A DNA stretch of 48,817 nt, taken from NCBI RefSeq assembly GCF_000186865.1, contig NW_008705580.1:213497-262313 (forward strand), read 5' to 3'. The notes beneath the pieces are model-generated. The model was not told where the DNA came from, searched no databases, and saw only the letters and a program-made list of their open reading frames with translations. Below are positions 1-48,817 of this stretch, one piece after another. Numbering within the stretch: the first letter of the stretch is position 1; each line of letters opens with the position of its first letter. The translations under genes were made by a program, and so were the position numbers. This stretch comes from Aureococcus anophagefferens. Taxonomy: Eukaryota; Sar; Pelagophyceae; Pelagomonadales; Pelagomonadaceae.

Positions 1-3000
1 TCGACGGGCGCCGCGTCGTCCGCGGGCGCCGCGTCGTCCGCGGGCGCCGCCGCGGGCTCCGCCGCGGGCGCCGCCTCCGCCGCGGGCGCCGCCTCCGCGG
101 CTGCCGCCGGCACCGCGGCGGGCGCCGCGGCGGGCTCCGTCTCCCCCTTGGCCGCCGCCTTCTTGCGCCGGCGCTTCTTCTTCGCCGCGGGCCCGGCGTC
201 GGCCTTGGGCGCCTCCTTGGGCGCGTCGCTCGACGCGTCGGAGACGTCGTTGAGCGCGTCGCACGCGGCCTGCGCCGAGTCCGCCAGCCGGTCGAGGGCC
301 GACGCGGCGGCCTCGCACTTCTGCCCCTCCTCCTCGGCGTCGGCGAGCATGTCGAAGGCGGCCATGGCGTTGTCGTACTTGGCGATGGTGTCGTCGGCCG
401 CCGCGATGGCGCGCGCGGCCGCCTCGACGAGCGCCTCGTCGACGAGGTAGTCGTCGTCGTCGTCGCCGCCGTCGTCCGGCGCCGCGTCGCAGCGCGCGAC
501 CGTGCGCACCTCCGGCGGCGGCAGCGACTCGAGCGACGGCGAGCTCGGCGCCTTCTTGCGGCGGTGCTTCTTCTTCTTTTTCGCGGCCTCGCGCTTCGGC
601 GGGAGCTCCGTCTCCGGGTTGCTGCTCTCGCCGTCCGTCGCCGCCCTGGTCATGGACGCGACGATGGGCGGCACGATGGACGCGATCTCGACGAACAACG
701 CGTCGGAGAAGCAGTCCGCCGCGCGCACGGCCGGGTCGTCGAGCGTCCGCAGCGCCGCGGCCGCGAGGTCGTCCGCGCCGTCCGCCGTCGCCGCGAGATC
801 TCCCAGCTTCGACCGCATGAGCTTCGACACGGCCGGCGACGCCTGGTCCATGGCCTTCAAAATGCCGTGGAACAGGTCCAGCAGCTTTTCCTGCTGGTCG
901 TCGTCGTAGCCGCCCATGTCGAGGGGCCGCGTCGCCGCGTCCGTGAACCAGCGCGCCTTCTCCGCGGCCGCGCGGTCCGCGCGCTGCTCCTTCGCCGCGA
1001 AGCCCGCGCCGAAGATGGTCAGGCGCGCGTCGGGCTTCGCTTTCGCTTCCGCCTGGTAGACGTGGAAGCGCACGGTGAAGGCGAGGTGGAGCAGCGCGAG
1101 CGCGGGCTGCTTCGTCCGGTGCGCGCGGTCCACCGTGTTGACGATCGCGTTCACCGCCGCGGCGACGTCCGTCGGTGCGAGGGGGCAGGGCATTTCCGTG
1201 ACCCAGAGCACGAGCTGGCGCACCTTCATGAGCACGAGCAGGCCGACGCGCCACGTCGTCGGGTCGCCGTCGTGGTACGGCGAGATGAACTTCAAGAACG
1301 ACACGGACTTGCACGCGTCGAGGAAGAGGCCGTCGGAGCTGTCGAGCAGTAAAGGCCAGGCGTGGCCCCGGAGCTCGGTGCGCTGCGCCTCGTCGAGCAT
1401 GCCGTCGAAGACGCCGACGGCCATGGAGAAGACGAGCCACGCGTGCTCGCACGTCGCCGCGGCGTCGTCTTTCACTTTCCCCGTGAGCTCGAGGCGCTTC
1501 AGCGCCTTGACGCGCGACACGGCGTCGCCGGCGATGAGCGCGCGCGTCGCCTCGAGGACGAGGGCCTGGTGCGGCACCGGGGGGCCGCCCGACGCGTCGC
1601 CGAGCAAACCCTCGACGACGACGTCGACGGTGACGCCGAGCGGCTCCGACGTCGCGGCCGCGGGCGCGCCGAGGCACGACGCCAGCGGCGCCGCCACGTC
1701 GCGCACCGCGCACCGCGTCTCGCGGCCCGAGGGCCAGACCGCGGAGGCGCGCACGGCCGTCGACGGCCGCGCGAGCCAGCCCGCGACGCTCGAGGGCCGC
1801 GGCACGTACGCGTCGTCGCCCGACAGGCCGTCGAGCGCCGCGTCGCCGACCATGCGCTTGATCGCCGCCTCCACGGTCTCCGCGTCGTCGTTGCTGCCGC
1901 CGCGGATCGTCGTGAGCCGCCGGAAGGCGCAGGAGATCTCGTCGCGGCCCGGCACCTTGGCGAAGAGCCGCAGCGTGAAGTGCACCGCGCGGACGAGCCG
2001 CAGCGACGGCGTCCGCGCGACGAGGATGAGGTAGGACCGGCCCGTCGCGTCGCGGCCGTCGCCGCCGTACATGGCGTTCCGTAAGACGCCCTCGCTCAGC
2101 GACTCCGACGGCGCGTAGGGCGCCGCCTCGCCGTCGTACGCGCCCGTCGCGGCGAACGCGTCGAGGATGTCGTGGATCTGCCGGTGCCGCGGCGGCACGG
2201 CGAGGTGGCACTCGACGTGGCGCAGCAACGCCTTCGCAACTTGTTGCTTCACGGCCGGCAGGGACGCGTTGGTGTGGAAGGCCTCGAGCGCTTCGAGCGC
2301 GAGGTTTCTGCAGGGCGCGGAGAAGGCGCGGCCGGCGAGCGCGAAGGCCTCGTAGGTCACCGCGCCGTAGCGGTCGCCGAGCAGCACGACGACCTCCTTG
2401 GGGTAGGCGTGGTTCGCCGACGGCACGCAGCGTCTTAATAGAGCGCTCATGTCCTCCTGGACGCGGTCGAGGTCCGGGTCGGGTAAAGACAGCACGACCT
2501 TGAGCGCCGACCCCCGTTTCCGCGCGATGGGCCCGCCCGGCGGCAGCCGCGCGAGCTCGAAGGCCTCGTTGAGCGCCGCGGGGGGGCGCGTGGGCAGCGC
2601 GGCGGACAGGGCGCGCTCCGTGCACGCGCCGCCGCTCAGCGCGCATCGTAACGACGTCTCCGGGTGCCGGAGGAGCGCCTCGATGGCCTTGGGCGCGTCG
2701 CGCTCCCGCGCGAAGTGCGCGTCGAGGCGCGCGGGGCAGCTGCTCTCGCGGAAGTGGGCCTGGCTCAGCGCCGACGCCTCGGCGTAGCGCGACCGCAGCA
2801 GGCGGTCCAACAGCGCCGCGGCGGACGTACCGCGGAGCTCCGCGTCGGTGACGTTGAACCGCGCCTCGACGACGTCCTCCGCGCGCGGCGGCCGGTGCCG
2901 CGCGTGGGGGCCGCAGACCAGGGACACGTCCACGGACGTCCAGTCGGGGGCCACGAGGCCGTCGATGTCCACGCGGACGACGACGCGGTCGCCGGTTCCC

Positions 3001-3635
3001 GCGCTTCCGAACGCCGCGCGGCAAACCTGCTCGAGCGTCGTGTCGAGCCCCACCTCCGCGAAGGCCCGCGGCGCGTAGGACCCGACGTCGATGCTGAGCT
3101 TCGTCTCCGACGGCGGCGCGCCGGGGGCGACGTTGTCCGCCGTGACGACGCGCACCGCGAGCGAGTACTCTTCGGTCGACACGCGGTTCAGGAGGCTCCG
3201 CGACGCCCAGCCGTGGTCCGCGGCGTGGTCCTTGAAGGTCTCCTCGACGACGAAGAGGGCCACGCTCTGCATGAGCTCCTCGTCGTCGCCGACGCCGGGC
3301 AGGGCCTGGTCCTTGACCGCGAAGACGGCGCCGGACGCGTCCGCGATCATGACGACCAGCGTCGCGTCGCCGCCCCCGGCGACGAGCGGCCGCAGCACGA
3401 CGCAGCAGTCGGCGTCGATCGTCGCGTCGAAGGCGACGTGCGTGCCCTGCGTGTCCGCGCCGGCGCGGCGGAAGGCGGCCAGGCAGCTCAGCGGCGGCGG
3501 CGCGCCGCCGCCGAGCCGCGCGAGCGCCCGCTCGGCGACCGCCGCGACCGTCTGCGGCGCCTCGAAGACGAGCTCCTGCTCGCGCCCCTTGGCCGGCGCC
3601 GCCTCGCAGCGCACGACCACGCAGAAGGGATCCAT
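1..3635 (-). CDS. large unrecognised protein, C-terminus outside the window
   Basis: The minus frame is open from ATG at 3635 (MDPFCVVVRCEAAP...) to base 1, about 1211 codons with no stop, so the C-terminus lies beyond the left edge. I recognise no catalytic domain. Residues 1-900 look globular, with even hydrophobic spacing and GC-rich codons. After that comes a basic cluster (around residue 1035, KREAAKKKKKHRRKK) that looks like a nuclear localisation signal. Then there is an acidic run (DDGGDDDDDY), a predicted helical segment, a second basic cluster (AAKKKRRRKKAAAK) and an Ala/Pro/Glu low-complexity tail made of repeated 'AAPA(A/D)' units at 1-135. The two basic clusters suggest a nuclear or nucleolar protein (inference). 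The plus-strand frames over this gene lack a credible start and are compositional shadows. The ATG at 3635 is the first Met of the open frame after the upstream low-coding region. Confidence 0.7.
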   Translation of the reverse strand, partial: MDPFCVVVRCEAAPAKGREQELVFEAPQTVAAVAERALARLGGGAPPPLSCLAAFRRAGADTQGTHVAFDATIDADCCVVLRPLVAGGGDATLVVMIADASGAVFAVKDQALPGVGDDEELMQSVALFVVEETFKDHAADHGWASRSLLNRVSTEEYSLAVRVVTADNVAPGAPPSETKLSIDVGSYAPRAFAEVGLDTTLEQVCRAAFGSAGTGDRVVVRVDIDGLVAPDWTSVDVSLVCGPHARHRPPRAEDVVEARFNVTDAELRGTSAAALLDRLLRSRYAEASALSQAHFRESSCPARLDAHFARERDAPKAIEALLRHPETSLRCALSGGACTERALSAALPTRPPAALNEAFELARLPPGGPIARKRGSALKVVLSLPDPDLDRVQEDMSALLRRCVPSANHAYPKEVVVLLGDRYGAVTYEAFALAGRAFSAPCRNLALEALEAFHTNASLPAVKQQVAKALLRHVECHLAVPPRHRQIHDILDAFAATGAYDGEAAPYAPSESLSEGVLRNAMYGGDGRDATGRSYLILVARTPSLRLVRAVHFTLRLFAKVPGRDEISCAFRRLTTIRGGSNDDAETVEAAIKRMVGDAALDGLSGDDAYVPRPSSVAGWLARPSTAVRASAVWPSGRETRCAVRDVAAPLASCLGAPAAATSEPLGVTVDVVVEGLLGDASGGPPVPHQALVLEATRALIAGDAVSRVKALKRLELTGKVKDDAAATCEHAWLVFSMAVGVFDGMLDEAQRTELRGHAWPLLLDSSDGLFLDACKSVSFLKFISPYHDGDPTTWRVGLLVLMKVRQLVLWVTEMPCPLAPTDVAAAVNAIVNTVDRAHRTKQPALALLHLAFTVRFHVYQAEAKAKPDARLTIFGAGFAAKEQRADRAAAEKARWFTDAATRPLDMGGYDDDQQEKLLDLFHGILKAMDQASPAVSKLMRSKLGDLAATADGADDLAAAALRTLDDPAVRAADCFSDALFVEIASIVPPIVASMTRAATDGESSNPETELPPKREAAKKKKKHRRKKAPSSPSLESLPPPEVRTVARCDAAPDDGGDDDDDYLVDEALVEAAARAIAAADDTIAKYDNAMAAFDMLADAEEEGQKCEAAASALDRLADSAQAACDALNDVSDASSDAPKEAPKADAGPAAKKKRRRKKAAAKGETEPAAAPAAVPAAAAEAAPAAEAAPAAEPAAAPADDAAPADDAAPV

Positions 3636-4024
3636 GGGTGTGGTTGCCGGGCGACGCGCACCGGAAAGGGCGCGTCCCGGCGACGGGCACGCTCCGAGCG
3701 CGGGTGCTCGGAGGTCCCGGGGCGCCGCGCGTCGGAGCGCGCGCGCCTTGCGTCGAGCAGGCGCTCGAGCGGACGGATCGCCGGCGACCGCGCACCAGAA
3801 ATGGCGCGCGCGCGTCGACGGTGTGCGATTTGCTTGGGCGCTCGCCGGCACGTCGGAGAGCGGGCGCCGGCAGCCAGCAACCTCGTTTACCAGGGCACCA
3901 TCGGCCCGAAGCGGAAGCCGCGGAGCGCGCGCGCGCGTCGACGACGCCGGCCGCGCGGCCGTCGTCGGGGCCTCGCGCGTCGGCGACGCGTCGGTGCGCG
4001 CGGGCTAGTTCGTTGCGAATCCTC
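3636..4024. other. intergenic, promoter side of the large left-edge gene
   Basis: About 390 bp between the start of the left-edge gene and the stop of the BRCT-like exon. GC-rich, with no convincing coding frame, no tRNA-like fold and no obvious repeat. It should hold the promoter of the minus-strand gene at 3635. Confidence 0.4.
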
Positions 4025-4348
4025 TTAACTTGGACGCGATACCCGAACCTCGCATGGTCGTGTCCTGGCCCAGCGGTCCTCGTCGGCGGCGCGGCCCATG
4101 CGGGCGCTCTCATAGAGCCACTCGACCGAGACGACGTGGCGCGCGACGGAGATCGCCACGAGGAAATCGCAAACGAACTTGAGCGGCACCGAGGAGACGA
4201 CGATCGTCGCGTCGCTCGCGTCGGCCGCGTACCCGAGACCCGCACTCCGCATCGCCGAGCGGTGCTTAGGTCTCACCGAGATGCCACAGAAGAGCACCTT
4301 GGCGCGCACGCGCTGGCCGCCGCCGGCGCGGCGCCTCGCCTGACACAT
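4025..4348 (-). CDS. BRCT-domain-like exon or short protein
   Basis: The minus frame ending at TAA 4027-4025 encodes a stretch that fits one BRCT repeat. It has a first beta strand (AKVLFCGIS), a small-residue turn (SAGLGYAADASDA), a second strand (TIVVSS), helix 2 (LKFVCDFLVAISVA), and the diagnostic end VVSVEWLYESARMGRAADEDRW with the conserved Trp. BRCT repeats bind phosphopeptides in DNA-damage and replication proteins. The ATG at 4348 gives 107 aa. The open frame runs further upstream to 4504, but that part is Arg-rich and looks non-coding. A GTGAG at the end of the first strand (GCATCTCG|GTGAGACC) could be a splice donor, so the true gene may have other exons, or this may be a remnant. 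It lies head to head with the PH-domain gene at 4713. The domain call is by eye only. Confidence 0.42.
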   Translation of the reverse strand: MCQARRRAGGGQRVRAKVLFCGISVRPKHRSAMRSAGLGYAADASDATIVVSSVPLKFVCDFLVAISVARHVVSVEWLYESARMGRAADEDRWARTRPCEVRVSRPS

Positions 4349-4712
4349 CCCCGCGCGCGCGCCCCGAGTAAGCCTAGGACCACACATGTACACTTCCCGC
4401 CCGCCTCCACGACGAGCCGCACGCCGGCGGCGGCGCCACGCGTGCGCGACCGGTCGCGGACGGCGTCGAGAGGCGGACGCCTCCCGCCGCGCCACGCCTC
4501 CCACCGCCTCGCGCTCCCCCGAATAAGAACTAGGACGACGCGGTGCTCGCGCGAAAGCTGCGCGCGCCGTACTACACCGTCAGGGCTCTCACGACCCCAG
4601 GCCAAACAGCCCCGAAACCCACAGAGCATCGATTCCGCGCAAGTCCTGCGCCTCGCCTCGTTGCGCGTCGACGCGTGCACCGCAGCGACCGTGCCGTGCC
4701 AGCAACGCAACG
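4349..4712. promoter_or_regulatory. shared upstream region of BRCT-like and PH-domain genes
   Basis: About 360 bp between two divergent genes. Less GC-biased than the flanking genes and without a credible coding frame. No TATA-like or repeated element could be singled out. Confidence 0.3.
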
Positions 4713-5044
4713 ATGCTCAGCGGCTACCTGCAGAAGCGCGGCAAGCTCCGCCAGAACTGGAAGCGCCGCTACTTCGCGCTCAAGGGCCACACGCTGAGCT
4801 GCTACGCCGACGCGCGGCCCGGCCGCGGCGTGCTCTGCGCCATCAACTTGAACAAGCTCGACGCCTGCGGCCCGGACGACGGCGGCGACGACGACGGCGT
4901 CTTCAGCCTCTCGGTGCCGCAGGGCGCCATCAAGCTGCGCGCCGCGTCGGCCGCGGACCGCGACGCCTGGGTCTCCGCCATCGCCGCGGCGCGCCGGCCG
5001 CCGCCGCCGCCGACGGCCACGCCGGGCAAGTTCCGCGACGCCGT

Positions 5045-5075
<31 letters not shown>

Positions 5076-6595
5076 AAGTTCCGCGTCGCCGTCGCGTCGC
5101 CGGACGCGCTGCTCGCGTCGCCGGCCGCGGCGCCGCGCCGGCCGCCGGTGCCCGTCGCCGCGGCCGTCGCGGCGCTCGAGGCGAGCCCGCCGCGCGTCCC
5201 CAGCGGCTTCAAGGCCCTCGAGGCGCCGCGGGGCCCCGCGGACCCGGCCTACGCGCCGTCCTTCGCGACCGTCGCCGCGGCGCAGGGCGGCGCCGACATG
5301 GCGTCCGAGGCGCTCGCGACGGTCGTCCGCGACCACGACGCCGACGACGACGACGAGCTCACGGTGTCCGCCGGCGACGTCGTGTCCGTCAAGCTCGCGC
5401 GCGGCGCCTGGGCCTACTGCGAGGAGAACGACGGCTGGGTCCTCGTGCAAAAGGGCGCGGACCAGGGCCTCGTGCCCTTCGACTGCCTCAAGCCCGGCGT
5501 CGAGACGTCCGCGGACCTCGGGCGCGGCGGCGTCGGCCGCGGCGGCGACACGGCCCCGGACCGCGACCTGTCGGCGCGCGCCGCGGCCAAGTACGACACG
5601 CGGACCGAGGCGCTCGCGCGGCGCGGCGTCCGAAGGAAGACGCGCGCGCGGAGCGCCGACCCCGTCGCGCGTCGCAGGCGCAGCACTGGGTCGAGCAGGT
5701 CACGGGCACGGTCTTCTCGCGGCGCTTCGGCGAGGAGCTCCGGGACGGCGTGCTCCTCGTGGACCTCGCGGCCGCGATCGCGCCGGGGGACGACATCAAA
5801 CCGCCCTACGAGGGCCGCGTGCCCTACCGGCGCGTCGAGAACATCGCGCGCTTCCTCGCGTTCTGCCGCGACAGAGGCGTCGCCGGCGCGGATTTGTTCG
5901 ACACCGTGGACCTCGCGGAGCTCAAGGATCTCGGCGCCGTCGTCCGCTGCCTCGTCGCGCTGAGCGCCGCGCTCCGCAAGGCCGGCGCCTTCGCGGGTCC
6001 CTTCCTCGCGACGTCGCGGGACGCGCTGGCGTCGGCCGTCGACGCGAATTTGCGCGTCATCGTCGCCGTGGGCGAGTACCGCGACCGGCACCGCCACGTC
6101 GCCGACGCGGACCAGGCCGCGCTCGTCGCCGAGGCCGCGGACTACCGCGTCGCCATGCTCGGCCTCCGCGACGCCGGGGCCGACGTCCGCGGCGTCGACC
6201 GCGACGATTTGGAGGACGCGTTCCTCGTGCTCTACTCGTCGTCGACGAAGGCGACGGCGCGGGCGGAGGCGCACGAGCGCCGCGTCGTCAATTTACTGGA
6301 GGCGAAGCGGAAGCGCTACGAGATGGTCTACGTCGACGTGTCGCCGGAGCGGCGCGGCGCGCTCGACGCCGCGGCGCCGGGCGCGCCGCTGCCCGCGCTC
6401 CTCGCCGGGGGCGCGTACCTCGGCGACTACGACGCGCTCCAGGAGCTCGAGGACGACGGGAAGCTCGACGGGAAGCTCGCGCCGGCGCGCGACGGCGCGG
6501 GCTTCTGGGCGCTGCCCGACGCCTGGGGCGCGAAGAGCGCCCTCGCGGACCGCGGCGGCGTCCAGGTCCTGAACGCGGTCCCCATGGGCTACTAG
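4713..6595 (+). CDS. PH-SH3-CH-SH3BGRL four-domain protein
   Basis: ATG at 4713. Residues 1-95 are a PH domain (MLSGYLQKRGKLRQNWKRRY start, final-helix Trp in AADRDAWVSAI), which usually binds phosphoinositides or proteins. A Pro-rich linker follows. Around residues 195-260 is an SH3 domain (ALATVVRDHDADDDDELTVSAGDVV ... NDGWVLVQ ... GLVPFDCL). The frame then changes. From 5678 the +2 frame gives a type-2-like calponin-homology domain (QHWVEQVTG, FGEELRDGVLLVDLAAAI, then VENIARFLAFCRDRGV), an actin-binding fold in transgelin and calponin. The last ~110 residues match the SH3BGRL thioredoxin-like fold (FLVLYSSSTKATARAEAHER, then YLGDYDALQELEDDGKL). The frame change is best explained by an intron ending at CAG 5677. 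Its start is either GT at 5628 (50 bp, phase 0) or GC at 5616 (62 bp, phase 0). A one-base assembly error cannot be excluded. Total is about 605-610 aa. Likely a membrane-cytoskeleton adaptor (inference). Confidence 0.75.
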
Positions 6596-6608
6596 GTCCC
6601 TCGGGACG

Positions 6609-6731
6609 CTCGCGCGCGTCTAGAGGCGCCTGCCCCTCTCCGTAGAGTGCTCCTTCCGACACGCGTGCTCACCACTCGCGCGCGTCTAGGGAGCTCCCCT
6701 AGGAGTCGTGTTCCTTCCGACACGCGCGCTC
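6609..6731. repeat. two-copy imperfect direct repeat, 66-bp period
   Basis: Copies at 6609-6670 and 6675-6731 share CTCGCGCGCGTCTAG at their start and a CCTTCCGACACGCG motif near their end. They lie just 3' of the PH-domain gene and before the convergent small gene. Likely a local tandem duplication in 3' flanking DNA. Confidence 0.6.
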
Positions 6732-6751
6732 GACACAGGGAGTTACGGGAG

Positions 6752-7175
6752 TCACGGCAGGCTCCGCGGTTCCGCGTCGGGGCTCGCGGCGTGCCAGGTC
6801 TCCGATTTCGTGCGCGGTATCGAGCCCTTGGCCTCGTAGACCCCCGCTGCCGCGTTGGGCTCCACGACCTTGCGGTCGTCCGCGCGCCTCGTCGGGCTCG
6901 GCGGCGGTTCCACCTTCCTACGAGACGCCGCGCGAGTCATCGCGCGCCGGGTCATCGCGCGCGGACGCGGCCGCACGCGCCACCACTTGGTGTCCTCCTT
7001 CGGCGACGTGTAGCCGCAGAGCGCCTGCGGGCATCGGTGCGTCGGCGGCGCGACCCGAAAGAAGCGGGCAGCGCGAAAGAAGCGAAAGGCAGCCCGATGT
7101 GGCGAGGTGTTTACGCACCGATAAACTGCAGTAGTCTGGCAAGGCGAGATTCGCGCAGTCGAACGTGGCCGCCAT
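6752..7175 (-). CDS. small two-exon protein, unrecognised
   Basis: Exon 1 runs from ATG 7175 to 7119 (19 codons, ending TTATCG). A GTGCGT donor at 7118 and a CCCGCAG acceptor ending at 7025 define a 94-bp phase-0 intron with a pyrimidine-rich 3' half. Exon 2 (7024-6752) encodes 90 residues to TGA, giving 109 aa in all. The product begins MAATFDCANLALPDYCSLS and continues ALCGYTSPKEDTKWWRVRPR, then becomes basic and finally Pro/Glu-rich. I recognise no family. The N-terminus is not a clear signal peptide. A consensus-like donor and acceptor plus a preserved frame argue for a real gene. The short first exon and absence of homology evidence keep confidence moderate. It is divergent from the secreted-protein gene at 7345, with 169 bp between them. 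Confidence 0.45.
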
Positions 7176-7321
7176 CGTGTCACAGAGCAGCCGACGACGA
7201 AGCCGCCGAAGAGAAGTCGGTCAAGAGCCGAGGGCACCCTGAAACATTTACCCTTCATTCACTTCTTCACTTATTTGAAAAAGAGAGGGCAGGGGTGGTG
7301 TGTTCACCGGGCTTCGATAAT

Positions 7322-7340
7322 AAGAACCACTGCGGTTCTT
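7322..7340 (+). promoter_or_regulatory. small hairpin just upstream of the ATG at 7345
   Basis: AAGAACC (7322-7328) and GGTTCTT (7334-7340) are perfect inverted repeats with a 5-nt loop, ending four bases before the start codon at 7345. In RNA this would be a 7-bp stem beside the start codon. Any regulatory role is speculative. Confidence 0.35.
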
Positions 7341-7344
7341 CCCG

Positions 7345-7761
7345 ATGGCCTGGGCCTGGGCGGCACTCGTGCCGCTCGCCCTCGTCGCGGCCGACGGCGG
7401 GTGCTGCTCGTCGGACGCGTCCTGCGAGACCTGCGGCGGCGTCACCTTCCAGAGGTACTGCTCGAGCGCGCCCTTTGGCCTCGAACCCGGGGACCGCTGC
7501 GAGCACGAGTGCGGCGGCACCTGGTGCCCGGCGGGCCCGCAGCCGCGGGTCGTGTCCTCGCCGGCGCCGGGGCCCCGGGACGCGCCGCCCCCGGGCCGGC
7601 CGTCGCCCGCGCCCGCGTGGCCGCCGAGGGACGCCGACGTCTCCAAGTGGCTCTGCGCGGCGTTCCTCCTCTTCGCCAGCGGCTGCGACAGGCTGCCCAT
7701 GATCGGCGAGGCCCTCGGCCTGGCGCGCAAGCGCCTCCTCGGGCCGACGAAGACGTGCTGA
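7345..7761 (+). CDS. secreted cysteine-rich small protein
   Basis: ATG at 7345, 138 aa. The N-terminus (MAWAWAALVPLALVAADG) is a textbook signal peptide. The mature part has about ten cysteines in the first half (GGCCSSDASCETCGG, then CEHECGGTWC), consistent with a disulphide-stabilised module. A Pro-rich linker follows, then a hydrophobic segment near residues 103-115 (KWLCAAFLLFASGC) and a short basic end. The second hydrophobic segment could anchor the protein in the membrane or be part of a fold. No family is recognised. The gene is followed by a tandem repeat and then the convergent transporter gene. Confidence 0.65.
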   Translation: MAWAWAALVPLALVAADGGCCSSDASCETCGGVTFQRYCSSAPFGLEPGDRCEHECGGTWCPAGPQPRVVSSPAPGPRDAPPPGRPSPAPAWPPRDADVSKWLCAAFLLFASGCDRLPMIGEALGLARKRLLGPTKTC

Positions 7762-7804
7762 GGGCCCCTCGGACGCGCGGGGGCGGCCGGGCGGCGCGCG
7801 AGCG

Positions 7805-7986
7805 CCCCCCGAAGGCCGCCCCCTCCGAGGGCGGCGCGCGGTCCCCCCGAAGGGCCGCCCTCTCCGAGGGCGACGCGCGGTCACGACGCGCCCCGCGCGC
7901 GCGACCTCCACCGCCGAAGACCGCCCTCTCCGAGGGCGACGCGCGGTCGCGACGCGCCCCGCGCGCGCGACCTCCACCGCCGAGCT
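7805..7986. repeat. GC-rich tandem repeat, 66-bp unit
   Basis: Two near-identical copies at 7855-7920 and 7921-7986 share CTCTCCGAGGGCGACGCGCG and a following CGACGCGCCCCGCGCG block. A degenerate partial copy precedes them at about 7805-7854. The array fills the space between the convergent 3' ends of the secreted-protein gene and the transporter gene. Confidence 0.75.
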
Positions 7987-8015
7987 GCGCGCGAGCGCAC
8001 TCGGCTAAGGCAAGA

Positions 8016-8973
8016 TCACGTGAGGGCCGCGTACGCGCAGATGCTCGCCATCGCGCCCGCGGCGCAGAGCACCTCCGCGGGCGAGTAGGACGCGGCGAAG
8101 ATGACCGCCGCCGCGAGGAGCGTCGCCGCGGCCTTGGCCTGGCCGAGGAGGACGTGCGCGAGCGCGCCGAGGTGGCCGACGACGAGGAAGCCGCTGTAGT
8201 TGACTAAGAACGCGCCGAGGCCCGACGCGAGGACGAGCGCGAGGGACCGCGCCGTCCAGGCGTATTGGAGCACGCCCGGCGGGTCGACGAAGGGCGTCAG
8301 CGCGAACTGGACGCCGATGGCGTAGGGGAAGAGCGCGTACATGAGAGCGAGCGTCGAGCAGTTGCCGAGGCGCCGCCGCAGGCGGCCGAACTGGACCTTG
8401 TAGGCCGCGGCGCTGCGCGGGGCGGCGGCGACGGTGGCGCGCGCGAATCAAGGCGACGGACGCCGCGCCGCGCAGCGGCACCCAGAGCAGGACGACGCAG
8501 ACGCCCGCGGCGGTCGCCGACGCCTCGCCGCCGCGCCGCGGCATCTTGAGCACGAAGGCGCAGACGGCGCAGAGCGCGGCGGCGCGGCGCGGCGAGATGC
8601 GCTTGCCGTCGAGGCCGTACTCGAGGACGACGACGAGCGGCGTCACGGCGAGCTTGGCGATCTGGTAGAAGCCGAGCGGGTTGAGCTTGAGGCTCATGTT
8701 GTTCAGCGGCGTCACGGCGCCGAGCAGGACGGCCATGGCGACGAAGTTCGCGTCGCGCCACGGCGCGGCTTTCGTCGGTTCCAGCGCCGGGACCCACGCG
8801 GGGTTGATGGAGCGCAGCGCCGCGAGCACCCCGTAATTGACGACGTAGTGAACGTTCGAGAGCGCCGCCGGGTAGCCGAAGTGCACGCGCGCGAAGACCC
8901 ACTTGTTCAGGTTGATCAGGACGACCGTCGAGAGGAAATTGAAGCCGAGGATCAACGGCGCTGACGCTTTCAT
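8016..8973 (-). CDS. SLC35/TPT-family (drug/metabolite superfamily) transporter
   Basis: ATG at 8973. Exon 1 (8973-8462) encodes MKASAPLILGFNFLSTVVLINLNKWVFA, then FGYPAALSNVHYVVNYGVLA and NNMSLKLNPLGFYQIAKLAV. This is the pattern of SLC35E-type nucleotide-sugar and triose-phosphate translocators, where 'SLKLNxVGFYQ..K' is characteristic. Exon 2 (8412-8016) continues AAYKVQF, a short cytosolic helix, then the C-terminal membrane segments (MYALFPYAIGVQFALTPFVD, then GAFLVNYSGFLVVGHLGALA). The two frames differ by one base. A 49-bp intron (8461-8413, GTCCGT...CGCAG) restores a 302-aa protein, the usual family length with about ten membrane helices. A sequencing frameshift is the alternative. 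Probably a Golgi, ER or plastid-envelope antiporter; substrate unknown. It is divergent from the F-box-like gene at 9127. Confidence 0.8.
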
Positions 8974-9126
8974 GGCGCTCAAAGGCTGCCCATTGTCTCG
9001 AGTAAAGCCTACGGCAGTATCATCTGGTCGAGGTCTGCAAGTGCAGCGATCGCCCACTGCCACAGCTCTCCGGCTGCGTCGGGCCGACGACGAAAGGTTT
9101 ACGACCCGGCTGTCCGGCCGGGAGCG

Positions 9127-9996
9127 ATGGTCGTCGCGACGCGGCGCCGGCGGAAGCTCGACGGGCGGCAGAGGAACTCCTTCAAGATCTTCACCATCGC
9201 CGAGGACCCCTGCACCGTGCTGGGCTACCTCCGCGCCGTCGACGTGGCGCACGTCGCCGCCTCCTGCGCCGGCGCGGCGAAGCTCTGCCTCGACGACAAG
9301 GTGCTCGAGCGCGTCGCCGCGGAGCGCTGGCTCAGCGCCGTGCGCCCCGCGGCGGACCTGCGGGGCCTCTTCGGCCTGGACCGGCTCGAGGCCGAGGTGT
9401 CCGCGTGGCGGGTGCTGCGCGTCAAGCGCGTCGAGATCACCTACGAGGTCGTGCCCCAGTTCGAGGGCCTGAGCGCCGTCGCCGGCGGCGAGTCGGCGCT
9501 GCTCTACCACGCGCGGGACGCCATCGCCCTCGAGCTCGTCGGCGCGTCGAACGGATGGTTCCGGTGGAGCAAGAAGGGCGTCGACGGCGCGACGCCGTTC
9601 ACGGGCACGCCCCCGACGTGGATGGACACGGCCCAGGACTGGGACGCCGAGTGGCCCAAGCACTACGCCAAGCTCGAGCCCGTGGCGCGGCCCATCCGCG
9701 CGGGCGAGGCCGACGGCGCGCTCCCGGGCAACTGGCGCCTCTCCGTCGCCGGCGGCGCGCTCTCCGCGCGCAACGGCAACGTCTGGATCCACCTCACGGA
9801 CCGGGGCTTCCGCACGGCCCAGTCGACGCCGGGGAGCATGGGCGCCAAGGGCAGCTCCTACCACGCGCGCTACGAGATCGCGCACGGGCCCGGCGGCGGC
9901 GCGCCCGCCGAGGCCGAGCTCCCCAAGGACGCGCCGGGGCCCTGGGCCAGCGCCGGCGCCAACGCCGACGACTCCCGCAGCTTCCTCGCCCTCTAG
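9127..9996 (+). CDS. F-box-like protein
   Basis: ATG at 9127, 289 aa, single exon. Residues 20-70 (IAEDPCTVLGYLRAVDVAHVAASC..., ending VAAERWL) fit an F-box-like helical motif: a 'xVxxYLxxxDVxxxAxxC' start and an end 'RWL' typical of algal F-box proteins. The F-box recruits a substrate to the SCF ubiquitin ligase via Skp1. Residues 100-289 hold repeated beta-strand-like segments rich in Trp (NGWFRWSKKG, then NWRLSVAGGALSARNGNVWIHL) without Kelch, WD40 or LRR signatures I can identify. The stop at 9994-9996 lies inside a 51-bp tandem duplication, described separately. Substrate unknown. Confidence 0.6.
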   Translation: MVVATRRRRKLDGRQRNSFKIFTIAEDPCTVLGYLRAVDVAHVAASCAGAAKLCLDDKVLERVAAERWLSAVRPAADLRGLFGLDRLEAEVSAWRVLRVKRVEITYEVVPQFEGLSAVAGGESALLYHARDAIALELVGASNGWFRWSKKGVDGATPFTGTPPTWMDTAQDWDAEWPKHYAKLEPVARPIRAGEADGALPGNWRLSVAGGALSARNGNVWIHLTDRGFRTAQSTPGSMGAKGSSYHARYEIAHGPGGGAPAEAELPKDAPGPWASAGANADDSRSFLAL

Positions 9997-10052
9997 GGCC
10001 GCGCCGGCGCCGACGCCGACGACTCCCGCAGCTTCCTCGCCCTCGAGGGTCG
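9951..10052 (+). repeat. 51-bp tandem duplication carrying the F-box gene's stop codon
   Basis: Copies 9951-10001 and 10002-10052 are nearly identical and encode the same peptide (AGADADDSRSFLAL). Copy 1 ends CTC TAG, the gene's stop; copy 2 has CTC GAG at the same place. The frame after the TAG stays open for about 60 codons. Confidence 0.85.
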
Positions 10053-10354
10053 CGCCGACGCCGGCGGGCCGTTTCGCCCGCCGCCGCCGCCGCCGTCTTC
10101 GCCGTCGAGGACGCTTCGCCGTCGAGGACGCCACCGCACACCTGCCCCCCTTCGCGGGACCTCTCGGGGCTGACGGACCCGCCGCCGCCGCCGCGTCGCC
10201 GCCGGGCTTTCGCCCCGCCGCCGTCGCGTCGCCGCCGGCCCCGTCGCCCGCTCGCTCCGCCCCCGCGGCCGTCCCCCTCGGGACGCCCGCCCGGCCGGCG
10301 CTTGTCTACATCTTTTGCTCTTGATCTTAGTATCCTCAGCGTGCCTGTCGCGCC
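10053..10354. other. intergenic between convergent genes
   Basis: About 300 bp of Pro/Arg-coding-looking GC-rich DNA, then a more AT-rich tract (10303-10335, with TCTTTTGCTCTTGATCTTAG). It lies between the 3' ends of the F-box-like and aquaporin genes. No gene seen. Confidence 0.4.
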
Positions 10355-11503
10355 CTAGGCCTTCTTCTTCTTGGGGGCGGCCTTCTTGGCGCCGCCGCGG
10401 AGCGCGACGCCGAAGAACGTCGCGCCGCTCTTGAGGAGCGCGTAGACGAAGCCCGCGGTGACGGCGGCCGCGAGGGGCGCGGCCCAGTAGACGAGGTAGT
10501 GCTGGTAGAAGGTCGGGAAGGAGCCCGTCGCGTAGAGGGCCCACGTCGTCGCGAGCATGGGGTTGATCGCCGGGCCGGCCGCGCCGAGGTAGACGATGAG
10601 GAAGCGGATGAGCGCCGCGACGCAGGTGATCTTGAGCGGGTAGATGTCCTTGAAGGGCGACTCGAGGCAGATCGCGAAGACGCCGAGGCAGAGCAGGAGC
10701 GTCGCGCCGAACTCGTGGAGCACCTGGGCAGGAAAAGGGTGCGAAATTCCCAACTTCAAAGGCTCCTATCTCGGTCGTTTTCCGCTCGTTTCGGCTGATT
10801 TTTGGACGAGCGATCATCTCTCGGAGCGCTCTCGAAGCGTGGGTGCTGTTTCCGAAACGCGCGCGCGCGGAACACTCACGTTGAAGCGACGTTGAATCAC
10901 CCTTTTCCTGCCCTGTGGAGCGCGGCCTCCCGGAGCGCGTCGCCGGCGATGGCCGCGTCGACCGCGGGGCCGCCGAGGGGCGTCCAGCCGAGGCGCGCGG
11001 CGAGCGTCTGGAGCGCCGGGAACGCGACGACGCCGCCGAGCATCTGGCCCGCGACGTGCGTGACGAACTGCGCCCAGGGGATCTTGCCGATGCAGCACAT
11101 GGCCATGGACACGCCGGGGTTGACGTGCGGGCCGCCGCAGGAGTAGTCGGCGGCGGCGACGCCGAGCCAGTGGCAGACCTATGATGTTGGGGTCCACGGT
11201 CGCGCTCCGCGACGCGCGATCCCGTCGTCGGACGCCGCGGCGGACCCAGTCGAGCGGCACGATCGCGTCGATGGCCGCGAGCGCCGGGTGCATCGCCGGC
11301 TCGAGCACCGTGCCGGCGACGCCCCACCACTTGCCGGGGCTGAACGTCGCGGCGATCATGATCGCGGCGCCGTAGCACTCGTTCCACCAGGCCTTGACCA
11401 GGCTCTTGCCCTGGCCGATGGGCGCCGCGACGAGGCAGAGGATGATCGCCGCGGCGACGGGGCCCTTGCAGGCGTAGCCGTAGCAGTCTTCGACGAGGTC
11501 CAT
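10355..11503 (-). CDS. aquaporin-superfamily channel with altered NPA boxes
   Basis: Three exons: 11503-11246, 11178-10924 and 10723-10355, 293 aa in total. Exon 1 holds the first membrane segments (GPVAAAIILCLVAAP, then ECYGAAIMIAATFS). Exon 2 carries the first pore loop, GGPHVNPGVSMAM, which is NPG instead of NPA. Exon 3 carries VLHEFGATLLLCLGVFAI and the second loop GPAINPMLATTWALY, which is NPM instead of NPA and lacks the usual following Arg of the selectivity filter. Such loops occur in unorthodox aquaporins (SIP, AQP11/12). The tail KKAAPKKKKA is basic, compatible with ER or endomembrane residence (inference). Intron 1 (67 bp, GT-AG, phase 0) has a decayed 9-bp flanking repeat. Intron 2 (10923-10724, 200 bp, GC-AG) is a TIR introner. 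Divergent from ASF1 with 268 bp between them. Confidence 0.8.
10724..10914 (+). mobile_element. introner element A (TIR element acting as aquaporin intron 2)
   Basis: Perfect 16-bp terminal inverted repeats: GGGCAGGAAAAGGGTG at 10726-10741 and its complement at 10898-10913. The flanks are a 9-bp duplication with one mismatch, GTGGAGCAC (10715-10723) and GTGGAGCGC (10915-10923). In the gene's orientation the intron is GCGCTCCAC + element, ending CCTGCCCAG, and the next exon starts GTGCTCCAC. Removing 10923-10724 rejoins GAG GCC | GTG CTC CAC GAG in frame. The interior matches elements B and C: CAAAGGCT near 10758, TCGGCTGATTTTTGGACGAG from 10791, and CACTCACGTTGAA near 10874. It encodes no protein, so a transposase would act in trans. 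It is inserted antisense to the host gene. Confidence 0.85.
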
Positions 11504-11771
11504 CGTGTGCTAGTTGCGACGAGGCGGTGGGTATGGGCGGCGCGCGCGTGCGGGTACACCTCAAGAGGCGCCGATCCGGAGCGTTTTGCCTCGCGCTCAC
11601 CTCGAGCGAGGGCGAGCGAGCCGCGCGGGCCCGAGCCGCTTTGAACGCGTCGAGCTGCACGCCGTGTCTGTCGCGCAAGCCGAACGACGACGCCGACGGT
11701 TCCCGTAGCGCCAGATTCCACGCCGCCCGACGCGTCGCACGACCGCGCGTCCAAAACCATTCGTCGCGCCG
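11504..11771. promoter_or_regulatory. divergent promoter region, aquaporin / ASF1
   Basis: 268 bp separate the two start codons. No TATA-like or conserved element could be singled out. The layout implies a shared, possibly bidirectional promoter (inference). Confidence 0.4.
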
Positions 11772-12344
11772 ATGCTCATGGACCCGCAGCAGCCGGTCGC
11801 GATGCCGCCGCCGCCGCCCCAGCAGCAACCCCAGCAGCAGCGCCCGACGCAGCCGAGCCCCGTGAACGTGACGAACGTCGTCGCGCTGGCGAACCCGGCG
11901 ACCTTCGCGTCGCCCCTCGACTTCGAGATCACCTTCGAGTGCACCGCGGCGTTGCCGGACGACCTCGAGTGGCGCATGGTCTACGTCGGCTCCGCGGACG
12001 ACAGCTCCTACGACCAGCTCCTCACGGAGGTCGAGGTCGGCCCCGTGCCCGTGGGCGTGAACAAGTTCGTCCTGAGCGGCGACGCGCCGAACCCCGCCGC
12101 GATCCCGCCGGGCGACCTGCTGGGCGTCACCGTCGTCCTCATCGCGTGCGCCTACCGGGGCCAGGAGTTCCTCCGCGTGGGCTACTACGTGAGCAACGAG
12201 GCGCCGGAGCACGACGTGCCCACGGCCCAGACCGTGACGCGCACGGTCCTCGCGGAGAACCCGCGCGTCACGCGCGTCGACATCGACTGGCTCGCGCCGA
12301 AGCCCGCGGACGCGTACGCGGCGCCGGCCTTTAGCTTCTCCTAA
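11772..12344 (+). CDS. ASF1: histone chaperone ASF1
   Basis: ATG at 11772, 190 aa. After a short Pro/Gln-rich leader (residues 1-30) comes a nearly canonical ASF1 Ig-like core: VNVTNVVALANPATF, FEITFECTAALPDDLEWRM, VYVGSADDSSYDQLL, VGPVPVGVNKFVL, DAPNPAAIPPGDLLGVTVVL, YRGQEFLRVGYYVSNE. ASF1 binds the H3-H4 dimer and hands it to CAF-1 or HIRA during replication and transcription, in the nucleus. The family's long acidic C-terminal tail is absent; the protein ends soon after the core with a short Ala/Pro stretch. The extra N-terminal Pro/Gln leader is unusual, and the second Met (residue 3) is an alternative start. The stop codon TAA (12342-12344) overlaps the stop of the convergent methyltransferase gene. 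Confidence 0.95.
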   Translation: MLMDPQQPVAMPPPPPQQQPQQQRPTQPSPVNVTNVVALANPATFASPLDFEITFECTAALPDDLEWRMVYVGSADDSSYDQLLTEVEVGPVPVGVNKFVLSGDAPNPAAIPPGDLLGVTVVLIACAYRGQEFLRVGYYVSNEAPEHDVPTAQTVTRTVLAENPRVTRVDIDWLAPKPADAYAAPAFSFS

Positions 12345-13819
12345 TCGTCCGCCGGCGGGGGCGCCGACGTGTAGATGGCGACGGGCGGCGGCTGGCCCGC
12401 GGGCGGCGCGCAGTCGACGCGCCACAGGTCCGCGCCCGCGTCGAGGAGGGGCACGAGGAGCGGCGCCGCGGCCCCTCTTTTCGCGAGCGCGCGCAGCAGC
12501 AGCTCGAGGGACGTGCGCCGCTCGTTGGCGACGACGAGGTGCGCCGGCGGTTCCGGCCGCGCCCAGAGCGCCGCGACGGTCGCCGCGAGCGCGTCGACGA
12601 CCGTCGAGTCGTACGCGCAGTCGCAGCAGACGACGACGTCGACGGCCGGCAGGTCCGCGGGCAGCGGCGCGCCCCAGACGAGCGTCGCCGCTTTTGCCGA
12701 CGCGCCGTTGGCCGCGAGGTTCCTCGCCAGGCGGCCGACGTGGCGGTCGACGTCCGTCGCGCGGACGTCGCAGCCGAGCTTCGCGAGGACGACGGACAGC
12801 AGGCCCGTGCCCGCGCCGAGCTCGAGGATCTTCGCGCCCGGCCCGACGCGCAGCGGCAACAGGTCGCCGAGGAAGCAGCGCGCGCAGGCCAGCGCCGACG
12901 GCCACGTCACCGCGCCGATGCCGCCGGCCGCGTCCTCCTCCAACGTGACGACCTCTCCCGCGACGTCGAGCACCGTCGTCCCGCGTCCCCAGGCTCGGAC
13001 GACGAGGGCCGCCGCCGGCGCCGGCGGCGCGGCGCCGCGCGTCACCTCCCAGAGCTCGATGTCGTCCGCGCGGTATTTCGCGTCCAATCGACACTCCGGG
13101 ACCGTCGCGACCGCGAGCCCCCGCGCGGCGCAGAGCTCGGCGAAGCGCGCCTTCGGGTCGAAGGCCGGGAAGGTGCGCTGCTCGACGGCGAGCAGGCCCA
13201 GGGCGCCGTCGCCGAGGCACGCGTCGAGGCACGCGACCAACGGTCCGAGCGGGTAGAGCTGCGGGAGCACGCACTCGGACGCGAGGACGACGTCGTAGGC
13301 GTCGCGATCGGCGAAGGCGTCGCTCGCCCGCGGGTCGGCCCAGTCCATGGCCGCCACGGACACGGCGGCGCCGCCGAGCAGGCGCCGGTTCCTTTCGACG
13401 TTCTCGCGCGCGAGCCAGAGCACCGGCTCGAGGTCCGTGAGCGCGACGGCCTCCGCGCCGAGCGCCGCCGCCGCGAGGCCGCCGGCGCCCGTGCCCGCGC
13501 CGAGGTCGAGCGCGGACCAGGGCGTTCGGGCACCGGCGAATCGCCGCTCGAGGTGCCGCGCGAGCACGTGCGCCGCGGGCCAGACGGTGCCGCCCGTGCC
13601 GAGGCCCTCGAGCTCGCCCCGCTTCGTCTGGCGCAGGGACAGCGTCGCGCCGCAGGCCAGGTCGAGCTCGTAGGTCGCCGCGCCGGCGTAGGTCTGGCGC
13701 CAGGACAGGTCCCGGAGCGCGCGCGCGCCGACGCCGCCCTTGGCGCCCGCGGCGCCGCGCCGCAGCACGTCGACCATGGACGGCCGCCGCGGCGGCGCGT
13801 CGGCGGGGAAGCCGCTCAT
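12341..13819 (-). CDS. tandem METTL21/FAM86-type methyltransferase (two domains in one chain)
   Basis: ATG at 13819 (MSGFPAD..., 492 aa); an in-frame ATG at 13840 is possible. Two successive class-I SAM-dependent methyltransferase domains of the Methyltransf_16 type are seen. Domain 1 (about residues 70-260) has VWPAAHVLARHL, motif I LDLGAGTGAGGLAAAALGAE, motif II LTDLEPVLWLARENVERN and the post-II VVLASECV. Domain 2 (about residues 265-490) has WPSALACARCFL, motif I ILELGAGTGLLSVVLAKLG, ATDVDRHVGRLARNLAANG and VVCCDCAYDSTVVDAL. Known members methylate lysines of chaperones and translation factors; the substrate here is unknown. Both SAM motifs look intact, so both halves may be active. Single exon. 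Its stop (12343-12341) overlaps the ASF1 stop, and its start overlaps the upstream microprotein's stop in an ATGA. Confidence 0.85.
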   Translation of the reverse strand: MSGFPADAPPRRPSMVDVLRRGAAGAKGGVGARALRDLSWRQTYAGAATYELDLACGATLSLRQTKRGELEGLGTGGTVWPAAHVLARHLERRFAGARTPWSALDLGAGTGAGGLAAAALGAEAVALTDLEPVLWLARENVERNRRLLGGAAVSVAAMDWADPRASDAFADRDAYDVVLASECVLPQLYPLGPLVACLDACLGDGALGLLAVEQRTFPAFDPKARFAELCAARGLAVATVPECRLDAKYRADDIELWEVTRGAAPPAPAAALVVRAWGRGTTVLDVAGEVVTLEEDAAGGIGAVTWPSALACARCFLGDLLPLRVGPGAKILELGAGTGLLSVVLAKLGCDVRATDVDRHVGRLARNLAANGASAKAATLVWGAPLPADLPAVDVVVCCDCAYDSTVVDALAATVAALWARPEPPAHLVVANERRTSLELLLRALAKRGAAAPLLVPLLDAGADLWRVDCAPPAGQPPPVAIYTSAPPPADD

Positions 13820-14034
13820 GACCACTGGGCCTTCACCCACGCCTTGGCCGCGGCCGCGGGCGCGACGACCTCCTTGCGGTAGTAGGCCTGGACCCAGGTG
13901 AAGCAGTGCTCCTTCCCCGCGGCGTCGGTGTAGTCGGCCTCGAGCACGCAGTAGAACGCCGTGAGGCCCGAGACGACGAGGGTGAACTTGCGCTGGAAGC
14001 TCGGCCGCTTCCAGATGGTCGCCCAGGCGCTCAT
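13816..14034 (-). CDS. 72-aa single-span membrane microprotein
   Basis: ATG at 14034 (MSAWATIWKRPSFQRKFTLV); a longer start at 14070 adds 12 Arg/His-rich residues. The chain has a short basic-aromatic start, one hydrophobic segment (FTLVVSGLTAFYCVLEADY), a loop with a Cys-Phe-Thr-Trp patch and an Ala-rich end (AAAAKAWVKAQWS). It resembles small inner-membrane or respiratory-chain accessory proteins in layout only; I do not recognise the family. Even hydrophobic and aromatic spacing argues that it is coding. Its TGA (13818-13816) overlaps the methyltransferase ATG (13819-13817) as ATGA, as in a dicistronic message. Confidence 0.55.
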   Translation of the reverse strand: MSAWATIWKRPSFQRKFTLVVSGLTAFYCVLEADYTDAAGKEHCFTWVQAYYRKEVVAPAAAAKAWVKAQWS

Positions 14035-14196
14035 CCTCGGGCGGCGCAGGTGGCGACGATGGCTTGCCACTGCTTCAATCGCTGATGATGCCGTGCAAGT
14101 TGCACTTTTTTAGGCCATCTCCGAGGAGTCGCTGGGGCCCGCGCCGATAGGATACCATGGGCTTAGAGAGGCGCGCGAGGTTCCGCGGCGCCGGCT

Positions 14197-14973
14197 TCAC
14201 TGGAAGATGCGGCGCGTCTGCGCGACGGGCGCGCGGCACATCGGGCACTCGCGGAGGCGGGGCGCGCACGCCTCGCAGGCGACGACGTGCATGCAGTCGA
14301 GGAGCACCATGTTGCGGGGGCGGTCGAGGCAGCAGACACAGGTCCGCGAGTCGCCGCCCGCCCGCTCGCGGCGGACCGTCTCCGTGGACACCGCGGCGGT
14401 CGCGGAGGCGAGCGCGCCGGCGAGGTCCGCGAGGCCCCGCTCGTCGTAGGACGCGAGGTCGAGGCCGCGGAGGAGAGTGCCGGCGTCGGCGACGGACGCG
14501 GAGCGCGCCGCCCGGAGGTCGGCGGCGAGACCGCGCGCCGCGTCGCGCTCGCGTCGGAGCTCCGCGTCCGCCGCGGCGAGCCGCGACCGGAGCTGGCGCT
14601 CGACGGCGGCGGAATCCTCGCGCGCCCGCAAGGCCGCGGGACCAGGCCCGCGGCCGCCCGCCAAGCGGTCTGCCAGATTCCCCGCCAAGCGGTCTGCCAG
14701 ATTTTCCCGCAGACCTTCCGCGGCGGCGACGGCGGCGAAGTTGGCGAGGCCCGCGAAGAAGTCCCCGCCCGCGAACGCGTCCTGGTCGGCGGGCGCACCG
14801 GCCCAGAGCGCGTTGCCGCCCTCCTTGCGCACGCATTCGCACTTGAGCTTGACCACGCGGTCTCCCACGTCGAGCTTGACCACGACCCGGTCTCCCACGA
14901 AGCCGCCGACATTGCCGGACTGGCCGTTCAGCACCCCACCGCTATAAGTCGTGTTCTGGACGATGACCCTCAT
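14197..14973 (-). CDS. RING-finger protein, probable E3 ubiquitin ligase
   Basis: ATG at 14973 (MRVIVQNTTYSGGVLNGQ), 258 aa; an in-frame ATG at 15030 would add 19 residues. The N-terminal 60 residues are beta-rich with an internal repeat (VGDRVVVKLDVGDRVVKLKC). A coiled-coil-like Arg/Ala/Glu stretch follows (AVERQLRSRLAAADAELRRER). The C-terminal RING has CVCCLDRPRNMVLLDCMHVVACEACAPRLRECPMC spacing (the usual Cys pairs plus the central Cys-x-His), of the type found in MUL1/XIAP-like and algal RING proteins. Such domains bind an E2 and drive ubiquitin transfer. Residues around 104-120 include a tandem repeat (ENLADRLAGNLADRLAGG) from a 24-bp DNA duplication. Confidence 0.75.
   Translation of the reverse strand: MRVIVQNTTYSGGVLNGQSGNVGGFVGDRVVVKLDVGDRVVKLKCECVRKEGGNALWAGAPADQDAFAGGDFFAGLANFAAVAAAEGLRENLADRLAGNLADRLAGGRGPGPAALRAREDSAAVERQLRSRLAAADAELRRERDAARGLAADLRAARSASVADAGTLLRGLDLASYDERGLADLAGALASATAAVSTETVRRERAGGDSRTCVCCLDRPRNMVLLDCMHVVACEACAPRLRECPMCRAPVAQTRRIFQ
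14661..14703. repeat. 24-bp tandem duplication within the RING gene
   Basis: CCAAGCGGTCTGCCAGATT occurs at 14661-14679 and 14685-14703. It is in frame and duplicates the peptide NLADRLAG. Confidence 0.85.
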
Positions 14974-15206
14974 GCTGGCACAACGAATGAGCGACCGCCC
15001 GTGCGAGAGGGTTTGCAGAATGAGACGCACACGGGCGGCTTCAGACGATTCGGCGGATCGTTTGCGAGTTTTTTTGACTCGAATTTTGAGCGAGCCGGAC
15101 GAATAGGCGTACGAGTCAGACGACGAGTCCTACGATGAATCCTACCATGGCGAATTTGCGACTCTCCTGCGCCACGAGGCACGCCCGACGACCAAAGCAC
15201 AGCGTA

Positions 15207-16814
15207 CTAGAGCACGACGCCGCGCGCGACGGAGCGGCGCTTGTCGACGTTCTTGCGGAACTTGCGCCACTCGCAGAGCTGGACCTGGAGGTCGTAGATG
15301 GTCATGGCGCCCGCGATGGCGGCCGCCGGGATGTCCGGGAATTTCGCGCGCGTGCGCTCCGCGACCCAGGCGATCATGGGCCGGAACCGCGGCTCCGCGG
15401 CGTCGAGCGCCGGCGAGTTGAGGTGGTCGAAGAGGTGGCGGAGGCGCCGCTTCCGCGCGGCGTCGCCGCCGCCGCGCGCGCCGTAGAGGAAGGAGAAGGC
15501 CTCGTCCGCGCCGTCGCCGACCTCGCAGTCGTCGCCGAGGATGTTGAGGTGGGGCCGCCAGAGGTGGTTCGTCACGAGGAGCACCTTGGACATCGTCGGC
15601 CCGATGCGGTCGAAGCCCCGGTAGCACGCGTCCAGCGCCGCGAGCGACACGCCGCCCGGCGCCGCCACCAAATCGTAGGCCGCGAGGCCGATCTCGGCAA
15701 AGTGCGCGTGGCGGTGGATGATGTAGTCGCAGTAGTTCGCGCCGCCGTCGCCGCGCTGCGGGTAGGAGTTGAAGGCGCGCGTGTGGAGCTTGTTGCCCCG
15801 GTCCCGGAAGGCCGCGGCCGCCGCGCGCACGGGGCCGTCCGCGCAAAAGGCCTCGCGGGGCCGCAGGCACCGCGGGCCCCGGCGCTCGCCGTCGTCCGCG
15901 TAGAGGCCCGCGGCGTCCCGCGCCTTGGAGAAGTAGGGCAGGATGACGTCGCGCCAGAGCGGGCACCAGCGGCTCGCGGAGAAGGCCGTCGCGAGCACGA
16001 ACTTCTCCCGGTCGTCGAGGTCCGGCGCGGACCGCAGCTCCGTCATCAAGAACCGCTCCTGCTCGCAGGTCACCGTGTGCCAGGGCACCCAGCGGTCGCC
16101 GAGGGCGGGGCCCCGCAGGAACGCGTTCATCAGGTCGCCGCAGGACGCCACGTCCTCCGGCCCCTGCGACGCGTCCGCCGCGGCGAGCGCTTCGTCGAAC
16201 GCCGCGAAGCCGCCGCCGGGCGCGACGATCGTGCCGTACTGCCACCGCAGCTGGCAGAGGAAGAACTGGACCATGTGCGCGACCTCCGCGGGCGCCACGC
16301 GGTCGTCCTTCGGCGACCTCGGCGGCGACGCGGCGGCGGGCTTCGCGCGCTTCGCGGGCGACGGCGCCTTCGCGGCGGGCGACGGCGCCTTCGCGGCGGG
16401 CTTCCGGCTCGGAGCCCGGCGCTTCTTCGGCGCGGGCGCCTCGGGCTCCGAGTCGTCGTCGAAGTCGCGGCGCGCGGCCTTGCCGAGCTTCGCGAAGCCC
16501 TTGTCGACGTCGTTGCGCAGGTCCGCGCGCGTGCCGCCGCGGTCGAGGAACTGCTGCACCGTCGTCGCGGACTTGTACTTCTCGTAGCGCGCGTGCGACT
16601 GCGTGTTGGGCCGCTTCGGGTTCCTGCGCCGGAAGCGCACGGCCGTCGCCGTCGGCACGGCGCCGTTCGCGTTGCTCAGCACCTCCACCGACGAGGTCGA
16701 CGCGTCGTCGTCGTCGTCGCTCGACGAGTCCGCGTCGCTCGCGACGTCGGAGTCGTGCACGTCGCCGGCGAGGTGCCGCGCGATCTGCTCCTCCTGCGTC
16801 TCGTCGGCGCCCAT
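15207..16814 (-). CDS. nuclear protein with alpha-glutamyl/putrescinyl-thymine pyrophosphorylase-like domain
   Basis: ATG at 16814, 535 aa, single exon. Residues 1-190 are disordered: an acidic-Ser stretch (DADSSSDDDDDASTSS), then Lys/Pro/Ala-rich basic motifs (KKRRAPSRKPAAKAPSP) that look like nuclear localisation signals. Residues 195-535 are globular. Within them, FDRIGPTMSKVLLVTNHL resembles the 'GxGPxxAxxxxxDL' helix-turn of the HhH-glycosylase-like pyrophosphorylase fold. NILGDDCEVGDGADEAFSFL resembles the 'VGPGAxxG' segment, and LQVQLCEWRKFRKN resembles the C-terminal 'LCEFDKY' motif. That family acts on hypermodified thymine in phages and has eukaryotic relatives (established family knowledge; assignment here is by eye). 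A role in DNA base modification or repair is inferred. Divergent from the YHYH gene, 136 bp apart. Confidence 0.45.
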   Translation of the reverse strand: MGADETQEEQIARHLAGDVHDSDVASDADSSSDDDDDASTSSVEVLSNANGAVPTATAVRFRRRNPKRPNTQSHARYEKYKSATTVQQFLDRGGTRADLRNDVDKGFAKLGKAARRDFDDDSEPEAPAPKKRRAPSRKPAAKAPSPAAKAPSPAKRAKPAAASPPRSPKDDRVAPAEVAHMVQFFLCQLRWQYGTIVAPGGGFAAFDEALAAADASQGPEDVASCGDLMNAFLRGPALGDRWVPWHTVTCEQERFLMTELRSAPDLDDREKFVLATAFSASRWCPLWRDVILPYFSKARDAAGLYADDGERRGPRCLRPREAFCADGPVRAAAAAFRDRGNKLHTRAFNSYPQRGDGGANYCDYIIHRHAHFAEIGLAAYDLVAAPGGVSLAALDACYRGFDRIGPTMSKVLLVTNHLWRPHLNILGDDCEVGDGADEAFSFLYGARGGGDAARKRRLRHLFDHLNSPALDAAEPRFRPMIAWVAERTRAKFPDIPAAAIAGAMTIYDLQVQLCEWRKFRKNVDKRRSVARGVVL

Positions 16815-16950
16815 GGCGGCGATGGGTCGAGGCCGCGCGCGCGGAGAGCGAGCAGAGCGCGCGCAGTCGAGGGCGGCAATCGCCTCAAGGAGCTTGAGTT
16901 GGCCTGCATCCTCATGTTGATCCCTCTAATGAAACTTCCAGGAGCGGCCG

Positions 16951-18496
16951 ATGCGTGCATCTTCGGTGTCTTCCCTCGCGCTTGCGGCGCTCGTCGCCTT
17001 CGCCGAGGCCGGCGCGCCCGGCTCCAAGGGCGACCGGAACCGCCGCCACGCGATCCTGGGCCTCTCGGAGCGCGACGGCGCCTTCGTCCTCGGCCGCAAG
17101 CCCGTGGCGCGCATGCACGACTCGTCCGGCGCGTCCGGCGGCGGCGGCCCGCCGCCCGGCGGCGGCCCGCCGCCCTCCGGCGGCGGCATGCCGCCCGACG
17201 GCGAGATGGGCGGCACGGACAACGCCGGCGGCGCGACGCCGTCGTCGTCGTCGCCGCACGCGGGGGCGATGCTCGGGAGAGTCGGCGGGACGACGGTCGC
17301 CACGATCGCCGGCAAGGAGGACATGACGACGTCCGACGGGGCCGCGGACCAGGACATCTACGGCCCCTTCGAAGCGGGGTTCACGTCCGCGCAGGACTTC
17401 ATCCTCGAGGCGCTCGGCTGCGCCACGCCGTCCGACGGCTACGTGCCGGGCGGCGGCGACCGGCGTCCCGCGGCCGCGACGAATGTCCCGGGGTTTCGAC
17501 CGCCGAAACGGATGACGCGCTCGGGTAGGCATCGACACGGTCACGGCCGAGTCCATGGTCGGCTACGCCTGCGGCGTCGAGCTGCCCCGCTACGACGCAA
17601 GCGGCAACTACATCTCGCTCATCGACGAGTGCGGCGGGCACACGAGAGAGTAGTCGGCGGCCCGCGTCGTCGTCCGACGCGCCCCGACGCCCCGTCCCCC
17701 CCCGCAGCCACTACCACGAGCGCCTGAGCTGCCTCTACGACGACAGCCTCTCGGGCCACAGCACGCAGGTCGGCGCGGCGACGGACGACGCGTCGACGCC
17801 CATCTTCGGGAGCTACGAGGACACGGACGTCCACCCGGAGGACCTCGACGCGTGCGGCGCGCACTTCGGGCCGACGCCGGACTCGGGCGGCGTGGACGTC
17901 TACCACCACCACGTCCAGGAGAAGCCGCCCTTCATCGTCGGCTGCTTCGGCCCCAGCGACGACGGCGGGCCCGTGACCTACGACGAGTGCGTGTCCTACT
18001 ACTCGGGCTGCGACCAGGACTGGTACGAGGTGACGACGCAGGACGGCGTCACGCGCAACTACGACCTCTGGCGCGCCGCGGCGCGGGCGACGCGTCGAGC
18101 GACGTTCGCGAAACCCGTCGCGCCGTAGGTGCCCCTGCTACGTCGACGGCTTCTCCGACCCCGCCGACGCGTCGGGTCCGACGCCGCGGCCCACGGCGCC
18201 GCCGCCGACGCGGTCGCCGACGGCGAAGCCGACGGCGGCGCCGTCGCCCGCGCCGACGGCCACGCGGCGCACGGTCGTCCGCGGCGCCCTCGAGCTCGCC
18301 GGCCTCTCGCTCGCGGACGCGGAGGCGCAGGCGGCCGTCCTCGCGTCCGCGATCCTCCTCGCGGCCGGCGCGGACGAGGCCACGGCGGCCGTGGCGCTGA
18401 GCTTCGCGGCGCTCGCGGGCCGCCGGCGCCTCGACGAGGGCGTCGAGGTGACCTACGACCTCACGGTCCTCGCGCAGGACGGCGACGAAGCCGGCG
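16951..18496 (+). CDS. secreted YHYH-domain protein, interrupted by an assembly gap
   Basis: ATG at 16951 begins a signal peptide (MRASSVSSLALAALVAFAEA). A Gly/Pro-rich stretch follows, then IYGPFEAGFTSAQDFILEALG. The frame changes three times, each explained by a short intron. Intron 1 ends at TAG 17528, starting at GC 17453 or GT 17465. Intron 2 is 17650-17707 (GTAGTC...CCGCAG, 58 bp, phase 2). Intron 3 is 18071-18128 (58 bp, phase 2, GC donor, TAG acceptor). The joined exons give MVGYACGVELPRYDASGNY, IDECGGHTRDHYHERLSCLY, and VDVYHHHVQEKPPFIVGCFG, the signature of the YHYH domain (function unknown). After that come a Cys-rich segment, a Thr/Pro-rich linker (PTAPPPTRSPTAKPTAAPSP) and a repeat-like surface domain (GALELAGLSLADAEA ... 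RRLDEGVEVTYDLTV). The coding frame runs into the N gap. Probably extracellular. Confidence 0.7.
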
Positions 18497-18546
18497 NNNN
18501 NNNNNNNNNNNNNNNNNNNNNNNNNNNNNNNNNNNNNNNNNNNNNN
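18497..18546. other. assembly gap of 50 Ns
   Basis: Exactly 50 undetermined bases. It hides the 3' end of the YHYH gene, so the true distance may differ. Confidence 0.99.
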
Positions 18547-18569
18547 AGGCGCGCGAGCTCGACGGCTGA

Positions 18570-19828
18570 CGAACGGGCCCCTACGACTCGCCCAAGGTGT
18601 CGGACGCGTCCCTGCGACTCGTTCTGGCTTGCCGACGGTTTCGGGGTCGTTTTCGGTGCCCGAGAGGCGCTGTTTTCGCCGACGAGAAAACGCTGCCGTC
18701 GCGCGGTCTTTTTGGCCGGACCGTCGCGTATGGTCATGCCGACGTGCGCGCGGCCCTTTAGAGCGCCGAAAACGACTCGTGTGTCGTCGCGTAAGGGTCG
18801 GTTTGGGGCTGGATTCCCTCTAGGGATCGGACGAACGCCATCCGATCGCTGCAACACCCTCACAACTGGGCGTGAAAGTTTGCTGGGCCCTTCCTTAGGC
18901 GCACCCGCCGGTGCTTACCAATTTTTCACCATAGAAACTACCATCGTCGCGCGCACTGGCCGACGGCGCCCGCCGCTCCCGGCGTGATCCCCAGCCAACT
19001 CGCTCGGGCCGCTCTCCGAGCAGCTCAGAGAGCATGTGACAAGCTTTGAGACCTTTTACAGCCGCTACAGCATGGATTCCAGCCGTTCCGCTTCCCACGC
19101 GCTCCAGATGTGTTGCGCCGACAACGCGGTGCAAAAGTAGTCGCGCGAACGCGGTCGCGCGCGTCCGAAATCGGCTCAAAAGGGATCGATTTGCGACCAT
19201 ACCCTACGATCCTAGACTTTGCGCGAGTTCGGGCGTGCCAGGAGTCGCAGGGGCGTCGATCGTGTCCTATCGTAACCCCATCGTCGCGCTGCGCAAGCGG
19301 TTCCGCGTCTTGGCGTCCGTCGGCGTTTTGGCAGCGTTCGCGGTCGTGTCGGCGTTTCGGCGCTCGTCTCGAACGCGCGGCCGCGGAGTCGAAACAGTCC
19401 CCGAGGGTGTTCTCGCGGTTCAGTCCGCTCGAGGCGTGTATGGAGCAGACCGCGGTAACAAAACGGCTCTCTATGATGCCACGAGCGGCTCGGAGAGGTG
19501 GGATCGACACGATTTGAGCATATATTCGTCGAGAGCGCGACCGCCGCGCGCCCGCGCGCCCGCGATTCGCTGGAAAAAAGTAGTCAGGCCCACGCGTTGG
19601 GTCTATGCGCCGCGCGTCACGGCTTTACCGCGCTCAAATCGACGCGGTACAGCCGCCGTCTCGGCCAGACGGCGGCGGCGCCAGCGGCTGAAACAGGCCA
19701 AAAGGCAGTGCAGAGGGCTCGATGCTGCGGCGTTGCGAGAGCGATGCTCACGCTATGCGAGGCTACGCAGCCCCTGGCGCGCCCGTAGCGTTGGACTAGC
19801 GTCGCAGCAATCCTCCTGTGCGATCGCG
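18570..19828. other. gene-poor stretch, nothing recognised
   Basis: About 1.26 kb with lower GC and less codon-like periodicity than the flanks. Open frames exist on both strands (for example 19025-19510 minus) but show no domain, no credible start context and no GC3 bias. A hydrophobic stretch encoded near 19300-19360 on the plus strand (RVLASVGVLAAFAVVSAF) could be chance or a remnant. No tRNA, rRNA or repeat array seen. It may contain the YHYH gene's 3' UTR and the cupin gene's promoter. Confidence 0.5.
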
Positions 19829-20887
19829 ATGGCGAGCGCTCGCGCCGTCGTGCGCCGCGTGCGTGCGCTGCGGCCGCGCCGCGACCTCGGCGTGCGTGCG
19901 CTGCGGCCGCGCCGCGACCTCGGCGTGCGTGCGCTGCGGCCGCGCCGCGACCTCGGCGTGCGTGCGCTGCGGCCGCGCCGCGACCTCGACGAGGCGGCCA
20001 TGCTGCAGAGCGCCGAGCCCGTCCTGCTCTGCGCGACGGTCGCCTGCACGCGCCACTGGCCCGCGCTCGCCGCTGTCGCGGAGCTCGGCGTGCGCGGCTA
20101 CCTCGCGCGACTCCCGACGACCGTCGACGTCCGCGCGGCGGCCGACGTCGCGGCGCGCGGCGGCGCGCCGGACGCGACCCGCGGCGCCGGCGTCGCGCCG
20201 GGCGCGCTCGCCCTGTCGCCGGAGACCATCGTCTTCTCGACGGCGCGCGACGCGACGTGGCGCGCGCTGCGGCCGCCCCTCGAGGACGCGCGCTGCGCGG
20301 CGCTCCGGGCGAACTCGCTCCACGGCGTCGTGAGCGTCGCGGGCCCCGGCGGCGGGCTCGGCTACCACCGCCACGGCGCCGCGTGGCTCGCGCTGCTCGG
20401 CGGCGAGAAGCGCTGGCGCCTGCGGCCGCCGTCCGCGCGCGGCGCCGCCGCGCCGCGGGAGGACGACGACGACCAAGGCGCGCTCGAGGCGGTCCAGCGC
20501 GCGGGCGACGTCCTCTGGGTGCCCGCGGGCTGGTGGCACCGCACGCTCGCCGGCGGCGGCGACCTCGCGCTCGCCGTCGGCGGCCTCGGCGCGTCGCCGG
20601 GGTTGATGTGGGCCTGCTCGGAGGGCCTCCTCGGGCCGCTCGAGCGCGCGCCGCGCGAGGCCCTGGACGCGCGCCACGGCCGCGCGCGGTCGACGCTGTT
20701 GCACACGGCGGCGTACCACGGTCATCGCGACGTCGTCGAGTTCCTCCTCGACGCGGGCGCGGCCGGCGGGCCGGGCGCGCGCGACGCGGCCGGGCTGCGG
20801 GCGATAGACTGGGCCCGCCGCCGCGGCCACGGCCGCGTCGTCGACCTGCTCCTCGCCCGCCGCGGCTCGCCGGCCGTGCTAAGCTAA
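19829..20887 (+). CDS. cupin/JmjC-like oxygenase fold with C-terminal ankyrin repeats
   Basis: ATG at 19829, 352 aa; Met at 20000 (MLQSAEPV) is an alternative start past the repeat. Residues 9-53 are four 11-residue repeats (GVRALRPRRDL) from a 33-bp minisatellite. Then comes a Cupin_8/JmjC-type core: GLGYHRHGAAWLALLGGEKRW supplies the metal-binding region, and QRAGDVLWVPAGWWHRTL is the classic final His strand. Family members usually have HxD at the first site; here the candidate reads HxH. They are Fe(II)/2-oxoglutarate hydroxylases or demethylases of proteins. The last ~70 residues form two ankyrin-like repeats (STLLHTAAYHGHRDVVEFLL, then LRAIDWARRRGHGRVVDLLL), suggesting a bound protein partner. 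Whether the enzyme is active is uncertain. Confidence 0.65.
   Translation: MASARAVVRRVRALRPRRDLGVRALRPRRDLGVRALRPRRDLGVRALRPRRDLDEAAMLQSAEPVLLCATVACTRHWPALAAVAELGVRGYLARLPTTVDVRAAADVAARGGAPDATRGAGVAPGALALSPETIVFSTARDATWRALRPPLEDARCAALRANSLHGVVSVAGPGGGLGYHRHGAAWLALLGGEKRWRLRPPSARGAAAPREDDDDQGALEAVQRAGDVLWVPAGWWHRTLAGGGDLALAVGGLGASPGLMWACSEGLLGPLERAPREALDARHGRARSTLLHTAAYHGHRDVVEFLLDAGAAGGPGARDAAGLRAIDWARRRGHGRVVDLLLARRGSPAVLS
19857..19988 (+). repeat. 33-bp minisatellite, four copies, in frame
   Basis: The unit GTGCGCTGCGGCCGCGCCGC + GACCTCGGCGTGC is repeated about four times almost perfectly, encoding GVRALRPRRDL each time. The perfection implies recent expansion. It lies at the N-terminal end of the cupin gene, so it may be coding or 5' UTR. 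Confidence 0.9.
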
Positions 20888-20989
20888 CGTCACGCTACGC
20901 GCCGGGCGACCCACTCTTCGACCCGCTGGGGTGGCGTCGTCCGTTTAAAGCATTACGCCGCGCCCCCGGGCGCGTCCGGGCGCCCGAAC

Positions 20990-21568
20990 CTACGACGAGG
21001 GGAACTCGGCGTCGTTGGACTGGATGATGCCGACGATGATGCCGAAGATGCCGAGCGCGGACGCGAAGATCTCCACGATGAGGATCTTGACGAAGAGGCT
21101 CGCGTCCTGGGCGTCGGCAAGGGCGCAGGAGCTCCCGGCGATGCCCACGGAGATGCCGCTCGCGACGTTCGTGAGCCCCACGGACATGCCGGAGGAGAAG
21201 AGCGCGTAGCCCGCAAAGTACCACTGGTTGTAGTTCCAGTCGTCGGGCAGGCTGCCGGACTTGGTCTCGCCCCCGTCGCCGATCTTGCTCAGGAGCAGGA
21301 TGGCGAGGATGACGCCGTAGATGGCCGTCGCCTCGCAGAAGATGACGGAGATGAGGTTCTTGCTCCGGATGCGCGGCGCCTTGACGGCGGCGCCGACGAG
21401 CGACGACCCCGTGAGCCAGATGCCCCAGGCCGCGCCGACGACGCTCAGGCCGAGGCCGAAGGCGATGCCCATGTAGGCCCAGCCGTAGGGGCTCAGGTTC
21501 GTCAGCACCTCGTCGTAGGACGCGTTGCACGCCGCCGCCTCGCACTCCTGGTACCCGTTCGACGACAT
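20990..21568 (-). CDS. VMA16: V-type H+-ATPase proteolipid subunit c''
   Basis: ATG at 21568 (MSSNGYQECEAAACNAS), 192 aa. Four or five membrane helices are visible: PYGWAYMGIAFGLGLSVVGA, NLISVIFCEATAIYGVILAI, WYFAGYALFSSGMSVGLTNV and LFVKILIVEIFASALGIFGI. The second of these contains FCEATAIYG, with the essential proton-carrying Glu. The GISVGIAGSSCALADAQD loop is typical of the family. Subunit c'' forms part of the V0 rotor ring that pumps protons into vacuoles and endomembrane compartments. The frame is open upstream to 21745, but that leader is Arg-rich and the Met at 21568 matches family starts. It is convergent with the cupin gene, 102 bp apart. Confidence 0.95.
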   Translation of the reverse strand: MSSNGYQECEAAACNASYDEVLTNLSPYGWAYMGIAFGLGLSVVGAAWGIWLTGSSLVGAAVKAPRIRSKNLISVIFCEATAIYGVILAILLLSKIGDGGETKSGSLPDDWNYNQWYFAGYALFSSGMSVGLTNVASGISVGIAGSSCALADAQDASLFVKILIVEIFASALGIFGIIVGIIQSNDAEFPSS

Positions 21569-22660
21569 GGCCGGGGGGCGCGGGCGCGGCGCGTCGGTCG
21601 CAGCGCGCGTCGAGGGCGACGCGACCGAGCGGCGGCGCGGGGCGCGGCGACGAGCGGCGACGAGCGCGTCCACCTCTCGTGCGGCTGTGGCAGCACGTCG
21701 GCAGCTCCAGCGCGATGTCGCCGAAGTTGAGGCAAAAGCTGACATTCGGCGCCCGTCCTCGCAAGGGGATATAAATCTAGATGGGGTGGCAGGCGAAACG
21801 CGAGGTCCTCGTACTACTCGGGGCCGCCGCTAGCGTTTTCTTTCTTCTTCCACGCCGCAGCGCGCGGGCTGAGTGCAACGATGGCGGGTCGCGCGGCGCG
21901 GCGCGGCTGCGGAACCCTTCGACGGGGCGGGGCAGCGAATTTGGGCTGCTGAGATCATTGCGTTGGCTCGCGAGCGCGACGGTTGTTCGGCGGCGGGACG
22001 AGAGGGCGGCGGTGTGAGTCAAGCTGTGCGATATTTTCTTGTCCTTAGAGGTTGGAGGCGCCCTATGGGTACCCGCGGGGGGCTCGAACTCCTTCAGGAC
22101 ACACTTTTCCCACGATCTCAGAGCCTGCGCAGCCCCGGCGCCGACGCACACAGTTTCTCGGGCAGCGTGCGGGCATTCGAGGTCGAGAACTTTTCGTGTC
22201 CTGAGATGCTCGAGCCCATCCATAGGTACCAACGAAGGGCTCTGCAGCGGCAGCAGACGGTCCACGACCATCATCATCGCGAACACGTCCAAGAGCTGCC
22301 CCAAAACCCCCTTCCTCGCGTGGCGCCAAACCGGACACGGTGCCCTCCAGCGCGCCTCGGTTTCCTTCCACCGGACCCGAACCGCCCGGACGCGTAAGTC
22401 TTGTCGCGGGCGCCTTCGCGGGGGAGCGAATACCGCTGCGGTCCGTCTGGGGCCGCGTCGACGACGGCGGCGTCGAAAAGTCCCCGGCCAAAAGTCGTCA
22501 ACATTGCCCCAAAACGATGGGTTGCAGTACGAGGAGCTCGCGCAACATAATCTCGTTGAGCTGCCCCATACTATTTATTACCCCTTGGTCCTCGTCTGGC
22601 ATCGATCGCGACGTGTCGCCCCAGTCCGTCGACGAATCCGTCGTCTGCCCGACCCACACA
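21569..22660. other. 1.1-kb upstream region, no gene seen
   Basis: It lies between the divergent V-ATPase c'' and FYVE-SYLF genes. GC is lower than in coding DNA. Several open frames of 140-175 codons occur on both strands (for example 22063-22491 minus and 21873-22397 plus), but they overlap one another and show no domain or codon bias. A pyrimidine-rich tract lies near 21840-21852. Probably promoters and 5' UTRs. Confidence 0.5.
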
Positions 22661-24388
22661 ATGTCCCAGTTCGAGAGCGGCGGCTTCGACGACTTCGCGC
22701 CGCCGCCGCGCGGCGGCTACGGGGCGCCGCCCCCCGGCCGCGGGCCGCCGCCGGGCGCCTACGGCGCGCCGCCGCCCCGGCACTACGGGGGCTCGGGGAA
22801 CATGACGGCGGGCATCCCGCGCGTCGGCGCGGCGCACGCCGGCCAGCGCTTCGGCGGCGGCGGCGGCCTGCGCCCGAGCGCGCCGACCTGGGTGCCCGAC
22901 GCGTCCGTGACGGGCTGCTCGAGCGCCCACTGCGGGACGCAGTTCGACACGTTCGAGCGGCGGCACCACTGCCGCTACTGCGGCCTCGTCTTCTGCGGCA
23001 AGTGCACGGAGGCGACGAGCCTCATGCCGCCCCAGTGGGAGGGCGGCTGCGGCTTCTCCACGCGCGACCCGCAGCGCGTCTGCGGCCAGTGCCGCCTCGA
23101 GCTCGAGCCGCACCAGCAGAAGTGGATCGAGCAGAACTGCAACGCGAACCGGACCAACGCACTGGACCTCAACGACTCGACGACGCGCTACCTCAACAGC
23201 CCCCTGCGCTTCACGCTCGGCGGCGAGGTGCGGAAGGCGGGCTCCGGGGCGGGACACGCGCGCGAACTTCCCGACGTCAAAGGCTGTTCTCTCGGCCGCG
23301 TGCCACGCGTTTCGGCCGATGTTTGGACGAGCGATCATCATCTCTCGGAACGGCCTCGACGCGTGGATGCTTTTTTCCGGAACGCGCGCGCGCGGAACGC
23401 TCGCACGTCGAATCGCTCGTCTCCCGCGCAGGCGGGCTACGCGCTCAAGAACCTCACGGACGGCGTCAACGTCTGGGACCGCGACCTCGAGTACTTCGAC
23501 CAGCAGCTCCAGGGCGCCGACGGCCTCCTGTTCCTGACGGTGGCGAAGGTCGCGTTCATCTCGGGCATCCGCGTGGGCACGGGCCTCGTCGTCGCGCGGC
23601 TGCCGGACGGGTCGTGGTCCGCGCCGTGCGCGGTCGGGTCGTCGGGCTTCACCTTCGGCGCGGTCGTCGGCGCGGAGATCACGGACATGATCACGGCCGT
23701 CGACGCCCAGGCGCTCGCGGAGCTCTACGACGCGCAGACGACGAAGCTCACGTTCGGCGGCGAGGCGTCGTTCGCCTTCGGGCCGCTGGGCCGCACGGCG
23801 ACGGGCGAGGCCATGGTGGCCACGGACGCGTCGACGGCGACGGCGACGGCCTACAGCCAGAGCCGGGGCTTCTACGGCGGCGTGACCGTCGACGCGTCGC
23901 ACCTCCGCGTCCGCGACGACGTCAACCTCAAGTTCTACGGCAAGCCCGTGTCCGCGGCGGACCTCCTCCGGGGCGCCGAGCGCCAGCCCACGGCCGCCGC
24001 GCCGCTCTACGAGCAGCTCCACGCCTTCTACTCGACGATGAACGCGCGCCTCGCCGCGGCGACGGCGACGAACGCGCCGTCCTACGCGGCGGGCGGCCAG
24101 CCGCCGCCGCAGCCGCCGCCGTCCTACGGCCAGCAGTACCAGCAGCCGCCGCCGCCGCAGCAGTACCAGCAGCAGCCGCAGCAGTACCAGCAGCCCGCGG
24201 CGGCGGCGTCGTCGACGTGGTCCGCGCCGTCGTGGAGCACGCCCCAGAGCCAGCAGTCGACGAACGCCTGGGGCGGCGCGGCGCAGCCGGCGAAGCCCGC
24301 GTCGGGCGGCGGCGGCTTCGACGACATCTTCGGCCCGCCGAAGCCCGCGGCCGGCGGCGCCGCGGACGCGGGCGTCGTCGAGGTCTAG
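22661..24388 (+). CDS. FYVE-SYLF lipid-binding protein
   Basis: ATG at 22661. Exon 1 (22661-23236) encodes a Gly/Pro-rich start and a FYVE zinc finger at about residues 78-150: WVPDAS (WxxD), RRHHCRYCG (the PI3P-binding basic motif), FCGKC and a final VCGQC. Exon 2 (23432-24388) encodes a SYLF/Ysc84 domain: YALKNLTDGVNVWDRDLEYF, GADGLLFLTVAKVAFISG, GTGLVVARLPDGSWSAPCAV, GFTFGAVVGAEITDMI and SQSRGFYGGVTVDASHL. A Gln/Pro/Tyr-rich tail (QQYQQPPPPQQYQQ) and a Trp/Phe-Asp end (GGGGFDDIFGPPKP) follow. SYLF domains bind phosphoinositides and actin at endocytic sites, so an endosome-membrane role is expected. The 195-bp GC-AG intron (23237-23431) is introner B. It happens to stay open in frame, so retention would insert 65 residues. 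Spliced length 510 aa. Confidence 0.88.
   Translation: MSQFESGGFDDFAPPPRGGYGAPPPGRGPPPGAYGAPPPRHYGGSGNMTAGIPRVGAAHAGQRFGGGGGLRPSAPTWVPDASVTGCSSAHCGTQFDTFERRHHCRYCGLVFCGKCTEATSLMPPQWEGGCGFSTRDPQRVCGQCRLELEPHQQKWIEQNCNANRTNALDLNDSTTRYLNSPLRFTLGGEVRKAGSGAGHARELPDVKGCSLGRVPRVSADVWTSDHHLSERPRRVDAFFRNARARNARTSNRSSPAQAGYALKNLTDGVNVWDRDLEYFDQQLQGADGLLFLTVAKVAFISGIRVGTGLVVARLPDGSWSAPCAVGSSGFTFGAVVGAEITDMITAVDAQALAELYDAQTTKLTFGGEASFAFGPLGRTATGEAMVATDASTATATAYSQSRGFYGGVTVDASHLRVRDDVNLKFYGKPVSAADLLRGAERQPTAAAPLYEQLHAFYSTMNARLAAATATNAPSYAAGGQPPPQPPPSYGQQYQQPPPPQQYQQQPQQYQQPAAAASSTWSAPSWSTPQSQQSTNAWGGAAQPAKPASGGGGFDDIFGPPKPAAGGAADAGVVEV
23244..23430 (+). mobile_element. introner element B (TIR element acting as FYVE-SYLF intron)
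   Basis: Flanked by a perfect 8-bp duplication GGCGGGCT (23236-23243 and 23431-23438), 9 bp if the preceding A is counted. The ends are imperfect inverted repeats: GCGGGACACGCGCG near 23249 against the complement of CGCTCGTCTCCCGC near 23414. The intron as spliced starts with the GC of the left duplication (23237) and ends at the element's own CAG (23429-23431), restoring GTG CGG AAG | GCG GGC TAC. The interior is clearly homologous to element A: GTCAAAGGCTGTTCTCTCGG from about 23275, TTTGGACGAGCGATCATCAT near 23322, and CGCGCGCGGAACGCTCGCAC near 23385. It is sense to the host gene, opposite to element A. Confidence 0.82.
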
Positions 24389-24412
24389 GCTCCCCCCCCT
24401 TCCCCGCGCCTT

Positions 24413-26040
24413 TTACTCGTCGTCCGAGTCCGGCGGCGGCTTCGTCGCAGGGAAGATCGTGTGGACGAGGCGCCGGTTCGCGGCGAGGTCCGGCGGCCGC
24501 ATCTTCGTGTTGAGGCCGCCGAGGCCGAGCGCCGCGGCCTCGAGGGACGCCGGGTCCGCGAGCTCCGTCTTCCGGAGGACGATGTTGAGCTTGCGGTTGC
24601 GCCAGAGGGCCGCGAGGCGCGAGTAGGACGACCAGAAGGAGCCGAGGATCTCGCCGCAGGCCGCGAGCGCGAGCAGGTCGACGAGCGCGTCCTGGCAGCC
24701 GTCGACGCCGACGCGGTTCGCCTGTGCCGAAACCAACCACTGGTTTGGGTGGTCCTGACCAAACTTGAGAATTCTCTAGCTCGGTCAAATCGAAGTCGAT
24801 TCGGCTGATTTTTGGACGGATCGATCGCTCTCGTCGAGTTCTCGAAGCCCAGCCGAAGAACTTGTGTCAAAACATTCGAATACGCTCATATTGAAGTCGG
24901 GTTGAAGATTTGGTTTCGGCACAGCGGTTCGCGTAGCCGTCGACGGCCGTGCGCTTCGCCGACGTGACGACGTCGATCTTGCCCCGCCAGGTCTCGAGGA
25001 AGGCCGCCTCGACGGCCGCGTCGTCCGTCGCGAGGTAGATCTTCGACGGCGGCGCCGGCCGCGCGAGGCGCGCGGCGACCCAGTCGTCGAAGAGCTCCGG
25101 CGGCGAGTGGATGATGGACGCCGCGTTGTCCGTGCGGCGCACGTGGACCGCGAGCGCGCCGTCGAGTGCGGGCACGCGCGCCGCGACGGCGTCGATGGGC
25201 TCCAGCGTCCTCAGGTACGCGGAGCGGAACGCCTCGATCGTGTCCGCGTCGTCTTTCGGGTTGTTCGCGGGCGACCGCGTCGCCAGGAGCTCGTCGACGC
25301 CGCAGCAGGGCCCGCCGTCGCCGCCGAGGTCCTTGGCGCCCGGCGGGTAGAAGAACTCGTCCGTCTCGAGCGCGACGACGTCGACGTTGCCCGCGACGCC
25401 GACGTTGCCCTTGGCCGCGCGGCGGGTCAGCTTCAGAGCCCTGCCGAGCTTGTCGACGTCCCGGCAGACGCGGCCCGCCTCGCAGGCCTTGGCGAACCGC
25501 TCCGCCGTGACCGACGCCGTCCGCGTCTTGAGGCGGTCCGCGTCCGCCTCCAAGACTTTCCTCGCGAGCGTCGCGCGGACGCCGACGTCGGGGACGGCCG
25601 CCGCGACGTCGTCGAGCGTCGCCTTCGAGAGATCCAAGGACCCCAGCTCGACGATGCGCGGGTGGGGCTTGAACAGGTCGGAGAAGCGGCAGCCGCAGGC
25701 GACGTCGGGCACCCAGTCGAGCGCGATGCGGATCTCGCCGGGCGCGTAGCCGAGCGCGCGCTCGACGTCGTCGACGTAGAAGAGCGCCGCCGTCAGCGCG
25801 CGCAGGCGGTTGCAGAGGCCCTGGAGGGGCTTGAGCAAAACGAAGCGCAGGCGCCGCACGCTGCCCGCGGCGTACGCGGGCGCGTGGACGAGCTCGTGGC
25901 GGCCGCAGGCGTCGCAGTGGTAGCCGTCCGCGGCGATGCGGAGGCCGTTCTCGGCGCAGCGGCGGATCGTGAACCGCTTGCAGTCGTCGCGGCCGTGGCA
26001 GCAGGGCCCGGCCTCGGGGGGGACGGCCCTGAAGCCCACG

Positions 26041-26071
<31 letters not shown>

Positions 26072-26375
26072 CGGCCGGCGCCGGCGCCGCGCCCGCGGGC
26101 CGCCGCGCCTCGAGGACGACCTGATCGCGCGTGAAGAGCGTCGACACGCACCGGGCCGCGTCGAGCTCCTCGAGCGTCCCGTTGGCGTTCCTCACGGAGA
26201 GCACGAGCTCGTCCTCGGGCAGGTAGGCCCCGCGCTGGCGCGACATGACGTGGCCCTCGAGCAGCTTCATGACGGCGCTCAGCGGCTTCGTCTCCCACTT
26301 CGCCGGCAGCTTGACCTTGAGCTCCATGTCCGGCGCGCCGCGCACCTTCGCCGTGCACGTCACGTCGCGGACCAT
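24413..26375 (-). CDS. O-fucosyltransferase-like glycosyltransferase with N-terminal ubiquitin-like segment
   Basis: ATG at 26375. Exon 1 is 26375-24933 and exon 2 is 24721-24413, 583 aa in total. Residues 1-92 look ubiquitin- or PB1-like (MELKVKLPAKWETKPLSAVM, then EDELVLSVRNANGTLEEL). A Pro-rich linker and a Cys/His-rich segment follow (CCHGRDDCKRFTIRRCAENG, YHCDACGRHEL), which could bind zinc. The glycosyltransferase part has LKPLQGLCNRLRALTAALFY (the GxxNRL-type loop), LAVHVRRTDN (donor-binding Arg), KIYLATDD and DGCQDALVDLLALAACGEIL with LGSFWSSYSRL, the pattern of GT23/O-FucT-like enzymes that use GDP-fucose. There is no signal peptide or membrane anchor, so a nucleocytosolic location is likely (inference). 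The 211-bp intron (24932-24722) is introner C. The 3' end lies 24 bp from the convergent FYVE-SYLF stop. Confidence 0.72.
24722..24923 (+). mobile_element. introner element C (TIR element acting as glycosyltransferase intron)
   Basis: Perfect 15-bp terminal inverted repeats: CTGTGCCGAAACCAA at 24722-24736 and its complement ending at 24924 (the last base is shared with the duplication). The flanks are a perfect 9-bp duplication GCGGTTCGC (24713-24721 and 24924-24932). In the gene's sense the intron begins with the GC of GCGAACCGC and ends GGCACAG; splicing restores TAC | GCG AAC CGC GTC GGC. The interior shares TCGGCTGATTTTTGGACG (from 24801) with element A, plus TCTCTAGCTCGG and TTGAAGTCGGGTTGAAGAT. 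Its TIR sequence differs from A and B, so the ends diverged more than the core. Antisense to the host gene. Confidence 0.85.
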
Positions 26376-26581
26376 TTTTTTCGTGCGAGAGGGGACCTAG
26401 GCGAGGCGAAGCCCGCGCCGGATGGAGCCCATACTTATGGATAAGGCGAGCTTCAACACGCGATTAGTGCAGTTGTACTTGAACGGGCGTTTTCCGCTCT
26501 CGCGACGAGGAAGCCTCCTGGCAGCGGAACGTGTGGAGCCTAAAATCAAAGCCAAAGCACACTCGCTCGAGCAACACCACC
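26376..26581. promoter_or_regulatory. divergent promoter region, glycosyltransferase / membrane protein
   Basis: 206 bp between two divergent start codons, somewhat AT-richer than the genes. No specific element is claimed. Confidence 0.35.
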
Positions 26582-27100
26582 ATGATCTTCCCCGCCGAGC
26601 TCTTCATGGCCCTCCACGTCTTCACGGCCTACCTGCTGGCCTGCCCCTTCCCGAAGAAGTACCTGGCGCCGCTCATGGCCTTTGGCGTCGTCCAGGGCTG
26701 CATCGAGCACTACGCCGACGCCCTGCCGACCCTCGCCGCGGCCGGGCCGCCCCTCGTCCTCGTCGCCATCGGGTTGCTCGGGCTGCACTACAAGTTCGCC
26801 TACGCGCAGATGGCGTCCAAATCCCAGTGCCTCGCCGGCCTCGTCGGCTACTTCGCGATCCTCGGCGTCTCCAAGGGCTTCGAGCTCGGCTTCCCCAAGG
26901 ACACGGGCGCGGAGCAGATCGTCGCGCTCCAGGACGAGACCTACTCGCTGCACCACCTCGCCCTCCACGGCTGCCTCGTCGCCAACCTCTCGCTCACGGC
27001 CTTCGCCAAGGCCGCGCCCGCGGCCAAGGCCGCCGCGCCGCCCGCCGCGCGGCCCTTCGCGGCCGACGGCACGGCCGTCGGCGGCGCCAAGGAGGACTAG
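26582..27100 (+). CDS. small multi-span membrane protein, unrecognised
   Basis: ATG at 26582, 172 aa; the frame is open 17 codons further upstream but the context there is not coding-like. Four hydrophobic segments: AELFMALHVFTAYLLACPF, LAPLMAFGVVQGCIEHYA, PLVLVAIGLLGLHYKFAYA and CLAGLVGYFAILGVSKGFEL, with a possible fifth, HHLALHGCLVANLSLTAF. The C-terminus is an Ala/Pro-rich tail ending GGAKED. The His/Tyr content in the loops (IEHYA, YSLHHLALHG) could hint at a cofactor but I make no call. No family recognised. Confidence 0.65.
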   Translation: MIFPAELFMALHVFTAYLLACPFPKKYLAPLMAFGVVQGCIEHYADALPTLAAAGPPLVLVAIGLLGLHYKFAYAQMASKSQCLAGLVGYFAILGVSKGFELGFPKDTGAEQIVALQDETYSLHHLALHGCLVANLSLTAFAKAAPAAKAAAPPAARPFAADGTAVGGAKED

Positions 27101-27416
27101 GCGAGAAGCGCGCGCCTAACTGCCCTGTGTGTCCCGCTTGCGACCTCCGAAGGGGCCGCGCGTAAGTCCGGGAGCGCGGGACGGGCTCGCGGACACGGAG
27201 CTCCACCGCGCTCGCCCGGGCCGCGCGACCCGCGCCGCGCCGCCCCCGCCGCCGCCGACTCGTCGGGGTCGATTGCGACGTGTTAGTTCGAAGCGGCCCC
27301 CCCGCGAGGAGGGGCCGGCTCGCGCGTAGCGGTGACGCGGCTGACCGCGGACGGGTCGCTGGCCTGATCGCTCAGGTGCCGCGCGACGTGCGCTCGAGCG
27401 CGCGCGCGGTGCGCGC
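27101..27416. other. intergenic between convergent genes, no gene seen
   Basis: 316 bp, GC-rich, between the membrane-protein and RPS20 stops. No open frame with coding bias and no repeat. Confidence 0.45.
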
Positions 27417-27809
27417 TCACTTCTCCTCCGCGGCCGCGTCGGCGATGGTCACCTCGACCTCGACGCCGGCCTCGATGGGGATCGACGTGATCTGCTTGAC
27501 GATCTCCGACGGCGAGTGGAGGTCGATGATGCGCTTGTGGATGCGCATCTCGAAGCGGTCCCAGGAGTTGGTGCCCTCGCCGCAGGGCGACTTGCGCGTC
27601 GTGATGCGGAGCTTCTTCGTCGGGAGGCGGACCGGGCCGCTCACCTTGAGCTTCTTGTCGAGGGCGCCGCGCTTGAGGTTGGCGCAGACCGTCTCGAGGT
27701 TCTTCACGTTGCGCGACGTGAGCGTGATGCGGATGCGGTGCACCGTGTCCTGCTCGAGCGCCTTGGTCTTCTCGGCGGCGGTCTTTTCGAGCTCTTCGAG
27801 GGACGACAT
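27417..27809 (-). CDS. RPS20: 40S ribosomal protein S20 (uS10)
   Basis: ATG at 27809, 130 aa, single exon. The core is unmistakable: [60 protein letters not shown] and [19 protein letters not shown]. Eukaryotic uS10 sits in the head of the small subunit. The N-terminus ([20 protein letters not shown]) is longer and more helical-acidic than in animals or plants. The C-terminal AAAEEK tail is short. It is divergent from the ApaH-like phosphatase with about 520 bp between them. Confidence 0.97.
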
Positions 27810-28327
27810 GGTTGGTGTGGCCTAAGGGGTTCTTCGGGTGAGCGGTGCTGGTCGTCCGCGCGGCGCGCGTAGCCCCCGGCGCCCCGTCTCGCGTCGCGCG
27901 CGACTCTCCGTCGCGTCGGGGCGGCCGCAGCGCGTCGGCGACCGGCGCAGAGCGTCGGGCGCGTCTTTCGGCGCGCCGTCGCGTCCGCCGCGTCGCTCCG
28001 ATGCGCTGCTGCCGGGACACTCTCGATTGCGGCTCTCGGAAGTCTCGGGGGGCGGCAGGGGGCGGCCAAAGGCGGACGCCGGCGCATGCCGCACGACTGT
28101 AGCAAAGTGGATGGGCGAGTCCTCGCCGAGCGGCATCACCGGCTCGCGTGGGTTGCTTGCCGTGCAACACCGACCTTTTTGGCTAAACTCAGGCCATCTA
28201 CGAGGCCATAGAGCGCGTCTGCTGAGCCGCTCGCGCACGTCTGGGCGTGAAAACGTCTTGCAGGAGCCCCACCAGCATCGCTGCACCGCGTGCGCCAAAA
28301 AAAAACACGCCACAAAACAAACACGCC
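27810..28327. promoter_or_regulatory. divergent upstream region, RPS20 / ApaH-like phosphatase
   Basis: About 520 bp. The half next to RPS20 is very GC-rich, the half next to the phosphatase is AT-richer and ends in an A-rich run (28296-28325) before the ATG. No gene seen. Confidence 0.4.
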
Positions 28328-29128
28328 ATGGGCCAGCTCCTGCAGCGCCTCTTCGGCGTGCTCTCCATCGCGACGCCGACGGCGACGCTGCGCATCGCCA
28401 AGACCGGAGGCCGCCGCATGAGCATCGCCAGGAACGGCGGCCGCCACGCCTCGGTCCGCGGCAGACGGTTCCTCGTCGTCGGCGACGTCCACGGCTGCCG
28501 CGACGAGCTCGAGCTCCTGTTGGCGAAGGCGGCGTACGACGAGACGACGACGCAGCTCGTCCTCGTCGGCGACCTCGTGAACAAGGGCCCGTACTCCGCG
28601 GGCGTCGTCCGCTGGTGCCGCGAGCGCGGCGCGCTCTGCGTCCGCGGGAACCACGACGACCACGCGGTCGACCACTGGCAGAAGCACTTCCACCTGGGCC
28701 TCGCCGTGCCCGGCAAGTACGCCTACGTGAAGGAGCTGAGCGCCGCCGACGGCGCCTGGCTCGAAGCCCTGCCGCACACGCTGTCCCTGCCGGACGTCGA
28801 CGCGATCGTCGTCCACGCGGGGCTCGCGCCGGACGTGCCGCTCGACGGGCAGGAGCCGAAGCACATGACGCGCATGCGCTCCCTCTCCGACGGCGCCCCC
28901 TCGGACGCGCCCGGCGCCGCGTCCTGGGCGGCGACGCGGCGCGAGCGGCCCCTCGTCGTCTTCGGCCACGACGCGAAGCGCGGCCTGCAAGTCCACGCGA
29001 ACGCCGTCGGCCTCGACACGGGCTGCTGCTACGGCAAAAAGCTCACGGCGCTGCGGCTCGCGGCGGGCGAACCGCACGCCTTCGTCGCCGTGGACGCGCT
29101 CCGCGAGTACGCCAAGCCCGGCGGCTAA
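28328..29128 (+). CDS. ApaH-like metallophosphoesterase
   Basis: ATG at 28328, 266 aa. The metallophosphatase motifs are in order: FLVVGDVHGC, LVGDLVNKGP, CVRGNHDDH, IVVHAGLAP (His near residue 164) and VVFGHDAKRGL. Spacing and motifs fit the ApaH-like branch (ALPH/SLP) of the PPP superfamily, a prokaryote-like family kept in many protists. Members cleave dinucleoside polyphosphates or mRNA caps, or act as protein phosphatases; the substrate here is unknown. The start MGQLLQRLF has Gly2, compatible with N-myristoylation (inference). A possible 30-residue basic leader precedes the catalytic domain. It ends 5 bp before the stop of the convergent basic-protein gene. Confidence 0.85.
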   Translation: MGQLLQRLFGVLSIATPTATLRIAKTGGRRMSIARNGGRHASVRGRRFLVVGDVHGCRDELELLLAKAAYDETTTQLVLVGDLVNKGPYSAGVVRWCRERGALCVRGNHDDHAVDHWQKHFHLGLAVPGKYAYVKELSAADGAWLEALPHTLSLPDVDAIVVHAGLAPDVPLDGQEPKHMTRMRSLSDGAPSDAPGAASWAATRRERPLVVFGHDAKRGLQVHANAVGLDTGCCYGKKLTALRLAAGEPHAFVAVDALREYAKPGG

Positions 29129-29133
29129 AATTT

Positions 29134-30050
29134 CTAGTACCCTAGCGCGTTCTGGTAGTCCGCCTGGGCCTTCTCCGCGCGTTTCGTCGCGTCCCTCGTC
29201 GACTTGCGGCGGTACTGGTCGAGTTTGCGGTTGTCCATGCGCCGCGCACTGCCGTAGGTCGCGGCGATGACCGTCGCCGCCGAGTGCGCGCGCGCGAACC
29301 CCTCGGGCCGGCCCGACCCGCTCCGGGCGAGCGGCCGCGCCGACGCCTCGGGCGTCACGCGGAAGGACCGGACCTCGTCGCCGGCGCCGAGCGTCGGCGC
29401 GTCGTCGCGCTCGTTCCTGTCCGACGAGCAGAAGCAGGCCGAAGGCCCTCGTCGCCGCTCTCGTAGCCGGAGACGTCGCGGAAAAATTGGTTCGTCGCCG
29501 GGAAGTACTCGTCGCGCGGCGGCGGCGGCGGCGGCGGCGGCCGGCGGCGCTCCTTCTTCTCGCGCTTCTTCGCGGCCTTCCTCGCGACCCGCTTCGCGAC
29601 CAGCTTCGCGCCCACGAGCTCTTCGATCCCCGCCTTCTTCCGACGGTCGCGCGGGCCGACGCACGGCGTCAGGCCCGCCTCCCTCAGCTGCGCGCGGAGC
29701 GCCTCGATGTCGTCGCTCTGCGCGTCCGCGTGGCGCCCGTTCCCGTTCCCGCTCGCGGGGCGCGCGGCGGCGGGCGCCGCGTCGTCGCCGGCGCCGTCGC
29801 CGAAGCGGTCGTCGCCCGCGCGGCGCGCGGCCTCGGCGCCGATCTCGAGCTGCCCCGGCGCGGAGCTGCCGTGGCGCAGGCGGTGCCGCGTAAGCCGCGC
29901 CTCCTCCACTTCCCCGGTCACGGTCCGCTCCGACATGCCCTCCTCCACTTCCCCGGTCACGGTCCGCTCCGACATGCGAAGGCCGTCGCCGCCGACAGGT
30001 TCGCTTTTCGAGTGCTCGATGAGCCTGCGTCGAAAAGACACGCTCTTCAT
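29134..30050 (-). CDS. basic, largely disordered protein with SAP-like motif; frame change inside
   Basis: The ATG at 30050 (MKSVSFRRRLIEHSKSEP) opens a frame coding a duplicated segment (MSERTVTGEVEE twice), an Ala-rich stretch, and a SAP-like helix pair (IEALRAQLREAGLTPCVG, then RRKKAGIEELVGAKLVA). A highly basic run (KKREKKERRR), a poly-Pro run and DEYFPATNQFFRDVSGYESG follow. At about 29440-29460 the coding frame must shift by a 2-mod-3 gap to reach DRNERDDAPTLGAGDEVRSF and the end AEKAQADYQNALGY at 29134. A short intron using CAG near 29424 or an assembly indel would explain it; I could not fix the donor. SAP motifs bind scaffold DNA or RNA; a nuclear role is an inference. Confidence 0.5.
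29901..29976. repeat. 39-bp tandem duplication, in frame
   Basis: CTCCTCCACTTCCCCGGTCA and the following CGGTCCGCTCCGACATGC occur at 29901-29937 and 29940-29976. It gives a doubled peptide with two Met residues, MSERTVTGEVEE. Confidence 0.9.
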
Positions 30051-30380
30051 CGCGTTTGTGTGTCGAGTCGCGGTCTGGGTTCCCTGGGGCGGCCGCGACC
30101 GCGCGGGCGGAGAGCTCGTCGAAACTGTGGAGACGCTCGAGAGCTGTGAAGCCGATCTCACGGGGCCGATCTCTGCACCTTCGAGGGATCTTGCGAAGCC
30201 CTGCCCGCCCGGCCTCGCCTCGCCTCCGCTCTCGGGCTGCCTCGTCGTCGTCGAGCGAAGCACGTCGACCACGACGGCCAAGACGGCGCCACTCGTCGCG
30301 CTTCCGGCGAGCGTGAGCTCGCGCGCCCCTCGTTGACGTCGAGGTGAAGGATTCAAGGAAGGCTGCCCCAAGGTGAGACG
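30051..30380. promoter_or_regulatory. divergent upstream region, basic protein / alpha-beta hydrolase
   Basis: 330 bp, mixed composition, no credible gene. It probably holds the promoters of both flanking genes. Confidence 0.35.
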
Positions 30381-31091
30381 ATGGCGCTGGGCCGCGGCTT
30401 TGGCAAGCGGAACCGGAACCCGTGGGTGGCCATCCCGCGGTCCATCCTCATCGCCTTCGTCATGTCGAAGATCGTCGGCTTCTTCGCGCCCGAGGCCGAG
30501 CCGCGGCCCGGCGACGCCGTCGCCATCCCCACGGCGCTGGGCCCGCTCACGGCCCAGGCGCTCGGCGACGCGCACGACCCCGTCGTCGTCGCGGTCAACG
30601 GCATGGCCGCGGCCGTCGGCGACGAGTGGGACCGCGTCGCGCGCGCCGTCGCGGCGTCGCGGCGCGTCGTCGTGCCCGACTTCCACAGCAACGCGAACAC
30701 GGCGCCCAAGCCGTGGATCTTCGGCGTCTCCGACGGCGACGCGGAGCGCGTGCTCGCCGACGTCGTAGAGCACGCGAGCCCGTCGCGGCCCGTCGCGCTC
30801 CTGGGCAAGTCCTGGGGCGGCGCGCTCGCCGCGCGGTACGCCGCGGCGCACCCAGATCGCGTGAGCCGCCTCGTGCTCGTCGCGCCCGCGCGGTCCAACG
30901 CGACCGTCGCCGCGGGCCTGACCATGCCGACGCTCCTGCTCTGGGCCCGCGACGACGCCATGGTGCGCGTCCACAACGCCGACGCCTACGCGAAGCACGC
31001 GCCCAAGCTCACGCGGCACACGGTCCGCAAGGGCGGCCACCGCGTCCTCGACGAGTACACGGCCGCCGTGCGGGACTTCGTGCTACAGTGA
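30381..31091 (+). CDS. alpha/beta-hydrolase, membrane-anchored
   Basis: ATG at 30381, 236 aa. An N-terminal hydrophobic helix (AIPRSILIAFVMSKIVGFFA) looks like a signal anchor. The fold shows VVVAVNGMAAAV (strand 3 and oxyanion turn), the nucleophile elbow LLGKSWGGALAARYAAAHPD (Ser in GxSxG), LVLVAPAR, the acid in LLLWARDDAMV and the catalytic His in RKGGHRVLDEY. All three triad residues are present, so it should be an active esterase, lipase or similar; the substrate is unknown. The lid region is short. Its last bases overlap the stop of the convergent RlmN-TrmO gene by 9 bp. Confidence 0.8.
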   Translation: MALGRGFGKRNRNPWVAIPRSILIAFVMSKIVGFFAPEAEPRPGDAVAIPTALGPLTAQALGDAHDPVVVAVNGMAAAVGDEWDRVARAVAASRRVVVPDFHSNANTAPKPWIFGVSDGDAERVLADVVEHASPSRPVALLGKSWGGALAARYAAAHPDRVSRLVLVAPARSNATVAAGLTMPTLLLWARDDAMVRVHNADAYAKHAPKLTRHTVRKGGHRVLDEYTAAVRDFVLQ

Positions 31092-32768
31092 ACTAAGGTG
31101 CTCCGGCGGCGGCCAGTAGGGCAGGTGGTCCGGGTCGGCCCCGCCCGCGCCGTCGAGGTCGTCGACCCAGCCCGCCCGCGCGTCCGGGAAGCTGTCGCAG
31201 TAGGGCACGTAGGGCTTGATGTCGAGGATGGGCGTTCCATCCAGCAGGTCCAAACCCTGGACCGTCACGGTGAGCGCCGCCTCGTCGACGGCGAGGACTT
31301 TGAGCGCGCTGAGCGCGAGCTGGCTCGGGCGATGCGGCGCGCGCGTCGCGAAGACGCCGTGCTTGGCGTCGCGCGGGCCCCGCGGCGGCGTGATTTTTCG
31401 GCTCCAGCCCGTGTTCATGTGCATGTGGGCGACGACCCAGCAGTAGTCGAAGCCCGCGAGGCCGCCGAGCGTGCCCGCGAGGTCCGGTCGGAGCTCGATC
31501 GTGCCCACGAGGCCGCCGCCGCCGGCCGTCTGGCTGCGCACCGTGGGCTGGCGCGGCGTGCCGAAGCGCTCCGTGTAGGGCGACCGCACGACGCCGATGG
31601 GCTCGAGCGCGATGGACGCCGGCGTCGCGACGCGCGACGTGTGGTCGAGCGGCGGCCGCTCCCGCAGGTCCTTCCGCCGCGACGCCGTCGCGAGCTGGCC
31701 GCAGGCCGCGGCGTCGTCGGCGCCGCGCTCCGCGCGCTTCGAGGACCAGACGCCGCGGTCCCGGAGCCGCGCCTGGAAGGCCTGGACGGCGTCGGGCGCG
31801 GGGGGTTCGAAGGACGGGTCGACGGACTCGTTCGCGTTGTAGGGGATGAGGTTGACCAAGACGCCCGTGCGCCCGCCCGCCGTGCCCGTGCAGGCGGCCT
31901 CGATCGGCTTGACGAAGGCCGCGATGGCGTCGGCGTCGCCCGGCCCGTCGTTGACGCCCGCGATGAGCACGACCTCGAGGACGGCCTTGCGCCGCTTCTC
32001 CGGCCGCGCCTCCAGCGCGCGGACCAGCCCGTCGCGGAGCTCCGCGGCCGAGTGCTTCGCCGTCGGCACGAGCGTCCGTCGCAGCTCCTCGTCGGCGCTG
32101 TGGAGCGACCAGGCGACGGCCGGCGCGTCGGCGTAGCCGAAGAGCTCGGCGAAGACGCCCGGCGCCGGGCCCACCGTCGACACGGTCACGCGGTCCCGGC
32201 CGTAGGCGAAGCGCGCGCCGTCGACGAGCGCCGCCACGGCGTCGCGCACGGCCCCGACGTTGTCGCCGGGCTCGCCCATGCCCATGAACACGACGTTCCT
32301 CGGCACCGGCAGCCGCGCGGCCCGCGCCGCGGCCGTCGCGAGGGCGATTTGCGCGAGGATCTCGACGCCGCTCAGGCTCCGCGCGAGGCCCATCTTGCCC
32401 GTGGCGCAGAAGGCGCAGGCCTGGCGGCAGCCGACCTGCGACGACACGCAGACCGTCGACTTGGCGCGCGCGTTCTTCGCGGGGCCGCCCGACGGCGGGA
32501 TGACGACGGCCTCGACGTCCGCGCCGTCGGCGAGGCGCACGAGCAGCTTGAGCGTGCCGTCGGGCGCGCTCACCGACTCCTCGATGGCGGCGACGTCCGC
32601 GGTTACTCGAGTCGCAGTCGCCATGTCGCCCTTGCGCAGGGCCTGCCACGTCGCGCGCGTCTCGGCGCTGCGCGACGGCGTGAGCAGCGCGTGCGTTGTC
32701 ATTGGTAGAGATGTCGGCGCGTGCAACGCGGCAGCGTAGGTCGCCAGGGTCGCCAGAAGAACGCGCAT
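31083..32768 (-). CDS. RlmN-type radical-SAM methylase fused to a TrmO-type tRNA methyltransferase
   Basis: ATG at 32768, 561 aa, single exon. The N-terminus MRVLLATLATYAAALHAPTS is a probable signal or organelle-targeting peptide. Residues 100-370 are RlmN-like: SSQVGCRQACAFCATG (the CxxxCxxC Fe-S/SAM motif), NVVFMGMGEPGDN, WSLHSADEELRRTLVP, VLIAGVND, LVNLIPYN and the end GADDAAACGQL with the second catalytic Cys. From about residue 386 a full TrmO (TsaA/YaeB) domain follows: IALEPIGVVRSPYTERFGTP, LAGFDYCWVVAHMHMN and GVFATRAPHRPSQLALSALK, then LLDGTPILDIKPYVPYCD. RlmN makes m2A in 23S rRNA and at tRNA A37; TrmO methylates t6A37. Both halves look catalytically intact. Organelle ribosomes or tRNAs are likely targets (inference). 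Divergent from the SDR gene, 75 bp apart. Confidence 0.88.
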   Translation of the reverse strand: MRVLLATLATYAAALHAPTSLPMTTHALLTPSRSAETRATWQALRKGDMATATRVTADVAAIEESVSAPDGTLKLLVRLADGADVEAVVIPPSGGPAKNARAKSTVCVSSQVGCRQACAFCATGKMGLARSLSGVEILAQIALATAAARAARLPVPRNVVFMGMGEPGDNVGAVRDAVAALVDGARFAYGRDRVTVSTVGPAPGVFAELFGYADAPAVAWSLHSADEELRRTLVPTAKHSAAELRDGLVRALEARPEKRRKAVLEVVLIAGVNDGPGDADAIAAFVKPIEAACTGTAGGRTGVLVNLIPYNANESVDPSFEPPAPDAVQAFQARLRDRGVWSSKRAERGADDAAACGQLATASRRKDLRERPPLDHTSRVATPASIALEPIGVVRSPYTERFGTPRQPTVRSQTAGGGGLVGTIELRPDLAGTLGGLAGFDYCWVVAHMHMNTGWSRKITPPRGPRDAKHGVFATRAPHRPSQLALSALKVLAVDEAALTVTVQGLDLLDGTPILDIKPYVPYCDSFPDARAGWVDDLDGAGGADPDHLPYWPPPEHLSSL

Positions 32769-32843
32769 TGAGGTCACACCTCGCCTCGTTGCCACAGCAA
32801 CCACGACGCTCTCCGACGCCACCATCGACGTCGTCGTCCACCG
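32769..32843. promoter_or_regulatory. 75-bp divergent promoter, RlmN-TrmO / SDR
   Basis: The start codons of two opposite genes are only 75 bp apart. Any transcription start and both 5' UTRs must fit here or overlap the genes. Confidence 0.5.
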
Positions 32844-33722
32844 ATGCTCGCGATCCGCCGCCGCCTCTGCCTCCTCGTCGCGCTCATGGCGAGCCCGGCC
32901 GCGGCGCTGAGGCGCGTTGTTGTCACGGGCGCCAACAAGGGCATCGGCAAGCAGATCTGCGCGCGCATCCTCGCCGACGTCGCCGACAGCTTCGTCTACC
33001 TCGGCGCGCGCGACGCGGGCCGCGGCGCCGCGGCGGTCGCGTCCATCATCGACGCGAACCCGGCCGCGGCGGGCCGCGTCGAACTGCTGGAGATGGACAC
33101 GACCGACGACGCGTCCGTCGCCGCCGCGGCCGCCAAGGTCGACGGCCCGCTCCACGGACTGTGCAACAACGCGGGCGTCGGCTTCGGCCGGTCCATCGAG
33201 GAGACCCTGGCGCCGAACTACTACGGCGCCAAGCGCGTCTGCGCCCACTTCCTGCCGCTCGTCGACAAGGCCGACGGCCGCGTCTGCAACATCGGCTCGG
33301 CGTCGGCGCCGAACTTCGTCGCGCGGCTGACCCCGGAGCTCCAAGAATTTTTTACGTCATCGTCAACGACGCTCGCGGCGCTCGAGGCGAAACTCGACGA
33401 GTACGCGGCCGCGCCGGACTACGAGGGCGTCGCCTACGGATTATCGAAGGCGTCGCTGCACGTGCTCACGATGAACCTGCAAAAGGAGCACCCGGAGCTC
33501 CGCATCAACACGGCGTCGCCGGGCTACGTGCTGACGGACCTGACGGCGGGCATGGGCGCGTCCAAGACGCCGGAGCAGTCCAACTGCCACGTCGCGCCGC
33601 TCCACCTCCTCTTCGGCGCCGCGGACGACGTCGCGCGCGGCTGGTACTACGGCAGCGACGCGGTCCGCTCGCCGCTCGACCGCTACCGCGGGCCGGGCGA
33701 GCCGCCGTACCTCGGGGACTAG
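32844..33722 (+). CDS. short-chain dehydrogenase/reductase, carbonyl-reductase-like
   Basis: ATG at 32844, 292 aa. The first 22 residues (MLAIRRRLCLLVALMASPAA) form a signal peptide or plastid/ER leader. The SDR core has VVVTGANKGIGKQI (NAD(P)-binding TGxxxGIG), MDTTDDASV (adenine-site Asp), LCNNAGVGFG (NNAG), NIGSASA (catalytic Ser region), YGLSKASLH (YxxxK) and INTASPGYVLTDL. The ~40-residue insertion before the YxxxK (LQEFFTSSSTTLAALEAKLD) is the feature of carbonyl reductase 1-like SDRs. They reduce carbonyls with NADPH. All catalytic residues are present. Confidence 0.88.
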   Translation: MLAIRRRLCLLVALMASPAAALRRVVVTGANKGIGKQICARILADVADSFVYLGARDAGRGAAAVASIIDANPAAAGRVELLEMDTTDDASVAAAAAKVDGPLHGLCNNAGVGFGRSIEETLAPNYYGAKRVCAHFLPLVDKADGRVCNIGSASAPNFVARLTPELQEFFTSSSTTLAALEAKLDEYAAAPDYEGVAYGLSKASLHVLTMNLQKEHPELRINTASPGYVLTDLTAGMGASKTPEQSNCHVAPLHLLFGAADDVARGWYYGSDAVRSPLDRYRGPGEPPYLGD

Positions 33723-34063
33723 GGGGGTGTGCTAAGACGACCATGGAGCCTCGATCGCGGAGGCTACACCGCTTCAACACGGATTCAACATTGCGTGTTT
33801 GGCAGGACAGCGCCAACCCCGCAGCACGGCGTGCTCAAACGCCAGATCGGTCCCGCTCCTGTCGGGGAGGCACGAACTGTCACTGAGCCCCGACCCTGAT
33901 CCCGGGGTCGCGCCAGTCAGACTCGCGCAGGGCTTCTGCCGCATAGCTCTCCGCGCCGCAGCTGAGTTCCGCACCGCCGCGCGCCGCGCCGCCGAAGAGC
34001 CAGCCACTCTCAGTGCATCCCACCGCGCCGCCGCGCACACACACACACACACGCACAACAAAA
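33723..34063. promoter_or_regulatory. intergenic, promoter of the SBNO helicase
   Basis: 341 bp of lower GC between two plus-strand genes. A (CA)n run at 34036-34052 lies just before the helicase ATG. No gene seen. Confidence 0.4.
34036..34052 (+). repeat. (CA)n microsatellite in the helicase 5' UTR
   Basis: Eight to nine CA repeats end 11 bases before the ATG at 34064. Confidence 0.85.
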
Positions 34064-37000
34064 ATGGGCCAGACGCAGGGCAAGGTCGACGGCGACGCGC
34101 AGGCGCAGCTCATGGAGGTGCAGCGCAACTACGTCAACGTGCGCATGGAGGACGTCGACTTCTCGAACCCGACGGCCGTCGACGACGACGACGACGACGA
34201 CGACGAGGAGGCGGGCGGCCAGGGCGACGAGGCGCAGACCGTCGAGGAGGACGTGCGCTACGAGGCCTACACGCCCCGCGTCGTCAAGATCAAGGGCATG
34301 AAGCGCCACCCGAGCGACGCGGTGGAAAACGGCACGCTCGCGACGGTCGCGCCTCCGGCCGTCACCTACGCGCTCAAGCTCGCCGAGGAGCGGCCCAAGG
34401 TCGTCAAGGAGGGCCGCCTCAGCGACCTCCAGCTCGAGTTCGTCACCTACGCCTGCCAGCGCCACGACGAGGACCTCGCGTCGGGTGCGCGCGCGGGCTT
34501 CTTCCTCGGAGACGGCGCGGGCATGGGCAAGGGCCGCCAGCTCGCGGGGCTCATCCTCGAGAACGTGCTCCAGGGCCGCAAGAAGCACATCTGGGTCTCG
34601 ACCGGCGTCCCGTGGATTGAGAGATTCGGGGCTTCTCGAGAGTGGGGGGCGGGGCGACGACGAACGACTCGCGCACGCTCGGTAGGTCTCGACGAACATC
34701 GACCTCCACGAGGACGCCGCGCGCGACCTCGGCGACGTCGGCGTCGACGAGGTCTCCGTCTTCCAGCTGCCCGCGCGGCAGAAGACGGTCATCAAGCAGG
34801 ACGCGGGCGTGCTCTTCTGCACCTACAGCGGCCTGAGCAAGGGCTGCTCCGCCAAGTCCATCGAGCGCGGCACGCCCGCGCGCCTCGACCAGATCGTCGC
34901 GTGGTGCGGCGGCGAGGACTTCGACGGCTGCCTCCTCTTCGACGAGGCGCACCGCGCGAAGAATTTGATCTCCGAGGTGCCGGGCACGGAGACGGCGGCG
35001 GGCAAGGCCGTCTTCGAGATCCAGAAACTGCTCCCGCGCGCGCGCGTCGTCTACTGCTCCGCGACGGCCGTCTCGGAGCCGCGGAACTACGGCTACATGA
35101 CGCGGCTCGGCTTGTGGGGCCCGCGGTCGCCGTTCCCGACCTGCGAGGCGGACGGCGACGAGAACTCGATGCACGCCGTCAAGAACTTCATCAAGCTCGC
35201 GGAGCTCCGGGGCGTCGGCGCCATGGAGATGTGCGCGCTCCACCTCAAGCGCGAGGGCGCGCTCCTCTGCCGCACGCTGAGCTACACGGGCGCGGCCTTC
35301 GACGTCGTCGAGGCGACGCTGTCGCCGGAGCAGATCGCCCAGTACGACAAGGCGGCCCAGCTCTGGCAGATCCTCCACACGCGCTGCGAGTCCAAGCTCG
35401 CGAAGATGGCGACGATCGCCGAGCACTCGGAGGACGAGGACGGGTCCCTCGCGCGCGCGTACCGCGAGGCGCGCCAGTCCTACCACTCGTCCCTCTGGGG
35501 CGGCCACCAGCGCTTCTTCCGCAGCCTCATCACGGGCTTCAAGGTGCCGACGCTCGTGAAGCTCGCCAGGGCCGCGCTCGACGACGGCAAGTGCGTCGTC
35601 ATCGGCCTCCAGTCGACGGGCGAGGCCCACGCGAAGCGCAACGAGGACCGCAAGCAGGCGGCGCTCAACGGCGACGAGCAGGACGACGACCTGCCCGCCG
35701 CGGGCAGCGACATGCTGTCGGCGCCGCAGGAGACGCTCCGCTACGTCGTCCAGAAGATCTGGGGCGACGAGCTGAAAAGCGTGAAGGATTCGATGGCGCG
35801 CAAGAAGGCCGCCGCCGCCGAGGCGGCGAAGGCGCCGGCGAAGGCCCACGACGACGGCCTGAGCGACTCCGACGACGACGACGACTGGCTCAAGTCCGCC
35901 AAGAGCTCGTCGAAGAAGCAGCCGCTCAAGGTGAAGAACCGCGAGTCGCCGCCGGACAAGAAGAAGCGCAAGACCGAGTCCTCGGAGAAGGCCGCGGACG
36001 ACGACGTCTGGGGCTTCGACGACTCCCAGGAGTCCGAGGAGGAGATGGACCTCTGCGACGACGACGACGGCGGCGGCCGGACGGGCGACGACGCGGCCGC
36101 CAAGCTCCTGGCGGACGGCGTCGGCTGGATCGAGGGCTTCCTCGAGCGCGTCGACGCGCTGGACCTGCCGGGCAACGCGCTCGACGTCATCCTCGAGGAG
36201 CTCGGCAACTTCGACGGCGTCGCGGAGATGTCGGGCCGCTCCTCGCGCGTCGTCAAGAACTGGAAGGGCGACTACATCTACCAGAAGCGCACGGAGAACG
36301 GCGTGTCCATGGACGAGCAGAACATCTACGAGCGCGAGGAGTTCCAGGCCGGCCGCAAGCTCGTGGCCATCATCTCCGACGCGGCGTCGTCGGGCATCTC
36401 GCTCCACGCGGAGAACGCGGCGCGCGTCAAGAACCAGCGCCGCCGCGTCCACATCACGCTCGAGCTGCCCTGGTCCGCGGACAAGACGATCCAGCAGATG
36501 GGCCGGTCCCACCGGTCGAACCAGGTCTCGGCGCCCGAGTACAAGCTCCTCGTGTCGCCCCTCGGCGGCGAGCGCCGCTTCTGCGCGGCCGTCGTCAAGC
36601 GCCTCGAGAGCCTCGGCGCGCTCACGCAGGGCGACCGCCGCGCGTCGTCCGTGACCAAGGGCTGGGGTTGCTTCAACGTCGACACGAAGGAGGGCCTCCA
36701 GGCGGTCCTCGACATCTTCGGCCACAGCAACAACCAGTGCAACCACATGCTGACCATCGGCTCCCTCGACACGCAGAAGCCGCTCGTGCCGCCGCCGAAG
36801 CTGCCGCTCGGCGAGCGCGAGGCGCTCGCGAAGGTCTCCGTGGACCACGCGGAGGCCGTCGGCGCGCCGCGCGGCTGGGAGGACTCGCACGGCGGCAAGA
36901 TCGTCGACAAGATCAATCTGCTCCACGCCGCGAAGCTCTGGCTGTCCCTCGTCGGCATCAACGTCAACGACTACCGCGAGGGCCAGTACACCGGCACCGT

Positions 37001-38048
37001 CGCCAAGTTCCTGAACCGCATCCTCGGACTGGAGGTGAGCCGCCAGCAGTACCTCTTCGACTACTTCGCGCGCTACCTCGAGAAGACGATCAAGGCGGCC
37101 ATCCGCGACGGCGAGTACCAGAAGGGCATCACGACCTTCCAGGGCCGCTCCGTCGCCTTCGTCAGCGAATCCGTCGTCGGCGGCGTCCCCACGCCCAGCG
37201 CGCACGATCTCGTGATGCACGACATCGCCGTCGACATCGGCACGGACTTCGAGGCCGCCCTCGCGATCCTGAACGAGTCCCGGTCCACGGCCAAGGACCA
37301 GGCCGTCGACATCGACGACGACGACGACGACGACGACGCGGGGCGCCGCGCGTCCGGCTCCCACGGCTGGATGTCGACGCGGCGCGGCGGCGCGCTCCGC
37401 GTCACGAACGTCTCCGGCGGCACGACGGGCTTCCGGTCGCCGACCCTCGACGGCGACGGCGGCGAGCGCTTCGGCGACCGCGACGGCTTCCGCGTCCTCC
37501 CGGAGCGGCAGTGGAAGAAGGGCGGCATCTGCCTCGTCATCGAGGTCGGCGAGGCCTCGATGCGCGGCCTCTCCGTCAAGACCGACAAGTTCATCGTCTA
37601 CCGGCCGGACCGCATCAAGGAGCAGATGCAATGGCGGGGCCAGGTCCGCTCCGGCGAGCCCAAGACCGACGCGCAGGCGAAGAAACTCTGGGCCGCGGCC
37701 TTCGAGGCCCGCGAGCGCGGCCTGAAGGAGCGCCTCCTCACGGGCCCCGTGCTCCACATCTACCCCCAGATCATCCAGGCCCAGTGCCTCCTCGACACCT
37801 ACAACAGGAACGAGGTCCGCATCGCCAAGGCCGAGGAGCGCGACGAGAACGGCAAGAAGTCCGGCCGGGTCCAGATCGGCGTCATCGTCGACTTCAAAAA
37901 GTGCAAGCCCTTCATCAAGGCCCTCCAGGACATCGTCTGCGACGAGGACTCGGAGCGCGCCCAGATGCTCCAGCGCGAGAGCCAAACCTACCAGGAACGC
38001 GACCGAGAGCGGCGCGCCTTCGCCGCCTCCGAGCGCATGAAGCAGTAG
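34064..38048 (+). CDS. SBNO: strawberry-notch (SBNO) family helicase-like protein
   Basis: ATG at 34064. Exon 1 is 34064-34594 and exon 2 is 34686-38048, 1297 aa. The N-terminus has an acidic run, then LSDLQLEFVTYACQRH and Walker A FLGDGAGMGKGRQLAGLI, the SBNO-specific form. After the intron come TNIDLHEDAARDLGDVG, VLFCTYSGL, the DEAH box LLFDEAHRAKN, VVYCSATAVSEPRN and LGLWG. Exon 2 continues with the acidic linker (SDSDDDDDWLKS), KLVAIISDAASSGISLHAEN, ITLELPWSADKTIQQMGRSHRSNQ (motif VI), and the long SBNO C-terminal domain (FLNRILGLEVSRQQYLFDYF). The family acts in nuclear transcription control. The start MGQTQGK could be myristoylated, which would be odd for a nuclear protein. The 91-bp intron is flanked by a perfect 8-bp repeat. 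Confidence 0.93.
34595..34685 (+). other. 91-bp helicase intron with perfect 8-bp flanking duplication
   Basis: GTCTCGAC occurs at 34595-34602 and again at 34686-34693. The intron starts with the GT of the first copy and ends CGGTAG; splicing joins ATC TGG | GTC TCG ACG AAC in frame and matches the SBNO family (IWVSTNIDL). This is what a TSD-generated intron looks like. The interior is unrelated to elements A-C, and its termini are only weakly inverted (CGGCGT against ACGCTCGG). Confidence 0.75.
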
Positions 38049-38127
38049 GCGCGGATCCCCCTGTTCCCCCAAAGGCCGGTAGAATGCCATTACCACAGAG
38101 GCCTCTCACAACAACACAGGTGCTTGA

Positions 38128-38668
38128 TCAGAAGTCGGAGTCGTCGTCGTCGTCGCCGCCGCCGTCCTCGTCGTCCTCGTCGTCATCGTCGTCGTCCTCG
38201 CCGTAGGTGACCTCCTTGCGCGCGCGGCCCGACGCTCGGCGCTCCTTGGCCGGCGCGGCGTCGCCGTCGTCGTCGTCGTCGAAGGCGAACTCGTCGTCGT
38301 CGTCGTCGTCGCTCGCCTTCTTCGGCCGCTTGGCGGCGGGCTTCTTCGCCGGCGACTTCTTGGCCGCCGCGGGCTTCTTCGCCGGCGACTTGGGCTTCTT
38401 CGCCGCGGGCGACTTCTTGGCCGCGGGCTTCTTCGGCGGCGGCTTCTTCTTGGCCTCGTCGTCGGACGAGATGAGGTCGACGATCGAGTCGTCGCTGTCG
38501 TCCGCCGCGGCGGCGGCCGGCGCCGGCGCCGGCTCGTCGGGCACCTCGAAGTCCTCCGCGGGCTCGTCGTCGTCGCCGCCGTCGCCGTCGTCGTCGTCGC
38601 CGTCCGCGTAGCTAATCTCCTTGCGCGCGCGGCCGGACGACCGGCGCGGCGCCGCGGGCGCGGGCGCC

Positions 38669-38706
<38 letters not shown>

Positions 38707-39213
38707 CGCGGCGGCCGCGCGCTTGCGCTTCTCGCGCGCCTTGGGCGCCGCCTTCTTCCGGGCCTTGGCGGCGCCCGCGCCGCGCGACCGCGCGACCGCG
38801 GAGACGCCGAACTCGAAGTCGGGCTCCTCGGGGAGGGCGACGTCGACGGCGTCCTCGCTCTTGGCGCCGGCGGGCGCGTCGACCCAGGCCGCGCCCTCGA
38901 AGACGACCAACTTGTCGAAGACGTCGCGCACAGCGAGCGATTCGCCGGTGACCTTGAGCGTCATGAAGTCCTTCTTCGACGAGACGAAGGCGCCCGTCAT
39001 CACGACGCGGCGGCCGCCGGCGACGTCGAGGTAGAGCTTGGGCGCGCCCGTGTTCATGCCCTCGAGGGACCCGATGGGCCCCGCGCCGAGCGGCGCCACG
39101 AGGCCCGGCAGCTGCACCAGCACGCGGTTCTTGCGCTGGCTCTTCTGGTTCTTCACGAGGTCGTTGCTGTCGCACTGCACGAGCGCCGCCGACGGGCCCC
39201 GCGGCGCGTTCAT
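38128..39213 (-). CDS. RHL1: RHL1-like topoisomerase VI accessory protein
   Basis: ATG at 39213, 361 aa, single exon. Residues 25-125 match RHL1: KNRVLVQLPGLVAPLGAG, IGSLEGMNTGAPKLYLDV, RRVVMTGAFVSSKKDFMTLK and FDKLVVFEGAAWVD. The rest is disordered, with alternating acidic runs and Lys/Pro/Ala-rich basic repeats (KKSPAAKKPKSPAKK), and two copies of a short motif: SSGRARKEISYADG and ASGRARKEVTYGED. RHL1 is a DNA-binding subunit of plant topoisomerase VI needed for endoreduplication. The charged tail probably binds DNA or chromatin in the nucleus. The tail is encoded by GAC/GTC-rich low-complexity DNA at 38130-38720. Confidence 0.82.
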
Positions 39214-39301
39214 CGGTGCTCGATCCCGCTTATGGCGCGCGAGAGCTTCAAATAAAGGGCTCGGACCGTACTTGAAGTCATATTGCAGCCCCGGACCGTC
39301 C

Positions 39302-41580
39302 TTACCGAAACCCCGCGGCCGCGCCGCGGTTGAAGCCCGCGTGGCGGTCGACGGTCGTGATCATGGACGGCGTCGCCGCGCCGTGGCGGTAGAGGGGCCG
39401 CCGCGTGTTCCGTTTCTGGAGCTGGTCCGCGGGCTCGTCCGGGTTGCCGCAGGGGTCGCGCTCGACGGCGCGGAGCACCTGGACCACCCGCCGGAAGCCG
39501 CGGTCCGCGGCCATGACCAGCAGATTCCGGTCCTGGCCCGCGGCCCGGTGCCACGCGCCGCGGCCGTGGGCGTCGAAGCCGCCCGCGTCGGCGAGGTCCA
39601 GCGCCTTCTCGAGGCACGCGTCCTCGCCGTTGCTCGCGTCGCGCAGCGCGGAGAAGCAGTCGGACCAGACTTTTTGCCCGTGCGCCGGGTCGGGCCGCGG
39701 CGGCACGCGCTGGTCCGCGTCGAGGTCGAGGCCCAGCTCCGCGGCGAGCGCGGGCCACTCCGCGGCTTTGGGTAGGCCGCGAGGAGCTGCGGCGGCGTCT
39801 TCCCGTCGAGGTCGCCGAGCGCGAGGTCCGCGCCGGCGTCGCGCAGCGCCGCGAGGCAGCGCAGCTTGCCCCGGGACGCGGCCAGGTGCGCGAGCGTGCG
39901 GCCCGCGTCGCGGCCGTAGCCGTCGAGCCGCCGCGAGTCGACGTGGAGCCCGTCGGGCGACGGGCGCTCCGCGAGCCCCGCGGCGTAGCGCCGGACGGCC
40001 TCGGCGCCGAGCACGTCCGGCGCGTCGCGCACCTCGTCCCAGACCTCGGGCCACGTCGGGTCGCCCCGCGGCGGGAGCTCCGCGCCGAGGCGGCCGCGCA
40101 TCGCCGCGGACCCGTAGATGGCCTCGCGGCCGGGCCGCGGCGGCGGCGGCGGCGGCGGCGACTCCGCCGCGGCGTCCGTCAGGAGGGCCTTCACGTCGCC
40201 GCCGCCGTAGAGCCGCGCGGCGCGCGTCGCCGGCGGCGGCGGCGGCGCGTAGGGCCCGTCCGCGAGGCCCGGGTGCCGCGGCGGCGGCGCTCCTTGTTGT
40301 GCCGGCGGCGCGCCGTCCGCGGCGCGGTCGACGATGGCGACGCAGCGCGCGTGGCCGAGGTCTTTCGCGAGGGACAGCGGCGTGATCTCGTCGCGCTTCT
40401 GGTGCGCGGGCACCGCGGCCGCGAAGGCGTCCGCGCCCGCGTGGAGCAGGAGCGCGAGGCACTGGGGCTTGTCCTTGTAGGCCGCGAGGTGCGCGAGCGT
40501 GAAGCCGACGGTCGCGCCGCAGTAGTCGAACCACTCGCGCGTCTCGAGGCGCTTCCGCGATATGAGCGCGGCCCGCTTGTCGCGCGCGTCGCGCGCGCCC
40601 GCGCCGCCCGCGGCGACGCGCGCGATCGTGATCGCGTCCTGCCACCGCTCGGACGCGCGCCGCGACGCCGCGGACGGATCCCCCGCGGGCTCCGCCGCCT
40701 TGAGCGTGGCCCGGCGGCTCGTGAGGCTCGCCATCTCGCGCATGTTCTTCTCGTCCTCCTCGGAGTACGCGGCGCCGCGGCGGTCCTCGACGGCCGCGGG
40801 CCGGTGGTCGAGGTGGAGCACCTCGCGGAGGAGCGCGACGGCGTTCTCGTCCGAGGCGTCCCGGACGGCGGCCCAGGCGTCGGTCCACGTCGGCCGCGTC
40901 CGCGCGCCGTGGTCGTGCGGCAGCGCGCGCAGCGCGTCCGCGACCCAGGGCCTCTCGTGCGTCGAGACCCGCTGCCGCGCGACGTGCACCGGCGCGTCGC
41001 CGGCCATGTTGCGCGCGCGCGTGTCCGCGCCGCGCTCGCAGAGGGCCGCGACGGCGTCCTCGAGGCCCCGCGCGGCCGCGACGTGCAGCAGCGTGTTGCC
41101 CGGGACGGTCATGAGCCCGCTGAGCTCGGGCACGCCCGCGTGGAGCAGGTGGAACTCGGGCTTGGGCTCGCGCGCGAGCGGCACGACGAGGGCCGGCGCG
41201 AAGCGCTGGTGGCTCAGGCCGAGCCGCGTCGCCGCGGTCTCGTTCGCGCGGTTCGTCGGCGGGTAGTCGTCGGCCCACGGCGTCCAGATCTCCCGCGACG
41301 CGACGGCCGTTTCGCCGGGCGCCGGCGCGGGCAGCGCGCGGCACGCCGCGGCGGCCTCGGCGTCCGTGCCGCCGACCACGGCGTCGACGGCCTCGAGGAA
41401 GAGCTCGTCGTCGTTCTTCGGCGGGTGCGCCGGCTTGTCGCAGGGCGCGTCGTCCTTGGCCCGCGCGTTCCAAAAGGCCTCGCTGCCGACCATGGCGCCG
41501 CCGAGCTTGTCGCCGAAGACGTGCCGGTCGCCGGCATTGCGCGGCCGCCCGTTCCAGGGCCTGGGGGCGACGCCGGCCAT
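39302..41580 (-). CDS. ankyrin-repeat protein with a one-base frameshift
   Basis: ATG at 41580 (MAGVAPRPWNGRPRNAGDRH). Several ankyrin-like repeats are visible: NTLLHVAAARGLEDAVAALC, FTLAHLAAYKDKPQCLALLL, RTLAHLAASRGKLRCLAALR and, past the frame change, NLLVMAADRGFRRVVQVLRA. A Pro-rich linker (PPPPPPPRPGREA) lies mid-chain. At 39770-39772 the minus strand reads TAC CCA AAG; one more C in the CCC run would give TAC CCC AAA GCC GCG GAG TGG and continue the ankyrin helix (LLAAYPKAAEWPALAAELGL) to the stop at 39302. So the true protein is about 759 aa if the lost base is a sequencing error, or a truncated one if real. Ankyrin repeats bind proteins; the partner is unknown. It is divergent from the ARM-RING gene, 173 bp apart. 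Confidence 0.75.
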
Positions 41581-41753
41581 CGCGTTTGTGGGCAGCGCCT
41601 CAACCGTCGGTGGGGTACTGTGCAGGGCAATTTTGGCCTGGGGAACTCGGACGGCATGGCCGCTCTCTCTCTTCGAGGGGCCTGTGTGTGATTAGCGACG
41701 GTCGATCGGGGTCGTGCAGCGCCGCGCACGCGTCGCCAACGAGCCGGTGATCA

Positions 41754-44189
41754 ATGGCGGACCCGGCGAGCATCACTGCGCACATTCGCGCCCTCGCAAA
41801 ACCGCAGACGGCGCGGCGGGCCGCGGAAGCGCTGTGCAATTTGACGTTGGAGGAAGCCAACCGAGCCGCCCTCGCCGAGGCCGGAGCCATCCCGTCGCTG
41901 ATCAGCCTGCTGCGCGATGGTTGTGATGGCGCCAAGATTCAGGCCACCGCAGCGCTCTGTAACATCGCGATAGACGTGGGCTACAAAGTCGTGATCGCCG
42001 AGGCCGGGGCGATCCCGCCGCTGATTTCTCTCGTGCGCGCGGGGAGCGCCAACGCGCAGGCGCAGGCCGCGATGGCGCTGCGCACCCTCAGTCTTAACGA
42101 GGACAACATGCTGGCCGTTGCATCGGCCGGCGCGATTCCGCCGCTCGTTGCGCTCGTCAAGAACGGTAACGATGTCGGCAAGTCGCAAGCCGCTGCGGCA
42201 CTGTGGAATCTCTCACTGTCGAATGCTGCCAAAGTGACCATTAACGAGGAAGGCGGACCCGCGGTGCTTCTGGCCCTTTTGCGCGACGGGAGCAAAAACG
42301 CAAAGTTTGAGGCGCTCGGGGCCCTGTGTAATCTCTCCAAGAACGAGGAATGCAAGGTCACCCTCGCGGCGACCGGTGCGATCTTGCCGCTCATCGCTGC
42401 TTTACGCGACGGTATCAACAAGGTGAGTGCCGCCGGGATACTCTGGCACCTCGCGGTGAAAGACGACTGCAAGATCGACATTGCGACGGCCGGCGGCATT
42501 CCGCTCCTTTGCGATCTCTTGAGCGACGAGCACGATGGGACGAAGGATAACGCTGCGGGAGCTTTATATGACTTATCATTCAACGTCGAGATCAAGGTTA
42601 CCATAAACCAGGCTGGCGGAATTCCTCCACTCGTCGCCCTGGTGCGCGACGGTCCCGACCCCGCCAGGTCGCGCGCCGCGGGAGCTCTCTGGAATCTAGC
42701 CGTGAATGATGAGAACAAGGTTGTGATCCACCAGGCCGGTGGCATCCCTCCACTCGTTGCCCTGCTGAGCGTCAGCGGTTTCGGCACGGAGAAGGCGTTC
42801 GAGAAGGCGGCCGGGGCGCTGGCGAACCTCGCGCGGATCTCCAACGTCGCGGTCGCTATCGTCGAGGCCGGCGGCATTCCTGCCCTGGTGGCCATCGTGA
42901 GCCCGAGCAACAGCCGCGTGGCCAATCAGTGGGCCTCGGCGGCGCTGGTGAACCTCCTCGTATATTTACCGAACTGCGTCACTACAATGCTCGAGGCCGG
43001 CGCGGTTCCGCCATCCGTCGCTCTGCTACGCGACGACAACGACACACCGCGGCTACATGCGGCGTGGGTATTGTCGGAAATAAGCAGCTGTGAAGCGGGC
43101 CGAGCCGCTTGCGTCGAGGCCGGCGCCCATCCACCTCTCGTCGCCCTTCTACGCGACGATAACGCCGACTGTAAGACGAAAGCCTGCATGGCGCTGCGGA
43201 ACATGCTCTTGCATAGCGACGACGTCATAGACTCCGTCGTGGCGCTCGGTGCGCTTCCACCGATTATTGCAATGATGGGCGGTAGCGCTGTCAGCTCGGA
43301 GTCGGCAGTGAATGCCTTGCGAAACACGTCCGCGACCGAAAAGCATCTGGTCGATATCGTCAAAGCGGGCTGCATTCCGCCGCTGCTCGCCGTTCTGAGC
43401 ACCGGTAGCAAAATTGCCAAGGAGCATGCCGCTGCTGCGCTACGGAATATCTCCACAGAAGATCAAAACAGGATCTGTATGGCCAAAGCCGGCGCCGTTC
43501 CGCCGCTGGTCGCGTGTCTGAGCGACGGTCCCAGCAACGTCGCTATGGAGCACGCCGCGGCCGCGCTTTCGAATCTCGCATTGAATGTCGAAGAACGGCA
43601 AGTCGCCATCGCCAAGGCTGGGGGCGTCGCTGCGCTCGTCGCGCTCGAATGGGACGGCAGCGACGCGGTCAAGCGGATGGCTGCGTGCGCGCTGAACAGC
43701 CTCACGTGGAAGAACGCCGACAACGAAGCCGCCGTCGCGGCGGCGCGGGCCGTGGCGGAGATCGCCGCCCACAAGGCGGAGATCGCCGCCCACAAGGCGA
43801 AGACCCTCGCGCTCGAGCAGCGCATCGTCGATCTCGAGCGCGCGCTCGAAGAGCGGACCGCGCGCGACGACCGCCTTCGGCTCAGCCGGGACGAGCTCCA
43901 GGCGCGGATCGGCGAGTTCTCGCGCGTTTTGAACCGCCCCAACGCCCACGGCGTCCTGGCGCGCGCCGAGGCGGGCGCCGTGCTCTCCGACCTCCGCGAC
44001 GAGGCCGCGGAGCTCAAGGCGACCCTCGAAGACGCGACGAGTTGTGTCGTTTGCTTCGGCGCGCCGCGTTCCGTCGTCCTCCACCCGTGCACGCACGCGT
44101 GCCTCTGCCCCGCCTGCGCCGCGAAGGTCGAGTCGTGCCCCGCGTGCAGCGCGCCCATCGCGCGCCGGAGCGAGTTTATACTGTGGTAG
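41754..44189 (+). CDS. armadillo-repeat protein with C-terminal RING finger
   Basis: ATG at 41754, 811 aa, single exon. Residues 1-660 are about fourteen to fifteen armadillo repeats with the Vac8/plant-ARM pattern (AAEALCNLTLEEANRAALAE, then AGAIPPLISLVRAGS). Repeats near the C-terminal end of the array keep the same pattern (AGGIPPLVALVRDG). A coiled coil follows, with a doubled EIAAHKA peptide and LEQRIVDLERALEERTARDD. The last 50 residues are a RING: CVVCFGAPRSVVLHPCTHACLCPACAAKVESCPAC. It is thus a candidate E3 ligase in which ARM repeats choose the substrate. Base composition changes sharply at about 43735: the ARM part is much less GC-rich than the coiled-coil/RING part and the neighbours. 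It ends 2 bp from the stop of the convergent RRM gene. Confidence 0.88.
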   Translation: MADPASITAHIRALAKPQTARRAAEALCNLTLEEANRAALAEAGAIPSLISLLRDGCDGAKIQATAALCNIAIDVGYKVVIAEAGAIPPLISLVRAGSANAQAQAAMALRTLSLNEDNMLAVASAGAIPPLVALVKNGNDVGKSQAAAALWNLSLSNAAKVTINEEGGPAVLLALLRDGSKNAKFEALGALCNLSKNEECKVTLAATGAILPLIAALRDGINKVSAAGILWHLAVKDDCKIDIATAGGIPLLCDLLSDEHDGTKDNAAGALYDLSFNVEIKVTINQAGGIPPLVALVRDGPDPARSRAAGALWNLAVNDENKVVIHQAGGIPPLVALLSVSGFGTEKAFEKAAGALANLARISNVAVAIVEAGGIPALVAIVSPSNSRVANQWASAALVNLLVYLPNCVTTMLEAGAVPPSVALLRDDNDTPRLHAAWVLSEISSCEAGRAACVEAGAHPPLVALLRDDNADCKTKACMALRNMLLHSDDVIDSVVALGALPPIIAMMGGSAVSSESAVNALRNTSATEKHLVDIVKAGCIPPLLAVLSTGSKIAKEHAAAALRNISTEDQNRICMAKAGAVPPLVACLSDGPSNVAMEHAAAALSNLALNVEERQVAIAKAGGVAALVALEWDGSDAVKRMAACALNSLTWKNADNEAAVAAARAVAEIAAHKAEIAAHKAKTLALEQRIVDLERALEERTARDDRLRLSRDELQARIGEFSRVLNRPNAHGVLARAEAGAVLSDLRDEAAELKATLEDATSCVVCFGAPRSVVLHPCTHACLCPACAAKVESCPACSAPIARRSEFILW
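43755..43796 (+). repeat. 21-bp tandem duplication in the ARM-RING gene
   Basis: GCGGAGATCGCCGCCCACAA occurs twice in tandem, in frame, doubling the peptide AEIAAHK at the start of the coiled coil. Confidence 0.85.
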
Positions 44190-44191
44190 CG

Positions 44192-45484
44192 TTAGAGCAG
44201 CGCGCCGTCGCGGTCCTTCTCGAGGTCCTCGCACCGCTTGGTCAGCGCGGCGACGCGGGACGAGTGGAAGTCGCGGTCCTTCTTCGCGGAGGCGCGCGCG
44301 GCCTCGAGCTCGGCCTCGAGCTCGTCGACGCGGGCCTGGAGGAGCTTGTGCTGGGCGCCGTGGTAGGCCGCGTCCGCCGCGAGGCGCGGCGCCTTGGCGG
44401 CGGGCGGCTCCGCGGGCTTCGCGGACCGCGCGCGCCGCGCGTCGACGATCTCGACGGCGAGCGTGCGGCCGTCGTAGGTGCGGCTCGCGAGGGAGGCCGC
44501 GGCGGCGGCGGCCTCGCGGGCGTCGTCGAACTCGACCCAGACGCGCTGGCTCGCGACGCGGGGCCGCGGCACGACGACGGACCGGATGGTCCCGAAGCCG
44601 CCGCAGGTCGCGCGCGTGTCCTGCTCGACCTTGCGCGCGTACTCCTCGAGCTTGGGCGCCGCGTCGAAGAGCGCGTCGACGGCGATGCCCCGGCCGTCGC
44701 CGACCGCGGGCTTGCCGTCGTCGCGCGACCGCCGGGACTCGGACCGCGAGCCGTCGCGGCTCCGGGACCGCTTGCGCCGCCGCGCGGGGCTCCGGCTCCG
44801 GCTGCTCGACGAGCTCGCGCTCCGCCGCCGCCGCCGCCGGTCGCGCGCCTCCGCCTTGACCTTGGCGGCGCCCGGCGCGGGCGCCGCGGCGGGCGCGGGC
44901 GGCGCCGCGCCCGCGGTCCGCGCGAGGTTGCTGCACTCGACGTTGAGCGTGCGGCCGTCGACGACGTGGGGCGCGCCGCCCAGCGCCGCCGCGGCGTCGC
45001 GCGCCGCGGCGAAGCGCACGAACGCGAAGCCCTTGGACGCGCCCGTCGCCCGATTCGTGACGACGTTCGCGTCGACGACGGCCCCGAAGCGCGAGAAGTA
45101 CGCGACGAGGGGCTCCGCCGACAGCATGCCCAGGGACAGGCCGCCGACGAAGATCTCGTGCGAGCCGCCGCTCGCGGCCGCGGCCGCGGCGGGCGCGGCG
45201 GGCGCGGCGGGCGCGGCCGGCGGCTTCGCGAGCTCGACCCGCAGCCGCCGGCCGTCGAACTCCGTGCCCGTCATGGACAGCGCGGCCTGCGCCGCGGCCT
45301 CCGTCGCGTAGTCCACGAAGCCGTAGCTCGCGGGACCGTTCTGCGCGATGAGCCGGATGTCGACGATGGTGCCGAAATGCCCGAAGATGGAGCGAAGCAT
45401 GTCGCCGTGGATCGCCGGCGACAGGTTGCCCACGTGGATCGTGTAGAAGGGCTGCGGCGCGCTGTGCGCGGCGCCGCGCAGCAT
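44192..45484 (-). CDS. SR-like RNA-binding protein with three RRMs
   Basis: ATG at 45484 (MLRGAAHSAPQPFYTIHVGN), 430 aa; the frame stays open to 45583 but that leader is Arg-rich. RRM1 (residues about 12-86) has TIHVGNL and YGFVDYAT. RRM2 (about 105-185) has EIFVGGL and KGFAFVRF. A basic Arg/Ser region follows (RRRRRRSASSSSSRSRSPAR). RRM3 (about 270-360) is a degenerate UHM-like RRM (FGTIRSVVVPRP, QRVWVEFDD). The C-terminus is a coiled coil (LLQARVDELEAELEAARAS). The layout RRM-RRM-RS-RRM is reminiscent of U2AF65-type or other splicing factors with the RS domain moved inside. A nuclear splicing role is inferred. It is convergent with the ARM-RING gene with a 2-bp gap. Confidence 0.82.
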   Translation of the reverse strand: MLRGAAHSAPQPFYTIHVGNLSPAIHGDMLRSIFGHFGTIVDIRLIAQNGPASYGFVDYATEAAAQAALSMTGTEFDGRRLRVELAKPPAAPAAPAAPAAAAAASGGSHEIFVGGLSLGMLSAEPLVAYFSRFGAVVDANVVTNRATGASKGFAFVRFAAARDAAAALGGAPHVVDGRTLNVECSNLARTAGAAPPAPAAAPAPGAAKVKAEARDRRRRRRSASSSSSRSRSPARRRKRSRSRDGSRSESRRSRDDGKPAVGDGRGIAVDALFDAAPKLEEYARKVEQDTRATCGGFGTIRSVVVPRPRVASQRVWVEFDDAREAAAAAASLASRTYDGRTLAVEIVDARRARSAKPAEPPAAKAPRLAADAAYHGAQHKLLQARVDELEAELEAARASAKKDRDFHSSRVAALTKRCEDLEKDRDGALL

Positions 45485-45712
45485 GCTCGCTGTGCTTGCG
45501 CGAGCGCGGTGCTCGCGCTGCAGCTCTCGCTGCGGTCGAGGCCTTGCTCGAGCTCGCGAGATGCTCGCGGATCGACTCGGCACTCGGCGCTGGGCGGCGG
45601 CGGCGGCGCCGGCAGGGCTGCCGGCCGACGTCGTCGTCGGCGCCTCGGACGCCTCAGTAACCCCTCCGCACTTCGGCGCCCGCCCCGCCCCAAAAAACGA
45701 GCAACACCGGCG

Positions 45713-48061
45713 TCATATACTCGCGGAGTTGTGGACCTCGCCCGGCGCGCCGGAGAAGGGCGCGAGGTCCGTGTTCACGGGCCACCACTGGGACGTGGAC
45801 CGGAGCTCGGGCTCCGCGGCGTCCAACCCGTCGTCGGGCGGCGGCGGCCGCGGCGTCCGGTCCGCGTGGCCCGCGACGAGGGGCTTGGGCCGCTTCTTCG
45901 GCGACCTGCGCCGCGGCCGCGGCGCGTCGTCGCCGTCGCCGTCCGGCGGGACCGCGGGCGGCCGGCCGCCGCCGCGCGCCGCGGGCTTGCCCGCGCGCTG
46001 CTTCCGCGGCGCGGGCTTCTCGGGCGAGGGCTTGGGCACGGGGCGGCCGTGGCGCGGCTTGGGCACGCGGGGCACGGTCTTCCTGTGCGCGAAGGCGCCG
46101 CCTTTCGCCTTCTTCTTCTCCGCGGCCTTTTTCGCCTCCTCGGCCTCGTCGACGACGCCGCCCCAGCGGTTCCGCGCCGCGGGCGGCTCCGCCGGCGCCC
46201 GGCGCATGTCCCGCGGCCGCCGCGGCGCGTCGCCGCGGGGGCCCGCGCCGTCCTCGAAGTCGGGGGCCGTCGAGCTCCGCTGGCCGAAGGACCGGTCCGG
46301 CCCGCGGCGCGACTGCTGCGACCGCGCGCGCGACGCGTCGCCCTCGGAGGCGTCGCCGTCGCGCTCGCGCGTCCGCTGCGCGCGCCGCGCGTCCGCCGTC
46401 GCGCGCGCGGGCCGCCGCCGCGGCGGCCCGCGGCGGCCGCCGTCGCGCTTCTCGTCCTCGAGGTCCGCGAGCTTGTCCTTGAGCGTCTCCTGCTCCGCGA
46501 GGAGCTGGTCGTACATGGTCTGCAGCTTGTCGACGGCCTCGTGGGACCGCCGGCCCTCGGGGCTCGGCGACCGCGACACGCGGCGGCCGCGCCGCGGCGG
46601 CGAGTGGTCCTCGAGGCCCGGGATCGGCCGCCGCCGCGGGCCGTCGCCGCCGTCGTCGTAGTCGCGGCGGCTCCGGTCGCGCCGCAGGTGCGGCGGCGTC
46701 GCCGCCGGGTCGTCGTCGAAGTCGTTCCGGCTGCGGTCGCGCTCCAGGTGCTCCGGCGTCGCCGCGGGGTCGAAGCCGCGCTTGCTGTTGTCGCGCTTCA
46801 GATGCTCGGGCGTCGCCGCCGGGTCGAAGCCGCGCTTGCTGTTGTCGCGCTTCAGGTGCTCGGGCGTCGCCGCCGGGTCGAAGCCGCGCTTGCTATGATT
46901 CCGTTTCAAATGCTCGGGCGTCGACGCCGGGTCGAAATCGCGCTTGCTATGATTCCGTTTCAGATGCTCCGGCGTCGCCGCGGGGTCAAAATCGCGCTTG
47001 CTATGATTCCGCTTCAGATCCTCGGGCGTCGCCGCCGGGTCGAAATCGCGCTTGCTATGATTCCGCTTCAGATGCTCGGGCGTCGCCGCGGGGTCGAAGC
47101 CGCGCTTGCTATGATTCCGCTTCAGATCCTCCGGCGAGTCGCGGTCGTCGAGGCCCGGCACGGGCCGGCGCCGCGGCTCGTCGCCGCCGCCGTCGCGGCG
47201 GCGGCGGTCCCGCGAGCCGGTCCGCTTCTCCTCCGTCGGGTACTCCTCGCCCTCGTAGTCCGGCACGCGCTTCTTCCGCCGCCGGCTCTTGCCGTCGCCG
47301 CCGTCGCGCCGCGGCGGCGGGTGCTCGCGGCGGAGGTACTCCTCGTACTCGGCGGCGTCCTGCTCGTCCTCGCGTTTCTTGGCCTCCTTCTCCTTGTCGC
47401 GGCGCTTCTGGTCCGCGCGGCGCTGGCCGTCGAGGAGCCGGCGGAACTCGAGCTCCTTGGACCGCTTCTTCTCCCGCTCCTCGTGCGACGGGCCGTTCAT
47501 CGACGCGAGCGCGGACATGTAGAGGCCGCCGGCGTCGTCGTCGCGCTTCGGCGACGCCAGGTAGGGCAGGCTCACGCCGCCGCCGTCGGACGTCGGCGCG
47601 ACGCGCTTCCGCTCGGACCGGCGCGGCGGCGTGCGAGACGCGGACCGGCGCGGCGGCGTGCGAGACCGGCGGCCGCCCGAGTGCTGGGACGCGGGCGACG
47701 GCTCCTCCTCGGGCTGCCGGGGCCGCCGGCGCCGGTCCCGCGGCGGCGTCGCCGCCGGGGACCGGTCCCGCGACCGCGGCTCGCGCCGGTCGCGCGACCG
47801 GTCGTCGTCGTCCTCCGGCGCGGCGCCGAAGACCGCGCGCTTCCGCAGGCGCCGGTCCCGCGCCTCGATGAGGTCCGCGGCGTCGCCGGCCTCGAGGCCC
47901 AGCATCTCGCGCTCCTTGATGAGCTCCGCGTTCGCCTGGCGCGCCGCGGCGGCGCGCGACCGGTTCTGGTCCACCATCTGCGCTTCGAGAAACTCCTTCT
48001 GCTGCTGCTTCTTCCGCTGCGCCGCCGCGCGGTCCGCCTCGCTCATGCGCAGGAAACTCAT
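45713..48061 (-). CDS. long charged repeat protein, unrecognised
   Basis: ATG at 48061 (MSFLRMSEADRAAAQRKKQQ), 782 aa. The first ~75 residues are helical and charged (QQQKEFLEAQMVDQNRSRAA), similar in style to cilium- or centrosome-associated coiled-coil proteins. Next come Arg/Pro/Ser-rich segments (RRSASRTPPRRSERKR), another coiled coil (EEREKKRSKELEFRRLLDGQ), and eight to nine 18-residue repeats (FDPAATPEHLKRNHSKRD). A coiled coil (HEAVDKLQTMYDQLLAEQET) and a basic tail with PxPxH motifs (FAHRKTVPRVPKPRHGRPVP) follow. A nuclear speckle or ciliary role cannot be told apart here. Repeat units in the middle use AT-richer codons (AAT CAT AGC AAG) than the rest. Confidence 0.75.
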   Translation of the reverse strand: MSFLRMSEADRAAAQRKKQQQKEFLEAQMVDQNRSRAAAARQANAELIKEREMLGLEAGDAADLIEARDRRLRKRAVFGAAPEDDDDRSRDRREPRSRDRSPAATPPRDRRRRPRQPEEEPSPASQHSGGRRSRTPPRRSASRTPPRRSERKRVAPTSDGGGVSLPYLASPKRDDDAGGLYMSALASMNGPSHEEREKKRSKELEFRRLLDGQRRADQKRRDKEKEAKKREDEQDAAEYEEYLRREHPPPRRDGGDGKSRRRKKRVPDYEGEEYPTEEKRTGSRDRRRRDGGGDEPRRRPVPGLDDRDSPEDLKRNHSKRGFDPAATPEHLKRNHSKRDFDPAATPEDLKRNHSKRDFDPAATPEHLKRNHSKRDFDPASTPEHLKRNHSKRGFDPAATPEHLKRDNSKRGFDPAATPEHLKRDNSKRGFDPAATPEHLERDRSRNDFDDDPAATPPHLRRDRSRRDYDDGGDGPRRRPIPGLEDHSPPRRGRRVSRSPSPEGRRSHEAVDKLQTMYDQLLAEQETLKDKLADLEDEKRDGGRRGPPRRRPARATADARRAQRTRERDGDASEGDASRARSQQSRRGPDRSFGQRSSTAPDFEDGAGPRGDAPRRPRDMRRAPAEPPAARNRWGGVVDEAEEAKKAAEKKKAKGGAFAHRKTVPRVPKPRHGRPVPKPSPEKPAPRKQRAGKPAARGGGRPPAVPPDGDGDDAPRPRRRSPKKRPKPLVAGHADRTPRPPPPDDGLDAAEPELRSTSQWWPVNTDLAPFSGAPGEVHNSASI
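46660..47134 (-). repeat. 54-bp tandem repeat array, about nine units, coding
   Basis: Each unit encodes FDPAATPEHLKRNHSKR[D/G]. The central units are nearly identical in DNA. The outer ones diverge (HLERDRSRND, HLRRDRSRRD) or are partial (PEDLKRNHSKRG). This gradient suggests recent expansion or homogenisation from the middle. Confidence 0.9.
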
Positions 48062-48384
48062 GGCCGCGTGGTTCTCAGCGCGCCGGTCGCATCCAGGGCG
48101 CGCGCGCGCCGGAACCGACGTCCAACGATGGGCGGGGGCAGCCCTCGAGCCGCGGTTAGCCAGCTTTTAGATGTGCAAGGAGTTCGAGTTGCGGCTCAAA
48201 TTGCCACACCAAATCGCGCGCCAACCCAAGCCGGCCACCTCGTTCGTCGCGCGCGCCCGCAACGACCGTCAAAACCGCCCCGACTCGTCGCGCGCGCCCG
48301 CGAAGAACCTCGCAGCCGGCCCGACTCGTTCGGTCAAGCCGCCGGCCGCCTCACACCAGCAGAGACGCGCCGACAAAGCAAACG
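48062..48384. promoter_or_regulatory. divergent upstream region, repeat protein / plastid protein
   Basis: 323 bp, with a lower-GC patch at about 48160-48220. A CGCGCGCCCGC motif occurs twice (48249-48259 and 48291-48301), each preceded by TCGT(C)G. No gene seen. Confidence 0.4.
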
Positions 48385-48817
48385 ATGAAACTCATCCGCG
48401 CCCTCTGCGTCCTCGCGGCCGCCGAGGCCTTCGTCGCGCCGACGCCGCGCCGAAACCCGTACGCGACGCTCGCGGCGACGTCGCAGCAGGCCGACGCCGG
48501 CAAGGACGAGAAGGCCGCGAAGCTCCCGACGATCGTCGACGGCGGCCACCCCATGTTCGGCAAGAAGCTGAGGGTGCGCGGCGCGAAGATGTCGCGGTCC
48601 GGCGCGGACCGCTTCAGCAACCTGCGCTGCTTCGCGGAGCCCGGCGACCCCTACGCGTCGCCGCTCAACTACCTCCTCGCGCACGGCGACGAGGTCACGT
48701 GCCTCGACTTCAAGGACTTCGCGGGCCAGACCTGGGTCATGCACGAGGTCGACGAGCGGCTCCGGGGGCTGACGAAGGACGGCGCGCCGCCCGCGGCGGG
48801 CACGTACCTCGCCTGTC
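48385..48817 (+). CDS. plastid-targeted protein, N-terminal part only
   Basis: ATG at 48385; the frame is open to the window end (144 codons). MKLIRALCVLAAAEAF is a signal peptide followed at once by VAPTPRRNPYATLAATSQ. Cleavage before a Phe in an A-x-A-F-x-x-P context is the mark of bipartite plastid import across a complex red-derived plastid in stramenopiles. The mature part (IVDGGHPMFGKKLRVRGAKM, then LRCFAEPGDPYASPLNYLLA) is not a family I recognise. Many pelagophyte and diatom plastid proteins of unknown function look like this. The C-terminus lies beyond the right edge. Confidence 0.7.
   Translation, partial: MKLIRALCVLAAAEAFVAPTPRRNPYATLAATSQQADAGKDEKAAKLPTIVDGGHPMFGKKLRVRGAKMSRSGADRFSNLRCFAEPGDPYASPLNYLLAHGDEVTCLDFKDFAGQTWVMHEVDERLRGLTKDGAPPAAGTYLAC

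Follow-up and report, generated by a model that had tools for sequence, protein, structure and literature searches.

Introner elements of Aureococcus anophagefferens were reportedly described by Huff, Zilberman and Roy in Nature in 2016, and are said to take one splice site from the duplication. Intron-making transposons of this kind are already known in A. anophagefferens. In published accounts, the introners of this alga have a characteristic length of about 210 bp (PMC9481584) and possess direct repeats and constant-length terminal inverted repeats (TIRs), with splicing motifs that are called canonical (PMC7789003). Among the introns of A. anophagefferens, 39.6% are reported to be GC-AG, an excess noted in 2011 (PMC3033335). 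For Symbiodinium microadriaticum, Gozashti et al. (2022; PMC9860276) describe introners that bring their own 3′ splice site and obtain the 5′ one from the duplication.

The window analysed here is a stretch of 48,817 nucleotides of A. anophagefferens DNA (contig NW_008705580.1). It contains three elements, A, B and C, which in our view almost certainly represent one lineage of short non-autonomous inverted-repeat DNA transposons acting as introners. An earlier note on this DNA had offered the same interpretation, which is drawn from DNA and protein sequence and is supported by dispersed copies in high number, locus-specific 8-bp duplications and inverted ends, restored frame and protein, and insertion in both orientations. 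The window thus provides a dense and clean case of intron-making transposons in the species where they were reported. The features are as follows.

10355..11503, minus strand: host gene of A, aquaporin-like (MIP; PF00230, E 1.6e-14 for the spliced 207-residue part)
10716..10723, minus strand: downstream duplication copy of A, GTGCTCCA, the first exon bases past the intron
10724..10915, minus strand: introner A, 192 bp, host-sense start CAGGGCAGG, end CCTGCCCAG
10916..10923, minus strand: upstream duplication copy of A, donor side, GCGCTCCA, intron nucleotides 1–8 of 200
22661..24388, plus strand: host gene of B, FYVE and SYLF (Ysc84) protein by Pfam, 510 residues when spliced
23237..23244, plus strand: upstream duplication copy of B, donor side, GCGGGCTC
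23245..23431, plus strand: introner B, 187 bp, end CCCGCGCAG
23432..23439, plus strand: downstream duplication copy of B, exon, GCGGGCTA
24413..26375, minus strand: host gene of C, FUT8/NodZ-like fucosyltransferase family protein, 583 residues when spliced
24714..24721, minus strand: downstream duplication copy of C, exon, GCGAACCG, the same as the upstream copy
24722..24924, minus strand: introner C, 203 bp, inverted ends CTGTGCCGAAACC / GGTTTCGGCACAG
24925..24932, minus strand: upstream duplication copy of C, donor side, GCGAACCG

The earlier note had placed three TIR elements here, with an 8–9 bp duplication, a common core and insertion in both orientations relative to the host. All of these features are present, with the ends corrected to those listed above and a duplication of 8 bp in each case. 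The duplicates agree in register at 7/8 positions in A, 7/8 in B and 8/8 in C, and the inverted ends at 11/12, 9/12 and 12/12, respectively. Each predicted intron comprises the element and one 8-bp duplicate (A, 10724–10923, 200 nt; B, 23237–23431, 195 nt; C, 24722–24932, 211 nt); in host sense, the duplicate starts with GC (donor) and is followed by the element, which ends in CAG (acceptor). Element C has AG at its 3′ end whichever way round it is read. A scan of both strands of the window for this architecture returned five matches: the three elements and two low-complexity stretches rich in GC. The core runs opposite to the host gene in A and C and in the same sense in B. Global alignment against shuffles gave z values of 18.2 for A–B, 9.7 for A–C and 5.5 for B–C; as aligning A with B left unreversed, a control in the wrong orientation, still reached 5.2, the kinship of B and C depends on A as a link. 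Element A has 40 scored genome matches, itself counted, with identities of 96–100%, and B is a GC-richer, more diverged relative of A whose other scored genome copies are 81–88% identical to it. The predicted introns of A and C fold with paired ends better than shuffles (z −2.8 and −5.3), while that of B does not (z −0.4); the good folding of A and C follows from their inverted repeats and was not counted as proof.

Judged by protein matches, the nearest named proteins being those of A. anophagefferens, the elements are from the same species as the described introners of about 210 bp (PMC9481584), with intron lengths of mostly 200 or 211 nt here, but 60 of the 105 donors considered below are GC, whereas the published description speaks of canonical motifs (PMC7789003). 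The splice-site layout, target-site duplications and TIRs resemble those given for S. microadriaticum in PMC9860276, although the duplications are of 4 bp there and 8 bp here. In one Aureococcus sp. family of that paper (PMC9860276) the element supplies both splice sites and lengthens the transcript by 12 bp, unlike A, B and C. An 8-bp duplication and a short non-coding element are shared with the MITEs of the hAT and P element superfamilies; in contrast to these, nearly every copy examined here is a predicted intron. The hAT superfamily is characterized by an 8-bp duplication, CAGGG-like ends and a hAT transposase. The CAGGG ends of A resemble these ends, and the 8-bp duplication is held in common. 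P elements also generate 8-bp duplications, according to PMC7776569.

The host genes are unrelated, as had been claimed: two are assigned by Pfam (MIP, and FYVE with Ysc84/SYLF), and the third, with no Pfam match above the cut-off, by an alignment profile that matches FUT8 structures (best E 5e-6). Once A, B and C are removed, all three proteins read as in their relatives, in agreement with the claim that excision restores the protein. The accompanying claim that the frame needs an intron at each site holds for A and C, the retention of which breaks the host frame, but not for B, which when retained adds 195 nt without an in-frame stop and leaves the frame open; B alone therefore does not force an intron, although relatives of its host protein lack the segment. 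The A junction lacks an insert in protein records P0122, P0123, P0124 and P0126 and the C junction in P0137–P0140, while the B junction peptide reads EVRKAGYAL in P0001 and P0004 and EVRKAAY in P0005–P0007; insert-free records may reflect either splicing or an empty site. In P0141, which is distantly related (30%) to the host of C, the junction carries six additional residues. The frames suggest another short intron of ~67 nt near 11179–11245 in the host of A. An internal GTGAGT in A might compete as a donor, although, by a count made by eye, splicing from there would cause a frameshift.

The genome-wide count of core copies that the earlier note had called for was made in 49.05 Mb (86 contigs). 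The 18-mer core common to the elements, with at most two mismatches, occurs 3,808 times, compared with once for its reversed control, and a 24-mer of A has 981 exact matches (control 0). This direct count replaced a figure of ~1 element per 8 kb that had been guessed from the flanks of fetched loci. Strand runs in the list of core matches were dismissed as a listing artefact, since locus L099 contains an exact match on the reverse strand that is missing from the list. A viral route was also set aside: the 24-mer of A had no match in IMG/VR, and the single IMG/VR contig matched by the core 18-mer has AT-rich surroundings with no element there and was taken as a chance match.

The fetched loci, most of which were picked by likeness to A, B or C, contain 138 distinct elements, of which 133 were analysable. 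Clear ends, defined as a duplication of at least 7/8 and TIRs of at least 9/12, were found in 119/133. For 105 of these 119 copies, hereafter the clearest, the flanks are coding and resolved as to strand, which was called from their base composition. In all 105 the 3′ end is AG and the first donor base is G (GC 60, GT 44, GA 1), which fits the idea that the element brings one splice site and the duplicated target the other; the boundary finder gives extra score to a C and a G at set places in the ends, which favours the final G of AG by construction, but gives no advantage to the A of AG nor to the duplication G. With both strands considered, 127/133 copies have a terminal AG, and the introns of the clearest copies are mostly 200 or 211 nt long. 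Of the 119 clear copies, six have weakly coding flanks and 82 are one-handed; every one of these 82 still keeps the G rule, which exceeds what neutral survival outside genes would predict. A search for U1 snRNA gave no match, and its controls were silent too.

In the mechanism that we propose, a transposase acting in trans would insert a copy and duplicate 8 bp of the target, leaving the duplications and inverted ends that are observed. Where the 8-mer starts with GC or GT, rarely GA, on the sense strand, the upstream duplicate would become the 5′ splice site and the element end would provide the AG acceptor. Loss of the duplicate and element by RNA splicing would then restore the original message, as the observed frame and conserved protein suggest, and insertions in genes that fail the donor rule would presumably be purged by selection.

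The GY on the sense strand could instead reflect targeted insertion, for instance tied to transcription, rather than selection afterwards. The 82 one-handed clear copies that obey the rule whatever their flanks, and the scarcity of copies outside coding-like sequence, would suit such targeting. Position 1 of the duplication is G in 105/105 of the clearest copies but the mirror position 8 is C in 35/105, so the rule goes with the sense strand rather than with a palindromic preference at the target. Against targeting, the 33 clear C copies have symmetric ends, yet show GY at positions 1–2 in 32 cases and the mirrored RC at positions 7–8 in four, and a symmetric transposon has no simple means of sensing the sense strand. 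We consider targeting unlikely and favour selection after insertion.

An RNA route of the kind suggested for fungal introners, in which the element is reverse-spliced into a transcript that is then reverse-transcribed, appears highly improbable. It would be compatible with the coding-like surroundings of most copies (126/133 compared with 2,218/3,000 random points) and with a donor rule that is kept even where flanks are weakly coding, but the locus-specific 8-bp duplications and inverted ends speak against it. Both core orientations relative to the host occur, moreover (20 same and 13 opposite among the near-identical C copies, n = 33; 36 and 36 among A/B copies, n = 72), which is not expected from sense intron RNA.

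Removal of the element restores the frame in 129/133 copies and in 105/105 of the clearest, whereas control cuts at random coding points keep it in 76/1,853 (200 nt) and 66/1,829 (211 nt), or ~4%. The codon model of the analysis was trained on 51 of 58 early loci that belong to the later copy set. Of the four exceptions, L041 and L070 are without clear ends and L071 and L077 have a weak strand call. That these are ordinary MITEs which landed in genes by chance and are retained, yielding pseudogenes or extra protein segments, is scarcely credible given these frames, the 95/105 introns with a length that is not a multiple of 3 and hosts that match relatives only once the element is removed, even though B stays open when retained and the case for removal comes from DNA and protein sequence. 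The transposon introners that we favour combine a fixed-length 8-bp target-site duplication and terminal inverted repeats, as in MITEs, with dispersed copies at intron positions in unrelated genes, a restored frame and splice sites at the boundaries.

An autonomous element with the same ends and a transposase, which the earlier note had suggested seeking, was not found in Pfam transposase searches of the genome, in which most controls were silent. The hAT, MULE, KDZ, IS1595/Merlin and P-like GBD searches each gave 0 matches, with controls firing only for MULE (3/14) and IS1595 (1/14) and not for hAT, KDZ or either P model; for the hAT model PF05699, four candidates were scored. The P-like RNaseH model PF21787 matched one genome fragment (contig C25, 178372–178818; 43.2 bits, control silent) containing three in-frame TAG codons, and this broken, P-element-like remnant points only weakly to the autonomous partner.

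A/B-type copies have the acceptor at one end only, and C-type copies at both; an A/B copy would accordingly work in one orientation and a C copy in either. It follows for the A/B copies that handedness is inherited and has switched. Among the 72 A/B copies it changes five times on the tree (two-state count), and the handedness group table gives five and six changes compared with a shuffled mean of 27.4. We think it rather probable that handedness is fixed by the second TIR base. An ordinary end, CAGGG...CCCTG, would give no acceptor; alteration of the second base at one end would produce CCCAG and an introner working in one orientation. In one lineage the acceptor would have occupied now one end, now the other: a young burst is all-opposite, and a second, more diverged pool is mostly same-sense. 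The C lineage would have it at both ends. This offers a testable rule, in which one base of a transposon end makes an introner, and the handedness rule may be new. Donor acceptance relative to background would be roughly GT 1, GC 0.34 and GA 0.01, an estimate of the tolerance for GC donors; with such acceptance the reading would also account for the many GC-AG introns of A. anophagefferens, and the observed introner donors may explain the reported excess.

Some public A. anophagefferens gene models appear to misplace introner donors: P0002 and P0003 set the donor elsewhere and lose VRK, and P0121 contains an element-derived peptide.

The three elements A, B and C are real and explained: they are introners of the kind reported from Aureococcus anophagefferens. 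That claim is already known for this species, and what we add is their handedness, their donor tolerance and a possible explanation of the GC-AG introns. Each intron includes one 8-bp duplicate and is given here in host sense.

Intron A, 10724-10923, minus strand, aquaporin-like gene: GCGCTCCA (duplicate) + CAGGGCAGG...CCTGCCCAG; following exon, GTGCTCCA
Intron B, 23237-23431, plus strand, FYVE-SYLF gene: GCGGGCTC (duplicate) + CGGGGCGGG...CCCGCGCAG; following exon, GCGGGCTA
Intron C, 24722-24932, minus strand, FUT8-like gene: GCGAACCG (duplicate) + CTGTGCCGAAACC...GGTTTCGGCACAG; following exon, GCGAACCG

A scan for this architecture on both strands of the window (72% GC) returned A, B and C plus two GC-rich low-complexity matches. 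Kinship of the cores is visible when A and C are read along the host strand and B against it, and similarity relative to shuffles gave z values of 18.2 (A-B), 9.7 (A-C) and 5.5 (B-C); the control, A compared with B in the wrong orientation (unreversed), gave 5.2. The A-B and A-C kinships are firm; the B-C value is close to the control, so that this kinship rests on A as the link. With that qualification, the internal core that the earlier note had described as common to all three is upheld.

The hosts are unrelated, as had been proposed. Removal of the duplicate and element leaves an open frame with a MIP domain for A, an open frame with FYVE plus Ysc84 domains for B and, for C, a 583-residue protein. 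The profile built from the alignment of this C protein matches FUT8 structures at profile positions 402-512; the junction falls at about residue 480. Related proteins lack the insert at the A junction, ahead of an HEF or HEC motif (P0122, P0123, P0124 and P0126), and at the C junction (P0137, 98% identical, P0138, P0139 and P0140); P0141, a distant relative of the C host (30%), is six residues longer at that point. Such insert-free records are either spliced products or empty sites. Excision thus restores the protein in each case, but the further statement that each element lies where the frame needs an intron stands for A and C, retention of which interrupts the frame, and not for B, which at 195 nt leaves the frame open whether kept or removed. 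The intron status of B is therefore decided by its relatives, which read EVRKAGYAL (P0001, 99% identical, and P0004) or EVRKAAY (P0005-P0007) across the junction.

The nearest named proteins of the A host (P0121 and P0125) and the B host (P0002 and P0003), all from A. anophagefferens, match the window save for apparent gene-model differences. The public model P0121 contains PQGRKRVIQRRFN, which is translated element, and seems to misplace the A donor so as to include this peptide (window 10880-10924). P0002 and P0003 seem to misplace the B donor (window 23226-23245), losing three conserved residues (VRK), as would happen with a GT 9 nt further upstream as the donor. The aquaporin gene also seems to require a second short intron of about 67 nt upstream of A (about 11179-11245, minus strand), for which several donors would fit.

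Copies of the core were expected elsewhere and are abundant in the genome searched (49.05 Mb, 86 contigs): a 24-mer of A has 981 exact matches (control, 0), and the core 18-mer from the earlier note has 3,808 with up to two mismatches (control, 1). Used as DNA queries, A, C and B brought up 1,799, 1,708 and 1,751 candidates, respectively; among the 40 scored per query, identities were 96-100% for A, 97-100% for C and 81-88% for other copies of B. Within the fetched loci the 18-mer pattern matched 135 times against 140 elements found by BLAST, duplicates included, which together with the 3,808 matches puts the total at about 3,900, or one copy in roughly 12.5 kb.

In a first pass over 60 A and C loci, boundaries were found in 58 and the frame was kept in 57 of these. 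The main sample comprised 138 distinct elements from 104 loci, of which 135 were far enough from the locus ends and 133 had long enough flanks; 119 of the 133 form the clear set (duplication of at least 7/8, inverted ends of at least 9/12), and 105 of the 119 have coding flanks and a clear strand. All 105 restore the frame, begin with G and end in AG, and the restored frame, duplication and inverted ends claimed for the three elements thus recur at other loci. Among the 28 copies dropped, the frame was restored in 24 and not in four (L041, L070, L071 and L077), L070 extending into masked letters. As a control, 3,000 points were drawn at random within the sampled loci and 200 or 211 nt removed; the frame was kept at 76/1,853 and 66/1,829 coding, strand-clear points, respectively. 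Coding-like sequence holds 126/133 copies versus 2,218/3,000 random points, an enrichment. Most loci were picked for similarity to A, B or C; in a coordinate-order sample (14 of the first 17 listed 24-mer places, L092-L105) 14/14 keep the frame on removal and have CAG as their last bases, including L096, with a duplication of only 6/8, and L103, with weakly coding flanks.

The orientation of the core relative to the host varies, as the earlier note had it, with A and C opposite and B same; the 72 clear copies of A/B type divide into 36 opposite and 36 same. Their acceptor end reads CAG in all 72, and the other end reads CAG in 52, CGG in 19 and CCG in one, none of which gives an acceptor in the reverse sense. 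On a tree built from element interiors, ends left out, the two A/B orientations require five or six changes compared with a shuffled mean of 27.4; the minimum imposed by the starred branches is 1 and 2 changes, and 69 of the 84 inner branches are weak. All 28 young A copies in the clear set (at least 97% identical to A) are opposite, and the remaining 44 divide into 36 same and eight opposite. A starred branch separates the C copies from all the others; the 5' end of the C copies reads CTG in 32/33, with 20 same and 13 opposite. Taken together, the end bases, tree and orientations indicate that the A/B acceptor is tied to one transposon end and has switched, and that C carries an acceptor at both ends. 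We did not find this rule in a full-text literature search or in the available portions of PMC9860276 and PMC7789003, a scope that leaves aside Huff et al. (2016).

Position 1 of the duplication is G in 105/105 copies and its mirror, position 8, is C in 35/105. The C copies are symmetric, yet 32/33 have GY at positions 1-2 and 4/33 have its mirror, RC, at 7-8. Since a symmetric transposon is blind to the sense strand, survival of spliceable insertions alone is the simplest explanation. Against it stands the donor rule being obeyed by 82/82 one-handed clear copies, five of them with weakly coding flanks, so that insertion may, with low probability, be coupled to transcription to some extent.

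Donor tolerance can be read from the second donor base, which in the 105 copies gives GC 60, GT 44, GA 1 and GG 0. The base after G at random coding points (n = 773) is A in 18%, C in 44%, G in 27% and T in 11%, so that, with GT set to 1, relative acceptance is about 0.34 for GC and about 0.01 for GA (GT versus GC, odds ratio 2.9, p 6e-6). A 2011 survey gives 39.6% of A. anophagefferens introns as GC-AG and calls such abundance hard to explain (PMC3033335). We infer that much of this abundance would be accounted for if donors come from GC-rich coding 8-mers that were duplicated.

The search for an autonomous element, which the earlier note had suggested, yielded one broken fragment. PF21787 (P-element-like RNaseH) was the only one of six Pfam models to match the genome, the other five giving no match.

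L106, G000:C25:178372-178818: P-element-like transposase fragment, 43.2 bits, sole PF21787 match in the genome search

TAG interrupts its frame three times, immediately preceded by AAC in every case (AAC TAG). Its sole tie to the introners is duplication length, P elements making 8-bp duplications (PMC7776569).

Elsewhere in the window there is a run of 50 N (18497-18546), and two tandem repeats have periods divisible by 3 (33 bp at 19824-20021; 54 bp at 46607-47190). Repeats spaced about 123 bp apart occupy 41870-43533, where the codons, on inspection, suggest armadillo-type repeats.
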